From the NCBI GenBank assembly GCA_948567375.1, contig OX419755.1:69382944-69446943 (forward strand): a stretch of DNA of 64,000 bases, read 5' to 3'. The stretch comes from Lunularia cruciata. Taxonomy: Eukaryota > Streptophyta > Marchantiopsida > Lunulariales > Lunulariaceae. Below the pieces are notes generated by a model. That model was not told where the DNA came from, ran no database searches, and was given only the letters and a program-made list of their open reading frames with translations. Both the position numbers and the translations under genes were made by a program. Of this stretch, positions 1 through 64,000 are shown piece by piece; the stretch's first letter is position 1, and each line of letters starts with the position of its first letter.

Positions 1-4
1 GGTT

Positions 5-709
5 GTGACTTGTGGTTGTGACTTGGTGGTTTGGGTTTGCTGTTGTGGTTACTTTGTCACGATGGAGTTCTTTGGAGATCCCAGAGGAGTTAGCCCTACA
101 GTACGTAGTGGGTTTACTCGGAGTGGTACTTGGTATCAACCTGTATCTCAGGTCCTAGTGAGGGAGGAGATTGACTCTGAGTTGGAGTTTGACACAAGAG
201 CTTATTCAGTTGAGAGTGCACTTGGTGTGTCCACACCGTTGTTGTGGGACATGGATGAGATTTATGGGGCCTCCAAAGGCCCTAGGCGTTACTCTGGTAC
301 AGTGGGTACCATTGAGTTGGATGACTTCATCCAAGAGTTCAATAGTTGGTGTGATCTGTAGTAGATGCGGAACCCGACTTTGTTCACACCCTTCATGGCA
401 TGGAAGAGCTTGTTTCAACATCTGGAGGGTCTGCCGATGGATGACTATCATGAGTTCAGGAGAGCTCATTTGGAGGAGATCAAGTTATGGAGACAATATT
501 GGTCTCCAAACTATGTCTCTATCACTTCAGGTTCAGTGGCCAGGAGTAGATTGGCTGTACCCACGAGTTCTAGCTCAAGTAGTGTTGGTGGAGCTAGTGG
601 AGGTGCACTAGCTAGAAATAGTGCTACTACGAGTGGAGGTACCGCTGCAGGAGGTGGTGTGGTACCGGGGTTTAACCCCATGGTGGAGTTCTCCCTGTGT
701 TTGAGGTAG
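5..709 (+). pseudogene. Element A gag-like region
   Basis: This is a fossil coding region ahead of the methyltransferase and pol of element A. It gives two long stretches of plausible protein, the second with an aromatic- and charge-rich segment (TPFMAWKSLFQHLEGL near its start) followed by a low-complexity Ser/Gly/Ala tail. Position and composition suit a capsid-type gag protein. No zinc knuckle is visible. The gag assignment rests mainly on position, so it is an inference. The region ends shortly before an inserted family-C LTR fragment. Confidence 0.45.
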
Positions 710-729
710 AATCACTAGGGAGTACGGAC

Positions 730-1145
730 TGTGAGCCGGCTTGTCTCTCACTCAGGATGAACCTCTGATGGCTATTATGGTAGCGCACCATGGACTAAGA
801 AGGCAAGGAACCCGAACTCCATCATACTCCTCCAAGGCTAACACTCCAAGAATTAAGACATTGCTCACTAGAGAACTCAATGAGAGAGAGATAGTTGCAA
901 AATGAAAGGATGATGAGTACCTCCTCACCCCTTGCTTATATACTTGTGAAAAAGTTATAGACCAAAGTTACTAATTACCGTAGTAACTCAAGTTACTAGA
1001 CTAAAAGTCAAGTAAAGTCAAAAAGTAGAAAGGAATATCCATTCACATGGGCATATTCCCCTAAGCATGTGATCTTATCTTGACCCAACCACTAAGTCAA
1101 GGATTCCTTCACATGGGCTATCCTTGGACTAAAGAAGAATCCACA
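730..1145 (-). repeat. Family-C LTR fragment inside element A
   Basis: The sequence starts with TGTGAGCCGG, the inverted end of the family-C LTR, and follows the 679-bp LTRs at 8316 and 14934 closely to about 1140, where similarity stops. It covers about 60% of an LTR. Compared with the young LTRs it carries about 12 extra bases near 1060, as does the older fragment at 57418, so it belongs to an older subfamily. The four bases just before it are GGAC, the same target bases seen at the complete copies. It separates the gag-like region of element A from its methyltransferase domain. Confidence 0.85.
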
Positions 1146-1274
1146 CACTTAGCCTATTGGTATCCGGAGTTATTACCAATGTCAGCAGTCAGAGGTTACC
1201 AAAAGACCCTACCATGAGACATTTCCTTACTGGGGGCGCATGACCTAGAGAGACATGGGCCTATTCACTTGGTG

Positions 1275-1959
1275 ATTTTTGGATGGCCATGTTAGGGACA
1301 TACACGTGATGGTAGAGGATTGGGTCTTCAAGATCCTCATTCTGGTGTGTTTTGGGAGATGGTACGGATACTACAACATCTCCAGGTTCATCAGTCTATT
1401 TCTCCAGCTTACCTTTTGGAGAACGTTCCTTTGATGGGTGATTCTTGCACTAGAGTGGTGGCGAGTACACATCAGGTCCATTCTTGGATGGGACTTGCTG
1501 TATTGTTAGATGCAGCTAGAGTGGGATCACGGGCTCATCGTCTTCGTCTTTGGTGGACGAATCTCTTACCCAGAGAGGTTCTACAACGCGCTTATGATGG
1601 GATTCAACAACTTGACCACATCCTTATTGATGATATCTTGGATGTTGGGTGTCAGTCTCAAACACTGGTAGTGGCTGATAGGTCACCTATGGCAGTGGTG
1701 AACCTAGTTGGACAGCCTAGAGCTGCATTTCCCACACTCATGAGTTTCCCAGGCTTTCATGCTTTTTGAGAAGGAGGACCTGGACTTGTTTGGGACTCAG
1801 TTACAGTAGTTGGTGGAGCCCAACGTTGATGAGAGAGAGCGGGTGATGGGTTTTTGCACCGGTATTACCGCTATTCTAGCAGTGTCAGAGGCATCCAGGC
1901 ATCAAGTGTTAGGTCAGGCTATGGACCTGAACTGTTTGACCTGGATTGTGAGCCTTAGC
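1275..1959 (+). pseudogene. C5-cytosine DNA methyltransferase domain within element A
   Basis: This is a fossil of a SAM-dependent C5-cytosine DNA methyltransferase, the class that methylates cytosine in DNA through a catalytic cysteine. Visible landmarks in family order are a Gly-Trp-Pro-Cys stretch at 1281-1292 matching motif IV (catalytic PC), a DPHSGVFWEMVRIL helix typical of the segment after motif IV, Leu-Glu-Asn-Val at 1416-1427 matching motif VI (ENV), SRAHRLRLWW matching the Arg-rich motif VIII, then ERERVMGF and LGQAMDL matching motifs IX and X. Motifs I-III (SAM-binding FxGxG) are not seen; the sequence upstream is unassigned or replaced by an LTR fragment. It lies between gag-like sequence and RT on the same strand, so it reads as part of the retrotransposon. 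The subfamily (DNMT3/DRM, CMT or bacterial-like) is undetermined. Confidence 0.8.
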
Positions 1960-2073
1960 TTGCCAGAGCAGCGTAGGATGCACTTGATAGGCATCACCAC
2001 TCGGACACTTGTGAGCCCTGTGCCTATCAAGATGATTCAGGCACATGCTAGGGGCGATGGACCGAGTGGACAT

Positions 2074-2163
2074 GGTATTCTTGGGACACATCCAATAGCT
2101 ACTAGGGAGAGCGGTCTACTTGGAGTCCATCCAGGTGAGCGTGGGCTACTTGGATTACACCCT
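2074..2163 (+). repeat. Short protein repeat G(I/L)LGxHP, three units
   Basis: Between the methyltransferase and RT of element A the translation shows GILGTHP, GLLGVHP and GLLGLHP within 30 residues. Such spaced short repeats suggest a flexible linker. A retroviral-type protease would be expected in this interval, but no Asp-Ser/Thr-Gly motif was found. Confidence 0.5.
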
Positions 2164-2329
2164 TGATCCACATGGGATGTAGCTAGAGGACGTGTGGAGC
2201 TTGCAGCCAGAGTGGAAGGAGTTTTTCACACAGAGGTTGGGACCTCTAGTGGTCGGGAGCATGACACTATTGCTCCCAAGGGCCCAGTGTAGCAGCTAGT
2301 CAGTACGTCTTCCACTCTTACTATAGTTA

Positions 2330-5294
2330 CAGAGGATACCTGGGAGCCAAATCTTGGACCCAAGCTTACTAGAGAGGAAAGACAGAGGGTTTGGAGGTTC
2401 TTGAGGAGCCACACGAGTTGTTTCGCCTTCAATATGAAGGCTTTGGGTGCTCTAAAGGGACTTGGTATACGGATTGAGCTGACTAGCGACACACCAGTTT
2501 TCCGACATCCTTATCGATATAGTGATATGGAGAGGACATTGATTTAGAGCCGGAGTACTGACCTTTTTGAGGCTGGTTTGGTGGAGATTTCACATGGAGA
2601 GTATGCATTAGCGATGCCAGCCAAGAAGGATATGCATGGCAACTATACATACAGTGATGCCATCCAAGAAGGATATGCATTGCAACTATACAGATAGGCG
2701 GATGTGTGGAGATTACCGTCCTATCAACCAACAAACCAGGGCTGATAGGTATGCCATGCCTACACCGGAGGAGATTTTTGATGCGATTGGGCATGCAAAG
2801 ATCTTTAGTACTTTGGATCTTGGAGCGGGATATCATCAATTGCCGATCAAGGAGGAGGATAAGCCCAAGATAACATTTTAGGCTATTGATCCTCACGGCA
2901 AGGATGTGTTATATTAGTGGAGGTTCTTACCATTTGGGTTAAAGAATGCTCTTGCTGAGTTCCAGAGGGTCATGGATAGGATCCTAGCTGGATTGGATTT
3001 TGCTCAGTGCTATATTGATGACAATTTGGTTTATAGCACTACTGTGGAGGAGCATGATAGTTGTTGGAGGTGTTTGAGAGGTTGAGATCTCATGGACTCA
3101 AATTACATCTTGGGAAGTGTAGGTTCTTCTACGAGCAAGATGAGTATTTGGGTCACACTATCTACCTCGGAGGACTTGGTGTTCAGCAGACCAAGGTGGA
3201 GGCTATTGCACGTATTCCTTGACCTACGGATGTGAGCAGAGTGCGAGCATTCCTTGGGTTGGCAAACTTCTATTGCCGTTATGTTAGAGGATTTAGTGCC
3301 ATTGCCAAGGCCTTGACGAAGCTGACCAAGCTTACACATGAGTGGTGTTGGGGAGATGAGGATGAGAGAGCTTTTGTAGAGCTCAAGGAGAGGTTGACAT
3401 CTACTCCTATTTTGAGGAGACCGATCAGGGGACAACCATTTCAAGTTCATACTGATTGGAGTATGTTGGGGCTTGGAGTGGTGCTCACCCAGCATGATGA
3501 TGAGAAGGAGTTTGTGGTAGCCTATGCTAGTCGCTCCAACAATTCAGCGGAGGCAAAGTATAGTTCATATGAGGGAGAGTGCTTGGCAACAGTTTGGGTA
3601 GTAGCACATTTCCGATGTTACCTATTTGGTAACCCCTTCACTCTCATCATTGATCATCAGCCGCTGAAGTGGTTGATGGAGTCCGACAAGCTTTTAGGGA
3701 AGCTTGCACAATGGGCTCTAATTTTATAGGAGTATGATTTCATGGTTGTTCACAGACCCGGAGTGGTGAACCGTGATGCAGATGGGTTGAGTAGAAACCC
3801 ATGTCCCAACCAGTAGGATCAGACCGGAGCACGTTGGCATGGTGAGACAGATGAGGAGATGGTGCCAGGTTGGCATGCATTGGCCTTTCTATGTATATTT
3901 GCAGAGGCTTTGGTGGTATCTCTCTTAGCGCATACAAGAGGAGTTATTGAGGTCACAGATCCAAAGAGTGAAGATATTAGTACAGTTTAGCGAGACATTC
4001 ATGATGATGTCTTAGTGATGGACTATCTTTGCACTGGTGTTGTGGGTGGCATAGTTGGGGCCAAGGAGAGAGACCGTGTTCTTCAACAAGCCAAACGGTT
4101 CAGATTTGAAGGTAGACACTTTTTGCGTGTATGGGAGGATGGTAGAGTGCGACTAGTACCACTTCCATCATAGAGACCACAGTTCGTCCGTCATGCTCAT
4201 GAGCAGCTAGGACATTTTGGAGTAAAGCGTACATATAGCTTACTCCAGAGTCATTATTGGTGGTGCGGTATGCAGACCGAGGTACAACAGTTTGTTGCAA
4301 GATGTGTGGTTTGTGACCAAGTTAGAGCATCATTCAATGCTCCTATGCCACAGTTACACCCATTACCTATCATGGGATTGGGTTACCGTTGGAGTTTGGA
4401 CTTTGCCGGACCTTTACCACTGATTGTGAGACATCATCAGTACATTTTGGTGATGGTGGAGCACTTCTCCAAGTGGATTGAGTTGGTGGCACTTCCTGAC
4501 AAGTGTAGTGAAGGGACAACTTACTTGTTCTTGGATCGAGTTCTTAGTCATTTTGGTGCACCAACTAAGGTTTTGACTGATCATGGTATAGAGTTCTTAG
4601 GGGAGTTTCAGGTCTTGTGTGACAAGGCTTTGATTGATCATCGTACTACATCCCAAGATCACCCTAAGGTAGATGGCTTAGCAGAGAGAGTGGTTTAGAC
4701 GGTGAAGAGAGGATTGCAAAAGTATGGTTTGCAGAGAGGCCACTTGGGAGATTGGATCTCCAATTACTTTGGTTGGCCATGGGCTATCGGTTCAGCCGGC
4801 AAGCCTCCTTAGCATCCTTCTCTCCATACTTTCTACTCTATGGACAAGATCCAGATTTACCTTCAGCTATTCATCAAGATGCTACTATAGTTTTGGACTT
4901 GGATGACCCCGATGTATGGATGAGCGCATGTTCTCAGCGGGTAGAGATCTTTTGGAGAGTGATGCTGATGGCCTTTGAGAACTTGGTGATTGCTCAACAT
5001 AGAGATACTTTACGCTATGCTACCATTCGAGGAAGAGGTTATAGACCTTTGATCCGTTGATTTCATCCAGGCGATTATGTATATCTATAGCAGACAGCAC
5101 CAACGACACTTGATGTTTCTACAGGCCGCACTATCTTGAGAGTGCGTGAGGTTTTGCCATCTGGAGTCCTTGTGTTAGAAGGACGTGATGGTGTTGTTTG
5201 GAAGGATCATGTGCGCAATTGTGCGCCATGCCACCTCCCAAACATTGATGGTACTATGGACCCAAGCTTGGCACTTGTACGTGCATGCTTGAGG
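2330..5294 (+). pseudogene. Element A pol: reverse transcriptase, RNase H, integrase
   Basis: This is fossil pol of Ty3/gypsy type. RT is recognised from MCGDYRPINQQT and FSTLDLGAGYHQLPI (about 2700-2850) and a YIDD catalytic box near 3010. RNase H (about 3410-3790) shows the HTDWS, YASRSNNSAEAKYSSYEGE and DHQPLKWL blocks. Integrase shows the His/Cys zinc-binding segment around 4190-4320 (CVVCDQV), then a core with WSLDFAGPLP, VLTDHGIEFLG and DGLAERV at about 4390-4690. The C-terminal part continues to about 5060 and then into a domain carrying a PHD finger. It is broken at several points. I am sure of the Ty3/gypsy type from domain order and motifs. Confidence 0.9.
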
Positions 5295-5434
5295 TGTATG
5301 TTATGTGGCTCTTCTGGTGGAGCTTCTACTATGTTAGTGTGTGATAGCTGTTCAAGAGGATGTCATATGGCATGTATGACTCCTCCCCTCACGGTGGTTC
5401 CTCAAGGACAATGGTTATGTCCTAGATGTACTTG
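5136..5434 (+). pseudogene. PHD finger at the C-terminal end of element A pol
   Basis: The 99-residue reading frame contains a canonical C4HC3 PHD zinc finger: Cys54, Cys57, Cys69, Cys72, His77, Cys80, Cys95, Cys98, with the usual Trp two residues before the last Cys pair (QWLCPRC). PHD fingers usually bind histone H3 N-terminal tails according to Lys4 methylation. The residues before it (VREVLPSGVLVLEGRDG) look like the tail of an integrase C-terminal domain, so the finger sits where chromoviruses carry a chromodomain. A targeting role in integration is an inference from that position. It ends just before the polypurine tract and LTR. Confidence 0.85.
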
Positions 5435-5590
5435 ACCTATAGCTAGTTCATTCTTTATATGGTATAGATTGCAGACAGGCAACCAACGATGGGGCTCCAT
5501 AGCACCCGGCCTTTTGATCTTTGCCCATTAGAGAGTATACCATATACTTAGAGTAGATGGCTATTTGGAGTTAGAGAGACCTAACCGCCA

Positions 5591-5604
5591 GCTAGGGGGG
5601 CGAT
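5591..5604 (+). promoter_or_regulatory. Polypurine tract of element A
   Basis: A run of six G residues in GCTAGGGGGGCGAT lies immediately before the LTR start TGTGGCACC. This is the expected place and composition for the plus-strand primer of an LTR retrotransposon. Confidence 0.65.
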
Positions 5605-6107
5605 TGTGGCACCTTAGAGTCTATGTATGACTTATGTGTGAGTTGTGCTTCTATAGTGTATGATGTTGACAGTGATGTATGTTGTGTAGCAATGTATATA
5701 TGCACGATAGCTGTCATGCCATTTGTAGTTCCACATCTAGATGCTCAGACACTAAAGTTCTAGTGATTGTAGTTAGAGTTATTTCAGCAGTTTCTCAGAG
5801 ACTACTTTCTGCAGTCAGATTTTGTGTTTGGGGTACTAACTTCATGGTGGGGCTCACTGTCACTTTGCACCGTTTGCACCATCGAGTGTGCCATCAGCAA
5901 GACCGTTAGGGTTTCAGAGCTAGCTCGAGTCCAGGGGGTATAGTTTCAAAGTGAGCTCCAGAGAGCTCACTTCTCTGATGTTGAGCCTTCGAGTTCTTGG
6001 CTATGGTGGACAGAGGCCGACGAATGTCACATGGATTCTCTATGCTTGAGTGGGTGTGGCTTGATTGTAATTAGTGCCTAGTTGTTGGCAATTTATAGAG
6101 TGACAGA
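5605..6107 (+). repeat. Element A 3' LTR, first part
   Basis: It begins TGTGGCACC directly after the purine tract. The first 110 bp recur at 17162 with few differences, which supports the LTR start. The LTR is interrupted at 6107 by unit F, which is flanked by ACAGA on both sides, and it resumes at 17104. Confidence 0.75.
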
Positions 6108-6753
6108 TGTGGTACCCACATTTTTTGTTTTTTATGGTTAGTAGGGTTTAAGAGACAAAGTAAGCACGGAAAAGTCAAATTGTGGACAAAGAAGAGGCAA
6201 AAGTAACTTCGGAGGCAAGCCAAAGAAGCTGACATTGGATCCGATGATGGAGGTACTTGGAAGAGGAGTACACCGGAAACAGGCCAAAGATCATTGTCTT
6301 TAGGTTGAAAAATGTAGGAATGATGAAGACCGTTTAACAACCTCTGTACGTGGCAAGAAAGTACATTTCAAGAAATGGCGGGGGCAGAAGAAGCATGTCT
6401 TGACAGTGACCAAGAGTGCACGCAGAAGAGAGAAATTCACAGACTAAATCGACTGAAGAATGATTGTGATTTGGGGCAATATAAAATTGCAACTGCGCAG
6501 GGGGAAGTTGAATTCGGTGAGTAAATTTCCAATTCCTTTGAGTAGTCATCCTGCAAGAATGCGTGTTCGGAAGCCCGTCAAGAGTGAAATTTTCCAAAAC
6601 CCTGAAGGAGTTAGAGTGTCTCGTCCAAGAGAGGGGCTGATCTTCCAACAGCGTAGAACGAGAGAACAAATCATGGCAAAGAAGGTGGCCAATGCGCTGG
6701 CAGTGAGAGGTTTTGCAATTTGAGGAGTAGATGTAGTAGCTAGGATCAAAGTC

Positions 6754-7805
6754 TTGGTTAGACTTCATATCACCTTTTTAGCATGGAATTGGAATTTCAG
6801 TTTCCCAGGAGTGATGGCAGAGATCACTGCCAGTAATTGTGAAGAGGCAAAGAAGAGAGGCAATCCGGCTCGATGGACTGAGTTGGATTGGAAGTTAGTC
6901 CTGGGGAGAGAAGCAGGAGAGCCAATAGGGATCACCTTTTATCGGAAGTGTGATGCTGCAGAGGAGACGGTGGAGATTTGCAATTCGTTTCTCGCTCCGA
7001 GAACTACAAATGGTTACAAGGTGGAATCTTATCGGGACCCGATCCAAAGAAGTATCATGGGGGCGATGATGGCCATGTTCAAGTCGGAGCGAACAACGTA
7101 CGTAACCATGCAACAGGCAGTCTTCTTCCATCAGATGTTTGCAGGAGTACCCCCGTGAATTGGGCAAAGTGTTTCCATCACCAAACAAGGCAGATGGTGG
7201 TGAATTGGAGAACGGGCTTGCCACCGCATTATTTCACACCGTTTGCGGCTCATTTCTACTTCGGGCTGAACTTATTGTCCAAAGACGAGCGTCATTGTAT
7301 GGTCTCACACATGCACCCCGATTTGAGGCGGGAAGCAGATGAAGAGGAGCGACAGTATATGCTTCATCTACAAGAAAATGACAAAAACTTTGCAAGGACG
7401 GGACAGTGGAAGATCAAAGATGTTGCCAGTCCAAAGACAAAGAAGCAAAGTAAACCCAAAGAAGCCAAATCATCACCCATCCCACGCAAGACTCGGAGGC
7501 TGCTGTTGAAGACTGCTAAAATTATAAGAGGGGCATCATTGGAGTCGGAGTCTGATGAAGCAACTGAGTCGCAAGAAGAAGACTCGGAAGAAGAAGAGCT
7601 CACCTTGAAAAGTGAGGAGTATGGGAGCGACAGTGAAGGTGAACCCAAAGTTCTGCAATCTGTGGTGGTAAGTGAGGCTGGTGAGGCAATGATGGAGAAC
7701 AAGCCAAAACCCAAAGCAAAGAAGGAGTATCCCGCGGGGCCGAGTTCAAGAGGCCAAGACGAAGATAGTGTCAACACTATGAAGATACAAAGATCGCAAC
7801 TTTGA
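6754..7805 (+). pseudogene. Unit F coding region, N-terminal and acidic part (unrecognised)
   Basis: I do not recognise this protein. Two overlapping long reading frames give a globular-looking N-terminal part rich in Trp, His and Phe (for example NWRTGLPPHYFTPFAAHFYF), then a Lys/Pro-rich segment and a very acidic stretch with ESEEDSEEEEL-like composition near 7540-7640. The order globular, basic-acidic linker, coiled coil continues into the next segment. It resembles the accessory proteins of large plant retroelements only in general architecture. No catalytic motif, zinc finger or transmembrane segment is visible. Confidence 0.4.
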
Positions 7806-7952
7806 ATGAAGGAGCCGATGACGCGGGAGAAGACTCCAAACGAAGGTGGCGATGAAGAAGAAAATTTTGGCGGGATAACATATTTGACAAGGGTGGTCAC
7901 ACCTTTGCTCGAGCTATTGAAAGAACATCGTATGGGAATTGCCCAAGATTGA

Positions 7953-8315
7953 GTGAAAGGGATGAATGAGCTGAAAGTGGTGAAGCATCTGTTGAAGGAA
8001 GTGCAGGAGTTGCAGGAGCATCAAATCCAAAGAAGTGCGGAAATTGAAGATCTTTGGAGGGAGGAAGACTTGAGGAAGAAAATGCTGAGCGTGCTACAAG
8101 GGAGTTGCGCAGAGAAGGAGAAAGACCTGCAAAAGCAAGCCGGAGAGTTGAAGGAGCAGGCAATGTGGCTCAGCAAGATGCAAGAGGAAGTGAGTAATGT
8201 GCACGTCAAGAATGTTCATCTGAAGGCGATGACCATCGTGATGGAGCAAGAGTTGGACAGCTTGAAGAAGAGTGCCACAGCAAAAGATCAAGCATGGCAA
8301 AGGGAATTGGCGTCC
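7953..8315 (+). pseudogene. Unit F coiled-coil segment, first part
   Basis: The translation is rich in Glu, Lys, Leu and Gln with heptad-like spacing (LLKEVQELQEHQIQRSAEIE), typical of a long coiled coil. Element C1 is inserted here, and coiled-coil sequence resumes on its far side at 15613. Function is unknown; coiled coils usually serve oligomerisation. Confidence 0.5.
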
Positions 8316-8994
8316 TGTGAGCCGGCCTGTCTCTCACTCAGGATGAACCTCTGATGGCTATTATGGTAGCGCACCATGGACTAAGAAGGCAAGGAACCCC
8401 AACTCCATCATACTCCTCCAAGGCTAACACTCCAAGACTCAAGACATTGCTCACTAGAGAACTCAATGAGAGAGAGATAGTTGCAAATGAAAGGATGATG
8501 AGTACCTCCTCACCCCTTGTTTATATACTTGTGAAATAGTTACGTACCAAAGTTACTAATTACCGTAGTAACTCAAGTTACTAGACTAAAAGTCAAGTAA
8601 AGTCAAAAAGTAGAAAGGAATATCCATTCATATGGGCATATTCCCCTTATCTTGACCCAACCACTAAAGCAAGGATTCCTTCACATGGGGTATCCTTGGA
8701 CTAAAGAAGAATCCAAAACAAAAAGGCTTGCGGGCCCAAGAGTTCTCAACTCTTTCCCCAAAGCCAAACACCTAGGAATAATACCAAGTCAACACACTAA
8801 AATCCAAAATAGTGGTGCTCATCTTTTCTACTTCCTCTAAAGTAAGGTCCCATCTATCTTAGCTATGACTAACTTTAGCTAACCATGACTAATATAGAAC
8901 CATCCTTTATCTCTATATAAATAATATCTCTTAAGTACTTGTAATACCAAGCTAAATATCACAATACCACACACATGCACAAATGGGTGTTACA
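8316..8994 (-). repeat. C1 3' LTR
   Basis: It is a 679-bp terminal repeat with TG...CA ends, 677 of 679 positions identical to the copy at 14934-15612. It is the 3' LTR because the element reads on the - strand and the purine tract (read here as TTTACCCCCGGACT) lies just inside it at 8995. Confidence 0.95.
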
Positions 8995-9042
8995 TTTACC
9001 CCCGGACTAAGTTTTCACTTTGTCCTCAAAGTGAAGGTCTCT

Positions 9043-12000
9043 CTACCTTCTATGGTACCTCTTCAACTTATCATGGTTAATCCTATCAAAGTATCTTCCT
9101 CCCAACTCCTTGAGATCATAGATGTAATTGCCCCACACCTTCTCCACTATGAAAGGTCCAAAGTACTTAGGCAAAAACTTCTTTTGCACTCTCTTGAATC
9201 GAATGGAATCAAACAACATTACCCAATCACCTTCTTTGAAAGGCTCCACCTTCTTCTTGTCTTGCCTCTTATCATAGCTCTCCTTTTGTTTCCTTTGGGC
9301 TTGCTCCACTCGAACCATAGCAACTGCTCTTGCCTCTTCCAACTCCATGAGTTGATCCTTCCTTGACTTCTCTGCATCACCTCCTTGTGCTTTCTTCAAT
9401 CTCCTATGACTGCTTTGGAAGGTAGGAAGATCAAAGTGAATAGGTAAGGTAGACTCAATACCATACACCAATTGAAATGGAGAATATCCAGTGGAAGTTT
9501 TCATGGTTGTCCTATACTCCCACAAAACTGCATGAATCCTCTTGTCCCAATGATGTTTAGCCCCCTCCATTTCTGCATCTTTGGCCAACATCATGCACAA
9601 GGTCTGATTGGTTCTCTCTGCCAAGCCATTGGAATTTGGCTTATAGGATGTAGTTACTCTATGTGTGATAAAGAAATGTCGTAGCATGGCTGTAGTAATG
9701 CTTCCTGTAAACTCTCCTCCTCTATCAGAAACCAACTCCAAAGGGCATCCAAACCTAGTGATAATGCGTTCATAAAGAAATCTACCCACTTCATCTTCAT
9801 TCTTGTCCCTCAATGGTCTAGCCTCAACCCACTTGGTAAGGTAATCAGTAACTACCACAATGTACCGATTGTTCCTTGGGGTTCTATTGAGAGGACCTAC
9901 AAAATCAATTCCCCACTTCTCAAAAGGTCCTAGCAATGGAATTGATCTAAGTGGTGGAGTGGATGTAGACTTTCTAGCAAAAGCTTGACAAACATGACAA
10001 GTTTTGCAATAATCAAGACAATCCTTGAAAATCCCTCTCCAATGGTAACCTGCATCTAGAATCTTGAAAGCAATCACCTTTCTTGCAAAGTGTCCTCCAC
10101 ATACTAAACCTTCATGAAACTCCTTTATGAGTAGGATAGACTCTTCCTTACCCACTGCTCTTCGAAGTAGACCATCTGCTCCTTGGTGAAAAAGAATATC
10201 CTCCACCATTGTGTAAGGTCTAGATCTTGCTGCAAGGGCCTTCCTCTCCCTAGCATGCATCCCTTCTGGATAGTTACCTTTTGTCACAAAATCCAAAATC
10301 TCCTTGTACTCCATTGGAACCTCTTGAGTGACTGAGATTGTCATGAGCTCCTCATCCGGGAAGGAATCATCCACTGGCTCATCTCCATGATGATCATAGG
10401 CTCTAGATAATAAATCAGCATTTGCATGTTTCTTTCCTGGCCTATCTTCAATGGTGTAGTCATACTCAGACAAGAGTATCATCCACCTTGCTAGTCTCCC
10501 TTCAACATTAGGCTTGTTGAAGATGTACTTCAAAGCCTTGTGATCCGTGACAATGGTGGCTTTCCCTCCAATCAAGTAGTGTCTAAACTTCTTGAGACCA
10601 AAGATCACTGCCAACCCTTCTCTCTCCGTGACAGAGTAGTTCTTCTCTGCTGAAACCATCTGCCTACTAGCATAAGCTATTGGATGATCATGCCCATCTT
10701 GGTCTAATTGACTAAGAGTGCATCCTATAGCTACATTAGAAGCATCAGTGTAGAGGATGAAAGGTTTACTCCAATCAGGTTTAGCAAGAATTGGAGCTAC
10801 AACAAGGGATTGCTTGAGCTCCTCAAAAGCTTTGAGAGCCTCCTTGTCTTCCAAAATCACCATGTAATCTACACCCTTCTTCATGTAGATGGTCAATGCA
10901 TAAGCCTTGTTAGAAAATGAGAAGATGAACCTCCTATAGTACCCAACCATCCCCAAGAATTGGCGTAACTTTGTCAAGCTTGAAGGGAATGGAAGGTCTG
11001 AGATTTTCCTCACCTTCTCAGGATCAACTGCTATTCCATCCTTGGAGATGATATGCCCCAAAAGTAGACCTTTTTCACATCCAAAAATGCACTTCTCTGG
11101 GTTGAGTGATGCATTTGCCTCATCCAAGCATTGCAAGACTTTGATTAGGTGCTCAAAGTGCTCCTCCTTGCTTCCATAGACACAAAAGTCATCAATGAAA
11201 TCTCTCACAAATTTCCCAATGAAAGGTTCAAATACCTTGTTCATGAACCATTGGAATGTGGCTGGAGCATTGCAAAGCCCAAAAGGCATGACCTTGAAAG
11301 CCTAAGTTCCCCAAGGTGTGGTGAATGTGGTGAGTTGTTGATGCTCTGGTGCAATCTTGATTTGGTTATATCCACTATAACCATCTCCAAAACTGTACCT
11401 CTCATGACCTGCAACCTCCTCCAAGATCTCATCAATGAATGGCAATGGGTAGTAGTCCTTCTTGGTAACAGCATTGAGCTTCTTGTAATCCACACATACT
11501 CGAAGCTTGCCATTCTTTTTCTTCACAATGACAATTGGAGACACCCATTCTGAATTCTCCACCTCAAAGATAAATCCAGCCTCCTTGAGCTTATCAATCT
11601 CCTCCTTCACAACCAAAGATATTGGTGGGCTAATACGACGTTGCTTTTGGCGGATTGGTCTTGCATGTGACTCCACCTCTATCTTGTGCTCCTCCAAGGT
11701 GACTTCCTTCAAATCCTTGTAACTAAAAGCAAACACATGGATGAACTTGCGGAAAATCTCCTCAAATCTCACCTTCTCCTCCTTGGTAACATTTGGGCCA
11801 TACTTAAGGGTAGCTAACCTTCTCTCTACCTCCTCAAGTGTCAATGGTGATTTATCTGGGTCCTTCAAAACCTCTGGCTTAGGTGCAAAATCCATAGCAC
11901 ACAAAGGATACACATCTGAATCAGATTCAGATTCATCCTCCTCCGTGGAAGTCTCCTCTTCCATGCTTGTGTCCACACCTAAAGCTCCTGCTTCAGAATC

Positions 12001-12240
12001 TGATTCCCAATAATCAGAAGATGGTGTATCTAAATGTGAAGTGTTGGTGGTGTTAGTCACAGGAACAGTGACTCTATGGTTTGATGGCCCAATCCTCAAG
12101 TACCCTTTGTGCCATCGATCAGTTGTGCGTGCTGCTCTCAACCATGGCCTCCCAAGAAGTAAGTCCCAACTTCTTCCTTGGAGTCTTTGTTGTTGATGGT
12201 GTTGAGGTGCGAGTGCTCCTAGTAGACATAGGAGTATCCT
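9043..12240 (-). pseudogene. C1 pol
   Basis: This is fossil pol with RT, RNase H and integrase, nearly identical in content to C2 pol. Landmarks are MPFGLCNAPATF and FIDDF for RT, ILYTDASN and YASRQMVSAEKNYSVTERE for RNase H, and WGIDFVGPLN, LVSDRGGEF and NGLAERTNQ for integrase. The C-terminus ends without a chromodomain, as in C2. The protease portion seen in C2 is not apparent. It is broken at a few points. Confidence 0.9.
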
Positions 12241-13377
12241 TGCTTGAAGTAAATCCTTGAGAAGAGTGGACATCCTTTGCAAAACGAGCTCTCTTCTTCT
12301 CTTGTGCCAAAAGCTCCAAATTAAGACCCTTGGAGTTTGAGCACTCTCCCTTCTCATACTTGCTCTCAACCACATCTATGGATGCTATCTCCTTACCTTT
12401 GTTGGGATTAGGAGCCACTTGGGTTTCACTACCTTCCTCTTTCCCTCTATTGGCTCCCTCATAACCCCTTCCTCCATGGTAAGTGGAATTTGGGCAATTC
12501 CTTTGGATATGCCTCTTCCTCCACAACCAAAACAATTTCTATCATTGAAATTGTTGGCTGGTTGGCCTCCTCTATATGGATAGTTTCCATAACTCCTAGG
12601 CCCTCTCCCTACATTCTGATCCACCTCTCTCTTCTCCCATAGTTGCACCACATTGATCTTGAGATCCGCAAGTTGTTCTGTGATGGTTTGGAGTGGATCT
12701 TTTGGTGGAGGTGCAAGAACTGAAGCAACTACTACTTGTGGTGCAACCCTTGTCACCAAAGTATCAGAAGTTCCACCATACTTGTAGCCTTGAGGAGGAT
12801 GCACAACCTCCTTCACCACCAAATCACTCTCATCTCCTTCCAAACTCTCCTCCATACGAATTGCGATCTTGATAGCTTCAACCTTGGAAGAAGGTTTCTC
12901 ATATCTCACCTTGCTTCCAATTTGTGGTCTCAAACCTCCCACAAAATTCTTGGTGAGCATGGCCCCTATGCCAATCATTGTAGTCTCCACATCATCCCCA
13001 CCCTTCCTCAACACTATGCGAAATCTGGACTCCAACTTTTCCACTCTTTCCACATAGACCCTCACTTTCTCTCCATCTCCTTGCTTGAGAAATGTAACCT
13101 CACTCATCAATCTCTCATAACTCTCATCAGGAAGAAAGTTCTCAATGAGTGCTGAAGTCAAAGTCTCCCAAGACTCCTCTTCCCCATCTCTCCTCTCTCT
13201 CTTTTGGTATTCTGACTCATACCATGTAAGTGCTGCATCCTCAAAGAAATCTGGTAATAATGAGGCCCACTCATTCTTCCTCCTCTCATTGTTTCCTATG
13301 CAAGCTCTCTTGAAGTCTCTCACAAAGGCCTCCACATCTTCTCCATCCTTGCCAAAGAAAACCGGAAGTTTCCCCAT
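12119..13377 (-). pseudogene. C1 gag
   Basis: This is fossil gag of family C. It begins MGKLPVFFGKDGEDVEAF and has the retrotransposon gag core (FFEDAALTWYESEYQKRERR) in the first 150 residues. A CCHC zinc-knuckle region and a basic, Ser/Thr-rich tail follow. It matches C2 gag over its length except for a small number of breaks. Confidence 0.9.
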
Positions 13378-13599
13378 CTTAACCCCTCACTATCTTTCTT
13401 TTCTCTCAATTTTTTTTCCTCTCACTCTATTACTAATAGAGTATATACATGACTAACACCATCTGAGAATAATCCACTCTAGGGAACACAAAAGGTTCAG
13501 GTTGCTCCAAGATTTCTATAGCAACATCAAATCCTAGAGTGCATATTAATCTAACTCTCATGGATAGTTTATCCATAAGTTGAAAGATTATCTCCATCA

Positions 13600-14097
13600 C
13601 TAATCTTGAGAACTAGCTGATGAAGGTGGTAGTATTTCTGTAGCTGTATTAAGACTCTCTCCAAGATCCTTCACCAAAGTTTCCAAAACTGCTTTTACTC
13701 CACTACACTCATGTCCTTTTGGAAGTCCTTCAACTCCACAAACCTCACACAACTCCTTGGTCTTAGATCTTCTCCCTCCCAATCTTGGTGAAGAAGGTCC
13801 AACATGCAAACCCAAGTCAAGTAAGCCTCTCCTTTCCCTCAATCTCTTGCTCTCAAAGGTCAATGGACATGAACTTGCCTTATGTCCCTTCTCTCCACAT
13901 AGAAAGCACTTAGACTCACTCTTTCCTCCAAGTGGTGTAGGTTTTTGGATCCTCTCAACACTCTCTTCAAATTCTATTGTAAACTCTCTTTTCCTCAAAT
14001 CCACCTCTACAATCACCTCAAACCCTTGGGGAACCTTGCATAATCTCAATTTCCACTCTTGATGACTCTCCATGTTCCCCAAGATGAATCTAAACAC
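13600..14097 (-). CDS. C1 extra zinc-knuckle reading frame upstream of gag
   Basis: This is a 165-residue reading frame lying ahead of gag on the same strand. It contains a CCHC knuckle, CFLCGEKGHKASSC, and a second Cys/His cluster CEVCGVEGLPKGHEC. The same frame occurs in C2 and, eroded, in C3. It is separate from gag, which has its own knuckle. The role is unknown; a nucleic-acid-binding accessory protein is the natural inference. Confidence 0.6.
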   Translation of the reverse strand: MFRFILGNMESHQEWKLRLCKVPQGFEVIVEVDLRKREFTIEFEESVERIQKPTPLGGKSESKCFLCGEKGHKASSCPLTFESKRLRERRGLLDLGLHVGPSSPRLGGRRSKTKELCEVCGVEGLPKGHECSGVKAVLETLVKDLGESLNTATEILPPSSASSQD

Positions 14098-14721
14098 TCA
14101 AACATGCTTTTTGTTGATCTCAAACTTCTCATGCATGAGATCTCCACTCTGCAGAATTGACACTTCCTCACAATGTCACTCAAATATCCCAACCAATATG
14201 TCACAGTCCTCTGAAATTTTTCACACTTGATCACAACTCCAAGGCATCCCTCCGTGCAAAATTTCAGATCTTTTCATCAAGCCATTTGGCCTAGACACCT
14301 TTCTATTCAGCACCCATATTTCAGATTTGGTCTGAAAACCACCCCCCTCACTTCAAAAACTCATAACGCCCTGCGCAAAAACGATCTCTCTCTAATTTGT
14401 GTGGCATCAGGTAGGATACAATGCACTGAATGTTCTTGGAAAGTTTCAAGACAATTCACTAAAAATGGAAGAAATGGCAGACTCTGTACAATTTTCCAGA
14501 GAGCATGCAGTTGCGGGAGCACTTTACCCTATCAACTTTCAAAAATTCTAGCCCAGTGCGCATAGAAGCTGTCTCAATAATTTCAAGTGTGCTAACTGAA
14601 AGATAATCCAAGCTATCATGTGTAGAAATCTCAAGTCCAGATCTCAAACTTGAGATTTTGCCCAAAATCACCTTAACCCCCAAAATCTGCAATCCACCTC
14701 ACACAATCTCTCCAATTCCTC

Positions 14722-14892
14722 TCATGTGTACAAGATGTACAAAATCACCTCAAAGACATCATAATGAACTACAAGGTATACAAATGGATCTTGGTTCTCT
14801 AACATAAGTTCAGCCCTCTCCTCTCCTAATGTTCTCTCCAAGTGAGCTCTCATAGCCTCCTTTTGCCTAATGTAGAATTGGACGCGGAACAT
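14722..14892 (-). CDS. C1 leader reading frame
   Basis: This is a short reading frame just inside the 5' LTR and primer site, starting MFRVQFYIRQKEAMRAHLER. It is almost identical in C2. Its pattern (F-x-V/I near the start, a central G-x-E, then P and YD, ending YIL) recurs in the leaders of elements E and, more loosely, D. The product is unknown. Confidence 0.45.
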   Translation of the reverse strand: MFRVQFYIRQKEAMRAHLERTLGEERAELMLENQDPFVYLVVHYDVFEVILYILYT

Positions 14893-14911
14893 TATCTTGC
14901 CTTCTAGAGAG

Positions 14912-14929
14912 GTCCCGGCAACGGAACCA
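14912..14929 (-). promoter_or_regulatory. C1 primer binding site, tRNA-Glu type
   Basis: Read on the - strand, TGGTTCCGTTGCCGGGAC lies four bases inside the 5' LTR. From memory it is an 18-base match to the complement of the 3' end of plant tRNA-Glu(CUC) including CCA. It marks the start of minus-strand DNA synthesis. Confidence 0.75.
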
Positions 14930-14933
14930 AAAA

Positions 14934-15612
14934 TGTGAGCCGGCCTGTCTCTCACTCAGGATGAACCTCAGATGGCTATTATGGTAGCGCACCATGGACT
15001 AAGAAGGCAAGGAACCCCAACTCCATCATACTCCTCCAAGGCTAACACTCCAAGACTCAAGACATTGCTCACTAGAGAACTCAATGAGAGAGAGATAGTT
15101 GCAAATGAAAGGATGATGAGTACCTCCTCACCCCTTGTTTATATACTTGTGAAATAGTTACGTACCAAAGTTACTAATTACCGTAGTAACTCAAGTTACT
15201 AGACTAAAAGTCAAGTAAAGTCAAAAAGTAGAAAGGAATATCCATTCATATGGGCATATTCCCCTTATCTTGACCCAACCACTAAAGCAAGGATTCCTTC
15301 ACATGGGGTATCCTTGGACTAAAGAAGAATCCAAAACAAAAAGGCTTGCGGGCCCAAGAGTTCTCAACTCTTTCCCCAAAGCCAAACACCTAGGAATAAT
15401 ACCAAGTCAACACACTAAAATCCAAAATAGTGGTGCTCATCTTTTCTACTTCCTCTAAAGTAAGGTCCCATCTATCTTAGCTATGACTAACTTTAGCTAA
15501 CCATGACTAATATAGAACCATCCTTTATCTCTATATAAATAATATCTCTTAAGTACTTGTAATACCAAGCTAAATATCACAATACCACACACATGCATAA
15601 ATGGGTGTTACA
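14934..15612 (-). repeat. C1 5' LTR
   Basis: It is a 679-bp terminal repeat with TG...CA ends. It is followed on the + strand by GTCC, which is also found immediately before 8316. In element orientation it holds a TATA box, TATATAAAC. Confidence 0.95.
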
Positions 15613-16297
15613 GTCCAGGCAAGAAGAAGAAGAGCGTTTGCAAGAACTTGTCAAGAGTGCGGAGCAGCAGAAAATGCAATATGCAAAGGAGAAGAAGATG
15701 CTTGCTACAGAATACAAAGACGAGTTGTAGATGTATCGGGAGGAGTTGAAGGTGGAGCGTTCTCAAGGATACGCATCGGAATCAGTAGGGGACATTGCGA
15801 GGAAATTACAAGCAATCTTAAGCACGGAGGCTGAAGGGAGATTGGAAGAAGCTTGTCTGCATGAGTTGAAGTTACTTGTGCAAGAGACTCAGAAGCCAAG
15901 AGCCAAGGACGTGGATATGAATACCTTGCTAATTTGGTTGAGAGAACGTGTAGATAGAAAAATGTTGGAGGTATAAAATAATGTTAGTCTTAGGCTAGAT
16001 TTAGTCAATTCAGAGTTAGAGAAAATTTGGAATAGTGTGACAGCGGAGAAGAGACCCGATGTTGCAGATGTAGAAACTCAAGTGTCATCGGACTTGCTAA
16101 TTGACACATTAGAGAAGAGTGGGTCAGGAGATAAAGCAGTAGATGGAGTAACCCGGAGCTCAGTTGAAGATTGTAGTGAAGAAGTTGTAGAATTAGTAAA
16201 GAAATTAGTAGAATCAGTCATACCCAAAGAAGGTGAAATAGCAAGAAGATCATTGGGTTTGGAAGTTGATGATGAGGTAGACATCGGATCGGGATAG
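15613..16297 (+). pseudogene. Unit F coiled-coil segment, second part, and C-terminal tail
   Basis: Immediately after C1 the same Glu/Lys/Gln-rich character returns (EEERLQELVKSAEQQKMQYA in one frame) and runs to about 15976. It is followed by an acidic tail to 16297 (VVELVKKLVESVIPKEGE). Together with 7953-8315 it shows that C1 landed inside a coiled-coil coding stretch. The protein family is not recognised. Confidence 0.45.
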
Positions 16298-17098
16298 AAG
16301 TCACTTTTGAGATAGGAAGAGTCAGATATGAAACGATAGACTGTCACTTGGGATTTGTAAGTAGGAAAAGATGCTAGGAAGAGGTGTTTAGGTAGGCAAG
16401 TCTGCCGTTTGCTTCAGTATTTAAGGGAAGCATTCGCAGTCTTATGTTATTCAGTATTCATATTTCTGAAGATAGATAAAGTGAAGTGTTGTTCTTAGTA
16501 CTCGTCGCTTAAGCTTAATTCTGATTGTCAATTTTGTGTTTGTATTTGTGAGTGTGTGGAGAATTCTGAAGAGCAAGTCAGTGTGTCTATGGATGTGGGA
16601 ATCTATAGCCTTGATCTTCATTCTGTGTGTTTGATCTTGAGTGAAGTGCATCGGAGCAATGCCTTGACAGGTCTAAGAGGAATTGTAGTGTTTTTAGTAT
16701 TTTGCATTTGTGAGTGCAGTACGAAGTTGATGTGAAGCAATTTTGATCGAGGAAGTTGTGCCTTCAGTGGAGTTTAGTGGAACACAATTCTGAGGCAAAA
16801 TTGGTCTTCATAGTGAAGTGCCGTCTTCGAGAGAATCTGAATCATCACAATCAAGAGTTGTTTGGACAAAATTGACTATGTTGTGATTATGTATGTGTAT
16901 TCATGACAAGTTGTCAAGATTGTGAGCTTGTTACTCTCTTTTGGGTGTAGTTTCTACCTGAGAGATTAAAGAAGCCATCAAGAAGAACTGCAATTGTGAC
17001 TTTTGACTTCGTATTTGACCAATTCTGGGTAGGATCTCTATGGGAACAAACTTTACTTACCTGATTACCGCAAAAGTGATATTTGCCGGGTTGTCACA
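16298..17098 (+). other. Unit F 3' region, promoter- or LTR-like, non-coding
   Basis: No long reading frame is found. A TATA-like CAGTATTTAAGGGAAGC lies near 16413, and the unit ends with ...GGGTTGTCACA against the target repeat. The composition (T/G-rich, many short TG-rich words) resembles the downstream half of an LTR. I found no second copy of it in the window, so calling it an LTR remains a guess. Confidence 0.35.
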
Positions 17099-17103
17099 AC
17101 AGA

Positions 17104-17161
17104 TCAAGTACTAATCTGAGTTGAGTTGAGTTGAGTTGAGAGTGGTAAGCAATCTGATTAT
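17104..17161 (+). repeat. Element A LTR, remaining part, with a TTGAG microsatellite
   Basis: After the second ACAGA repeat of unit F the interrupted LTR of element A should continue. The sequence includes four to five tandem TTGAG units at about 17118-17140. It ends where a new copy of the same LTR's start begins at 17162. Assignment to A rests on the target duplication. Confidence 0.45.
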
Positions 17162-17266
17162 TGTGGCACTTTAGAGTGTATGTATGGCTTATGTGTGAGT
17201 TGTGCTTCTATAGTGTATGATGTTGACAGCAATGTATGTTGTGTAGCAATGTATATACGCACGACA
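17162..17266 (+). repeat. Second A-family LTR start, truncated
   Basis: About 105 bp starting TGTGGCACTTTAGAG match the start of the element A LTR at 5605 with around seven differences, then similarity ends abruptly. It lies head to tail after the end of the first LTR and is cut off by the start of element B sequence. Confidence 0.75.
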
Positions 17267-17364
17267 AACCTAATAGGGTAATATTGGTTCTTAATACAAT
17301 CCTAAGTTGGGACTTCTTGACCTAAGAATTCTTGTAGATGGGTTCCCACCTTTTTCTCTACAAC
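17267..17364 (-). repeat. Element B left LTR-like end
   Basis: This segment shares GGTTCTTAATACAATCC, AAGTTGGGACTT and GGTTCCCACC with the right end of B, where D splits the copy (39141-39170 and 52015-52100). In element orientation it starts TGTTGTAGAGAAAAAGG, against TGTCATGGAGCAAAAGG at the other end. The divergence is high, so the element is old. The outer border is not certain. Confidence 0.45.
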
Positions 17365-20300
17365 ATAGCACTCTCTTAAGACCATGCACTCTAGGCAAGC
17401 TGCTACTTTGTCTTCTTCCCTTTGTTAGCGGGAGCAAAGAATTGGTCCCTCATCTAATAGAAGGTTCCCATATAATCCCTCTCTTGGTAATCTCAAAAAG
17501 TAGAGTCATGTACATCAATGAACGCAATCATATGAGCTAACTTCAGGTTCCTAATGAGTTGACAACCCCATATGTTGGCTTGTTGGACCAAATACATAAA
17601 AGTAGTGTTCTTGAGCTCCTGCCAAAATGGGTTGAGTGTACTTCTCTTCTTAACATTGTTCCGTCCTAGCCAATGATATATTTGAGCTAAGACCTTGCAT
17701 TACACAATTGCACAGAAAACTACAAGATCTTTAGAGATATACCATTGATCCCAACATCATTCCAACATATCCATAGTTTCTTGCATGACTCTTATAGGAT
17801 AATCTCGTATGTCTAGCCAACAATGTGGCTTCTTCTCATAAGAGAGATGTTGAGTTCCTCTTGAGCAAGGTATTTCCATAGCCAACCATTCTTGAAATAT
17901 TTCTCTTAATCCTTTGGGAAGTGCTTCTAATAGGATGGGTAAGCCCATTGTCTTTATGTTTGCACAAGTGGAAATGACTAGAGCAAGATCTTTAAATCTC
18001 AAAGACAACCAGAAAAACAAAATATCCATCAAGATCATTAATCCAGCATGATCTTGGAATCAAATAGAGACATGTGGAATTCAGTCATGTCTAAGAAAAT
18101 AGTGGAAATCCTCATGTATTGCAGTGGGAAGTACAAGACTCCTTACCCTAATTTTCCATTGTGGGTAGTAGGATACGGGAAGTCCTTTCACTATGGACTT
18201 GCTTGATTCCAAGATGTACGGGACAACATTTGGGCAGTCTGATCCACTTGAATCATACTCCTTCCTTGTTGAGGTCTGCATCTTGCACTTTGTCATAACA
18301 TTTGACCATGAAAGCACTGAGGCCTCATAAGTCAAAGAATAATTGAAGTCCCATCCTTGGGAAGTCTAGACTTGTTTCTTTAATGCTCTAAGGAACATAT
18401 CCAACAAGTGGGCAAAGTTGGTGTGAATCTTCTTTCCCATTTGATCAAATGCAAATCTCAACTCCTGCACCATAGTACTAATGTGCACATTCTAGGATCT
18501 GGGATCACTACTGATGGAAGCATGGCGGGTGCTCTATAGTTAAGTATCCTTGTGGATACAAGAAATTTGCAAATTTGTTACTCAAGCCACTTTGATGTAT
18601 TCCTTCATTGGAAATACATGTGGCTTCAAAGCTAAGCCCCAATTAACCAACTTGAGTTAGTCTATCAAGTATCTCAAGGTGAAGTACAGTAGATGCTTTG
18701 CTATATAGGTCAACTCATGGGGATTTGCCAAATAGATGTCTCTCCATAGGATAGCTTTAGCCAACATGCATTTGGTCCTCTAGACTTCCCAAAATTCCAC
18801 ACCAAATGCCCATAATGAGGCAAATTTTTTGGTCTCTAGAGTTGCTCAAAAAGAGACACGGTGGTTGATTGGCACTCTTGTGATCAGCAAGGCAAGAATC
18901 AAATGGGTAGATATGCTTCATCAAGATGAAGACTAACATATCTTGTTGTAGTTGCTTGAAGGCTGCAAATATTTCCTTATGCATGTCCTAGGTGAGATTG
19001 GATCAAGGAAGGAATGGATACCAAGCCAATCATTCTTTATCCACCTTGCAACATGCCTCCACAGCCACTTCAACTTGATTCATGTTAATGACTCCCAAAG
19101 GGCAAATTGTCATAAAGAGCGGGACTATAGTAACCAAGATTATAGTTAGGCCCATGGTAAGGAGGAATGACCAAGGGTAGCCACTCTTGAAAGTCATGGG
19201 GATCTTGTGGAACCTATCTTACATAGTCCAAGAAAGCTTTCGGTGCTAGTGCCCATATGGTTGTCTTATGCTATGCACAAATTTCTAACCCTCAATATTT
19301 TGCATATGTGAGGCAATAACTACTTTCTCTATGGGATCTCTAGGTTCCAAGGCATGTAAGATAGTCCTGAAGTACATGAATTCTTCCTCTAGAGTAATGG
19401 TACTTTCTACCAACTGTTTCACCAATTCCATGGCTTTCAAGGGCAAGCTAGTTTCTAAAGATCCAATTGTCTTCATGGGTAGCTCCTCCTCCTCTTTTGT
19501 TGCAAGAAGAAATGGTTTGTGGTGGCATCTCTTCCTTCAGACCTTGCAATAGGTCCTATGATGCCATTGGACTTTCAATAGGCCTCATAAGAGCTTTGTT
19601 GGCTCATTCCTTCTTCAAGCAAATCCAACATGATGGCATCCTCCATGTTGTGTTGGTTAATCTCTTCTCCAACCAGACTAAGTATATCCATGATATGGGT
19701 GGTATCCATTCTACTCCCCATATTCTGTTATTTGTTAATCACTAGTCTTCATTGGCTGATGTGTCTAACATTCATGTAATTCCTTCCTCCAAGGAGATGT
19801 CATATCTTCTTGGGGAAACTCCCCTTGTAGCCTCCTTGTGAACAAGAATAATTCTTATATTTCCCTTTTTAGGAGAGCTAATTCCCATATTTTTCTTTGG
19901 GGAAGATCACTAGGGGGTTCTTTGCTTAGAAGGAGAAGTAGCTTGACATGAACCATAAGTAGGTTGTTTGCCTCATCCAAAACTCCCCTTGCCTAGTGAT
20001 CCCGCCTCATCATCATTGGAGTCATCTTTGGGTGCTCCTTGTGAGGTAGGGTCTTTGGGTTTGGCATCCTACATCTTGTCTTCCTCCTCTGCTTTAGAGT
20101 CCTTGTCCACCAAGGGCACTTCAATCTTGTTGTGGGCAACAAACCAAAGTAGTTGGCTCACTTTTTGTTCTAACTTCCGGTTTTGAACAATAAGGTCATT
20201 CCAAGAAGTTTTTGAGCTTGTATTTTGGCTTTCTCTTCACATCTCTGCTCCTTATAGGAGAGTAGATCCTTTTGCAATGAGCTATTTCTTTGTTCAGCTC

Positions 20301-23100
20301 ATTTATAGTAAGTTGTAGGGAGGCTAACTCCCCTTGACAACTTTGTTGGGAATGCTCCTAGTTACTCTTGTTTGCCTTGAGGACTAAGAGTTCTACATGG
20401 AAGATTTTCAGCTCATCAGTCTCCTTTTAGACTTCTTAGAAGCTATAGATAATTCTTGCAATTTCTCTTGTGCCATCTTGGATTCCTCTTTGGTGTGGCT
20501 TGCATGGTCTTGTAGCAATTGGAGTTCCTCTTCTTTCTTCTTGTTCTCCAATTGAGCATGGGCCAATTGGTCATCCAGAATAGCCTTCTCACTCTACATA
20601 TTTGGAATTAGACTTCTACCTCTACCAACGTGGCTGTACCCTTGGTAGCTTCCATCTGCCACTTTTCTACCTTTTGGATCCACGTAAGTTTGGCTCCTTG
20701 GAACTTGCAGGAACTTCCTCATAGAAATTGTTCCCGTTCTTCTTGTAGCTGCGCAACCCTCTCTCAAGCCATCTGTCTGCACTTCAAGTATGATAGCATG
20801 GACACTAATCCTAGCTTCCATGCTTGGCATGAGCATTCTACCCACTCCTTAAAAGGCTCAGCACTTACTAGATTCTCCATAAGCCTATCAATTATTTGAT
20901 TACCCTAGCGTGTCTTGTTCTACGGATTCCTCCTCCTACAACCTCTATGTAATTGGCACAGGATGAGATATCATAGGCCATTCTTCATGGGGCCTTGGAA
21001 AATTTTCAAGGCCCAAGGCATGAGTGAGGTACTCACTTCCTCACAATTTTTGAACAGACCCGTAAGGGGTCTTGTTGTACCCTTTGGGGTTATGGGAGAG
21101 TCATCCTCAATATTGATGACTTCTACTTTTCGTTGTTGGGAAATGCTTCTCTTTGGAAGAGGTGGTTCAAGACTTTAGGCTTTCTAGGACTCTAAGCTCT
21201 TTCAAAGGAACTATTCTTCTTTTTGGTAAAGCAATCCTAACTTCCTCTGCATCATCCAAGGAAAACCAAATTCTCACCTTTAGTTTATTTTTCTCCTGGG
21301 CTGGTGATGTTGCCCAGCCCTTTTTAGGGTTGGCCACTCTCTTCTTATCACTACAAAAAGTCTCTTCTTCTACGTGATTGCTAAGTTCCCACTATTCCTC
21401 ATCTTGCACCATAGTGATAAGGGCCATCTTTAGTTTCAGCAGGTTTGCTCATTCCCTAATGGTCCATTTTGTGAAGTTGGCAAGTAGTAAGGCTATTGCA
21501 TGGAGACTCATGTCTTGTCTTCCAACCTATTTTACCATCTCTTGGTAAATATAGGTAATTGCAAGCAACACTTTTTTAGTAAGGTTCTCCTGCATTTGAA
21601 TGGCTCTTGGGGCCAAATGTTTGAGAATCACTATCAGTACAAGTCCTATAAGGAAAGGCATTCCCTCTTTTGCCTTCTCTATGAGTACTACTTTCAAAAA
21701 ATTTGAACAACATTCCATACTTTGGTGAATATCACAAGAGCATAACTCAAAAAGGACACATTACCTAGCCCACCTATCAGTTAGTGAAAATTATTCATAG
21801 CATAGAAAAGAGGTGGATATGTGAATATAGCTATATAGAACCCATTTTTGTTCATGGTTCTCATAGGACTTTCCACAATATTGATAAATAGAAGCCCGGG
21901 TAAGTGTTCTAAGCTTAGAAAAAATTCCCTCCAAGCTAGGGAAATATCTTCCATCCTTGTCCTTTATGATAATAGATCTTGTCAAGTATCCTCTATGATG
22001 AGAATTTTTCATCATAGAGGATTTTCATCATGAAGTCACTTGGTGTGGGAACAAGTAGATGCATTACTTAGATTTTGTCTCCACTTGGATTTTGTCTATG
22101 ATTGCAAAGATTCTTTGGAGCTCTTCCTTTATTGGTAGAATGAACTTATGAGCTACAAAATTCCAAAGATTTCCACATTCTATATTCTTCCTTATTGTGG
22201 GATCTACATTGCTAAAGTCACATAAGTAGCCAAACTAAATATAGATTGGTGCCTCTTGTTTGGTGTTCTTTTGTGGTGCCATGTCATTCCTTTCTCTCAA
22301 GATTTCTCCTTCCCTTGCTAATAACCTCTCTCTAACTTGCTTTGGGTTATCATAGCTCTTTAATTCCTCAAAAATTCATTTTTAAATCCTTTCAAGGAGG
22401 TTGGTTGGACGTACTCTGTCCTCACAATGATTGTTGGATGTGAATATCAGTTCTTAAGTATGGGTAGCAACAATTTCTTGTCTCATTTGGCCCAACCGGC
22501 CTAAGAGAGCTCCTTCTATCACTCTTAAAGCAAGTTCTTGCTCACATTGCATGTATTTCTAGATTCCTCCTTTGACAACTTTGTTCTTGTAGTTGATTTT
22601 TTGGTCTCCTTTCCTATAGTAACTTTTCTCAAAAATTTGAGTTCTTATGTTCCGGCTTGTGCAAGGATCAAGATTTTCACAACTCAAGATTTGTGAATAA
22701 TAGAATGGTGGTAACTTGAGTTCCCTTGGTGGTTTTGTTGGGTTAGGTCCTTGTCAAACATCATAACTTTCCAAACCAATCAAAATTTTCACACAAAACA
22801 TGTTGTCTCTCAACAGGATATGAAAGGTCATATCTACTTTGGATTGTTTTACATTAGCATTTAAAGCATCATGCATGTGGGACTAACTTTTCCTTGAATG
22901 AATCTAGTTACAATCTTAATGTCATCATTTCTTGGAATTATCACTATCATTGTGACTTGCGGTATAATGAAAGCTCCCATTGAAGCTTTTGGGGTGTGCT
23001 CATCATGTCTACTTCTTGTATCCCTATATTTGAGGTTTAGGACAAGAATTTTGGGAATGGGTAGGTACTTCATTTAAGAGTTTAGGAAGGCATCTATATC
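17365..23100 (-). pseudogene. Element B downstream region after integrase, coiled-coil coding relic
   Basis: This is about 5.7 kb of decayed - strand coding-like sequence following the integrase of B. A coiled-coil part is visible at about 20200-20600 (for example QLENKKKEEELQLLQDHASH), followed by an acidic linker at about 19970-20130. Other fragments such as YPQWKIRVRSLVLPTAIHED near 18090-18180 look like globular protein. Some plant lineages of Ty3/gypsy (Athila, Tat/Ogre) carry an extra reading frame at this position. I cannot assign it to any of these, and no signal peptide or membrane segment stands out. It is broken very many times. Confidence 0.4.
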
Positions 23101-23199
23101 TTGGGAAGGAGTTTTCACATAACCATGATTTCCTAGTCTTAACTTCAATAGAAATGGGAGAAGAGTGGCTCTCCCATGGGATTCTTTCTTCCAAAGACC

Positions 23200-25470
23200 C
23201 CATAGAGTAATGTAATGGGGATTATAGGGCCTACAATGATCTGTTGGTATAGGTATCTAGTACTTCTACATCTAATATCTCCAACTAAACTGATCCATTG
23301 TTGAACACTTCTTGTATCCTATATGGGACTAGCCAATTTTCAGCAGATTTGCTAAGGAATTGGCCGACCCAACCATTAAATTTAAGAACCAGATGTTTCA
23401 GGTAAAGTGGTACTTCCTTTTTCTTGTTGTCAAAATAGGTCTTCCATTTGGCCTAGGTGGTATATTATGTATACAAGGTCTACAAACACTTTTCACTCAA
23501 ATTATGGAGTGCCAAGACTTGTTCCTCCATGGTTTCTCCCTCTTGAAATTGAGATATCTTGGTCAAGGTATGGGTAAGGATGCAAAGGGAAGGAATGAGA
23601 AATTCTATTGATAGAATTGCTTCTTGCTTGTAAAAAAGCTAGAAGGGAGTGTGTCCCATAATGAGTTTGACGATGGTGCAATGCTCCATAATGCACTTGG
23701 TAATTTTTTGTTCTCAATCAATGGGGTTGTAAAATATGGAGTTTAGTGACAAAGTAGTAGGACTAACAAAGTAACAAATAAGAAAAATTAGCCTAGAATA
23801 TTCCAGAAGTATCTAGGAAGCTTCTTGGGAAGCTTCCTAGCTAGCTTAGCTTGCGCCCAAAGTAGGTAACTTCTAAAAGCTTTCAACTAGCTTAGCTTGC
23901 ATGCCAAGTAAGCGGCTTCTAGAAGGAAGCTTCTTGAGAAGCTTCCTAATTAACTTGGCTTGCACTCCAAGAAAGTGGCTCAAGGAACCTTCTTGAGAAG
24001 CTTCTCAAGAGCCTTGTATGCTTTTTCTAAATACAAGATCCAAAGCTTATGCTAGCCATTAAGAGTTTTCACTCATTCAAGTGTCCCAATGTGACTTTCC
24101 ATTCTCTTATTTCTCTCCTCAGTCTTGGTCTTTTACAGGGGTTAAGAGTAACCATTTTTTTAGGATGGTAAGCAAGATACCATTTATACATTCTACTTGG
24201 CTATTTGCTTTGGCATGACATGGGGTAGACCATATGTTGGATCTTGTATGGATTTGTTAGATCCCTTACTTTCTCATTGATGAAGTGAGGCATTATCTAT
24301 TACAATAAACATTGGAACACCAAATTGGGATATAATGTTTCTATACAAAAATTGAACAGCAATAACTACCAGGTTATAATGAAGGATTGGGCTTTTCCCA
24401 CTTAGTGATGTAGTCTATTGCTACAATGATGTAATGGTGGTGGGTTTGTTACATTGCGAGATTGATGGGTCCTACAAAGTCAAGTCCTCATTGCTAGTAT
24501 GGTAGTGTTGCTAATACCAAATGATGCATTGGCAAGCATCACACATGTAGGTTGTTGATGCATTGGCAAGCATCACACATAAAAGCATATTAATTTGCAT
24601 CCTAGGTGATTAAGGGCCACCAATAGCCTTTCAAGTAGATTTTGTAGGAAGTTAGCTTACCTAACTCATCAAAGAGGTATGCTTTGAGTACTACAAGGAT
24701 TTCTTCTAGGCCAATGAAACATCACAGTACTCGGTCCACACCAAGTTGGTGAAGGTCACCATGGATGATTGTCAAGGGAAGGGTGGACATTTGAAAGCTC
24801 TTATAATGGTTGAATGGCAGATCAGATGGCACCTTGTAGACAAGTAATATATGATTTGATCCATCCATGTGGGTTGAGTAGTAACTTGATCCCTCACATA
24901 GAAGAGATAAAAATCCATGGGATCTATAATAAGAGAGTTTGTCATTGGAGATCTAGGAATGCAACAAAGGAAGTCCACGTTATCATGGGACTTGTAGAGG
25001 CAATACTCAATTGAAAAGCAAAATTTGTGTAGAAGTAGCATCTAATGTGCTAAATGCCCTAAATGATAGGGCTTATTGATGAGGTACTTAAGGGCTTTGT
25101 GATCTATATGGAATACAAAATTGTTGCCTATTAGGAAATGTTGGAACTTCTACATACTAAAAATCATGCCAAGGCATTCCCATTCAATGGAGAGTAGTTT
25201 TGCTATGTGGAACTAAGTTGGCGGCGAGCATAATAGATGGGATGTTCCCATTGTTGGTTGTTGTATTGGGCAAGGACAACACCCATTGCTATGTTGGACA
25301 TATCCACAAAACAAGAAAGGTAATTTCCTGAATTGGTGCAGCCAGAATAGGAGCCATAGCTACTCTACTTTCCAAGGTCTCAAAAGCCTTAGTACATTGA
25401 GCTATCCACAAGAAATCCATCATGGAATTTAGTAGTGCGGTCAACTTAGATGCTATCTTAGTATACATAT
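23200..25470 (-). pseudogene. Element B integrase and RNase H relic
   Basis: On the - strand, RNase H-like sequence occupies about 25041-25470 and the integrase follows to the left. Integrase landmarks are a YWWP zinc-domain signature near 24615 with a paired Cys segment beside it, and a core segment near 24460-24500 at the expected WGLDFVGP position. A C-terminal block at about 23250-23400 reads SKSAENWLVPYRIQEVFNNG. A solo D LTR interrupts it at 23728-24137. It is heavily decayed; the assignment rests on the order and these blocks. Confidence 0.6.
23728..24137 (+). repeat. Solo LTR of family D
   Basis: It is 410 bp long, begins TGTAAAATATGGAG and ends CTTGGTCTTTTACA, matching the D LTRs at 39171 and 51602. 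It is flanked by the perfect 5-bp repeat GGGGT (23723-23727 and 24138-24142). No internal D sequence is next to it, so it is a solo LTR left by recombination. It carries several GAAGCTTC and TTCTAGAAG modules. Confidence 0.92.
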
Positions 25471-25474
25471 GGAC

Positions 25475-26153
25475 TGTAACACCCATTTGTGCATGTGTGT
25501 GGTATTGTGATATTTAGCTTGGTATTACAAGTACTTAAGAGATATTATTTATATAGAGATAAAGGATGGTTCTATATTAGTCATGGTTAGCTAAAGTTAG
25601 TCATAGCTAAGATAGATGGGACCTTACTTTAGAGGAAGTAGAAAAGATGAGCACCACTATTTTGGATTTTAGTGTGTTGACTTGGTATTATTCCTAGGTG
25701 TTTGGCTTTGGGGAAAGAGTTGAGAACTCTTGGGCCCGCAAGCCTTTTTGTTTTGGATTCTTCTTTAGTCCAAGGATAGCCCATGTGAAGGAATCCTTGC
25801 TTTAGTGGTTGGGTCAAGATAAGGGGAATATGCCCATGTGAATGGATATTCCTTTCTACTTTTTGACTTTACTTGACTTTTAGTCTAGTAACTTGAGTTA
25901 CTACGGTAATTAGTAACTTTGGTACGTAACTATTTCACAAGTATATAAACAAGGAGTGAGGAGGTACTCATCATCCTTTCATTTGCAACTATCTCTCTCT
26001 CATTGAGTTCTCTAGTGAGCAATGTCTTGAGTCTTGGAGTGTTAGCCTTGGAGGAGTATGATGGAGTTGGGGTTCCTTGCCTTCTTAGTCCATGGTGCGC
26101 TACCATAATAGCCATCAGAGGTTCATCCTGAGTGAGAGACAGGCCGGCTCACA
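25475..26153 (+). repeat. C2 5' LTR
   Basis: It is a 679-bp terminal repeat from TGTAACACCC to GGCTCACA, identical to 32615-33293. It is preceded by GGAC at 25471-25474. Confidence 0.97.
25942..25949 (+). promoter_or_regulatory. TATA box in C2 5' LTR
   Basis: TATATAAA lies about 470 bp into the LTR, followed by an AC-rich and TC-rich stretch where transcripts of such elements usually start. The same box is present in every complete family-C LTR of the window. Confidence 0.6.
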
Positions 26154-26157
26154 TTTT

Positions 26158-26175
26158 TGGTTCCGTTACCGGGAC
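26158..26175 (+). promoter_or_regulatory. C2 primer binding site, tRNA-Glu type
   Basis: TGGTTCCGTTACCGGGAC begins four bases after the 5' LTR. It matches the site of C1 at 17 of 18 positions and the complement of the 3' end of tRNA-Glu as I recall it. Confidence 0.7.
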
Positions 26176-26194
26176 CTCTCTAGAAGGCAAGATA

Positions 26195-26365
26195 ATGTTC
26201 CGCGTCCAATTCTACATTAGGCAGAAGGAGGCTATGAGAGCTCACTTGGAGAGAACATTAGGAGAGGAGAGGGCTGAACTTATGTTAGAGAACCAAGATC
26301 CATTTGTATACCATGTAGTTCATTATGATGTCTTTGAGGTGATTTTGTACATCTTGTACACATGA
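26195..26365 (+). CDS. C2 leader reading frame
   Basis: This is a short frame right after the primer site, starting MFRVQFYIRQKEAMRAHLER and ending at VILYILYT. The start is the first Met after the primer site; an upstream Met in the same frame lies in the LTR. The same frame is conserved in C1, and a similar pattern is found in the leader of E (45571-45792) and D (39599-39802). No known domain is recognised. Confidence 0.45.
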   Translation: MFRVQFYIRQKEAMRAHLERTLGEERAELMLENQDPFVYHVVHYDVFEVILYILYT

Positions 26366-26989
26366 GAGGAATTGGAGAGATTGTGTGAGGTGGATTGCAG
26401 ATTTTGGGGATTAAGGTGATTTTGGGCAAAATCTCAAGTTTGAGATCTGGACTTGAGATTTCTACACATGATAGCTTTGGTTATCTTTCAGTTAGCACAC
26501 TTGAAATTATTGAGAGAGCTTCTATGCGCACTGGGCTAGAATTTTTGAAAGTTGATAGGGTAAAGTGCTCCCGCAACTGCATGCTCTCTGGAAAATTGTA
26601 CAGAGTCTGCAATTTCTTCAATTTTTAGTGAATTGTCCTGAAAATTTCCAAGAAAATTCAGTGCATTGTATCCTACCTGGTGCCACAAAAATTAGAGAGA
26701 GATCATTTTTGCGCAGTACGTTATGAGTTTTTGAAGTGAGGGGGGTGGTTTTCAGACCAAATCTGAAATATGGGTGCTGAATAGAAAGGTGTCTAGGCCA
26801 AATGGCTCGATGAAAAGATCTAAAATTTTGCAGGGAGGGACGCCCTAGAGTTGTGATCAAGTGTGGAAAATTTCAGAGGACTGTGATATATTCGTTGGGA
26901 GATTTGAGTGACATTGTGAGGAAGGGTCAATTCTGCAGAGTGGAGATCTCATGCATGAGAAGTTTGAGATCGACAAAAAGCATGTTTGA
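26366..26989 (+). other. C2 leader, non-coding or undetermined
   Basis: Sequence between the leader frame and the CCHC frame is conserved in C1 (- strand) and C3. One 77-codon frame (26395-26628) is shared by all three copies, but the conservation is at the DNA level because the copies are young, so coding is not shown. Packaging signals normally lie in this part of the leader. Confidence 0.4.
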
Positions 26990-27487
26990 GTGTTTAGATT
27001 CATCTTTGGGAACATGGAGGGTCATCAAGAGTGGAAATTGAGATTATGCAAGGTTCCCCAAGGGTTTGAGGTGATTGTAGGGGTGGATTTGAGGAAAAGA
27101 GAGTTTACAATAGAATTTGAAGAGAGTGTTGAGAGGATCCAAAAACCTACACCACTTGGAGGAAAGAGTGAGTCTAAGTGCTTTCTATGTGGAGAGAAGG
27201 GACATAAGGCAAGTTCATGTCCATTGACCTTTGAGAGCAAGAGATTGAGGGAAAGGAGAGGCTTACTTGACTTGGGTTTGCATGTTGGACCTTCTTCACC
27301 AAGATTGGGAGGGAGAAGATCTAAGACCAAGGAGTTGTGTGAGGTTTGTGGAGTTGAAGGACTTCCAAAGGGACATGAGTGTAGTGGAGTAAAAGCACTT
27401 TTGGAAACTTTGGTGAAGGATCTTGGAGAGAGTCTTAGTACAGCTACAGAAATACTACCACCTTCATCAGCTAGTTCTCAAGATTAG
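26990..27487 (+). CDS. C2 extra zinc-knuckle protein upstream of gag
   Basis: This is a 165-residue frame. A CCHC knuckle, CFLCGEKGHKASSC, spans residues 64-77 (Cys64, Cys67, His72, Cys77). A second cluster, CEVCGVEGLPKGHEC, spans residues 117-131. The middle is Lys/Arg-rich (RLRERRGLL) and the C-terminus is Ser-rich. It lies about 230 bp before gag on the same strand. Gag has its own knuckle, so this is an additional protein. Plant LINE ORF1 and some host proteins carry similar CCHC motifs; whether it was captured from such a source is open. The frame may use a later Met. Confidence 0.6.
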   Translation: MFRFIFGNMEGHQEWKLRLCKVPQGFEVIVGVDLRKREFTIEFEESVERIQKPTPLGGKSESKCFLCGEKGHKASSCPLTFESKRLRERRGLLDLGLHVGPSSPRLGGRRSKTKELCEVCGVEGLPKGHECSGVKALLETLVKDLGESLSTATEILPPSSASSQD

Positions 27488-27721
27488 TGATGGAGATAAT
27501 CTTTCAACTTATGGATAAACTATCCATGAGAGTTAGATTAATATGCACTCTAGGATTTGATGTTGCTATAGAAATCTTGGAGCAACCTGAACCTTTTGTG
27601 TTCCCTAGAGTGGATTATTCTCAGATGGTGTTAGTCATGTATATACTCTATTAGTAATAGAGTGAGAGAAAAGAAAAGAGAAAAAAAAATTAAGAGAAAA
27701 GAAAGATAGTGAGGGGTTAAG

Positions 27722-29116
27722 ATGGGGAAACTTCCGGTTTTCTTTGGCAAGGATGGAGAAGATGTGGAGGCCTTTGTGAGAGACTTCAAGAGAGCTTGCA
27801 TAGGAAACAATGAGAGGAGGAAGAATGAGTGGGCCTCATTATTACCAGATTTCTTTGAGGATGCAGCACTTACATGGTATGAGTCAGAATACCAAAAGAG
27901 AGAGAGGAGAGAGGGGGAAGAGGAGTCTTGGGAGACTTTGACTTCAGCACTCATTGAGAACTTTCTTCCTGATGAGAGTTATGAGAGATTGATGAGTGAG
28001 GTTACATTTCTCAAGCAAGGAGATGGAGAGAAAGTGAGGGTCTATGTGGAAAGAGTGGAAAAGTTGGAGTCCAGATTTCGCATAGTGTTGAGGAAGAGTG
28101 GGGATGATGTGGAGACTACAATGATTGGCATAGGTGCCATGCTCACCAAGAATTTTGTGGGAGGATTGAGACCACAAATTAGAAGCAAGGTGAGATATGA
28201 GAAACCTTCTTCCAAGGTTGAAGCTATCAAGATCGCAATTCATATGGAGGAGAGTTTGGAAGGGGATGAGAGTGATTTGGTGGTGAAGGAGGTTGTGCAT
28301 CCTCCTCAAGGCTACAAGTATGGTGGAACTTCTGATACTTTGGTGACAAGGGTTGCACCACAAGTAGTAGTTACTCCAATTCTTGCACCTCCACCAAAAG
28401 ATCCACTCCAAACCATCACAGAACAACTTGCGGATCTCAAGATCAATGTGGTGCAACTATGGGAGAAGAGAGAGGTGGATCAGAATGTAGGGAGAGGACC
28501 TAGGAGTTATGGAAACTATCCATATAGAAGAGGCCAACCAGCCAACAATTTCAATGATAGAAATTGTTTTGGTTGTGGAGGAAGAGGCCATATCCAAAGG
28601 AATTGCCCAAATTCCACTTACCATGGAGGAAGGGGTTATGAGGGAGCCAATAGAGGGAAAGAGGGAGGTAGTGAAACCCAAGTGGCTCCTAATCCCAACA
28701 AAGGTAAGGGGATAGCATCCATAGATGTGGTTGAGAGCAAGTATGAGAAGGGAGAGTGCTCAAACTCCAAGGGTCTTAATTTGGAGCTTTTGGCACAAGA
28801 GAAGAAGAGAGCTCGTTTTGCAGAGGATGTTCACTCTTCTCAAGGATTTATTTCAAGCAAGGATACTCCTATGTCTACTAGGAGCACTCGCACCTCAACA
28901 CCATCAACAACAAAGACTCCAAGGAAGAAGTTGGGGATGGAGGACTTCTTGATCTCAAAGCAACAATGGAACTACAATGTGTTGGAGGATGTTGGTAGTC
29001 ACAAGGCTAACATCACAGTGGGCCAATTAATTGCTTTGAACCCTACCTTGAGAAAGGAGCTTAGAGGTGGTTTGAGTTCTACAAGGAGCAAAAAGAAGAA
29101 GAAGGCAAAAGTTTGA
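27722..29116 (+). CDS. C2 gag
   Basis: This is the capsid and nucleocapsid polyprotein of the retrotransposon, 464 residues. The start MGKLPVFFGKDGEDVEAF leads into a retrotransposon gag core over about residues 1-180, with DFFEDAALTWYESEYQKRER and a following helix-rich part. A CCHC zinc knuckle, CFGCGGRGHIQRNC, lies near residue 281, after a Gly/Asn-rich stretch, and a Lys/Ser/Thr-rich tail follows. Pol begins a few bases downstream. Confidence 0.92.
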   Translation: MGKLPVFFGKDGEDVEAFVRDFKRACIGNNERRKNEWASLLPDFFEDAALTWYESEYQKRERREGEEESWETLTSALIENFLPDESYERLMSEVTFLKQGDGEKVRVYVERVEKLESRFRIVLRKSGDDVETTMIGIGAMLTKNFVGGLRPQIRSKVRYEKPSSKVEAIKIAIHMEESLEGDESDLVVKEVVHPPQGYKYGGTSDTLVTRVAPQVVVTPILAPPPKDPLQTITEQLADLKINVVQLWEKREVDQNVGRGPRSYGNYPYRRGQPANNFNDRNCFGCGGRGHIQRNCPNSTYHGGRGYEGANRGKEGGSETQVAPNPNKGKGIASIDVVESKYEKGECSNSKGLNLELLAQEKKRARFAEDVHSSQGFISSKDTPMSTRSTRTSTPSTTKTPRKKLGMEDFLISKQQWNYNVLEDVGSHKANITVGQLIALNPTLRKELRGGLSSTRSKKKKKAKV

Positions 29117-29122
29117 GTATCA

Positions 29123-32100
29123 ATGGGGGTGGTGGATGCCAAGCCAGCACCATGGGAGGCTTGTGAATATGCCTCCAAGATTGATGTGAGAGTGAATGGT
29201 CACAACATCAAGGATGCATTGGTTGATGGAGGATCAGCAGTGAATGCCATGTCAGAAAGGTTGATGAAGAAGTTGGGTATGATACCCTCAAGACCTTCAA
29301 CATTTGTGGTGAGCATGGCAAACAAGCAACAAGTTCGACCAGTAGGGGTGATGGATAAGGTGGTAGTTTCAGTTATGGGAGTTCAAAATCTCATGACTTT
29401 CCAAGTCTTGAAGGATTCAAGCTATGACTTACTTCTTGGGAGGCCATGGTTGAGAGCAGCACGCACAACTGATCGATGGCACAAAGGGTACTTGAGGATT
29501 GGGCCATCAAACCATAGAGTCACTGTTCCTGTGACTAACACCACCAACACTTCACATTCAGATACCCCATCTTCTAATTATTGGGAATCAGATTCTGAAG
29601 AAGGAGCTTCAGGTGTGGACACAAGCATGGAAGAGGAGACTTCCACGGAGGAAGATGAATCTGAATCTGATTCAGATGTGTATCCCTTGTGTGCTATGGA
29701 TTTTGCACCTAAGCCAGAGGTTTTGAAGGACCCAGATAAATCACCATTGACACTTGAGGAGGTAGAGAGAAGGTTATCTACCCTCAAGTATGGCCCAAAT
29801 GTTACCAAGGAGGAGAAGGTGAGATTTGAGGAGATTTTCCGCAAGTTCATCCATGTGTTTGCTTTTAGTTACAAGGATTTGAAGGAAGTCACCTTGGAGG
29901 AGCACAAGATAGAGGTGGAGTCACATGCAAGACCAATCCGCCAAAAGCAACGTCGCATTAGCCCACCAATATCTTTGGTTGTGAAGGAGGAGATTGATAA
30001 GCTCAAGGAGGCTGGATTTATCTTTGAGGTGGAGAATTCAGAATGGGTGTCTCCAATTGTCATTGTGAAGAAAAAGAATGGCAAGCTTCGGGTATGTGTG
30101 GATTACAAGAAGCTTAATGCTGTTACCAAGAAGGACTACTACCCATTGCCATTCATTGATGAGATCTTGGAGGAGGTTGCAGGTCATGAGAGGTACAGTT
30201 TTGGAGATGGTTATAGTGGATATAACCAAATAAAGATTGCACCAGAGCATCAACAACTCACCACATTCACCACACCTTGGGGAACTTACGCTTTCAAGGT
30301 CATGCCTTTTGGGCTTTGCAATGCTCCAGCCACATTCCAACGGTTCATGAACAAGGTATTTGAACCTTTCATTGGGAAATTTGTGAGAGATTTCATTGAT
30401 GACTTTTGTGTCTATGGGAGCAAGGAGGAGCACTTTGAGCACCTAATCAAAGTCTTGCAACGCTTGGATGAGGCAAATGCATCACTCAACCCAGAGAAGT
30501 GCATTTTTGGATGTGAAGAAGGTCTACTTTTGGGGCACATCATCTCCAAGGATGGAATAGCAGTTGATCCTGAGAAGGTGAGGAAAATCTCAGACCTTCC
30601 ATTCCCTTCAAGCTTGACAAAGTTACGCCAATTCTTGGGAATGGTTGGGTACTATAGGAGGTTCATCTTCTCATTTTCCAACAAGGCTTATGCATTGACC
30701 ATCTACATGAAGAAGGGTGTAGATTACATGGTGATTTTGGAAGACAAGGAGGCTCTCAAAGCTTTTGAGGAGCTCAAGCAATCCCTTGTTGTAGCTCCAA
30801 TTCTTGCTAAACCTGATTGGAGTAAGCCTTTCATCCTCTACACTGATGCTTCTAATGTAGCTATAGGATGCACTCTTAGTCAATTAGACCAAGATGGGCA
30901 TGATCATCCAATAGCTTATGCTAGTAGGCAGATGGTTTCAGCAGAGAAGAACTACTCTGTCACAGAGAGAGAAGGGTTGGCAGTGATCTTTGGTCTCAAG
31001 AAGTTTAGACACTACTTGATTGGAGGGAAAGCCACAATTGTCACGGATCACAAGGCTTTGAAGTACATCTTCAACAAGCCTAATGTTGAAGGGAGACTAG
31101 CAAGGTGGATGATACTCTTGTCTGAGTATGACTACACAATTGAGTATGACTACACAATTGAGGATAGGCCAGGAAAGAAACATGCAAATGCTGATTTGTT
31201 ATCTAGAGCCTATGATCATGATGGAGATGAGCCAGTAGATGATTCCTTCCCGGATGAGGAGCTCATGACAATCTCAGTCACTCAAGAGATTCCAATGGAG
31301 TACAAGGAGATTGTGGATTTTGTGACAAGAGGTAACTATCCAGAAGGGATGCATGCTAGGGAGAGGAAGGCCCTTGCAGCAAGATCTAGACCTTACACAA
31401 TGGTGGAGGATATTCTTTTTCACCAAGGAGCAGATGGTCTACTTCAAAGAGCAGTGGGTAAGGAAGAGTCTATCCTACTCATAAAGGAGTTTCATGAAGG
31501 TTTAGTATGTGGAGGACACTTTGCAGGAAAGGTGACTGCTTTCAAGATTCTAGATGCAGGTTACCATTGGAGAGGGATTTTCAAGGATTGTCTTGATTAT
31601 TGCAAAACTTGTCATGTTTGTCAAGCTTTTGCTAGAAAGTCTACATCCACTCCACCACTTAGATCAATTCCATTGCTAGGACCTTTTGAGAAGTGGGGAA
31701 TTGATTTTGTAGGACCTCTCAATAGAACCCCAAGGAACAATCGGTACATTGTGGTAGTTACTGATTACCTTACCAAGTGGGTTGAGGCTAGACCATTGAG
31801 GGACAAGAATGAAGATGAAGTGGGTAGATTTCTTTATGAACGCATTATCACTAGGTTTGGATGCCCTTTGGAGTTGGTTTCTGATAGAGGAGGAGAGTTT
31901 ACAGGAAGCATTACTACAGCCATGCTACGACATTTCTCTATCACACATAGAGTAACTACATCCTATGAGCCAAATTCCAATGGCTTGGCAGAGAGAACCA
32001 ATCAGACCTTGTGCATGATGTTGGCCAAAGATGCAGAAATGGAGGGGGCTAAACATCATTGGGACAAGAGGATTCATGCAGTTTTGTGGGAGTATAGGAC

Positions 32101-32566
32101 AACCATGAAGACTTCCACTGGATATTCTCCATTCCAATTGGTGTATGGTATTGAGTCTACCTTACCTATTCACTTTGATCTTCCTACCTTCCAAAGCATT
32201 CATAGGAGATTGAAGAAAGCACAAGGAAGTGATGCAGGGAAGTCAAGGAAGGATCAACTCATGGAGTTGGAAGAGGCAAGAGCAGTTGCTATGGTTCGAG
32301 TGGAGCAAGCCCAAAGGAAACAAAAGGAGAGTTATGACAAGAGGCAAGGCAAGAAGAAGGTGGAGCCTTTCAAAGAAGGTGATTGGGTAATGTTGTTTGA
32401 TTCCATTCGATTCAAGAGAGTGCAAAAGAAGTTTTTGCCTAAGTACTTTGGACCTTTCATAGTAGAGAAGGTGTGGGGCAATTACACCTATGATCTCAAG
32501 GAGTTGGGAGGAAGACACTTTGATAGGATTAACCATGATAAGTTGAAGATGTACCATAGAAGGTAG
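29123..32566 (+). CDS. C2 pol: protease, RT, RNase H, integrase
   Basis: The frame gives 1147 residues. It starts with an aspartic protease (ALVDGGSAVNAM, residues about 32-43), then an acidic linker (about 150-190). RT follows with LRVCVDYKKLNAV, YSFGDGYSGYNQIKIAP, MPFGLCNAPATFQRFM and the catalytic FIDDF near residue 423. RNase H has LYTDASN near 572. Integrase has an HHCC zinc segment at about 790-835 and a core with WGIDFVGPLN (about 858), LVSDRGGEF (about 918) and NGLAERTNQ (about 953). It ends with a GPFIVEKVWGN-type C-terminal domain and no chromodomain. Domain order is Ty3/gypsy. The lineage looks closer to the Athila/Tat side than to chromoviruses, by RT motifs only. Confidence 0.95.
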   Translation: MGVVDAKPAPWEACEYASKIDVRVNGHNIKDALVDGGSAVNAMSERLMKKLGMIPSRPSTFVVSMANKQQVRPVGVMDKVVVSVMGVQNLMTFQVLKDSSYDLLLGRPWLRAARTTDRWHKGYLRIGPSNHRVTVPVTNTTNTSHSDTPSSNYWESDSEEGASGVDTSMEEETSTEEDESESDSDVYPLCAMDFAPKPEVLKDPDKSPLTLEEVERRLSTLKYGPNVTKEEKVRFEEIFRKFIHVFAFSYKDLKEVTLEEHKIEVESHARPIRQKQRRISPPISLVVKEEIDKLKEAGFIFEVENSEWVSPIVIVKKKNGKLRVCVDYKKLNAVTKKDYYPLPFIDEILEEVAGHERYSFGDGYSGYNQIKIAPEHQQLTTFTTPWGTYAFKVMPFGLCNAPATFQRFMNKVFEPFIGKFVRDFIDDFCVYGSKEEHFEHLIKVLQRLDEANASLNPEKCIFGCEEGLLLGHIISKDGIAVDPEKVRKISDLPFPSSLTKLRQFLGMVGYYRRFIFSFSNKAYALTIYMKKGVDYMVILEDKEALKAFEELKQSLVVAPILAKPDWSKPFILYTDASNVAIGCTLSQLDQDGHDHPIAYASRQMVSAEKNYSVTEREGLAVIFGLKKFRHYLIGGKATIVTDHKALKYIFNKPNVEGRLARWMILLSEYDYTIEYDYTIEDRPGKKHANADLLSRAYDHDGDEPVDDSFPDEELMTISVTQEIPMEYKEIVDFVTRGNYPEGMHARERKALAARSRPYTMVEDILFHQGADGLLQRAVGKEESILLIKEFHEGLVCGGHFAGKVTAFKILDAGYHWRGIFKDCLDYCKTCHVCQAFARKSTSTPPLRSIPLLGPFEKWGIDFVGPLNRTPRNNRYIVVVTDYLTKWVEARPLRDKNEDEVGRFLYERIITRFGCPLELVSDRGGEFTGSITTAMLRHFSITHRVTTSYEPNSNGLAERTNQTLCMMLAKDAEMEGAKHHWDKRIHAVLWEYRTTMKTSTGYSPFQLVYGIESTLPIHFDLPTFQSIHRRLKKAQGSDAGKSRKDQLMELEEARAVAMVRVEQAQRKQKESYDKRQGKKKVEPFKEGDWVMLFDSIRFKRVQKKFLPKYFGPFIVEKVWGNYTYDLKELGGRHFDRINHDKLKMYHRR

Positions 32567-32601
32567 AGAGACCTTCACTTTGAGGACAAAGTGAAAACTT
32601 A

Positions 32602-32614
32602 GTCCGGGGGTAAA
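32602..32614 (+). promoter_or_regulatory. C2 polypurine-type tract
   Basis: GTCCGGGGGTAAA lies directly before the 3' LTR. The five-G run is the likely plus-strand primer. It is shorter than the usual tract of 10 or more purines. Confidence 0.5.
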
Positions 32615-33293
32615 TGTAACACCCATTTGTGCATGTGTGTGGTATTGTGATATTTAGCTTGGTATTACAAGTACTTAAGAGATATTATTTATATAGAGAT
32701 AAAGGATGGTTCTATATTAGTCATGGTTAGCTAAAGTTAGTCATAGCTAAGATAGATGGGACCTTACTTTAGAGGAAGTAGAAAAGATGAGCACCACTAT
32801 TTTGGATTTTAGTGTGTTGACTTGGTATTATTCCTAGGTGTTTGGCTTTGGGGAAAGAGTTGAGAACTCTTGGGCCCGCAAGCCTTTTTGTTTTGGATTC
32901 TTCTTTAGTCCAAGGATAGCCCATGTGAAGGAATCCTTGCTTTAGTGGTTGGGTCAAGATAAGGGGAATATGCCCATGTGAATGGATATTCCTTTCTACT
33001 TTTTGACTTTACTTGACTTTTAGTCTAGTAACTTGAGTTACTACGGTAATTAGTAACTTTGGTACGTAACTATTTCACAAGTATATAAACAAGGAGTGAG
33101 GAGGTACTCATCATCCTTTCATTTGCAACTATCTCTCTCTCATTGAGTTCTCTAGTGAGCAATGTCTTGAGTCTTGGAGTGTTAGCCTTGGAGGAGTATG
33201 ATGGAGTTGGGGTTCCTTGCCTTCTTAGTCCATGGTGCGCTACCATAATAGCCATCAGAGGTTCATCCTGAGTGAGAGACAGGCCGGCTCACA
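32615..33293 (+). repeat. C2 3' LTR
   Basis: It is a 679-bp repeat identical to the 5' LTR. It is followed by GGAC at 33294-33297, the duplicated target bases. Confidence 0.97.
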
Positions 33294-33297
33294 GGAC

Positions 33298-34150
33298 ATA
33301 CCAATGGTAATATCATGCATAGCCGAAGAAGCATCAAAGTTCACATAATATCTTTGGTACAAGCAGTTGCGCAATGGCTTGGATTCTTTTTGGGTTGACC
33401 ATGATACCATTTTGTAGACAAATAGCCTAAGAGAGGTTGACAAGAAATAACAAATAGACACTTTTGCAGATTGAGGAAAATCTTGATATTCCAAAAAATA
33501 TGTAGAGTGGCCTACAACACTTGGACATGGTTGTTTCAAGAACTATATATGCACATGACATCAAGGTAGAGTTCTAGTTTGTCCCATACTTCTCCAAAAT
33601 AATTCATCATGTGTAGTTGAAATGTTGGGGAGTATTTCATAGTCCAAATGGCATAACTTGGTAGGCATAAGTTCCCCAATTAGTGACAAATATGGTTTTG
33701 CATTGATCCTTTGGGGCAATAGTAATTTGGTTGTAATCAGAATATCCATCTATGAAGGAAAAACATTGACTATAGGCTACTATGTCTAATATTGTATCTA
33801 TAAATAGAATTGGAAAAGAATTAGGTATAGTCTAGATATTCAATTTTTGGAAGTCCACATAGATCTTTACTTTTCTCATATCCTTTTTTGGAACTATTAG
33901 GATTGGAAATCCACACTTAGTTTCCCCTATGAGATAGATGAGCCCAGACTTCATCAATTTTTTTAGTTCCTCTTGTACCTTTTGGGAGTAGATGAGGTTA
34001 ATATGGATGATTTAGATCAAACTAGAATAGCATCTGCATGTAGCAATATGCAATGCTAACATGTTTTAGGATTCACACCCATTAGTTTTGTATAATTGTA
34101 GGGAAAGACATCTTTGAATTCACAAAAGAGTTCCTAATACATAGGAAGTT
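33298..34150 (-). pseudogene. Element B reverse transcriptase relic
   Basis: This is decayed RT on the - strand. The clearest block, near 33640-33760, reads FIDGYSDYNQITIAPKDQ followed by WGTYAYQVMPFG, a very typical Ty3/gypsy RT segment. Upstream blocks at about 33830-33930 fit the position of the KKNGKLRVCVDY region. C2 inserted at its downstream side. The resemblance to family C in this block is close. Confidence 0.7.
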
Positions 34151-35079
34151 CATTGGTACCCACATTGGTACTCAACTAAATATATCTAGGGTCCTCTTGT
34201 ACAGAGAGATATATATATATAGACCTTTGAATTCATCCATGACTTATAATTGTAGAGGGATTGTGTCTACTACATGTTCAAGAGGTTTATCCAAAAATTA
34301 GTGTAGTAATTCCAGAGCGTGTATGGTCTGATGGACTTCTTTCTTGTTTGTATGTCTCTTTGGAATGATTTGTTTGGTGGTGGCAACAATTGTGCTGTTT
34401 GGAGAGTTTCTCACCTTACTCATATCTTGCATCCAACACATCACATTCTATGTCTTATATTCTATACTCACATTCTATTCATATGGGTATGTCTTTCCAA
34501 AAATGGCTAAGGAAGCCTTGTTGTCCCATGGGACCTCTATTTTGCTGTCCTTGGGAATAACAATATCATCTAGGAGATTGCTATCAAGGTAGAAACATTC
34601 ATCATTGGTTTAGTTGTCTTGATAGTTGATGTCATTCTTGATGTAGAAAAAGCAAGAGGGTGAGGTAGTATGCATGTGCTACTATGTATATTGTAATGGG
34701 AACAAGGATGTGATTTGTTATGAGAATTTTTTGGGATGGGCATTAGAGCTATTTAGTAGTATTGGTATAGATGTCTCAAAAATGAGTTTGTCAAGTACAG
34801 TTGTGAGTTTGGTAGGTGATGTGGGAAGAAGGTCAGATGAGTTTATCATTGCTATAACCTTAGATATGACATGACCATTCCTCTCTTCCTTGGTTATAAA
34901 TAGAAAATTAGCAATAGTATCCACAATCTCCTCATCACTTTTAGTGTAAGTAGGGTTCCATGCATCAATGGCAAAGCTTGGTTCTCCTTCCATATCTAAA
35001 TTGGAATTTTGGTTGGTAGGGTACATCAAAAGAAAAATGTGATTGACTTCTTCCCAAAAGTTAACTTCCTAGTTTGCTA

Positions 35080-35420
35080 AGAAGTAATCACATTTGCATC
35101 TACCAACTATGGGCCTCTCAATAATAGTGGAAATTGTGTGGAAGGAAGAGTAACCATGACCAAGTGATCCACTAGGAAGGTTTGCTCACCTATGAGTATT
35201 GGTACTTTGGTTTACATCCTAATAGAACAATGGCTTCTTCCATCAGCAATTCAAAGAAGGGTTGAAGTTTTAGTCATGCCTTGCAATCCTAACATTTTCA
35301 TAACTTCCTTTGTCATAATGTTGATGGAGGAGCCTGAATCCATTTGACAATTTAGGATGATAATTCCTCAATGGGGTTATGAGAATATTAGAGTTTTTGA
35401 CCTTTGTATACAACACATGA
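35080..35420 (-). pseudogene. Element B protease relic
   Basis: On the - strand the sequence reads MDSGSSINIMTKEVMKMLGL at about 35285-35344, the active-site segment of a retroviral-type aspartic protease. The surrounding sequence on this strand leads on toward RT to the left. The interval 34150-35080 looks like the linker between protease and RT and holds no clear motif. Confidence 0.65.
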
Positions 35421-36109
35421 TGCTCATCTATCACCTCATTTATTAGAGTGGTTTGAGGTCTTTTTGTAGTCATAAATTTCCTATAGTTAGATGTTGTGGA
35501 CTTCCCACTAGCAAGGTTGAAGTTATGGGAATGCAAGTGCTTGGAGGAATCACTTCATCGGCCCAGTTTTGGAATGCACTATGAGATGCTCCTTCAACAA
35601 GAATTTTTAAAGATTTTAGTGCTTTATAAGTGCTACCTTGGAAAGTTGTTTGAGGTTAATATTGGCCCAAGTCTTAGCTAGATCTGCTAAGATGTTATAG
35701 TTGTGAATGACCAAAGTAGAAGGTTGTTTGGCTAACGTGTCAAACATGGGAACTACATCATGGTGCATCTCCAAGACTGGTTGTGAAATATCCTCCCATA
35801 ATAGTTCATCATCAGTCTCCATAGAGGAGTAGCTTTCAAAGTATAGATTGCTCACCAGATCTATGGCATTACATAAATGCAAGATCATGTAGTAAGAAAG
35901 ATGTTTGCCTCCATGAGGACATGATTTTCTACAAACAATATATCTCCTTCTGAGTGGTTCTCTTCAATTGCAATAAAATGCACATTCTTGTTAGGACTAT
36001 GAGGATTTTGTTGTTTGTTTTGTATGGGCGCTGTATGAACTTGGCTGATGAAATTTGGAAGTTGGGAAATTGTGCCAAAGTATGCACTCTTGTGTAGAAT
36101 ATGCAGCAA

Positions 36110-38400
36110 GTGGGCCTATTAGGACACTAATTTGCAAAGTGGTTCTCACTACAAATGTCACATATATCTTGGCTAGATGGACCTTGTCCTTGTCTATTTC
36201 CTCTTACTCCTTGGAAAGTCATTGTTTTTAAATGTTGGTTGAAGTTCTTATGTTGTAGAACAATGTATATAACATGCATTCTCTTTTCTCAAGGTTCTTA
36301 GCATCTATGCAATGTTTTGCAATTTGCTATAATATGCACGTATCTCCCACAATGTACACAAAAATTTGAAATGTTTGATGTGGCACACTGGGCATTAGTG
36401 TGCTCCCTTCCCATACAACATGTACAATAGATTTCTCTTATAGCAATAGTATTAATTAGATTCCTTTCTTGCAGTTGTTGGCCAAGTGAAGATTCTCCAA
36501 GTTTTCTTGTTTTACTAGTTTATCCTCCATTTTAGCGAGTATTGTAGGAAACATGTTAGTAACGGTGGGTGGCATTGGAAGTATTATGGGAAGAACTATG
36601 GGTATGTGATTGTATGAACTATAGGCATTGCTTGGAATGTTGTGTATGGACATGGTGCAATTGCAGGTGCTCCCTTGTAGAAGTAGGCAATTTGCGGGAA
36701 TCCTTATAAAGTAGCATAAGAGTTATGCATCACTCTTCCCTTAAATCCCATTATGATAGAACATGAATTTTGTAAGGCCATATCCTGCTCATGAGCTTGT
36801 GCCAAAAAATGCACTTCTTCAAATGCTTATGCTAGAGTTGTTGCCTTGTTGTAGATCAGAAATTTTTGAATGTCCTTTGGTAGGGTATTCTTAAATCAAC
36901 TGAACGCCGTAGTAGGTTCTGGTGTTGGTGTGATCATTGATGATATGTATTGGAAATTTTGGATAAATGCTTGTATATTTTTTTAGTGTCCTTTGTGGAG
37001 TCAATTAATTGTCTCAAAGTTGTTTTTCTTGTCTTGGAGATTGTATTCTTGTCATCCTTCTACTCATATCATTGCATAGCTTGCTTTTTGGCTGTATATA
37101 GATCATTGAACTAGTATTGGGCAATACCAATAAAACATTGACCAATTTTCTGTACCATGCGGCATCATCTTCAATATTTTAGGCTATAAAAACATTCTTA
37201 AAAGTTTGTAAAAGTAATGACTCACAGTCTTTCTCACTTGTAAACACTATTGTTCTTGGGAGTATTGTAATACCAATAGCTAGATATACTATCTAGAGGT
37301 GGAAATTGACTTTGTAACATTTAGACTAACATGACTAACATGAATGTTAGTCATGATGGGCTAGGCAGATCAGATAGAAGTGTCATAGAAAGAGCACTTC
37401 TACTAATAGAACAAGAGCCAAAAATAGCTTAGAAATATAATACCAATAGCTAGACATATGATCTAGAGGTGAAAATTAAATTGGTAACATCTGGGAGGAT
37501 GTTATAGATAGTGAACTAATTAGATCAAATAGAAGTATCACCAAGAGAGTACTTCTACTAATAGTGCAAGAGTTGAGAATAGCCTAAACTTCAGAGTCAA
37601 TTTTGGAGGCCTAAACGGATGAATTAGGCCTAAAAAATATGACAATTATTTCTCTTGGGTAGGAAAAGATTGCTTTCTCTTCCCCCTAGCTTGTCTCATT
37701 GAGAGCTTTCCAATGCTACCTCACCTACATGATTTGGAGATTTCTACAAGAAGATTCCCTAAAGATTCCTTCTACTCAAAGATGGTTTGACCAACCAGAT
37801 AGGATTAGAATTGACATGTCACCCATGCATGCAACTAAGCTAAGGGTAGAGCTTGTTGACATATCACCAATCCATGTGTCTGATCCAAGGGTGGAGCTTC
37901 TTTTGGAGAAGTCTCCCTTGCTATATAATACAATCAAGGTGCTCCTTTGGGGCAGTGGAGGTTTTGAGTGTGAAGCTTGTGTTTCTCTTAAGGTCTCTTA
38001 TCCTTGCAAGATCACAAGTATGCAATTTTTTCCTCTCCCAAAGTCATGGTAGCTTGGGAGAAAGGGTTTGTAGAGCTAATATTGTGAAGAAACTCGAACC
38101 GTTGTGAGGTGCAAATTTGAAATAAGAAGATTTTCCTGGGCAAAAGTGCTTGCCATCAATGGAAATGTTGTTTGAAGTTGGGTTGTAGCAAAAGTAATAG
38201 CAAATGCATGAGGTATAACTTCCCTTGATTTGAAAGCCAATGAACTTATATGCATGGGAGGTAATGCTTCCTTAGAACTCCCATATTTGGTTGTAGACAC
38301 AAAGTGCAACACTTCTCTTGTATAAAAATTTTCCATGCTCTTGTGAGATGGAAAGGAGTGCATTGTAGAGTGTAGTGGAGAGGACATACAAGATCATAAG
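36110..38400 (-). pseudogene. Element B gag relic with three CCHC knuckles
   Basis: Decayed gag lies on the - strand. Three Cys-x2-Cys-x4-His-x4-Cys motifs can be read: CTCCMGREHTNAQC (about 36382-36426), CVHCGRYVHIIANC (about 36336-36370), and a third eroded one with CDICSENH (about 36124-36170). The capsid part extends to the right, interrupted by a solo E LTR at 37266-38016. The segment 35420-36110 lies between knuckles and protease and has no recognised motif. Borders are approximate. Confidence 0.55.
37266..38016 (+). repeat. Solo LTR of family E in element B
   Basis: It is 751 bp long, starts TGTAATACCAATAGCTAG and follows the E LTR throughout to an eroded CA end. The perfect 5-bp repeat AGTAT flanks it (37261-37265 and 38017-38021). 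It contains two copies of a U3 unit about 170 bp apart (at 37280 and 37450). It is more diverged from element E than E's own LTRs are from each other, so it is older. Confidence 0.9.
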
Positions 38401-39140
38401 CAGCGATGCTCAAAATGTCACACAAGTAAAACTAGTATTGCAATGGAGGGACAATGTGCTACATGACACATGGAAGGTGCCTTACATATCCTGATGCATG
38501 GCCGGCCTTTGATTTGGCTCAAAGAGGGGTGGTAGTCTGGAATCCCATAGTTGGGTGTTTCTTCATTGGAGCATAGGAAATTCCTATAGACACTTACCTT
38601 GGAGATGGTTCAAGGGTCTATTACCCCTCAACCTTTGGTAAGAGATCACTCAATCTCATAGTAGCCAATTGATAAGGGCAAGCTTACTATCTCCTAGTTA
38701 ATTGAAATTACATTGCAATGAGGAACAAGGAGTATTGTTCCAAGAACAAAATTATATTAAATCCAACATTTCCATAAATTTAGTCACCCATTTTTGGTAG
38801 TCATATTGAATTCCTTTTCTTAATTAATTTTCAATAGCTTGAGTCTTCTCTATTAAAAATTTGAATACAATGTATGTTTTACATTTTGTAGTTACTCCCA
38901 TAGTCTCCTATACTCTATGCTCATAAGGAGAGGCCAACCTCTTGGACCTTTGAGACAGAAACTAACTAATTGTCTATGAAGTTATATCTCTCTTAAATAT
39001 CTAGGCTAACCTTGAAAAGAATTTTACTTTGGCCCTCATTTCTATGCTTATAATAGGCGGCCACCACCTTCAATGTGCCTTGCCCTTCATGCTACTTTTA
39101 TTTCCTCCATTAGATTTTTTCCCAAATAATCCTTATCTAG
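38401..39140 (-). other. Element B leader or unassigned sequence
   Basis: This is about 740 bp between the gag relic of B and its right LTR-like end. No long frame, clear primer site or repeat shared with other parts of the window was found. It is most simply the decayed leader of B. Confidence 0.3.
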
Positions 39141-39170
39141 CCTAACAAGGCACTATCGGTTCTTAATTAC
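39141..39170 (-). repeat. Element B right LTR-like end, part left of element D
   Basis: GGCACTATCGGTTCTTAAT matches GGGTAATATTGGTTCTTAAT at 17276. The copy is interrupted by D and continues at 52015 with AACAATCCTAAGTTGGGACTT. Confidence 0.5.
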
Positions 39171-39585
39171 TATAATAATATGGAGTTTAACAACAAAGTT
39201 AGTTAGGGCTAACAAAGAAATGAATAGGCAAAATTAGCCTAGAATATTCCAAAAGTATACATGAAGCTTCTTGGGAAATTTCCTAGCTAGCTTAGCTTGC
39301 ACTCCAAGTAAGTAGCTTTTAGAAGGAAGCTTTTAGAAGCTTCCAAGTAGCTTAGCTTGCAAGCCAAGTAGGCAGCTTCTAGAATGAAGCTTCTTGATTA
39401 ACTTGGCTTGCACTCCAAGAAAGTGGCTCAAGGAAGCTTCTTGAGAAGCTTCTTAAGAGCCTTGTATGCTCCATATAAATACCATGACCAAAACTTATGC
39501 TAGGCATTTGGAGTTTTCTCACATTCAAGTGTCCCAATGTGATCTTCTATTCTACTATTTCTCTCCTTGATCTTGGTCTTTTACA
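39171..39585 (+). repeat. D 5' LTR
   Basis: It begins with an eroded TG end (TATAATAATATGGAG), ends CTTGGTCTTTTACA and is followed by TTGGTATCAGAGC. It contains repeated AGCTTGC and GAAGCTTC words and a TATA-like CATATAAATACC. Confidence 0.9.
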
Positions 39586-39586
39586 T

Positions 39587-39598
39587 TGGTATCAGAGC
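39587..39598 (+). promoter_or_regulatory. D primer binding site, tRNA-Met type
   Basis: TGGTATCAGAGC lies one base after the LTR and is the standard complement of the 3' end of plant initiator tRNA-Met used by many LTR retrotransposons. Confidence 0.9.
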
Positions 39599-39802
39599 AA
39601 GAATGGGATAGATGGAATTTATAGAACACCAAATCCACTTTTGCCAAACCATTGGGATTTTCATGTCCAAGTACTACCCGAGCATCATTTCATACAATTC
39701 ATCACCTCACGCGTTGGATATGATTTTCTACATATAATCAGCTTGTTTGAGGAACCCTTGGTGCTTCGAGCTGTAATGTATGGAGAATGGTTGATGTGGT
39801 GA
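39599..39802 (+). pseudogene. D leader reading frame
   Basis: This frame directly after the primer site includes FHVQVLPEHHFIQF, then VGYDF, and PLVLRAVMYGEW near its end. The pattern F-(H/R)-(V/I)-(Q/K)-(V/F), a central Gly with an acidic residue and Phe, Pro, and V-x-Y near the end resembles the leader frames of E and family C. The product is unknown. Confidence 0.4.
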
Positions 39803-39854
39803 ATTTGTGTTAATGAATTAGATAAATTGGGGATAATATGATAGAGTAGAAGCC

Positions 39855-41370
39855 ATGGCGGTGATGCCTAAAGTTATCCTTGCTATGCAACAACAAATTG
39901 AGCACCTTACTCAATTGTTGGATAGACAAGACCATCATAGACAAGAGAAAGTAGAGAGAGCACTAGTTCAAGGAGGAGAAGAGTGAATTTGATTTGCAAA
40001 GCCTAAGGTATTTGAAGGCAAGAACCTTCCGGATGTAATGGAAAATTTTGTGTTTGATTGTGAATATTACTTCAAAGAAACAAACCTTGAAGATGAATGG
40101 AGACAAATTCTATTGGCCTCAAGCCAATTGGATGGGGTGGCTAAATTATGGTGGTGATTTAGAGTAGAACAAGCTAAGTGGCAGTTTGTCACACCAATCT
40201 TGACATGGGAAGAATTCAAGAGTGCAATAATTGGGCGGTTCTAAGCTATAAATGCCACATCGGCCGCACAAGATAGGTTAGAGAGATTGAAGCAGATTAG
40301 CTTGATGTAATACTCCAAGGACAAGAGAACTCTTCAAGAAAGAAAACACACATTTCACACTCAATCCTTTGATGCCCCAAAGGAGCACCTTCTCTTTATT
40401 ATATAGCAAAGAGGATCCACTCAAAGAAAGCTACACCCTTGGATCAAATACATGGATTGGTGACCTATCAATGAGCTTTGTCCTTGGATTAGTTGTTTGG
40501 ATGGGTGACATGTAAGTCCTTGTCCTATCTAGTTGGTCAAATGGGTTTGACCAAAGGGAATCTTTAGGAAATCTTTTTGTAAGGAGCTCAACATTGCATG
40601 GGTAAGATACCATTGGAAAGCTCTTGACAAGATGAATCATTGGGAGAGAAGGCAAGCCTTTTTCCCCTAAGAGAACAAGTTTTGTCCATTTCAAGGCCTA
40701 ATTCATCCATTCATGCCTCCAAAAATGGCTTAAAAGTTTTCAGACTATTTTTGGCTTTGGCCCTATTAGTAGAAATACTCATTTGGTGATAACTCTATCT
40801 AATCTACCTAACCCATTGTACAAAAAATCCCTCTAGATGTTACCAAGCCAATTTTTACTTCTAGATAACATTTCTAGCTGCTTGTATGACACTCGGTAAG
40901 AAGCTATTTCACTCAATTTCAGAACACCCTTATGCAAATTCTGGATATACTAGACGGAGAATCTCTAGATCGCTTTGTGGGAGGCTTGAAGTCCTACACC
41001 AGATTGGAAGTGACTATGCATGAGCTCAAATACTTGGAGGAAGCCATGCAATTGGCTGAGCGCTTTGATTCCTTGGTTGCGACAACTTGGTCTCGACCTC
41101 GGCCTTCCTCAACCCCACACACTACACACGGATGGAAGAGCCAATACCAATGGAGATCGAAGAAATCCAGCAAAGACCACTTGGAATAATAGATCGTGAA
41201 ACATAATGAAAAAATGGTGGATGTTTCTATTGTTGCTAAATTGAACACCGCATTGCAGAGTGTCCACTCAAGAATGAGTGACCTTGACAAGTTGCCAAAA
41301 TGGAATTTGTGGAGAAAAATGATCAAGGAAAAAAGGAATCCTAGTAGGGGATTTTGAGCTACCTATTGTG
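39855..41370 (+). pseudogene. D gag
   Basis: This is fossil gag. A gag core block lies before 40305. After the inserted solo LTR it resumes with LQILDILDGES-like helices and LKSYTRLEVTMHELKYLEEA, then AERFDSL. A Cys/His-containing stretch follows near 41220-41290. Order and content fit the chromovirus gag family. It is broken several times. Confidence 0.7.
40306..40891 (-). repeat. Solo LTR of family E in D gag, single-unit form
   Basis: It is the inverse of the E LTR, starting TGTAATACTCCAAGGACAAGAG and ending near CTTGTATGACA. It is 586 bp long, 156 bp shorter than the E 5' LTR, because it has only one copy of the U3 unit that E carries twice. Flanking CTTGA and CTCGG are only partly alike, so the duplication has eroded or the ends are slightly off. 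Gag sequence of D continues on both sides. Confidence 0.88.
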
Positions 41371-41439
41371 AACTTGATTAGTTCCAATAGGATTGAAGGC
41401 TCAACCTATGTAAGTTTGCTTCACTTGCAAGGTATGATA

Positions 41440-41727
41440 TTTGATCTTGGTTATTGAATTTTGGTTGATTTTGGAAGTTCAGAGAATTGCATCTCTATGC
41501 AATTAGCAAAGGAATTGTGTATTCCTATCAAGCCAATAATTAGGAGTAAATTGATGATGGTAGATGGTAGAAATGGTTCTACATTCCATACCTTGCATCT
41601 TGTTACCTTCAAGATTGGGAAGGAGTATTTGGAGTGCATGAGGTTTGTAGTGGCACCTCTACACTATGATATCATTTTAGGACTACCTTGGCTTGAACGC
41701 CATCAAGTTCAATTTGATTGGACCTGA
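41440..41727 (+). pseudogene. D protease
   Basis: This is a retroviral-type aspartic protease fold. It shows VDFGSSENCISMQLAKEL (active-site loop, with Phe at the usual Ser/Thr place), then VDGRNGSTFHTL and YDIILGLPWLERH, the conserved C-terminal LG-x-PWL block. Confidence 0.8.
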
Positions 41728-41811
41728 CAACAAATTCAAGTACAACACCAAGGTAGGAATTTCTAATTAGGTTGTTTGGCACCTTTGAGTAAAAAATCTA
41801 AGAATAGCCAA

Positions 41812-42051
41812 TCCCAAGATGGGAAGTTTGTAAAGAAAATAGCCATAGAGTGAGCTTTGAAGGAAGAGAAATCCCAAGATGGGCAGTTTGTAAGGAAAGA
41901 AACCATAGAGCAAGCTTTGAAGGATGTGAAGTCCCAAGGTAGGAAGTTTGTAAGGAAAGCAACCATAAAGCAAACCTTGAAGGAAGATAAGTCCCTAGAT
42001 GGGAATTTTGTTAGTGAAGCAACTATAGAGCAAGCTTTGGAAGAAGATAAG
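41812..42051 (+). repeat. Tandem 60-bp repeat, four units, in D pol
   Basis: Four head-to-tail units of exactly 60 bp start about 41812, 41872, 41932 and 41992. Read in the pol direction each gives 20 residues of the form KSQDGQFVRKETIEQALKDV. The units are alike but not identical, and all lie between protease and RT. They predict charged helical linkers. Confidence 0.85.
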
Positions 42052-42099
42052 TCTATTTTTGCAATGTGGATCAAGCTGATTGCACAAGGAGAATTTGAG

Positions 42100-44680
42100 G
42101 AGAATCAAGAGCCTCATCAAGCAATGGTTGATCAAATAGTTCAAGTAAATGTATTTTTGGATGATCTACCAAAGGGATTACCCTCTGATCATGGTATGCA
42201 CTCCAAGATTGCATTATTACCAGGGAGTACTCTAATAAGTAGACCAATCTATCGGCTCTCACCAAAGGAGTTGGACAAGTTGCAAACAACACTCATGGAA
42301 TTGTTGGAGAAGGATTTCATATGACATAGTACATCTCCTTAAGGAGCACCAATACTATTTGTTCCAAAGAAGGATGGAGGACTTCATTTTTGTATTGATT
42401 ACCATGGGCTCAATAAACAAATAGTGAAGAATGCATACCTCTTGTCTCAAATTGATGACTTGCTTGATCAATTAAGTAAAGCACAATACTTCTCTAAGTT
42501 GGATCTTTGTAGTAGCTATTGGCAAATCCTTATTGATAGGAAGGATGTGCAAAAAGACTACCTTCCACACAAGATATGTACATTTTGAGTGGAGAGTTTT
42601 GCCTTTTGGGCTCACCAATGCCCCAAAGTCTTCATGGATCAGATGCATTGGGTGTTGGATGGACTATTGGATTGGTACATAGTGGTGTTCTTGGATGCTA
42701 TCTTAATCTACAGCAAGACAGAGGCAAAACATGTGAATCACGTGGGAGAAGTCCTAAGATGACCATGACAATGGAAGTTTTATTGCAAGAAGTCAAAGTG
42801 TGCCTTTTGGCAAAAGGAAGTTACCTTCTTGGGTCACAAGATTTTGTCGGAGGGGATCAAGTTCAAAGAGGAGAAAATCAAGGCCACCATTGATTGGCCC
42901 ACTCCAAAGGATACTATTGAAGTACGGGCATATAATGGATTGGCTGGCTTTTAATGATGGTTCATCCACTATTATGCTCATGTGGCCACACCATTGATCA
43001 ATCTCTTGGGGAAGAACGTGAGCTTTCAATGGACCAACAAGCACAAAGAAGCATTCTAGAAGCTAAAACATATGGTGTCTTCAAGACCAATTCTTCAACC
43101 ATATGATCCTCAACTACCATGTGTGGTTGATTTTGATGCTTCTAAATTTGCAATTGGAGTTGTGTTGCAACAGGAATTCATAGATGGATTGCATCCCATT
43201 GCCTTTGTGTCTCATAGACTAAATACAGCGGAAAGGAATTTCTCTCCTTGGGATTGTGAACAACTAGTGATGGTATATGCCACCAAGGTATGGAAGCATT
43301 ATCTCTTTGTAAAACAAGTGGTCATGTGAATTAATCACAAGCCCTTGTCGTAGACATTACATTTGGAACACATGAAGAGTTGATATCATTGATGAAAGGA
43401 ACAACTATAGTTGTTTGACATCAAACTTGAATACAAACCCGGTTGGTTCCATGTCATCCCTAATGCACTATCATGACGACCTGATGTGAAGTCTCTTCTT
43501 CTCATCACAATGGCAATTAAGATGGTATACGTTGACTCCAAAGTCCAAATTGAGTTTCAAACAACTCTATAACAAGATCCTTTCTTTCATATGGTACGAG
43601 ATCATCTTGCAACATGTGAAAAGGAGTCCTATATGGATCCTATTCCATGAGGACTGGATCCATGTTCCAGCCAAAGTTGATCACTGACTTGTGCACCTTC
43701 AAGAAGCCCATGATTTACCAATTGTTGGTCACATGGGTGTGGACAAGACCTTGGGTACCTTCCAATGCAAATGATGGTGGCCCAACATGGCACAAGATGT
43801 TTGGGAGTTTGTATGATCATGTGAGAGCTGCCAATGCAACAAGGTCAATAACCAGAAACTAAATGTACTCCTTCAACCACTCTCCATTCCATCTACTCAT
43901 TGAGAACATGTGAGCTTAGATCTCATCACCTCCTTGCCCAAGACAAAGCAAGGTCACACAACCATTGTGGTGGTTGTGGATAAGCTTAGTAACCAACCAT
44001 TGATATCATGGATGCTCCAACCTTGGCATAAATCTACTTCAACGGTGTATTCAAGCATCATAGGATGCCGCATGTACTCATCTCTAATCATGATCCTTGC
44101 TTCACTAGAAAGTTTTGGCAAGCACTCTTCTAGATACTCGGCACCAAGCTTGCTTTGTCTATGGCCTATCATCCTCAAACTGATGGGTAAACTAAATGTG
44201 AAAATTGCACCTTGGAGGATATGCTTTGTGCCTTTGTCAATGTTCACAATACCAATTGGGATGAATGTCTTGTAGCTACAAAGTTTGCATATAATAATTC
44301 CAAATAGGCAAGCACTTGATTCTCTCCTTTCTTCCTCAATGTTGGCAAAGATCCACTTGTTGCTGATTCACTTCTTGCTCCCCCTCCATCTCATGTCCCT
44401 TGTACTTCCACTTTCTTGACTACCATATCCTAATCTCTCCAACAAGCCAAATCTCATCTCCTTATTGCCCAAAATTGTTAGAAATAATATGCAGACCACC
44501 ATCATTGTGATCCTACATTTCAAGTTGGTGATAAAATCATGCTCTTGTCTAGTAACCTAACCCTCCCACTTGATACCCAAGTCTATAAATTTGCTCCTTT
44601 TTGGATAGGACCTTTTGTGGTCATACAAATCATTTCTCCTATTGCTTATTTACTTGCCTTGCCTTGTCATATGCACATCC
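42100..44680 (+). pseudogene. D RT, RNase H and integrase
   Basis: This is fossil pol. RT shows LSPKELDKLQTTLMELLEKDFI, then DYHGLNKQIVKNAY and FSKLDLCSSYWQI (about 42230-42530), then the PFGLTNAP position near 42605. RNase H shows VDFDASKFAIGVVLQQ and FVSHRLNTAERNFSPWDCEQL (about 43120-43270). Integrase core is near 43910 (LDLITSLPKT) onward. The end adjoins the element E insertion at 44689. The RT motifs are of chromovirus type. Confidence 0.85.
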
Positions 44681-44688
44681 ACCCTATC

Positions 44689-45430
44689 TGTAATACCAAG
44701 AGCTAGCCATATGATCTAGATGTGAAATTTAGTTTGGTAACATCTAGAATGATGTTATACATGATGGTAAAAATAGATAAGATAGAGGTATCACCAAAAG
44801 AGTACTTCTACTAATAGGGCAGAAACCAAAATAGACTTGAGAACCTTAGAATCAATAGCTAGACATATGATTTAAAGATGAGAATTGGTTTGGTAACATC
44901 TGGAAGGATGTTACACATGATGGAGTAAACATATCAGAAAGAGGTATCACCAAAAGGGGACTTCTACTAATAGAGTAGGAACCGAAATATGTCTGAAATC
45001 TTTGAAGGCAATTTTGGAGGCCTAAACGGATGAATTAGGCCTTGAAAATGTGCATTTATCCCCCTCCCAAACGGAGGAAAGGCTGGCCTTCCCCTCCTCC
45101 TGCTTTGTCTCATTGAGAGCTTTCCAATGGTACCTTAGTCATGTGATTCTGAGATTCCTATAAGAAGATTCCCTAAAAGATTCCCTCCGGTCAAAGCTTG
45201 TTTGACCAACCAGATAGGACCTAGACCAGACATGTCACCCATCCAAGTAAGTAATCCAAGGGTGGAGCTTGCTGACATGTCACCTATCTGTGTCCCTAAT
45301 CCTATGGTGGAGCTTCCTTGGAAGAGATCCTCTTTGTCTATATAATAAAGAGAAGGTGCTCCTTTGAGGCATCGAATGTTTGAGTGTGCAATCTGTGTTT
45401 TCTCTCTTCTCTTGTCCTTGGAATATTACA
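44689..45430 (+). repeat. E 5' LTR
   Basis: It runs from TGTAATACCAAGAGC to GGAATATTACA. Two copies of a U3 unit start at 44703 and 44859, 156 bp apart. A TATA-like TCTATATAATAAAG lies near 45337. Confidence 0.95.
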
Positions 45431-45431
45431 A

Positions 45432-45443
45432 TGGTATCAGAGC
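45432..45443 (+). promoter_or_regulatory. E primer binding site, tRNA-Met type
   Basis: TGGTATCAGAGC lies one base after the 5' LTR and is complementary to the 3' end of plant initiator tRNA-Met. Confidence 0.92.
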
Positions 45444-45570
45444 GAGTGTTTTAGTCCAAGAGAGTGGATCACCCCTCTTGGAATAGCACGAACTACTAAA
45501 ACTGAGTAATTTGAGGTGGAGAACATAGAGTAATTGCTAGACTTATGAAGGACTTTAGAGAGCGGATGGG

Positions 45571-45997
45571 ATGGATGCACCGGGAGGACAATTTCCCGCA
45601 CCTAGCTTTCCATTCTCAAACCCATTCCACATCAAGGTTATGTACATCCAGCGTGAGCAGATGAGGGTATCGCTAGTTTATCACTTTGGTGGAGAATTCA
45701 TGGACAGAGTGATGAACTCACCAAACCCGGTGATTCTACCTATGGTGATATATGACAGAGAGTGGGATTTGACAATCTACATTCTATTATGATAATATGG
45801 ATATGAATATCCCAAATCCTCTCCCTTTCAACACTCAAGTAGAAATCCATTATGTAGTGAGACCAAAAGTGATGTTTAGAGATTTTGTGGTTAGGAATTT
45901 TGATGAGTATTATCAATGTGTGATAGCTTTTGAGGTCCCAATGGTAGTTCTGATAGTTCATGCACCTTCTAGAGTGATTATATTGACTCTGTATTGA
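45571..45997 (+). pseudogene. E leader reading frames
   Basis: Two short neighbouring frames lie between the primer site and gag. The first includes FHIKVMYIQREQMRVSL, then FGGEF, and ends VIYDREWDLTIYIL. It lines up by eye with the family-C leader frame (FRVQFYIRQKEAMRAHL ... YDVFEVILYIL). The second (45797-45997) shows FNTQVEIHYVV and may be a diverged relative of the first. No known domain is recognised. Confidence 0.45.
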
Positions 45998-46029
45998 AGT
46001 AGACATTAGCAATTGAGTGTTGCAGGAAC

Positions 46030-47190
46030 CATGGATCCGCAATTGCAAGAGTTGGTGCAAGGAATGCAAGGGATGTTGAATGAATTTTGAGAGATTAAGA
46101 TGACCATGGAGACATTACAAAGTCAAGTGCTGATCCTCAAGAACGATCAAGCCATGCAAGAAGAAGAGCCGTCTCAAAACCCAGTTATTGTGACAAAAGT
46201 ACTTGGAGAAGCACCCGTGCCTACGAACCCTATCAACGATGAAGCCACATTGCTACTCCGGATGAAGAAGACCTGCAACATTGAGCCTTACAAGGTGCAG
46301 CATACGATGGGAGTAGTGGAAAATTGGATCTCGAGAATGAATTGATATTTCCGATTGTTCTCAACAGAGATCACAGAGCATGCTGCAAGCGTGTTTGCAT
46401 GTAGGTACTTGACCGATAAAGCCCTCACATGGTATGATGCTTGGGAATGATCCATGTTGGTAGAGAGAAAGGAGGTCACATGGACAGCAATGCAAGAAGG
46501 ACTGCTGAAGAAGTTCCAATCGGTGGATTCTGTGCAGATTGGCTCAAACCTGACTATGAGGATTGAGATAAAAGAATAACGTACAAGAGTATGTAGAGGC
46601 ATTTCTAGATCTACAAGTCGCAATTACCGACATGAGTCCAGCAGAGGCTCTCGACAATTTCAAACAAGGGTTGAAAGAGCGGATTCGCCAAGAAGTCATG
46701 GTGCAAAATCCTCGCATGGTATTTGAAGCCATTGCTTGTGCGCAAAGAATAGCAAGAGCATTAGGTGGAGGTGAAGGAGTAGTTCCACCTCAACATTATT
46801 GGGCAAAAATGCCACACATGGGTGGACCAGTACCAATGGAATTGGGCAACCTTTGATTCCAGGATCAAGGAGCACGACCGCTTCAAGGGGAGCGGGGACG
46901 GGTAGAAGAACAAAGAGATGGAGTCCCATGAGGAGAAGGGACTCAAGGAGAACAACGCCGTTGTTACAATTGTGGCCATATTGGGCACATATCTACCAAC
47001 TATCGCACTTGTTTCCCAAGAGGCCCTCGGCCTTTGTACAGGCAATCTTTGAACAACATGGAGAGGCACATTGAAGAGGAGGAAGTGGAAATCACTTCAA
47101 AAAACAAAGATCACTAGTAAATGTACCTTACGGCCCTATTGGCTCAATGAGGAAGCAAAGAAGCGAGGGAAGGAAGAAGAATAATGCACA
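46030..47190 (+). pseudogene. E gag
   Basis: This is fossil gag. It has a coiled-coil-like start (MDPQLQELVQGMQGML), a capsid-type core with SPAEALDNFKQGLKERIRQE near 46635, a Gly/Arg-rich part, and a CCHC knuckle (CYNCGHIGHI) near 46960. Protease follows. Confidence 0.8.
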
Positions 47191-47215
47191 AAGATCCTGA
47201 AAGGCAACCTCACAA

Positions 47216-47520
47216 TTGATTGTTGTGAATGGAATCCTAGAAGGTAATCAAGTGAGAGTATTAATAGATCTAGGAGCAATAGAGAATTTCTTGTCTCGCT
47301 CTATTGCAATAAGATTGCGAATGGATCTAGAGAGAGATGGGAGTGAAGAAGTAGAGTTACCTAATGGGCAAACAGAGAGGATTGAATCATTACCTAGATG
47401 GGTAACCCTCTCTATAGGAGAATATTAGGAAGCAATTGAGTGGCAAGTGATACAGTTAGCTCGTTATGACACAATTTTAGGCATGCCATGGATGGAGCAG
47501 TACAACCCTATGGTGGATTG
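47216..47520 (+). pseudogene. E protease
   Basis: This is an aspartic-protease-type domain. VRVLIDLGAIENFLSRSIA has the active-site Asp in the IDxGA loop, and the conserved YDTILGMPWMEQYNP block follows. It is typical of Ty3/gypsy protease preceding RT. Confidence 0.85.
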
Positions 47521-47639
47521 GAGGAAGAAAGTAGTAAGAACCCACCAATGGTCAATCATTGGGGTTAAAGAAAAATCACACAGGCAGAAACTGTCTCTAT
47601 ATATCATAGGGACGGCAAATGTCTGTAAGACTAATAGAT

Positions 47640-49010
47640 GTTTTATGGGTCTAATAAGAGAAGTCCAGAGTGCACAACTCGATGGACAAATTCCTGAGAA
47701 ATTAAAGGATGTGGTAGATGAGTTTCAAGATATCTTTCCCGATGATCTACCCTCAAGATTATTACCAAAAAGGCAAGTAGATCACAAAATTGAGACACTC
47801 TCGGGGAATACACCTCCTTGTAAGGCTCCACATCGCCTATCACCTCATGAGTTGGAGGAGTGTAAGACTCAAATTGAGGAGATGCTATAGAAAGGGTTCA
47901 TCCAACCTAGTGTATCATCATATGGGGCCTCTGTCTTGTTTGTGAAGAAGAAGGATGGTACAATGCGCATGTGCATTGACTATCAGGGTCTCAATCAGCA
48001 AACAGTGAAGAACAAATACCCCTTACCTTGCATGGATGACCTGTTTGATCAACTCCATGGAGCAAGATACTTCACCAAACTGGACTTGCAGAGCGGTTGC
48101 AATCAAATCCAAATTGCATAGGAGGATGTGTACAAAATTGCCTTTCAAACCAAGTATGGCCACTTTGAGTATCTTGTGATGCCTTTTGGCCTCACCAATG
48201 CACCTGCCACTTTCATGAGTCTAATGAATGACATATTTCATCCATACTTGGATAAGTCTGTTATCATCTTCTTGGATGATATCTTAGTATATAGCATCAC
48301 GATGATAGAACACAAACAACATCTACAAGAGGTCTTCCAGATTCTAAGACAGAATCAATTGTACGCCAAAATCTCAAAGTGTGAGTTTGGCAAGTCTGAA
48401 GTAGACTACTTGGGGCATAGAGTAAGTGCAGAGGGCATTCAAGTATTGATAGATAAAATAGAGGTCATTCAAAAATGGAGTGCCCCAGAAGATCAGACTC
48501 AACTTAAAAGCTTCTTGGGGTTGATGGGATTCTATCGTAGATTTGTCAAGGACTTCTCCAAGGTTGCACAGCCTTTAACGGCACTGCTTGGCAAGGGGAA
48601 GAAGTGGACATGAGGAATTGCACAAGAGTTAGCCTCTCAAGAATTGAAGGCCGCCTTGCTACATGCACCAATCTTGAAGTGGTATGACCCAAAACATCCA
48701 ATCAAGTTGGCTACAGATGCATCAGGCGTAGCAATAGGAGCAGTCCTACAACAAGAGTGGCATGACGGATGGCATCCAATTGCATATTTCTCTTGAAAGT
48801 TGTTACCAATAGAGCGCAACTACCACACCACAGAATGAGAAGAGCTGGCCATTGTTCTAACAACCAAGCATTGGAAGCATTATCTGGGCAAGAAGGCATT
48901 TGTAGTGGAGACAAACCACAAACCTCTAGTCTACCTCGAGACGTAGAAGGATCTATCTCATCACCAAATTTGGTGGGTAGAGTGGTGACAACGCTTGAAC
49001 ATGACAATCA
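47640..49010 (+). pseudogene. E RT and RNase H
   Basis: This is fossil RT with [69 protein letters not shown] and the catalytic [10 protein letters not shown] (about 48265). RNase H follows at about 48700-48950. The RT motifs and later chromodomain mark it as a chromovirus. Confidence 0.92.
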
Positions 49011-49104
49011 CCTACATGGAAGGTAAGAAGCAACTTGGGCTCAATAAACAAATAGTGCCAATGGCAAACAACTTGGTGGTAGAGGTTAAGATTAACCCTA
49101 AATT

Positions 49105-50250
49105 TTGGCCAGAGATTTTGGATGCTACAAAACTGATCCACAGATTGTAGAAGCACAATCATCCAAAGGTGTCACCAGCACCCAAGGACTCACCTTTTGG
49201 GATGGCAGATTATGGATCCCAAATGTCCCAGAATTATGCACCACCATTCTAGCAAAATGTCATGATTTGGCCATTGCAGCTCATGTCGGAGTGGACAAGA
49301 CCTTGGATGCAATCAAGCGCCATTACTATTGGCCCAAGATGAGCAACAACGTGATGGACTACGTGCATAGCTGCCTACTTTGTCAACAGAACAAAGCTTC
49401 TAATCAAGCTCCTGTAGGGCTCCTTCAACCTCTCCCCACTCCTACCCAACGTTGTGAACAAGTGAGTATGAATCTTGTCTGTGAATTACCCAAGATCACC
49501 TCAGGGTTTGACTCCATCGTGGTCTTTGTGGACCGGCTCAACAAAATGATTCATGTACGCCCTACCACCAAGGAGGTGATCGCTCCACAACTAGCTCAAT
49601 TATACTTAGATGCTGTCTTTGCTCACCATGGCTTGTTTAGAGTACTCATCACCGATAGAGGCACCAAATCACCAGTTTGTTTTGGCGAACACTCTTTGGT
49701 TTCTTCAAAACCAAGTTGGCCATGTCCACAACTTACCACCTACAAATAGATGGCCAAATAGAGCGGGCTAATTGCACAATTAAAGACATGTTACGTGGCT
49801 TCACCTTAGAAGAGCAAGAGAGGTGGGACCCCCTACTCCCGTTGGTGGAATTTACTTACAACAATTCAGTGAATGCATCCACCCAGGTCACTCCGTTCTT
49901 CCTCATGTATGGTGAGCATCCCTTCACACCTTCTAGCTTGATGAAGATCCGTCCAATGGCTACCAAGGTCGATGCAGTCAACACATTTGTTTCTAGAATC
50001 CAACAAGATGTGGAGAGCGCCAAGCATAGATTACAAATTGCACAAAATTGACAAAAGCACTATACTTATGCACACCGTAGGCACATGGAGTTCAATGTTG
50101 GGGATCAAGTATGGCTATCGACAACCAACCTCACATTAGTTGGACCTCATAAGCTCAGACCTCGTTTTATTAGGCCTTTCTTGATTCTTTGTCTCATCGG
50201 CGCTATGGCCTATCACCTTGAGCTACCGCCACACATGAAGATCCATCCAA
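49105..50250 (+). pseudogene. E integrase
   Basis: It has a zinc-binding segment with HVGVDKTLDAIKRHYYWP and CLLCQQNKA, then a core with MNLVCELPKITSGFDSIVVF (the usual catalytic Asp position is altered in type) and DRGTKSP, and later NCTIKDMLRGF and FLMYGEHPFTP. The C-terminal GPHKLRPRFIRPF block leads to the chromodomain. It is broken at a few points. Confidence 0.88.
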
Positions 50251-50329
50251 TGTTCCATGTCTCCCTACTATGCAGATATGCTCCACGATCAGGCCAAGGT
50301 TATTCCACACAAGACATTCAACCTTGTCC

Positions 50330-50520
50330 GACATTCATTGATGGCATAGAGGAATATGAAATGGAGCGGATTCTCCAAAAATGCATGCGTGGTACTTGCC
50401 ATCCGCAGGTGGACTATCTAGTACAATGGAAAGGTTACCTCCTCTATGAAGCAACCTAGGAGCCCGCTGTCAATTTGGCACATGCACCGGTGTTGGTGCA
50501 AGCATTTGAGCAACAATTGC
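50330..50520 (+). pseudogene. E chromodomain
   Basis: At the end of pol the sequence reads EEYEMERILQKC, then YLVQWKGYLLYEAT, the hallmark of a chromodomain (aromatic cage residues and the W-K-G-Y core). Chromovirus integrases use it to target chromatin; that role is family knowledge. Confidence 0.88.
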
Positions 50521-50541
50521 ACAACGAGGACGTTGCGTCTT

Positions 50542-50554
50542 AAAAGGAGGGAGG
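50542..50554 (+). promoter_or_regulatory. E polypurine tract
   Basis: AAAAGGAGGGAGG lies just before the 3' LTR and is a textbook plus-strand primer tract. Confidence 0.85.
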
Positions 50555-50556
50555 TC

Positions 50557-51290
50557 TATAATACCAAGAGCTAGCCATATGATCTAGATGTGAAATTCGG
50601 TTTGGTAACATCTAGAATGATGTTATACATGATGGTAAAAACAGATAAGATAGAAGTATCACCAAAAGAGTACTTCTATTAATAGGGCAGAAACCAAAAT
50701 AGACTTGAGAACCTTAGAACCAATAGCTAGACATATGATTTAAAGGTGAGAATTGGTTTGGTAGCATCTAGAAGGATGTTACACATGATGGACTAAACAG
50801 ATCAGAAAGAGACCAAAAGGGGACTTCTACTAATATAGTAGGAACCGAAATATGCTTGAAATCTTTGAATGCAATTTCGGAGGCCTAAATGGATGAATTA
50901 GGCCTCAAAAATGTGCGTACATCCCCCCTAACGGAGGAAAGGCTAGCCTTCCCTCCTTCCTGCTTTGTCTTGTCGAGAGCTTTCCAACGGTACCTTACTC
51001 ACGTGATTCTGAGATTCCTACAGGAAGATTCCCTAAAAGATTCCCTTTGGTCAAAGCTTGTTTGACCAACCAGATAGGACCTAGACCAGACATGTCACCC
51101 ATCCAAGTAAGTAATCCAAGGGTGGAGCTTGCTGACATGTCATCTATCTGTGTCCCTAATCCTATGGTGGAGCTTCCTTGGAAGAGATCCTCTTTGTCTA
51201 TATAATAAAGAGAAGGTGCTCCTTTGGGACATCGAATGTTTGAGTGTGCAATCTGTGTTTTCTCTCTTCTCTTGTACTCGGAGTATTACA
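50557..51290 (+). repeat. E 3' LTR
   Basis: It is 734 bp long, differs from the 5' LTR at about 5% of positions by eye and has two U3 units like the 5' copy. It ends GGAGTATTACA and is followed by the target repeat CTATC. Confidence 0.95.
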
Positions 51291-51295
51291 CTATC

Positions 51296-51591
51296 TTTCA
51301 TATTTCCAAGTTGAAGCCCTTTGTTCCTAATCCATCTTTTTTTCACTCTTGTGTCCAACCTCTTCTTCTTCCCATCCTTATCAATGATCATGAAGAATAT
51401 GAAGTTGATCGTATCCTTATGCGTTGCTATATTCAACAAGGCCGCTAACAACATATGGAGTAAAAGGTCCTTTGGAAAGGGTATGCCCTTCATGATGCCA
51501 CATGGGAACCTCTTTCTCATCTCTAAAATGCACAAATAGCCATCCAGGAGTTTGAAGCTTCAATGGCAACGAGGACGTCACCAACTAGCAA
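51296..51591 (+). pseudogene. D integrase C-terminus and chromodomain, right of E
   Basis: The sequence resumes element D after the CTATC repeat. SKLKPFVPNPSFFHS belongs to the integrase C-terminal domain, and NDHEEYEVDRILMRC starts a chromodomain; LWKGYALHDATWEPL in the same region is its core. This shows D is a chromovirus. Confidence 0.82.
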
Positions 51592-51601
51592 TGGGGGAAT
51601 A
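51592..51601 (+). promoter_or_regulatory. D polypurine tract
   Basis: TGGGGGAATA directly precedes the D 3' LTR. Confidence 0.75.
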
Positions 51602-52014
51602 TGTAACAATATGGAGTTTAGCAACAAAGTTAGCTAAGGCTAATGAAGAAATGAATAGGAAAAATTAGCTTAGAATATTCTAGAAGTATCTAGGAAGCTT
51701 TTTGGGAAGCTTCTTGACTAACTTAGCTTGCACTCCAAGTAAGTAACTTCTAGAAGCTTCTAACTAGCTTAGCTTGCAAGCCAAGTAGGTGGCTTCTAGA
51801 AGGAAACTTCTTGGGAAGCTTCTTGGTTAACTTGGCTTGCATTCCAAGAAAGTGGCTCAAGGAAGCTTCTTGAGAAGCTTCTTAAGAGCCTTGTATGCTC
51901 CCTATAAATACTAGAACCAAAGGTCATACTAGGAATTTGGAGTTTTCACACATTCAAGTGTCCCAATATGATCTTCCATTCTCCTATTTCTCTCCTTAGT
52001 CTTGGTCTTTTACA
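51602..52014 (+). repeat. D 3' LTR
   Basis: It is 413 bp long, TGTAACAATATGGAG to CTTGGTCTTTTACA, and is followed by ATAAC, a near repeat of ATTAC before the 5' LTR. A TATA-like CCTATAAATAC lies near 51901. A perfect three-module heat-shock-element match lies at 51747-51761. Confidence 0.93.
51747..51761 (+). promoter_or_regulatory. Heat-shock-element-like site in D 3' LTR
   Basis: CTTCTAGAAGCTTCT consists of three contiguous inverted 5-bp modules nTTCn-nGAAn-nTTCn, the consensus bound by heat shock factors. Further GAAGCTTC pairs follow to about 51885. It lies upstream of the TATA-like box in U3. Confidence 0.55.
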
Positions 52015-52100
52015 ATAACAATCCTAAGTTGGGACTTCCCATATATGGATTCCCACCTTAGGGTTCCCATAGATAGGTTCTTGCCTTTTGCTCCATGACA
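52015..52100 (-). repeat. Element B right LTR-like end, part right of element D
   Basis: AACAATCCTAAGTTGGGACTT and GGATTCCCACC match the left end of B at 17287-17350. In element orientation it starts TGTCATGGAGCAAAAGG at 52100. Confidence 0.5.
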
Positions 52101-52740
52101 CTAATCTAGAATATAATAGGCTTTGTTCTAATGAATCAAGGTTTATGAATTATTCTTAGGATATCTCTAAAGAAGAACATGACACATGTTACTAAACTCT
52201 CTCTAAAAGCCTCCTTTTACACTTTCTTTCTCTACTTGTTTACCTTTTTCAACATTTATCTTCCTAAAATTTCCTTTTATCTCTTTTCTTAATTTTCCAA
52301 AACTTGATTTTCTAAATCTTGATGATAATTTCCTTAATCTTGATGATGATTCTTTTATCTTTATACCATTACTTATAGATATTTATAGAAACCACAAAAA
52401 TCTATATTATATTCATATTTTCAAAAGTTTTACAAACCTACAAACTTCATTACAAAAGAGTATTTGTTATTCTAAAGTTATTCATTGCTTTATTTATGTC
52501 TAAAGTCTTAAATTATGAGAAGTATACCAATTAAAAGATGACATTCAATTACAAATAGTACTATGATATCAAGTATTTGAATGTAAGACATATTTCATAC
52601 AAATTGGTCTATTTAAAACTTTTTTTATTTTGTCAAGGCTTCTCAAATCCGCACTTAATTTTAGAGAACTTTCTACTATAAAATTTGCCATTGTGGTGTT
52701 GTTTTGCTCTTTTGGGAGTGGTTTATGCTCAAGCATTTAA
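52101..52740. other. AT-rich sequence without recognised features
   Basis: This stretch is very AT-rich with short words repeated (CTTGATGAT near 52320-52350), and has no plausible coding frame and no match to the other repeats of the window. Confidence 0.5.
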
Positions 52741-52761
52741 AGAGTTTAAAGGGTGCCTCTC

Positions 52762-53442
52762 TTAGGATTTTTTCTCTTCCAAGTCACTACTATTGGAGGA
52801 TATATCATAAGGGTTGTTTGCTCCAATATCCACTTTATAGCATTCTAAATAGTTCACTTGGATTGATTGGTTCAAGTCTTCCAAGGAAGAGGAAGATGAA
52901 TCCTTGGATTGACCTTTATCTTCAGACAAAGTAGTTGTCTTGAGGTGAGTAACCTTCATCCAACCAATTGTCCTCAACCAATTGTCCTCAAATTCAATAT
53001 CTTTGAACCTCAATTTATGTTGATGCCAATTCATTACAACTCGTGCATTGTACAACCATAGTCTGCCAATCAATAAGGGATAACCAGTTTTGGTCATTGG
53101 CATGAGTACAATATAATTCAATTTGAAAGGCACTCCTTTAATGATGGTCATTATTTTGGACAATAGCCCCAAAGGTTGGCATCTTGATTGATCCATGAAC
53201 TTCAAGATTCGTGGTGTAGGTTCAAAGGTATAGTATCCCACCTTGTAGGCAATATCTTCCATCATTATATTCAAACTTGAACCCAAGTCAATGGGTATGG
53301 ATGTATTTATACATCCAACTATTTTCACATCTGCCTCCAGAGATCCCAAGTCTTCTTGTTCAATTTGATAAATAGTGGGTAGGTCCTTCTTGATAACTTT
53401 ATGTACTCGCTTCAAAGTCGAGCTCAATTTTTTCTTATACAA
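52762..53442 (-). pseudogene. Element G aspartic protease region
   Basis: A 226-residue frame on the - strand contains IPIDLGSSLNIMMEDIAYKV, MDQSRCQPLGLLSKIM and TGYPLLIGRLWLYNARVVMN. These are the active-site loop, the flap-side strand and the LLGRPWL-type block of Ty3/gypsy proteases. It also has a Ser/Glu-rich tail (DSSSSSLEDLNQSIQ). The length is like the gag-to-RT connecting part of non-chromovirus plant elements. Confidence 0.8.
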
Positions 53443-55330
53443 CTTATTATCTTCATATAGCTATTTAAATGGCACATTTCTAGGAGTGGACACTAAATCC
53501 ACCACAATATCATATTGGGGTACCTCCACTAGCTTCACCTTCTTCTTTGTGGTTAAGTCTACCACCCAACCTGAGGTAGAATGGGGTCATGTTTCTCCCA
53601 AAGTTCTCTTAAGTATGGTAACTGGAGTTGTTCTTGCTTACTCTGAGTCACCTCAGATTTACTTACTTTGGATGAGACTTTTGACTTTGGCTCAGATATC
53701 AACTGAAAACATTTGGTGGATCTCCTTTTGAGCTTCCTTTGAGTTCATTTCATACCCTTATTGTATCCCCTCTTTCACCTCCTTTTGTACTGCTCTTACT
53801 ACTGCCTTAGTCAAGATCTTCTCTTCCTTAGCAGACATGATGGACTTGGGAGAAAAATGCTTGGCTTTTTGTAAAGAAGCCAAGGTAATACTTACCTCCT
53901 TAGAATCACATTTCTTCTTCCCCTAATGTATTTTGACTTACAATGTGTCAATATCCGGCCATTTCTCCTCCCAGGCTAGATTCAATTCACTCAAAACTAC
54001 TTCCTCCAAAGTAATACAATTTATAGTGGCATTTCCTTTGGCTTGAGGTGTAGGGCATTCCATCTATGTCTAGTCATACCTCATTGGAAGCTTTGAGTTC
54101 AATGGCTAAAGATATTGATTGGCCACATGACCCAAGCTCTTGCAATTCCCACAGATCATTATATACCCAATTTGCAATTGGGGCTCAAGAAAATTGGATG
54201 CCCAATGTCTGACAGACCCGCAAGTATAGTAGACTCTGGGAGCAATATTTTGGAGTTGATTCTATGTTTGCAATGGGATTCTTTTTTGTGTCACATTATT
54301 CATATACTCCCTTTGCACATAATAAGGAGCTTAGAACACCTTATTAAATGGTAGTTGCATATCTTGTTTGGTAGACTACTTCTTCCTCTTGGTCTTGATA
54401 TTGGTTGTGATCCCAAGTTGGAACTCAATCAATCTATTGCATTGGTACAAGGGTTGGTATTCAATGTTTGAGCGACCTGGCTTCCCATACAAAGTACACC
54501 ATATGTCTGGTCATGCAAATGAGGGGGTTTCCTTTGATCCTTTACCCCAACCATCTGGATCTTAAAATCTGCAAAATCTTTTATAAGCAATTCCAGCTTA
54601 GTGTCTACTTTATTAGTATTCTTGGCTAGAGTCCACAATGTTTTGCATCCTGACCTTTGCCAATTCTTCTTTTGCTTACCATCATCTTATATTGACGACA
54701 AGGAACTTGACAAGGTTGATGGGTGGGTCATCCAAAGATGGGGAGGTACTTCAAGATGATCTTCTTCTTGCTTTTATGTCCATTCCTCTCCCTATGAGAA
54801 TGAGAATAAGAATGAGCCGTCAGAATGAGAATGAGCCATCTCATAGTGGGCTACGGGCTTAAGAACCTTATCAAGAGAGGTTACATTTTACTCTCTTGTG
54901 AAGATCTGAATTTCCAATGATATGGTTCTGAGGAACTAGGTGATTACATGGGCATCCAAATAGCCTATTACCCCTTCTTGCTTAGGTACTTAGTTCAATA
55001 ACATCATGAACCATTTTGCATAATCATATAACTTCTCATTCTTTCCATGATCCAAATCATTGATTGTAGCAAAGACACTTGCATCATAGTCTACATCTCA
55101 AAATCATTCCAGGAAGTTTTCTCAAAGTTCTTCCCAGATGCCTAGTTTAAATCTATTCTGAGTAATGTGGGGGTACTAACTTTGGGATTTCTTCGAGAGC
55201 ACACTAGGAAAATATGCAGTCTATCTTGGGAGTCATGTTCCTTGTTAGCAAAGGAAATTAATTCAAACTCCTTAATAAATTCACCCAAGTCTTCATCTCA
55301 TTCCATCCCCTCATATTTTTAGTAAGACTA
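53443..55330 (-). pseudogene. Element G gag relic
   Basis: Fragments on the - strand fit gag: DYDASVFATINDLDHGKNEK followed by LYDYAKWFMMLL near 54900-55100 is a typical retrotransposon gag block, and IKDFADFKIQMVGVKDQR near 54545-54600 leads into a Cys-containing stretch. It is heavily decayed. Confidence 0.5.
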
Positions 55331-56500
55331 CCTTGTAAGAGGATGTGATGACATGGTGTCTGGTTGAAGTATAATATGCTAAGAGAAGGGACTTGGCTGC
55401 TCCAAGTTACCCCCTGAGGGTCTTACGTCAGATTTGGGCCAAGCCTCCTAAGGTATCAATTGCAATTATGGTACTTCTCATAGGACTTTCTCCTTTTCAC
55501 CCTAGGGTTGTAGGAGGATGTCAATGTCATCAAATTGCTCTTCAAGATCTTGTTGAATTGATCAAGGATTATTATGTAAGATTTATTTGGCACTCCTCCT
55601 CTGTCAAGATTTGTGCACTCTTATCATGAATAGATTCTCTCAAGTAATTGGCTCCCTTTGCAGTTTTTGGAGAAGTCTATGTATTATGTCTCAATGAATA
55701 TGCTTTTCCACTAGTATCCTTCTTCCATTTTGGGTGAGGTGGTGTAAAGAGATCCCTCCACCAGAATTCAATTTTTATTGTTCAAGTTATCTCAAGGCAT
55801 CTTGTACATCATTGAGAAGTTTCAACTCCAATGCTTCCTACAACATCTTGTTGTACTTTGGGTTCACCTTCACTTCCGCTGCTCAAATCCCAACTCTTGA
55901 GGTTCAATTTTTCATCCTCTTCCAACTCCAAGTTTGACTTGGCTCCTTTGTCTTCCACTCCTAATGAAAAATCCACCACTACTATGGCCCTGCTCGGGTT
56001 TAGCCTTTGAGATGCCCTTCTCTTTGCTAGGGAAACAACATTCTTAGGTTGAGAATGCTTCTTTGGCTTTGGGATTGCTATTTAATCACCCTCTCTTATC
56101 CCATTTTAGCAAAGTATTGGTCAGTCTCCCACACCTCCACCACATATCATGTCTCTTTGATTTCCATTACTTTTCATAAGTCTAGATGGAAGTGAAACAC
56201 CATGCTATGTCATTCCTTGGGTGTAAGCAAGTTCAACCCAAGATAGAAGTGCGCTAAAAATAGTACAAAGTAATGCAATGGCATGTCCATTCTCCACTAA
56301 CCGACCATCTACATCATCCATTGGTAAAGACACCCTGCCCAATTTTCACTTGCACTTGCAAACAACATGTGGAAGAACACAACTTGTTGCTTCATCATAT
56401 ATGTGGTTCACTCCAGCTTCATCATTGTCATCATTGCTTTGATGATACTTCACCTCATGAGGATCTAGATAGGTGTCCACCTTGTACTCATTCTTCTTCC

Positions 56501-57417
56501 TCTATGCATTGAACGACGCCTTTAGCTCCTCCATTTCCTTTGAAGCATCACACTTTCAATCAAAGGTAATCACCATGGGCTCTCTTGCATCATTCCCCAA
56601 CACTTGTCTCCAATCAGCTTTGGTCCAACACATGGGATTTCCTCTCTTCTCCTCCTTCTTGGACCATCCTCACAATTGCTAGTGGCAATTTCTATCATGA
56701 ACTCTAGGAAACTCACAACTCAGTTCCATGCTAGGAACGTAATTTGGAGTCGGCTTAGGACTTCAAACCTCACTATCATGTCTACTCTCCAAATGACCAG
56801 GTTTCTAACCAAGAAGGCAGAAACTTTGCAACTTCCCTTGCATGGCATCTTGACTCACTCTTCCCTCACTTGGTTTTGTGCACAACAAGCCAACAACTTG
56901 CCTTGCAACTCAACTTTGATCCACTAGACTACACAAAGTAACATGATGAACTTGATTAATCATTGCAAAATCCTCTCTACCAAGTCTCTATTTTATACTT
57001 CTTTCAGTTGCAATCATTCTTCAATTAAACTATAATCAAAATCATGCCTAATGCATGTTCACTCCTCTCACTTTTGAATATAAGCTAGCACAAGGTAGCC
57101 ATTTGTGAAGGTCGTCCTTTCTTGGTTGGTATGGCCTGAGTTAAATTTACAATTGAAGCTCATCATATCAGGTGTTGTCAACCAAAGGCAAAGTATCCAT
57201 GGTTGTCCCCGAACCAAGTATCCTTGCTTCAGATCAGCATCCCTCCTAGTCCAACCTGAGTCACTTTTTACTTTGATACAAAGTCACCATCCTTGGCTTG
57301 GATCAGATTTCCTATTCAGACCCAAATCCAACTTCATTCCTACAACTAACCTTCTATTCTACTCCAAATATCACTTTCTACTATTGAAACTAACACATAC
57401 AAAAAAATTATGGATGC
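56501..57417. other. Unassigned sequence
   Basis: The reading frames here are short and no domain, repeat or known motif is recognised. It may be further decayed retroelement sequence of G, but nothing shows this directly. Confidence 0.4.
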
Positions 57418-57880
57418 CACATCATCCCTAATTTATATACTAGTGAACAATTTACACACCAAAGTTACTAATTATTGGAATAACTGAAGTTACTAGGCTA
57501 AAAGTCAAATAAAATCAAAAAGTCTAAAGGAATATCCAAGCACATGAGAATAATCCTATGAGTAGATGGTCTTATCCTCACCAACCAACTAAGTCAAGGA
57601 TTCCTTCACATGAGCTATCCTTGGATTATAGAGAAAGTCCATACCAACAAGGTTTGTGTGCCCAAGAGTTCTCAATTCGTTCCTCAAAGCCAAATAACTA
57701 AGAATAATACCACATCAATGCACTAAAAGACAAATAGTGGTGCTCCCTCTATTCACTTCCTCTAGAATAGGGTCACCTTTATCTTAGCTACGACTAACTC
57801 TAGCAAATCATGAGTAATATACAAGCTTAGCTTAACTCCATATAGATAATATTTCTCCACTATTGGCAATACCAAACTTG
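57418..57880 (-). repeat. Old family-C LTR fragment, inverted next to C3
   Basis: The sequence follows the inverse of the 679-bp family-C LTR from its TTTATATACTTGTGAA part to AATACCAAGCT with about 20% difference by eye. Both ends are missing. It keeps about 10 extra bases near 57560 that the young LTRs lack. It reads on the - strand while the C3 body directly after it reads on the + strand. Confidence 0.8.
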
Positions 57881-58530
57881 TGTATATTGAGAGGTAGATT
57901 GTGTGAGGTGGATTGCAGATTTTGGGGATTAAGGTGATTTTGGGCAAAATCTCAAGTTTGAGATCTAGACTTGAAATTTCTATACACGATAGCTTGGGTT
58001 ATCTTTCAAGTAGCACAATTGAAATTATTATGAGAGCTACTATGCACACTGGGCTAGAATTTTTGAAAGTTGATAGGGTAAAGTGCTCCCGCAACTGCAT
58101 GCTCTCTGGAAAATTATACAGAGTCTGCCATTTCTTCAATTTTTAGTGAATTAACCTGAAAATTTCCAAAAAAATTAAGTGCATTGTATCCTACCTGCTG
58201 CCACAAAAATTAGAGAGAGATCATTCTTGTGATTGGAGTTATGAGTTCTTGAAGTGAGGGGGGTGGTTTTCAGACCAAATCTGAAATATTTTTGCTGAAT
58301 AGAAAGGTGTGTAGGCCAAATGGCTCAATGAAAAGATCTGAAATTTTGCAGGGAGGGACGCGCTAGAGTTGTGATTAAGTGTGAAAAATTTCAGAGGACT
58401 TGGACATACAAGTTGGGAGATTGGAGTGACATTGTAAGGAAGAGTCAATTCTGCAGAGTGGAGATCTCATGCATGAGGAGTTTGAGATCAACAAAAAGCA
58501 TGTTTGAGTGTTTAGATTCATCTTGGGAAC

Positions 58531-58908
58531 ATGGAGGGTCATCAAGAGTGGAAGTTGAGATTATGCAAGGTTCCCCAAGGGTTTGAGGTGATTGTAGGGG
58601 TGGATTTGAGGAAAAGAGAGTTTACAATAGAATTTAAAGAGAGTGTTGAGAGGATCCAAAAACCTACACCAATTGGAGGAAAGAGTGAGTCTAAATGCTT
58701 TCTATGTGGAGAGAAGGGACATAAGGCAAGTTCATGTCCATTGACCTTTGAGAGCAAGAGATTGAGGGAAAGGAGAGGCTTACTTGACTTGGGTTTGCAT
58801 GTTGGACCTTCTTCACCAAGATTAGGAGGGAGAAGATCTAAGACCAAGGAGTTGTGTGAGGTTTGTGGAGTTGAAGGACTTCCAAAGGACATGAGTGTAG
58901 TGGAGTAA
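58531..58908 (+). pseudogene. C3 extra zinc-knuckle frame
   Basis: This is the C3 counterpart of the family-C frame ahead of gag, with CFLCGEKGHKASSC intact. It differs from the C1 and C2 versions toward its end. Confidence 0.7.
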
Positions 58909-59236
58909 AAGTAATTTTGGAGACTTTGGTGAAGGATCTTGGAGAGAGTCTTAGTACAGCTATAGAAATACTACCACCTTCATCAGCTAGTTCTCAAGAT
59001 TAGTGATGGAGATAATCTTTCAACTTATGGATAAACTATCCATGAGAGTTAGATTAATATGCACTCTAGGATTTGATGTTGCTATAGAAATCTTGGAGCA
59101 ACCTGAAACTTTTTTCTTCCCTAGAGTGGATTATTCTCAGATGGTGTTAGTCATGTATATACTCTATTAGTAATAGAGTGAGGGAAATGAAAAGAGAAAA
59201 AAAAATTGAGAGAAAGAAAGATAGTGAGAGGTTAAG

Positions 59237-60490
59237 ATGTGGAAACTTCTGGTTTTCTTTGGCAAGGATGGAGAAGATGTGGAGGCCTTTGTGAGAGACT
59301 TCAAGAGAGCTTGCATAGGAAAGAATGAGAGGAGGAAGAATGAGTGGGCCTCATTATTACCAGATTTCTTTGAGGATGCAGCACTTACATGGTATGAGTC
59401 AGAATACCAAAAGAGAGAGAGGAGAGATGGGGAAGAGGAGTCTTTGGAGACTTTGACTTCAGCACTCATTGAGAACTTTCTTCCTGATGAGAGTTATGAG
59501 AGATTGATGAGTGAGGTTACATTTCCCAAGCAAAGAGAAGGAGAGAAAGTGAGAGTCTATATGGAAAGAGTGGAAAAGTTAGAGTCCAAATTTCGCATAG
59601 TGTTGAGGAAGGGTGGGGATGATGTGGAGACTACAATGATTGGCATAGAGGCCATGCTCACCAAGAATTTTGTGGGAGGGTTGAGACCACAAATTAGAAG
59701 CAAGGTGAGATATGAGAAACCTTCTTCCAAGGTTGAAGCTATCAAGATCGCAATCTGTATGGAGGAGAGTTTGGAAGGGGATGAGAGTGATTTGGTGGTA
59801 AAGGAGGTTGTGCATCCTCCTCAAGGCTACAAGTATGGTGGAACTTCTGATACTTTGGTGGCAAGGGTTGCACCACAAGTAGTGGTTGCTCCAGTTCTTG
59901 CACCTGTACCAAAAGATCCACTTCAAACCATCAAAGAACAACTTGCGGATCTCAAGATCAATGTGGTGCAACTATGGGAGAAGAGAGGGGTGGATCAGAA
60001 TGTAGGGTGAGGGCCTAGGAGTTATGGAAACTATCCATATAGAGGAGGCCAACCAGCCAACAATTTCAATGATAGAAATTGTTTTGGTTGTGGAGGAAGA
60101 GGCCATATCCAAAGGAATTGCCCAAATTCCACTTACCATGGAGGAAGGGGTTATGAGGGAGCCAATAGAGGGAAGGAGGGAGGTAGTGAAACCCAAGTGG
60201 CTCCTAATCCCAAAAAAGGTAAGGGGATAGCATCCATAGATGTGGTTGAGAGCAAGTATGAGAAGGGAGAGTGCTCAAACTCCAAGGGTCTTAATTTGGA
60301 GCTTTTGGCACAAGAGAAGAAGAGAGCTCGTTTTGCAAAGGATGTTCACTCTTCTCAAGGATTCACTCCAAGCAAGGATACTCCTTTGTCTACTAGGAGC
60401 ACTCGCACCTCAACACCATCAACAACAAAGACTCCAAGGAAGAAGTTGGGGATGGAGGACTTCTTGATCTCAAAGCAACAATAGAACTAC
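59237..60490 (+). pseudogene. C3 gag
   Basis: This is fossil gag collinear with C2 gag: a gag core with LTWYESEYQKRERR, a Lys/Glu-rich middle, a zinc-knuckle region near 60080 and a Ser/Thr-rich tail. It is broken in a few places. Confidence 0.9.
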
Positions 60491-60493
60491 AAT

Positions 60494-63400
60494 GTGTTGG
60501 AGGATGTTGGTAGTCACAAGGCTAACATCACAGTGGGCCAATTAATTGCTTTGAACCCTACCTTGAGAAAGGAGCTTAGAGGAGGTTTGAGTTCTAAAAG
60601 GAGCAAGAGGAAGAAGAAGGCAAAAGTTCCAATATCAATGGGGGTGGTGGATGCCAAGCCAGCACCATGGGAAGCTTGTGAATATGACTCCAAGATTGAT
60701 GTGAGAGTGAATGGTCACAACATCAAGGATGCATTGGTTGATGGAGGATCAACAGTAAATGCCATGTCAGAAAGGTTGATGAAGAAGTTGGGTATGATAC
60801 CCTCAAGACCTTCAACATTTGTGGTGAGCATGGCAAACAAGCAACAAGTTTGACCAGTAGGGGTGATGGATAAAGTGGTAGTTTCAGTTATGGGAGTTCA
60901 AAATCTCATGACTTTCCAAGTCTTGAAGGATTCAAGCTATGACTTACTTCTTGGGAGGCCATGGTTGAGAGCAGCACGCACAACTGATTGATGGCACAAA
61001 GGGTACTTGAGGATTGGGCCATCAAACCATAGAGTCATAGTTCCTATGACTAACAACACCAACACTTCACATTCAAATACACCATCTTCTGATTATTGGG
61101 AATCAGATTCTAAAAAAGGAGCTTTAAGTGTGGACACAAGCATGGAAGAGGAAACTTCCACGGAGGAGGATGAATCTGAATCTGATTCAAATGTGTATCT
61201 TTTGTGTGCTGTGGATTTTGCACCTAAGCTAGAGGTTTTGAAGGACCCAAACAAATCACCATTGACACTTGAGGAGGTAGAGAGAAGGTTATCTACCCTC
61301 AAGTATGGCCCAAATGTTACCAAGGAGGAGAAGGTGAGATTTGAGGAGATTTTCCACAAGTTCATCCATGTGTTTGCTTTTAGTTACAAGGATTTGAAGG
61401 AAGTCATCTTGGAGGAGCACAAGATAGAGGTCGAGTCACATGCAAGACCAATCCGCCAAAAACAACATCACATTAGCCCACCAATATCTTTGGTTGTGAA
61501 GGACGAGATTGATAAGCTCAAGGAGGCTGGATTTATCTTTGAGGTAGAGAATTCAGAATGGGTGTCTCCAATTGTCATTGTGAAGAAAAAGAATGGCAAG
61601 CTTCGGGTATGTGTGGATTACAAGAAGCTCAATGTTGTTACCAAGAAGGACTACTACACATTGCCATTCATTGATGAGATCTTGGAGGAGGTTGCAGGTC
61701 ATGAGAGGTACAGTTTTGGAGATGGTTATAGTGGATATAACCAAATCAAGATTGCACCAGAGCATCAACAACTCACCACATTCACCACACCTTGGGGAAC
61801 TTACGCTTTCAAGGTCATGCCTTTTGGGCTTTGCAATGCTCAAGCCACATTCCAACGGTTCATGAACAAGGTATTTGAACCTTTCATTGGGAAATTTGTG
61901 AGAGACTTCATTGATGACTTTTGTGTCTATGGAAGCAAGGAGGAGCACTTTGAGCACCTAATCAAAGTCTTGCAACGCTTGGATGAGGCAAATGCATCAC
62001 TCAACCCAGAGAAGTGCGTTTTTGGATGTGAAGAAGGTCTACTTTTGGGGCACATCATCTCCAAGGATGGAATAGCAGTTGATCTTGAGAAGGTGAGGAA
62101 AATCTCAGACCTTCTATTCCCTTCAAGCTTGACAAAGTTACGCCAATTCTTGGGGATGGTTGGATACTATAGGAGGTTTATCTTCTCATTTTCCAACAAG
62201 GCTTATGCATTGACCATCTACATGAAGAAGGGTGTAGATTACATGGTGACTTTGGAGGACAAGGAGGCTCTCAAAGCTTTTGAGGAGCTCAAGCAATCCC
62301 TTGTTGTAGCTCCAATTCTTGCTAAACTTGATTGGAGTAAGCCTTTCATCCTCTGCACTGATGCTTCTAATGTAGCTATAGGATGCACTCTTAATCAATT
62401 AGACCAAGATGGGCATGATCTTCCAATAGCTTATGCTAGTAGGCAGATGGTTTCAGCAGAGAAGAACTACTCTATTATGGAGAGAGAAGGGTTGGCAGTG
62501 ATCTTTGGTCTCAAGAAGTTTAGACACTACTTGATTGGAGGGAAAGCCACCATTGTCACGGATCACAAGGCTTTGAAGTACATCTTCAACAAGCCTAATG
62601 TTGAAGGGAGACTAGCAAGGTGGATGATACTCTTGTCTGAGTATGACTACACCATTGAGGATAGGCCAGGAAAGAAACATGCAAATGCTGATTTGTTATC
62701 TAGAGCCTATGATCATGATGGAGATGAGCTAGTGGATGATTCCTTCCCGGATGAGGAGCTCATGAGAATCTCAGTCACTCAAGAGGTTCCAATGGAGTAC
62801 AAGGAGATTGTGGATTTTGTGACAAGAGGTAACTATCCAGAAGGGATGCATGCTAGGGAGAGGAAGGCCCTTGCAGCAAGATCTAGACCTTACACAATGG
62901 TGGAGGATATTCTTTTTCACCAAGGAGCAGATGGTCTACTTCAAAGAGCAGTGGGTAAGGAAGAGTCTATCCTACTCATAAAGGAGTTTCATGAAGGTTT
63001 CATATGTAGAGGACACTTTGAAGGAAAGGTGATTGCTTTCAAGATTCTAGATGCAGGTTACCATTGGAGAGGGATTTTCAAGAATTGTCTTGATTATTGC
63101 AAAACTTGTCATGTTTGTCAAGCTTTTGTCTACATCCACTCCACCACTTAGATCAATTCCATTGCTAGGACCTTTTGAGAAGTGGGGAATTGATTTTGTA
63201 GGTCCTCTCAATAGAACCCTAAGGAACAATTGGTACATTGTGGTAGTTACTGATTACCTTACCAAGTGGATTGAGGCTAGACCATTGAGGGACAAGAATG
63301 AAGATGAAGTGGGTAGATTTCTTTATGAACGCATTATCTCTAGGTTTGGATGCCCTTTGGAGTTGGTTTCTGATAGAGGAGGAGAGTTTACAGGAAGCAT

Positions 63401-64000
63401 TACTACAGCCATGCTACGATATTTCTCTATCACACATAGAGTAACTACATCCTATAAGCCAAATTCCAATGGATTGGCAGAGAGAACCAATCAGACCTTG
63501 TGCATGATGTTGGCCAAAGATGTAGAAATGGAGGGGGCTAAACATCATTGGGACAAGAGGATTCATGCAGTTTTGTGGGAGTATAGGACAACCATGAAGA
63601 CTTCCACCGGATATTCTCCATTTCAATTGGTGTACGGTATTGAGTCTACCTTACCTATTCACTTTGATCTTCCTACCTTCCAAAGCATTCATAGGAGATT
63701 GAAGAAAGCACAAGGAGGTGATAGAGAGAAGTCAAGGAAGGATCAACTCATGGAGTTGGAAGAGGCAAGAGCAATTGCTATGGTTTGAGTGGAGCAAGCC
63801 CAAAGGAAACAAAAGGAGAGCTATGACAAGAGGCAAGGCAAGAAGAAGGTAGAGCCTTTCAAAGAAGGTGATTGGGTAATGTTGTTTGATTCTATTCGAT
63901 TCAAGAGAGTGCAAAAGAAGTTTTTTCCTAAGTACTTTGGACCTTTCATAGTAGAGAAGGTGCGGGGCAATTACACCTATGATCTCAAGGAGTTGGGAGG
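60494..64000 (+). pseudogene. C3 pol, partial
   Basis: This is fossil pol collinear with C2 pol: protease (DALVDGGSTVNAM), acidic linker, RT (YSFGDGYSGYNQIKIAP, FIDDF), RNase H, integrase (WGIDFVGPLN, LVSDRGGEF, NGLAERTNQ). It is broken several times and cut by the window end before the integrase C-terminus is complete. Confidence 0.92.

What the first reader, a model, noticed from the sequence alone, without database searches (positions are those of the whole stretch)
1275..1959. A cytosine DNA methyltransferase carried inside a plant Ty3/gypsy retrotransposon
Sequence: motif IV-like Gly-Trp-Pro-Cys, motif VI Glu-Asn-Val, an Arg-rich motif VIII-like block, and ERERVMGF and LGQAMDL blocks like motifs IX-X occur in family order. 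They lie between a gag-like region and RT on one strand. Knowledge: this motif order defines C5-cytosine methyltransferases. I recall reports of such capture by retrotransposons in some algae and dinoflagellates, but none I can name for land plants. Inference: the element could have written DNA methylation, perhaps on its own copies.
Basis: partly seen in the sequence, partly recalled or inferred. Interest (0 to 1): 0.9.

Follow-up and report, generated by a model that had tools for sequence, protein, structure and literature searches.

The report
Jumping gene carrying a DNA-methylating enzyme
The sequence holds a worn-out copy of a plant jumping gene that carries its own DNA-methylating enzyme, and the same genome holds better-preserved copies with the same layout, which matters because methylation is the mark that plants use to silence such elements.

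Summary
Window 1144-1950 is the remnant of a DNMT3-type cytosine methyltransferase inside a Ty3/gypsy element, between gag and RT. This copy is dead: motif I is deleted, and it has stops and a frameshift. It is no chance neighbour: 20 of 20 host copies picked by their DNMT carry DNMT-RT-RNaseH-integrase-PHD in order; of 20 picked by their PHD finger, 18 carry most of the DNMT, one a piece, one none where expected. The closest named relatives are in liverworts and Sphagnum; a Klebsormidium integrase-PHD protein falls in the same clade. The published charophyte element KnitGypsy-Dnmt3 thus probably has land-plant kin, against a 2019 statement that such elements are absent there. Further anatomy: one in-frame UAG in tobamovirus read-through context (CARYYA) parts gag-protease-DNMT from RT-integrase; a PHD finger ends the integrase; the ends are split direct repeats (A-coding-B-A-B) with 4-bp target duplications. 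The DNMT shows purifying selection. That the element methylates its own DNA is plausible but unproven: its CpGs are less depleted than those of other window elements, and KnitGypsy-Dnmt3 gave no activity in yeast. Host species and copy number remain unknown.

The parts
1..731 (+). Element A, leader and gag N-terminal part (broken gag pieces 62-709)
   Evidence: 91-92% DNA identity to three host copies shown; 56.9% protein identity to Marchantia P0002 residues 1-154
729..1143 (+). LTR fragment of another family (gypsyB, LTR 679 bp), sitting where about 2.36 kb of element A is missing
   Evidence: 93-94% identity to LTRs at 8316-8994, 14934-15612, 25475-26153, 32615-33293; flanks are copy positions 2068 and 4430
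1144..1950 (+). DNMT3-type methyltransferase remnant, motif I missing; stops and one frameshift
2290..2298 (+). UAG CAG CUA: in-frame stop between the DNMT tail and RT, in the CAR-YYA read-through context
   Evidence: TAG CAG at the same site in 24 of 24 host copies; TAG CAA TCA in L015
2305..3055 (+). Reverse transcriptase region, broken
   Evidence: (part of RVT_1, below its cut-off)
3232..3729 (+). End of RT and RNase H
   Evidence: PF17917 2.1e-31, PF17919 3e-31
4270..4698 (+). Integrase core (rve)
   Evidence: PF00665 3.6e-11
4752..5290 (+). Integrase C-terminal part, two stops inside
5295..5429 (+). PHD finger at the integrase C-terminus
   Evidence: PF00628 1.1e-11, curated cut-off passed; PDB PHD fingers
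5603..5707 (+). Terminal repeat unit B, first copy
5708..6107 (+). Terminal repeat unit A (3' copy), cut by a nested insertion
6108..17098 (.). Nested insertion (TGTG...CACA) flanked by the 5-bp repeat ACAGA; holds gypsyB 8316-15612
17099..17266 (+). 3' terminus of element A: end of unit A plus second unit B, ending GCACGACA

Best explanation
Shown: the locus is a dead, nested copy of a Ty3/gypsy-type family whose polyprotein carries a DNMT3-type C5-methyltransferase between protease and RT, and a PHD finger after the integrase. Other copies with this layout lie in the same 566-Mb genome, and their DNMT shows purifying selection. Inferred: the UAG in CAR-YYA context lets most ribosomes stop after gag-protease-DNMT and a few read on into RT-RNaseH-integrase-PHD, so the methyltransferase is made in Gag-like amounts and sits in the particle where cDNA is made. 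The enzyme most likely methylates the element's own cDNA or fresh insertions, and the PHD finger helps the integrase choose chromatin by histone H3 state. Methylating itself could hide the cDNA as self-like DNA or damp the element to a level the host tolerates.
For: Identity. Same order in 20 of 20 copies picked by DNMT; of 20 picked by PHD, 18 with most of the DNMT and one with a piece. Two-ORF layout: open frames of up to 1428 aa around DNMT hits (2 of 123 rows) and of 1037-1043 aa around PHD hits (12 of 150 rows); L015 has 1355 and 1047 aa in one frame parted by one UAG. Read-through context: TAG CAG in 24 of 24 copies, full CAR-YYA in 22 of 24, TAGCAGCCA in 19 of 20 of the other sample, TAG CAA TCA in L015. 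Selection: transversion-only N/S 0.36 over all pairs of 42 copies, 0.30 for 17 copies with at most one stop; catalytic Cys and Glu kept in 42 of 42, and Cys in 64 of 65 rows with a letter there among the fetched proteins and L015. Two dinoflagellate retrotransposon DNMT3s methylate CG in yeast (PMC5890265, passages).
Against: KnitGypsy-Dnmt3, the closest published element, gave no methylation in yeast, a result its authors call inconclusive. Self-methylation should deplete CG, yet CpG o/e is 0.47 (median of 20 copies) against 0.11-0.15 in gypsyB and 0.33 in a chromovirus of the window. No activity, expression or methylome data were available. The PHD ligand was not tested. One of 20 PHD-picked copies (L078) showed no DNMT at the expected distance. 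Most copies are decayed: 35 of 42 have one to five stops in the DNMT.
Confidence: 0.5

Rival explanations
1. The DNMT acts on something else: host DNA or chromatin around targets, or competing elements, or RNA; methylation of the element itself is not the selected function.
For: CpG of the family is less depleted than that of other elements in the window; the enzyme would be made with Gag, so much of it could act away from cDNA (inference).
Against: Its place on the Gag side of the polyprotein puts it next to cDNA (inference); dinoflagellate relatives methylate CG without further sequence preference in yeast.
Confidence: 0.25
2. The domain is kept for a structural or binding role in the particle (nucleic-acid binding) and catalysis is secondary.
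For: No activity of KnitGypsy-Dnmt3 in yeast.
Against: Catalytic Cys, Glu and motif X Asp are invariant in 42 of 42 host copies and nearly so elsewhere.
Confidence: 0.12
3. Chance neighbour: a host methyltransferase fragment that happens to lie beside an old gypsy element.
For: The window copy is rearranged and broken.
Against: 20 of 20 DNMT-picked and 18 of 20 PHD-picked host copies (one more partial) have the same layout; liverwort, Sphagnum and L015 proteins too.
Confidence: 0.01
4. Contamination: the element comes from an alga or microbe in the sample, not from the host.
For: L015, a relative, is filed under a cyanobacterial MAG.
Against: Matches lie on all eight contigs of 60-85 Mb that the two searches name (123 and 150 rows, some of the same copies and some host genes), and the window copy is nested with other elements.
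Confidence: 0.01

Closest known systems
KnitGypsy-Dnmt3 of Klebsormidium nitens (de Mendoza et al. 2018, PMC5890265; abstract and passages read)
   Same: Gypsy domain set, Dnmt3-type DNMT in the polyprotein, repeats arranged as in DIRS elements (that paper draws these as A-coding-B-A-B); a K. nitens integrase-PHD protein (P0090) falls inside the same integrase clade
   Different: Reported from a charophyte as an acquisition in the K. nitens lineage; the terms PHD and liverwort do not occur in the held main text (figures and supplements not seen). Here: land-plant relatives, PHD finger, UAG-CARYYA junction, 4-bp duplications. Its DNMT sequence could not be compared directly.
SymbioDIRS-Dnmt3 of Symbiodinium (same paper)
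   Same: Dnmt3 in a retrotransposon with split direct repeats; active on CG in yeast
   Different: Tyrosine recombinase instead of a DDE integrase; distant host
Plant and animal DNMT3 enzymes (Yaari et al. 2019, PMC6453930, passages; DNMT3A/B structures)
   Same: Motif order, fold and sequence closest to DNMT3
   Different: Part of a retroelement polyprotein; no DUF3444, PWWP or ADD hit in the five polyproteins scanned with Pfam
Chromoviruses (chromodomain gypsy elements; recalled)
   Same: A chromatin-reader domain after the integrase
   Different: PHD finger instead of chromodomain; DNMT added

Membership tests
C5-cytosine methyltransferase, DNMT3 type | Motifs I, IV (PC), VI (ENV), VIII, IX-X in order | tested here: met
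   Met in the family; in the window copy motif I is deleted
C5-cytosine methyltransferase, DNMT3 type | Closest to DNMT3 rather than DNMT1, DNMT2, DRM or bacterial enzymes | tested here: met
   Best 29 PDB hits are DNMT3 for both queries (29 of 40; 29 of 55); the 50 Foldseek hits shown are all DNMT3 entries, model pLDDT 72.7. Cellular plant DNMT3 genes were not available for a tree.
C5-cytosine methyltransferase, DNMT3 type | Methylates DNA de novo | not testable with these tools
   Needs an assay
Ty3/gypsy LTR retrotransposon | Protease-RT-RNaseH-integrase order with rve integrase | tested here: met
Ty3/gypsy LTR retrotransposon | Identical long terminal repeats at both ends | tested here: not met
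   5' end is unit A alone in 14 of 14 copies looked at, 3' end is B-A-B; termini TGTC...GACA and a 4-bp duplication in 10 of 13 copies with both ends
DIRS-type element | Split or inverted repeats | tested here: met
   A-coding-B-A-B
DIRS-type element | Tyrosine recombinase, no target-site duplication | tested here: not met
   rve integrase and 4-bp duplications; no search for a tyrosine recombinase elsewhere in the copies was made
KnitGypsy-Dnmt3 lineage | Integrase and DNMT fall in one clade with the K. nitens element | tested here: inconclusive
   Integrase-PHD of K. nitens P0090 inside the clade that holds the window (support 97-98); K. nitens DNMT not retrieved, and P0090 shows no DNMT itself

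The most novel reading that the evidence does not exclude
An old green-plant lineage of gypsy elements is a self-contained reader-writer: it makes a de novo DNA methyltransferase in Gag-like amounts by UAG read-through, writes methylation on its own DNA during the replication cycle, and uses a PHD finger on the integrase to pick chromatin; it also integrates a DIRS-like split-repeat DNA with a DDE integrase. Land plants, where methylation is the chief weapon against transposons, have kept it and let it multiply.
Probability: 0.3. Interest if true: 0.88.

Novelty: new variant of a known kind. Interest (0 to 1): 0.68.

Why it matters
Plants silence transposons by DNA methylation; a transposon that brings its own de novo methyltransferase turns that weapon into part of its life cycle. 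[quoted passage not shown] Here the kind is found repeatedly in one genome with large chromosomes, and in Marchantia, a laboratory model, so its function is directly testable. The read-through site, PHD finger and end structure give defined handles for such tests.

Tried and rejected
Rejected: chance neighbour. A recent bacterial source: the bacterial relatives that match over most of the domain are 23-25% identical (five loci; the sixteen hits also hold L015 and ten partial matches), while DNMT3 scores best in PDB; the bacterial rows were set as outgroup, so that tree does not test it. Tyrosine-recombinase (DIRS) element.

Led nowhere: identifying the host. A piece of another gypsy gag from the window was added to the query; nothing in the 120 listed rows (of 154) pointed to a close host. 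tRNA and Rfam scans of the window were empty. The viral-contig scan gave 14 weak relatives, not followed. The exact copy number: the pattern search did not complete; 150 and 123 are numbers of scored matches, and 9046 and 2161 are first-look candidates, not counts of copies. One capture or several (DNMT before RT or after RNase H) was not resolved, for want of cellular plant DNMT3 rows.

Limits: trees are quick searches; one search is a careful one on 43 rows. In one search only 3 rows show DNMT before RT in the same protein (P0071, P0072, P0089); 28 more carry the A1 label only because RNase H is directly followed by integrase, and their DNMT was not seen; 56 rows are unlabelled. Pairwise Ka/Ks values share copies and include decay after insertion, so the transversion-only ratio was added; its pairs share copies too. 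The 24 copies L035-L058 were chosen by a DNMT hit and cannot test absence; L059-L078 were chosen by a PHD hit for that. The 42 copies are these 44 without L066 (too short) and L078 (no DNMT).

Full report
What is there. Between a gag-like region and RT, on the + strand, the window carries FGWPC, LLENV, SRAHRLRLWW and, after a frameshift, ERERVMGF and LGQAMDL. The separate ORFs score nothing in Pfam, but with X at the breaks the region passes the PF00145 cut-off (22.8 against 22 bits). Of 40 PDB sequences at E<=10 the best 29 are DNMT3A, 3B or 3C. A protein search returned 32 proteins. The best are from Calypogeia fissa (63% over 100%) and Marchantia polymorpha (64% over 100%), with E about 1e-98; a Sphagnum fallax protein matches at 51% over 87%. 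The intact Marchantia domain gives DNMT3 again (best 29 of 55), and a predicted model of a 472-aa relative (pLDDT 72.7) has DNMT3 entries as all 50 Foldseek hits shown.

State of this copy. Compared with host copies (three shown), window 1-731 and 1144-6108 are 91-93% identical to copy positions of about 1340-2070 and 4430-9368. About 2.36 kb with the gag zinc knuckles, protease and DNMT motif I is missing, and an LTR fragment of another family fills 729-1143. The aligned coding blocks hold 23 in-frame stops, the junction stop of 2290 among them; 14 of the 23 are at codons where relatives have Gln, Arg or Trp, as decay of methylated C would tend to give. Unit A of the 3' end is cut at 6107 by an 11-kb insertion (6108-17098, 5-bp repeat ACAGA) that itself holds a gypsy element; the element's true end is at 17266. 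This copy cannot make an enzyme.

The family in the host. The window lies at C1:69382944-69446943 of a 565.8-Mb assembly. PF00145 gave 123 scored matches, some of them probably host genes; the PHD piece gave 150 scored matches. Both searches score only the best candidates. The matches lie on eight contigs, each of 60-85 Mb. Of 20 copies fetched by DNMT hits, 20 have DNMT-RT-RNaseH-integrase-PHD in order, 18 also protease and 17 also gag. Of 20 fetched by PHD hits, 18 have more than 200 of 329 DNMT residues, one (L066) has 110, and one (L078) has none at the expected distance. So the domain is a standing part of the family.

Read-through junction. In 24 of 24 copies (L035-L058) a TAG followed by CAG stands at the same place before RT; it lies in the RT frame in 23 of 24 (not L058), and the best DNMT match and RT share one frame in 20 of 24. 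The full CAR YYA is kept in 22 of 24; L042 and L044 have lost its last part. The window has TAG CAG CTA at 2290, the only TAGCARYYA on its + strand. TAGCAGCCA is there in 19 of 20 of the PHD-picked set. L015, a more distant relative filed under a cyanobacterial MAG, has TAG CAA TCA between two ORFs of 1355 and 1047 aa in one frame. UAG CAR YYA is the context found essential for tobacco mosaic virus read-through (PMC2754532, passage). I infer that gag-protease-DNMT is the main product and RT-RNaseH-integrase-PHD a minor extension. No read-through was measured.

Ends. In 14 of 14 copies looked at, the 5' end starts with unit A (TGTCACGCC..., 448 bp) and no B was found before it; copies end B-A-B (...GCACGACA), B being about 108 bp. 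Of 13 copies with both ends found, 10 have an exact 4-bp duplication and 3 (L043, L050, L054) do not; in a fourteenth, L048, the 3' end was not found. The 5' and 3' copies of A are 91.4-99.8% identical, median 97.5%, n=14. Two copies (L039, L041) lie inside another copy of the family. The repeat plan is that of DIRS elements, while the integrase and the duplication are those of LTR elements; how reverse transcription gives this is unexplained. The 2018 paper says of KnitGypsy-Dnmt3 that its repeats are as in a DIRS element and its domains as in Gypsy.

Relatives. Domain order in the fetched proteins and L015 shows two arrangements: gag-protease-DNMT before RT (A1: liverworts, Sphagnum, L015, this host), and RT-RNaseH-DNMT-integrase-PHD (A2: mostly proteins without an organism name, and Volvox reticuliferus, whose fragment shows DNMT-integrase-PHD). 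On the DNMT tree (72 rows) the labels need one change (support 90). The window falls with liverworts, Sphagnum and some unnamed rows: 15 rows, support 100; 16 rows, 100/100 in a careful tree of 43 rows. On the integrase-PHD tree (118 rows) the labels need three changes; the window falls with Marchantia and Sphagnum (6 rows, 99) in a clade of 43-45 rows (97-98) that holds no A2 row and also holds K. nitens P0090, Calypogeia P0091 and L015. There, most A1 labels rest on the lack of a DNMT between RNase H and integrase (28 rows; 3 rows show the DNMT before RT). P0071, P0072, P0136 and P0139 carry A1-type labels and fall outside that clade, so the place of the domain may have changed more than once, or some elements may lack it.

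Function. Among 42 host copies the catalytic Cys and Glu are kept in all; 7 have no stop in the DNMT, 35 have one to five. The transversion-only ratio of nonsynonymous to synonymous change is 0.36, or 0.30 among 17 copies with at most one stop; the plain Ka/Ks median for DNMT is 0.38 (77 pairs with Ks over 0.1), for RT 0.27 and for gag 0.08. This points to selection for a working protein before the copies died, weaker than on gag. Against self-methylation of CG: the family's CpG o/e is 0.47 (0.39-0.50, 20 copies) while gypsyB has 0.11-0.15, a chromovirus 0.33 and 34000-57000 of the window 0.21; KnitGypsy-Dnmt3 was inactive in yeast, which its authors call inconclusive, since human DNMT3B was inactive too. 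CpG loss also depends on age and host silencing, so the test is weak both ways. Nearest PDB sequences to the PHD finger include CHD4, KMT2, DPF3, KDM5 and UHRF1 fingers; that several of these read H3 with unmethylated K4 is recalled, and the ligand here is untested.

Literature. Searches (an open-licence library; several lists were capped) showed no paper that, by title, start of abstract or the passages I read, describes a DNMT-bearing retrotransposon in a land plant or the DNMT-PHD combination. [quoted passage not shown] Supplements, figures and most subscription journals were not seen, so priority is not claimed.

Noticed in passing
P0056 from about 1724, P0072 from about 1883, also P0071, P0108, P0109, P0124, P0177: A tail after the PHD finger in some relatives looks like a second, adenine-type methyltransferase (DPW.G.G ... 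SPW; weak PF02086 hit for P0056, E 0.013, below cut-off, none for P0072).
   Followed up: partly
window 8316-15612, 25475-33293, 57896-64000: Copies of another gypsy family (LTR 679 bp, 95-98% alike, strongly CpG-depleted, o/e 0.11-0.15); in the copy at 25475-33293 gag and pol are in one frame parted by a TGA.
   Followed up: partly
L015 (CADCWO010000201.1): A 9.3-kb contig filed under a cyanobacterial MAG is a eukaryotic-type retroelement with a 127-bp end overlap, most likely contamination.
   Followed up: partly
L039, L041: Two host copies inserted into other copies of the same family, with 4-bp duplications.
   Followed up: partly
host copies, 3' end (L053 8862-9526): Split direct repeats A-coding-B-A-B with a DDE integrase and 4-bp duplications; the reverse-transcription route to this is unexplained.
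   Followed up: partly
P0079: A 1083-aa RT-RNaseH-integrase-PHD ORF bears a TRINITY name from the source eukprot, so a relative seems to be transcribed in some eukaryote.
   Followed up: no
window 6108-17098: The nested 11-kb insertion has TGTG...CACA ends and a 5-bp duplication, but no end repeats showed in the self-comparison.
   Followed up: no
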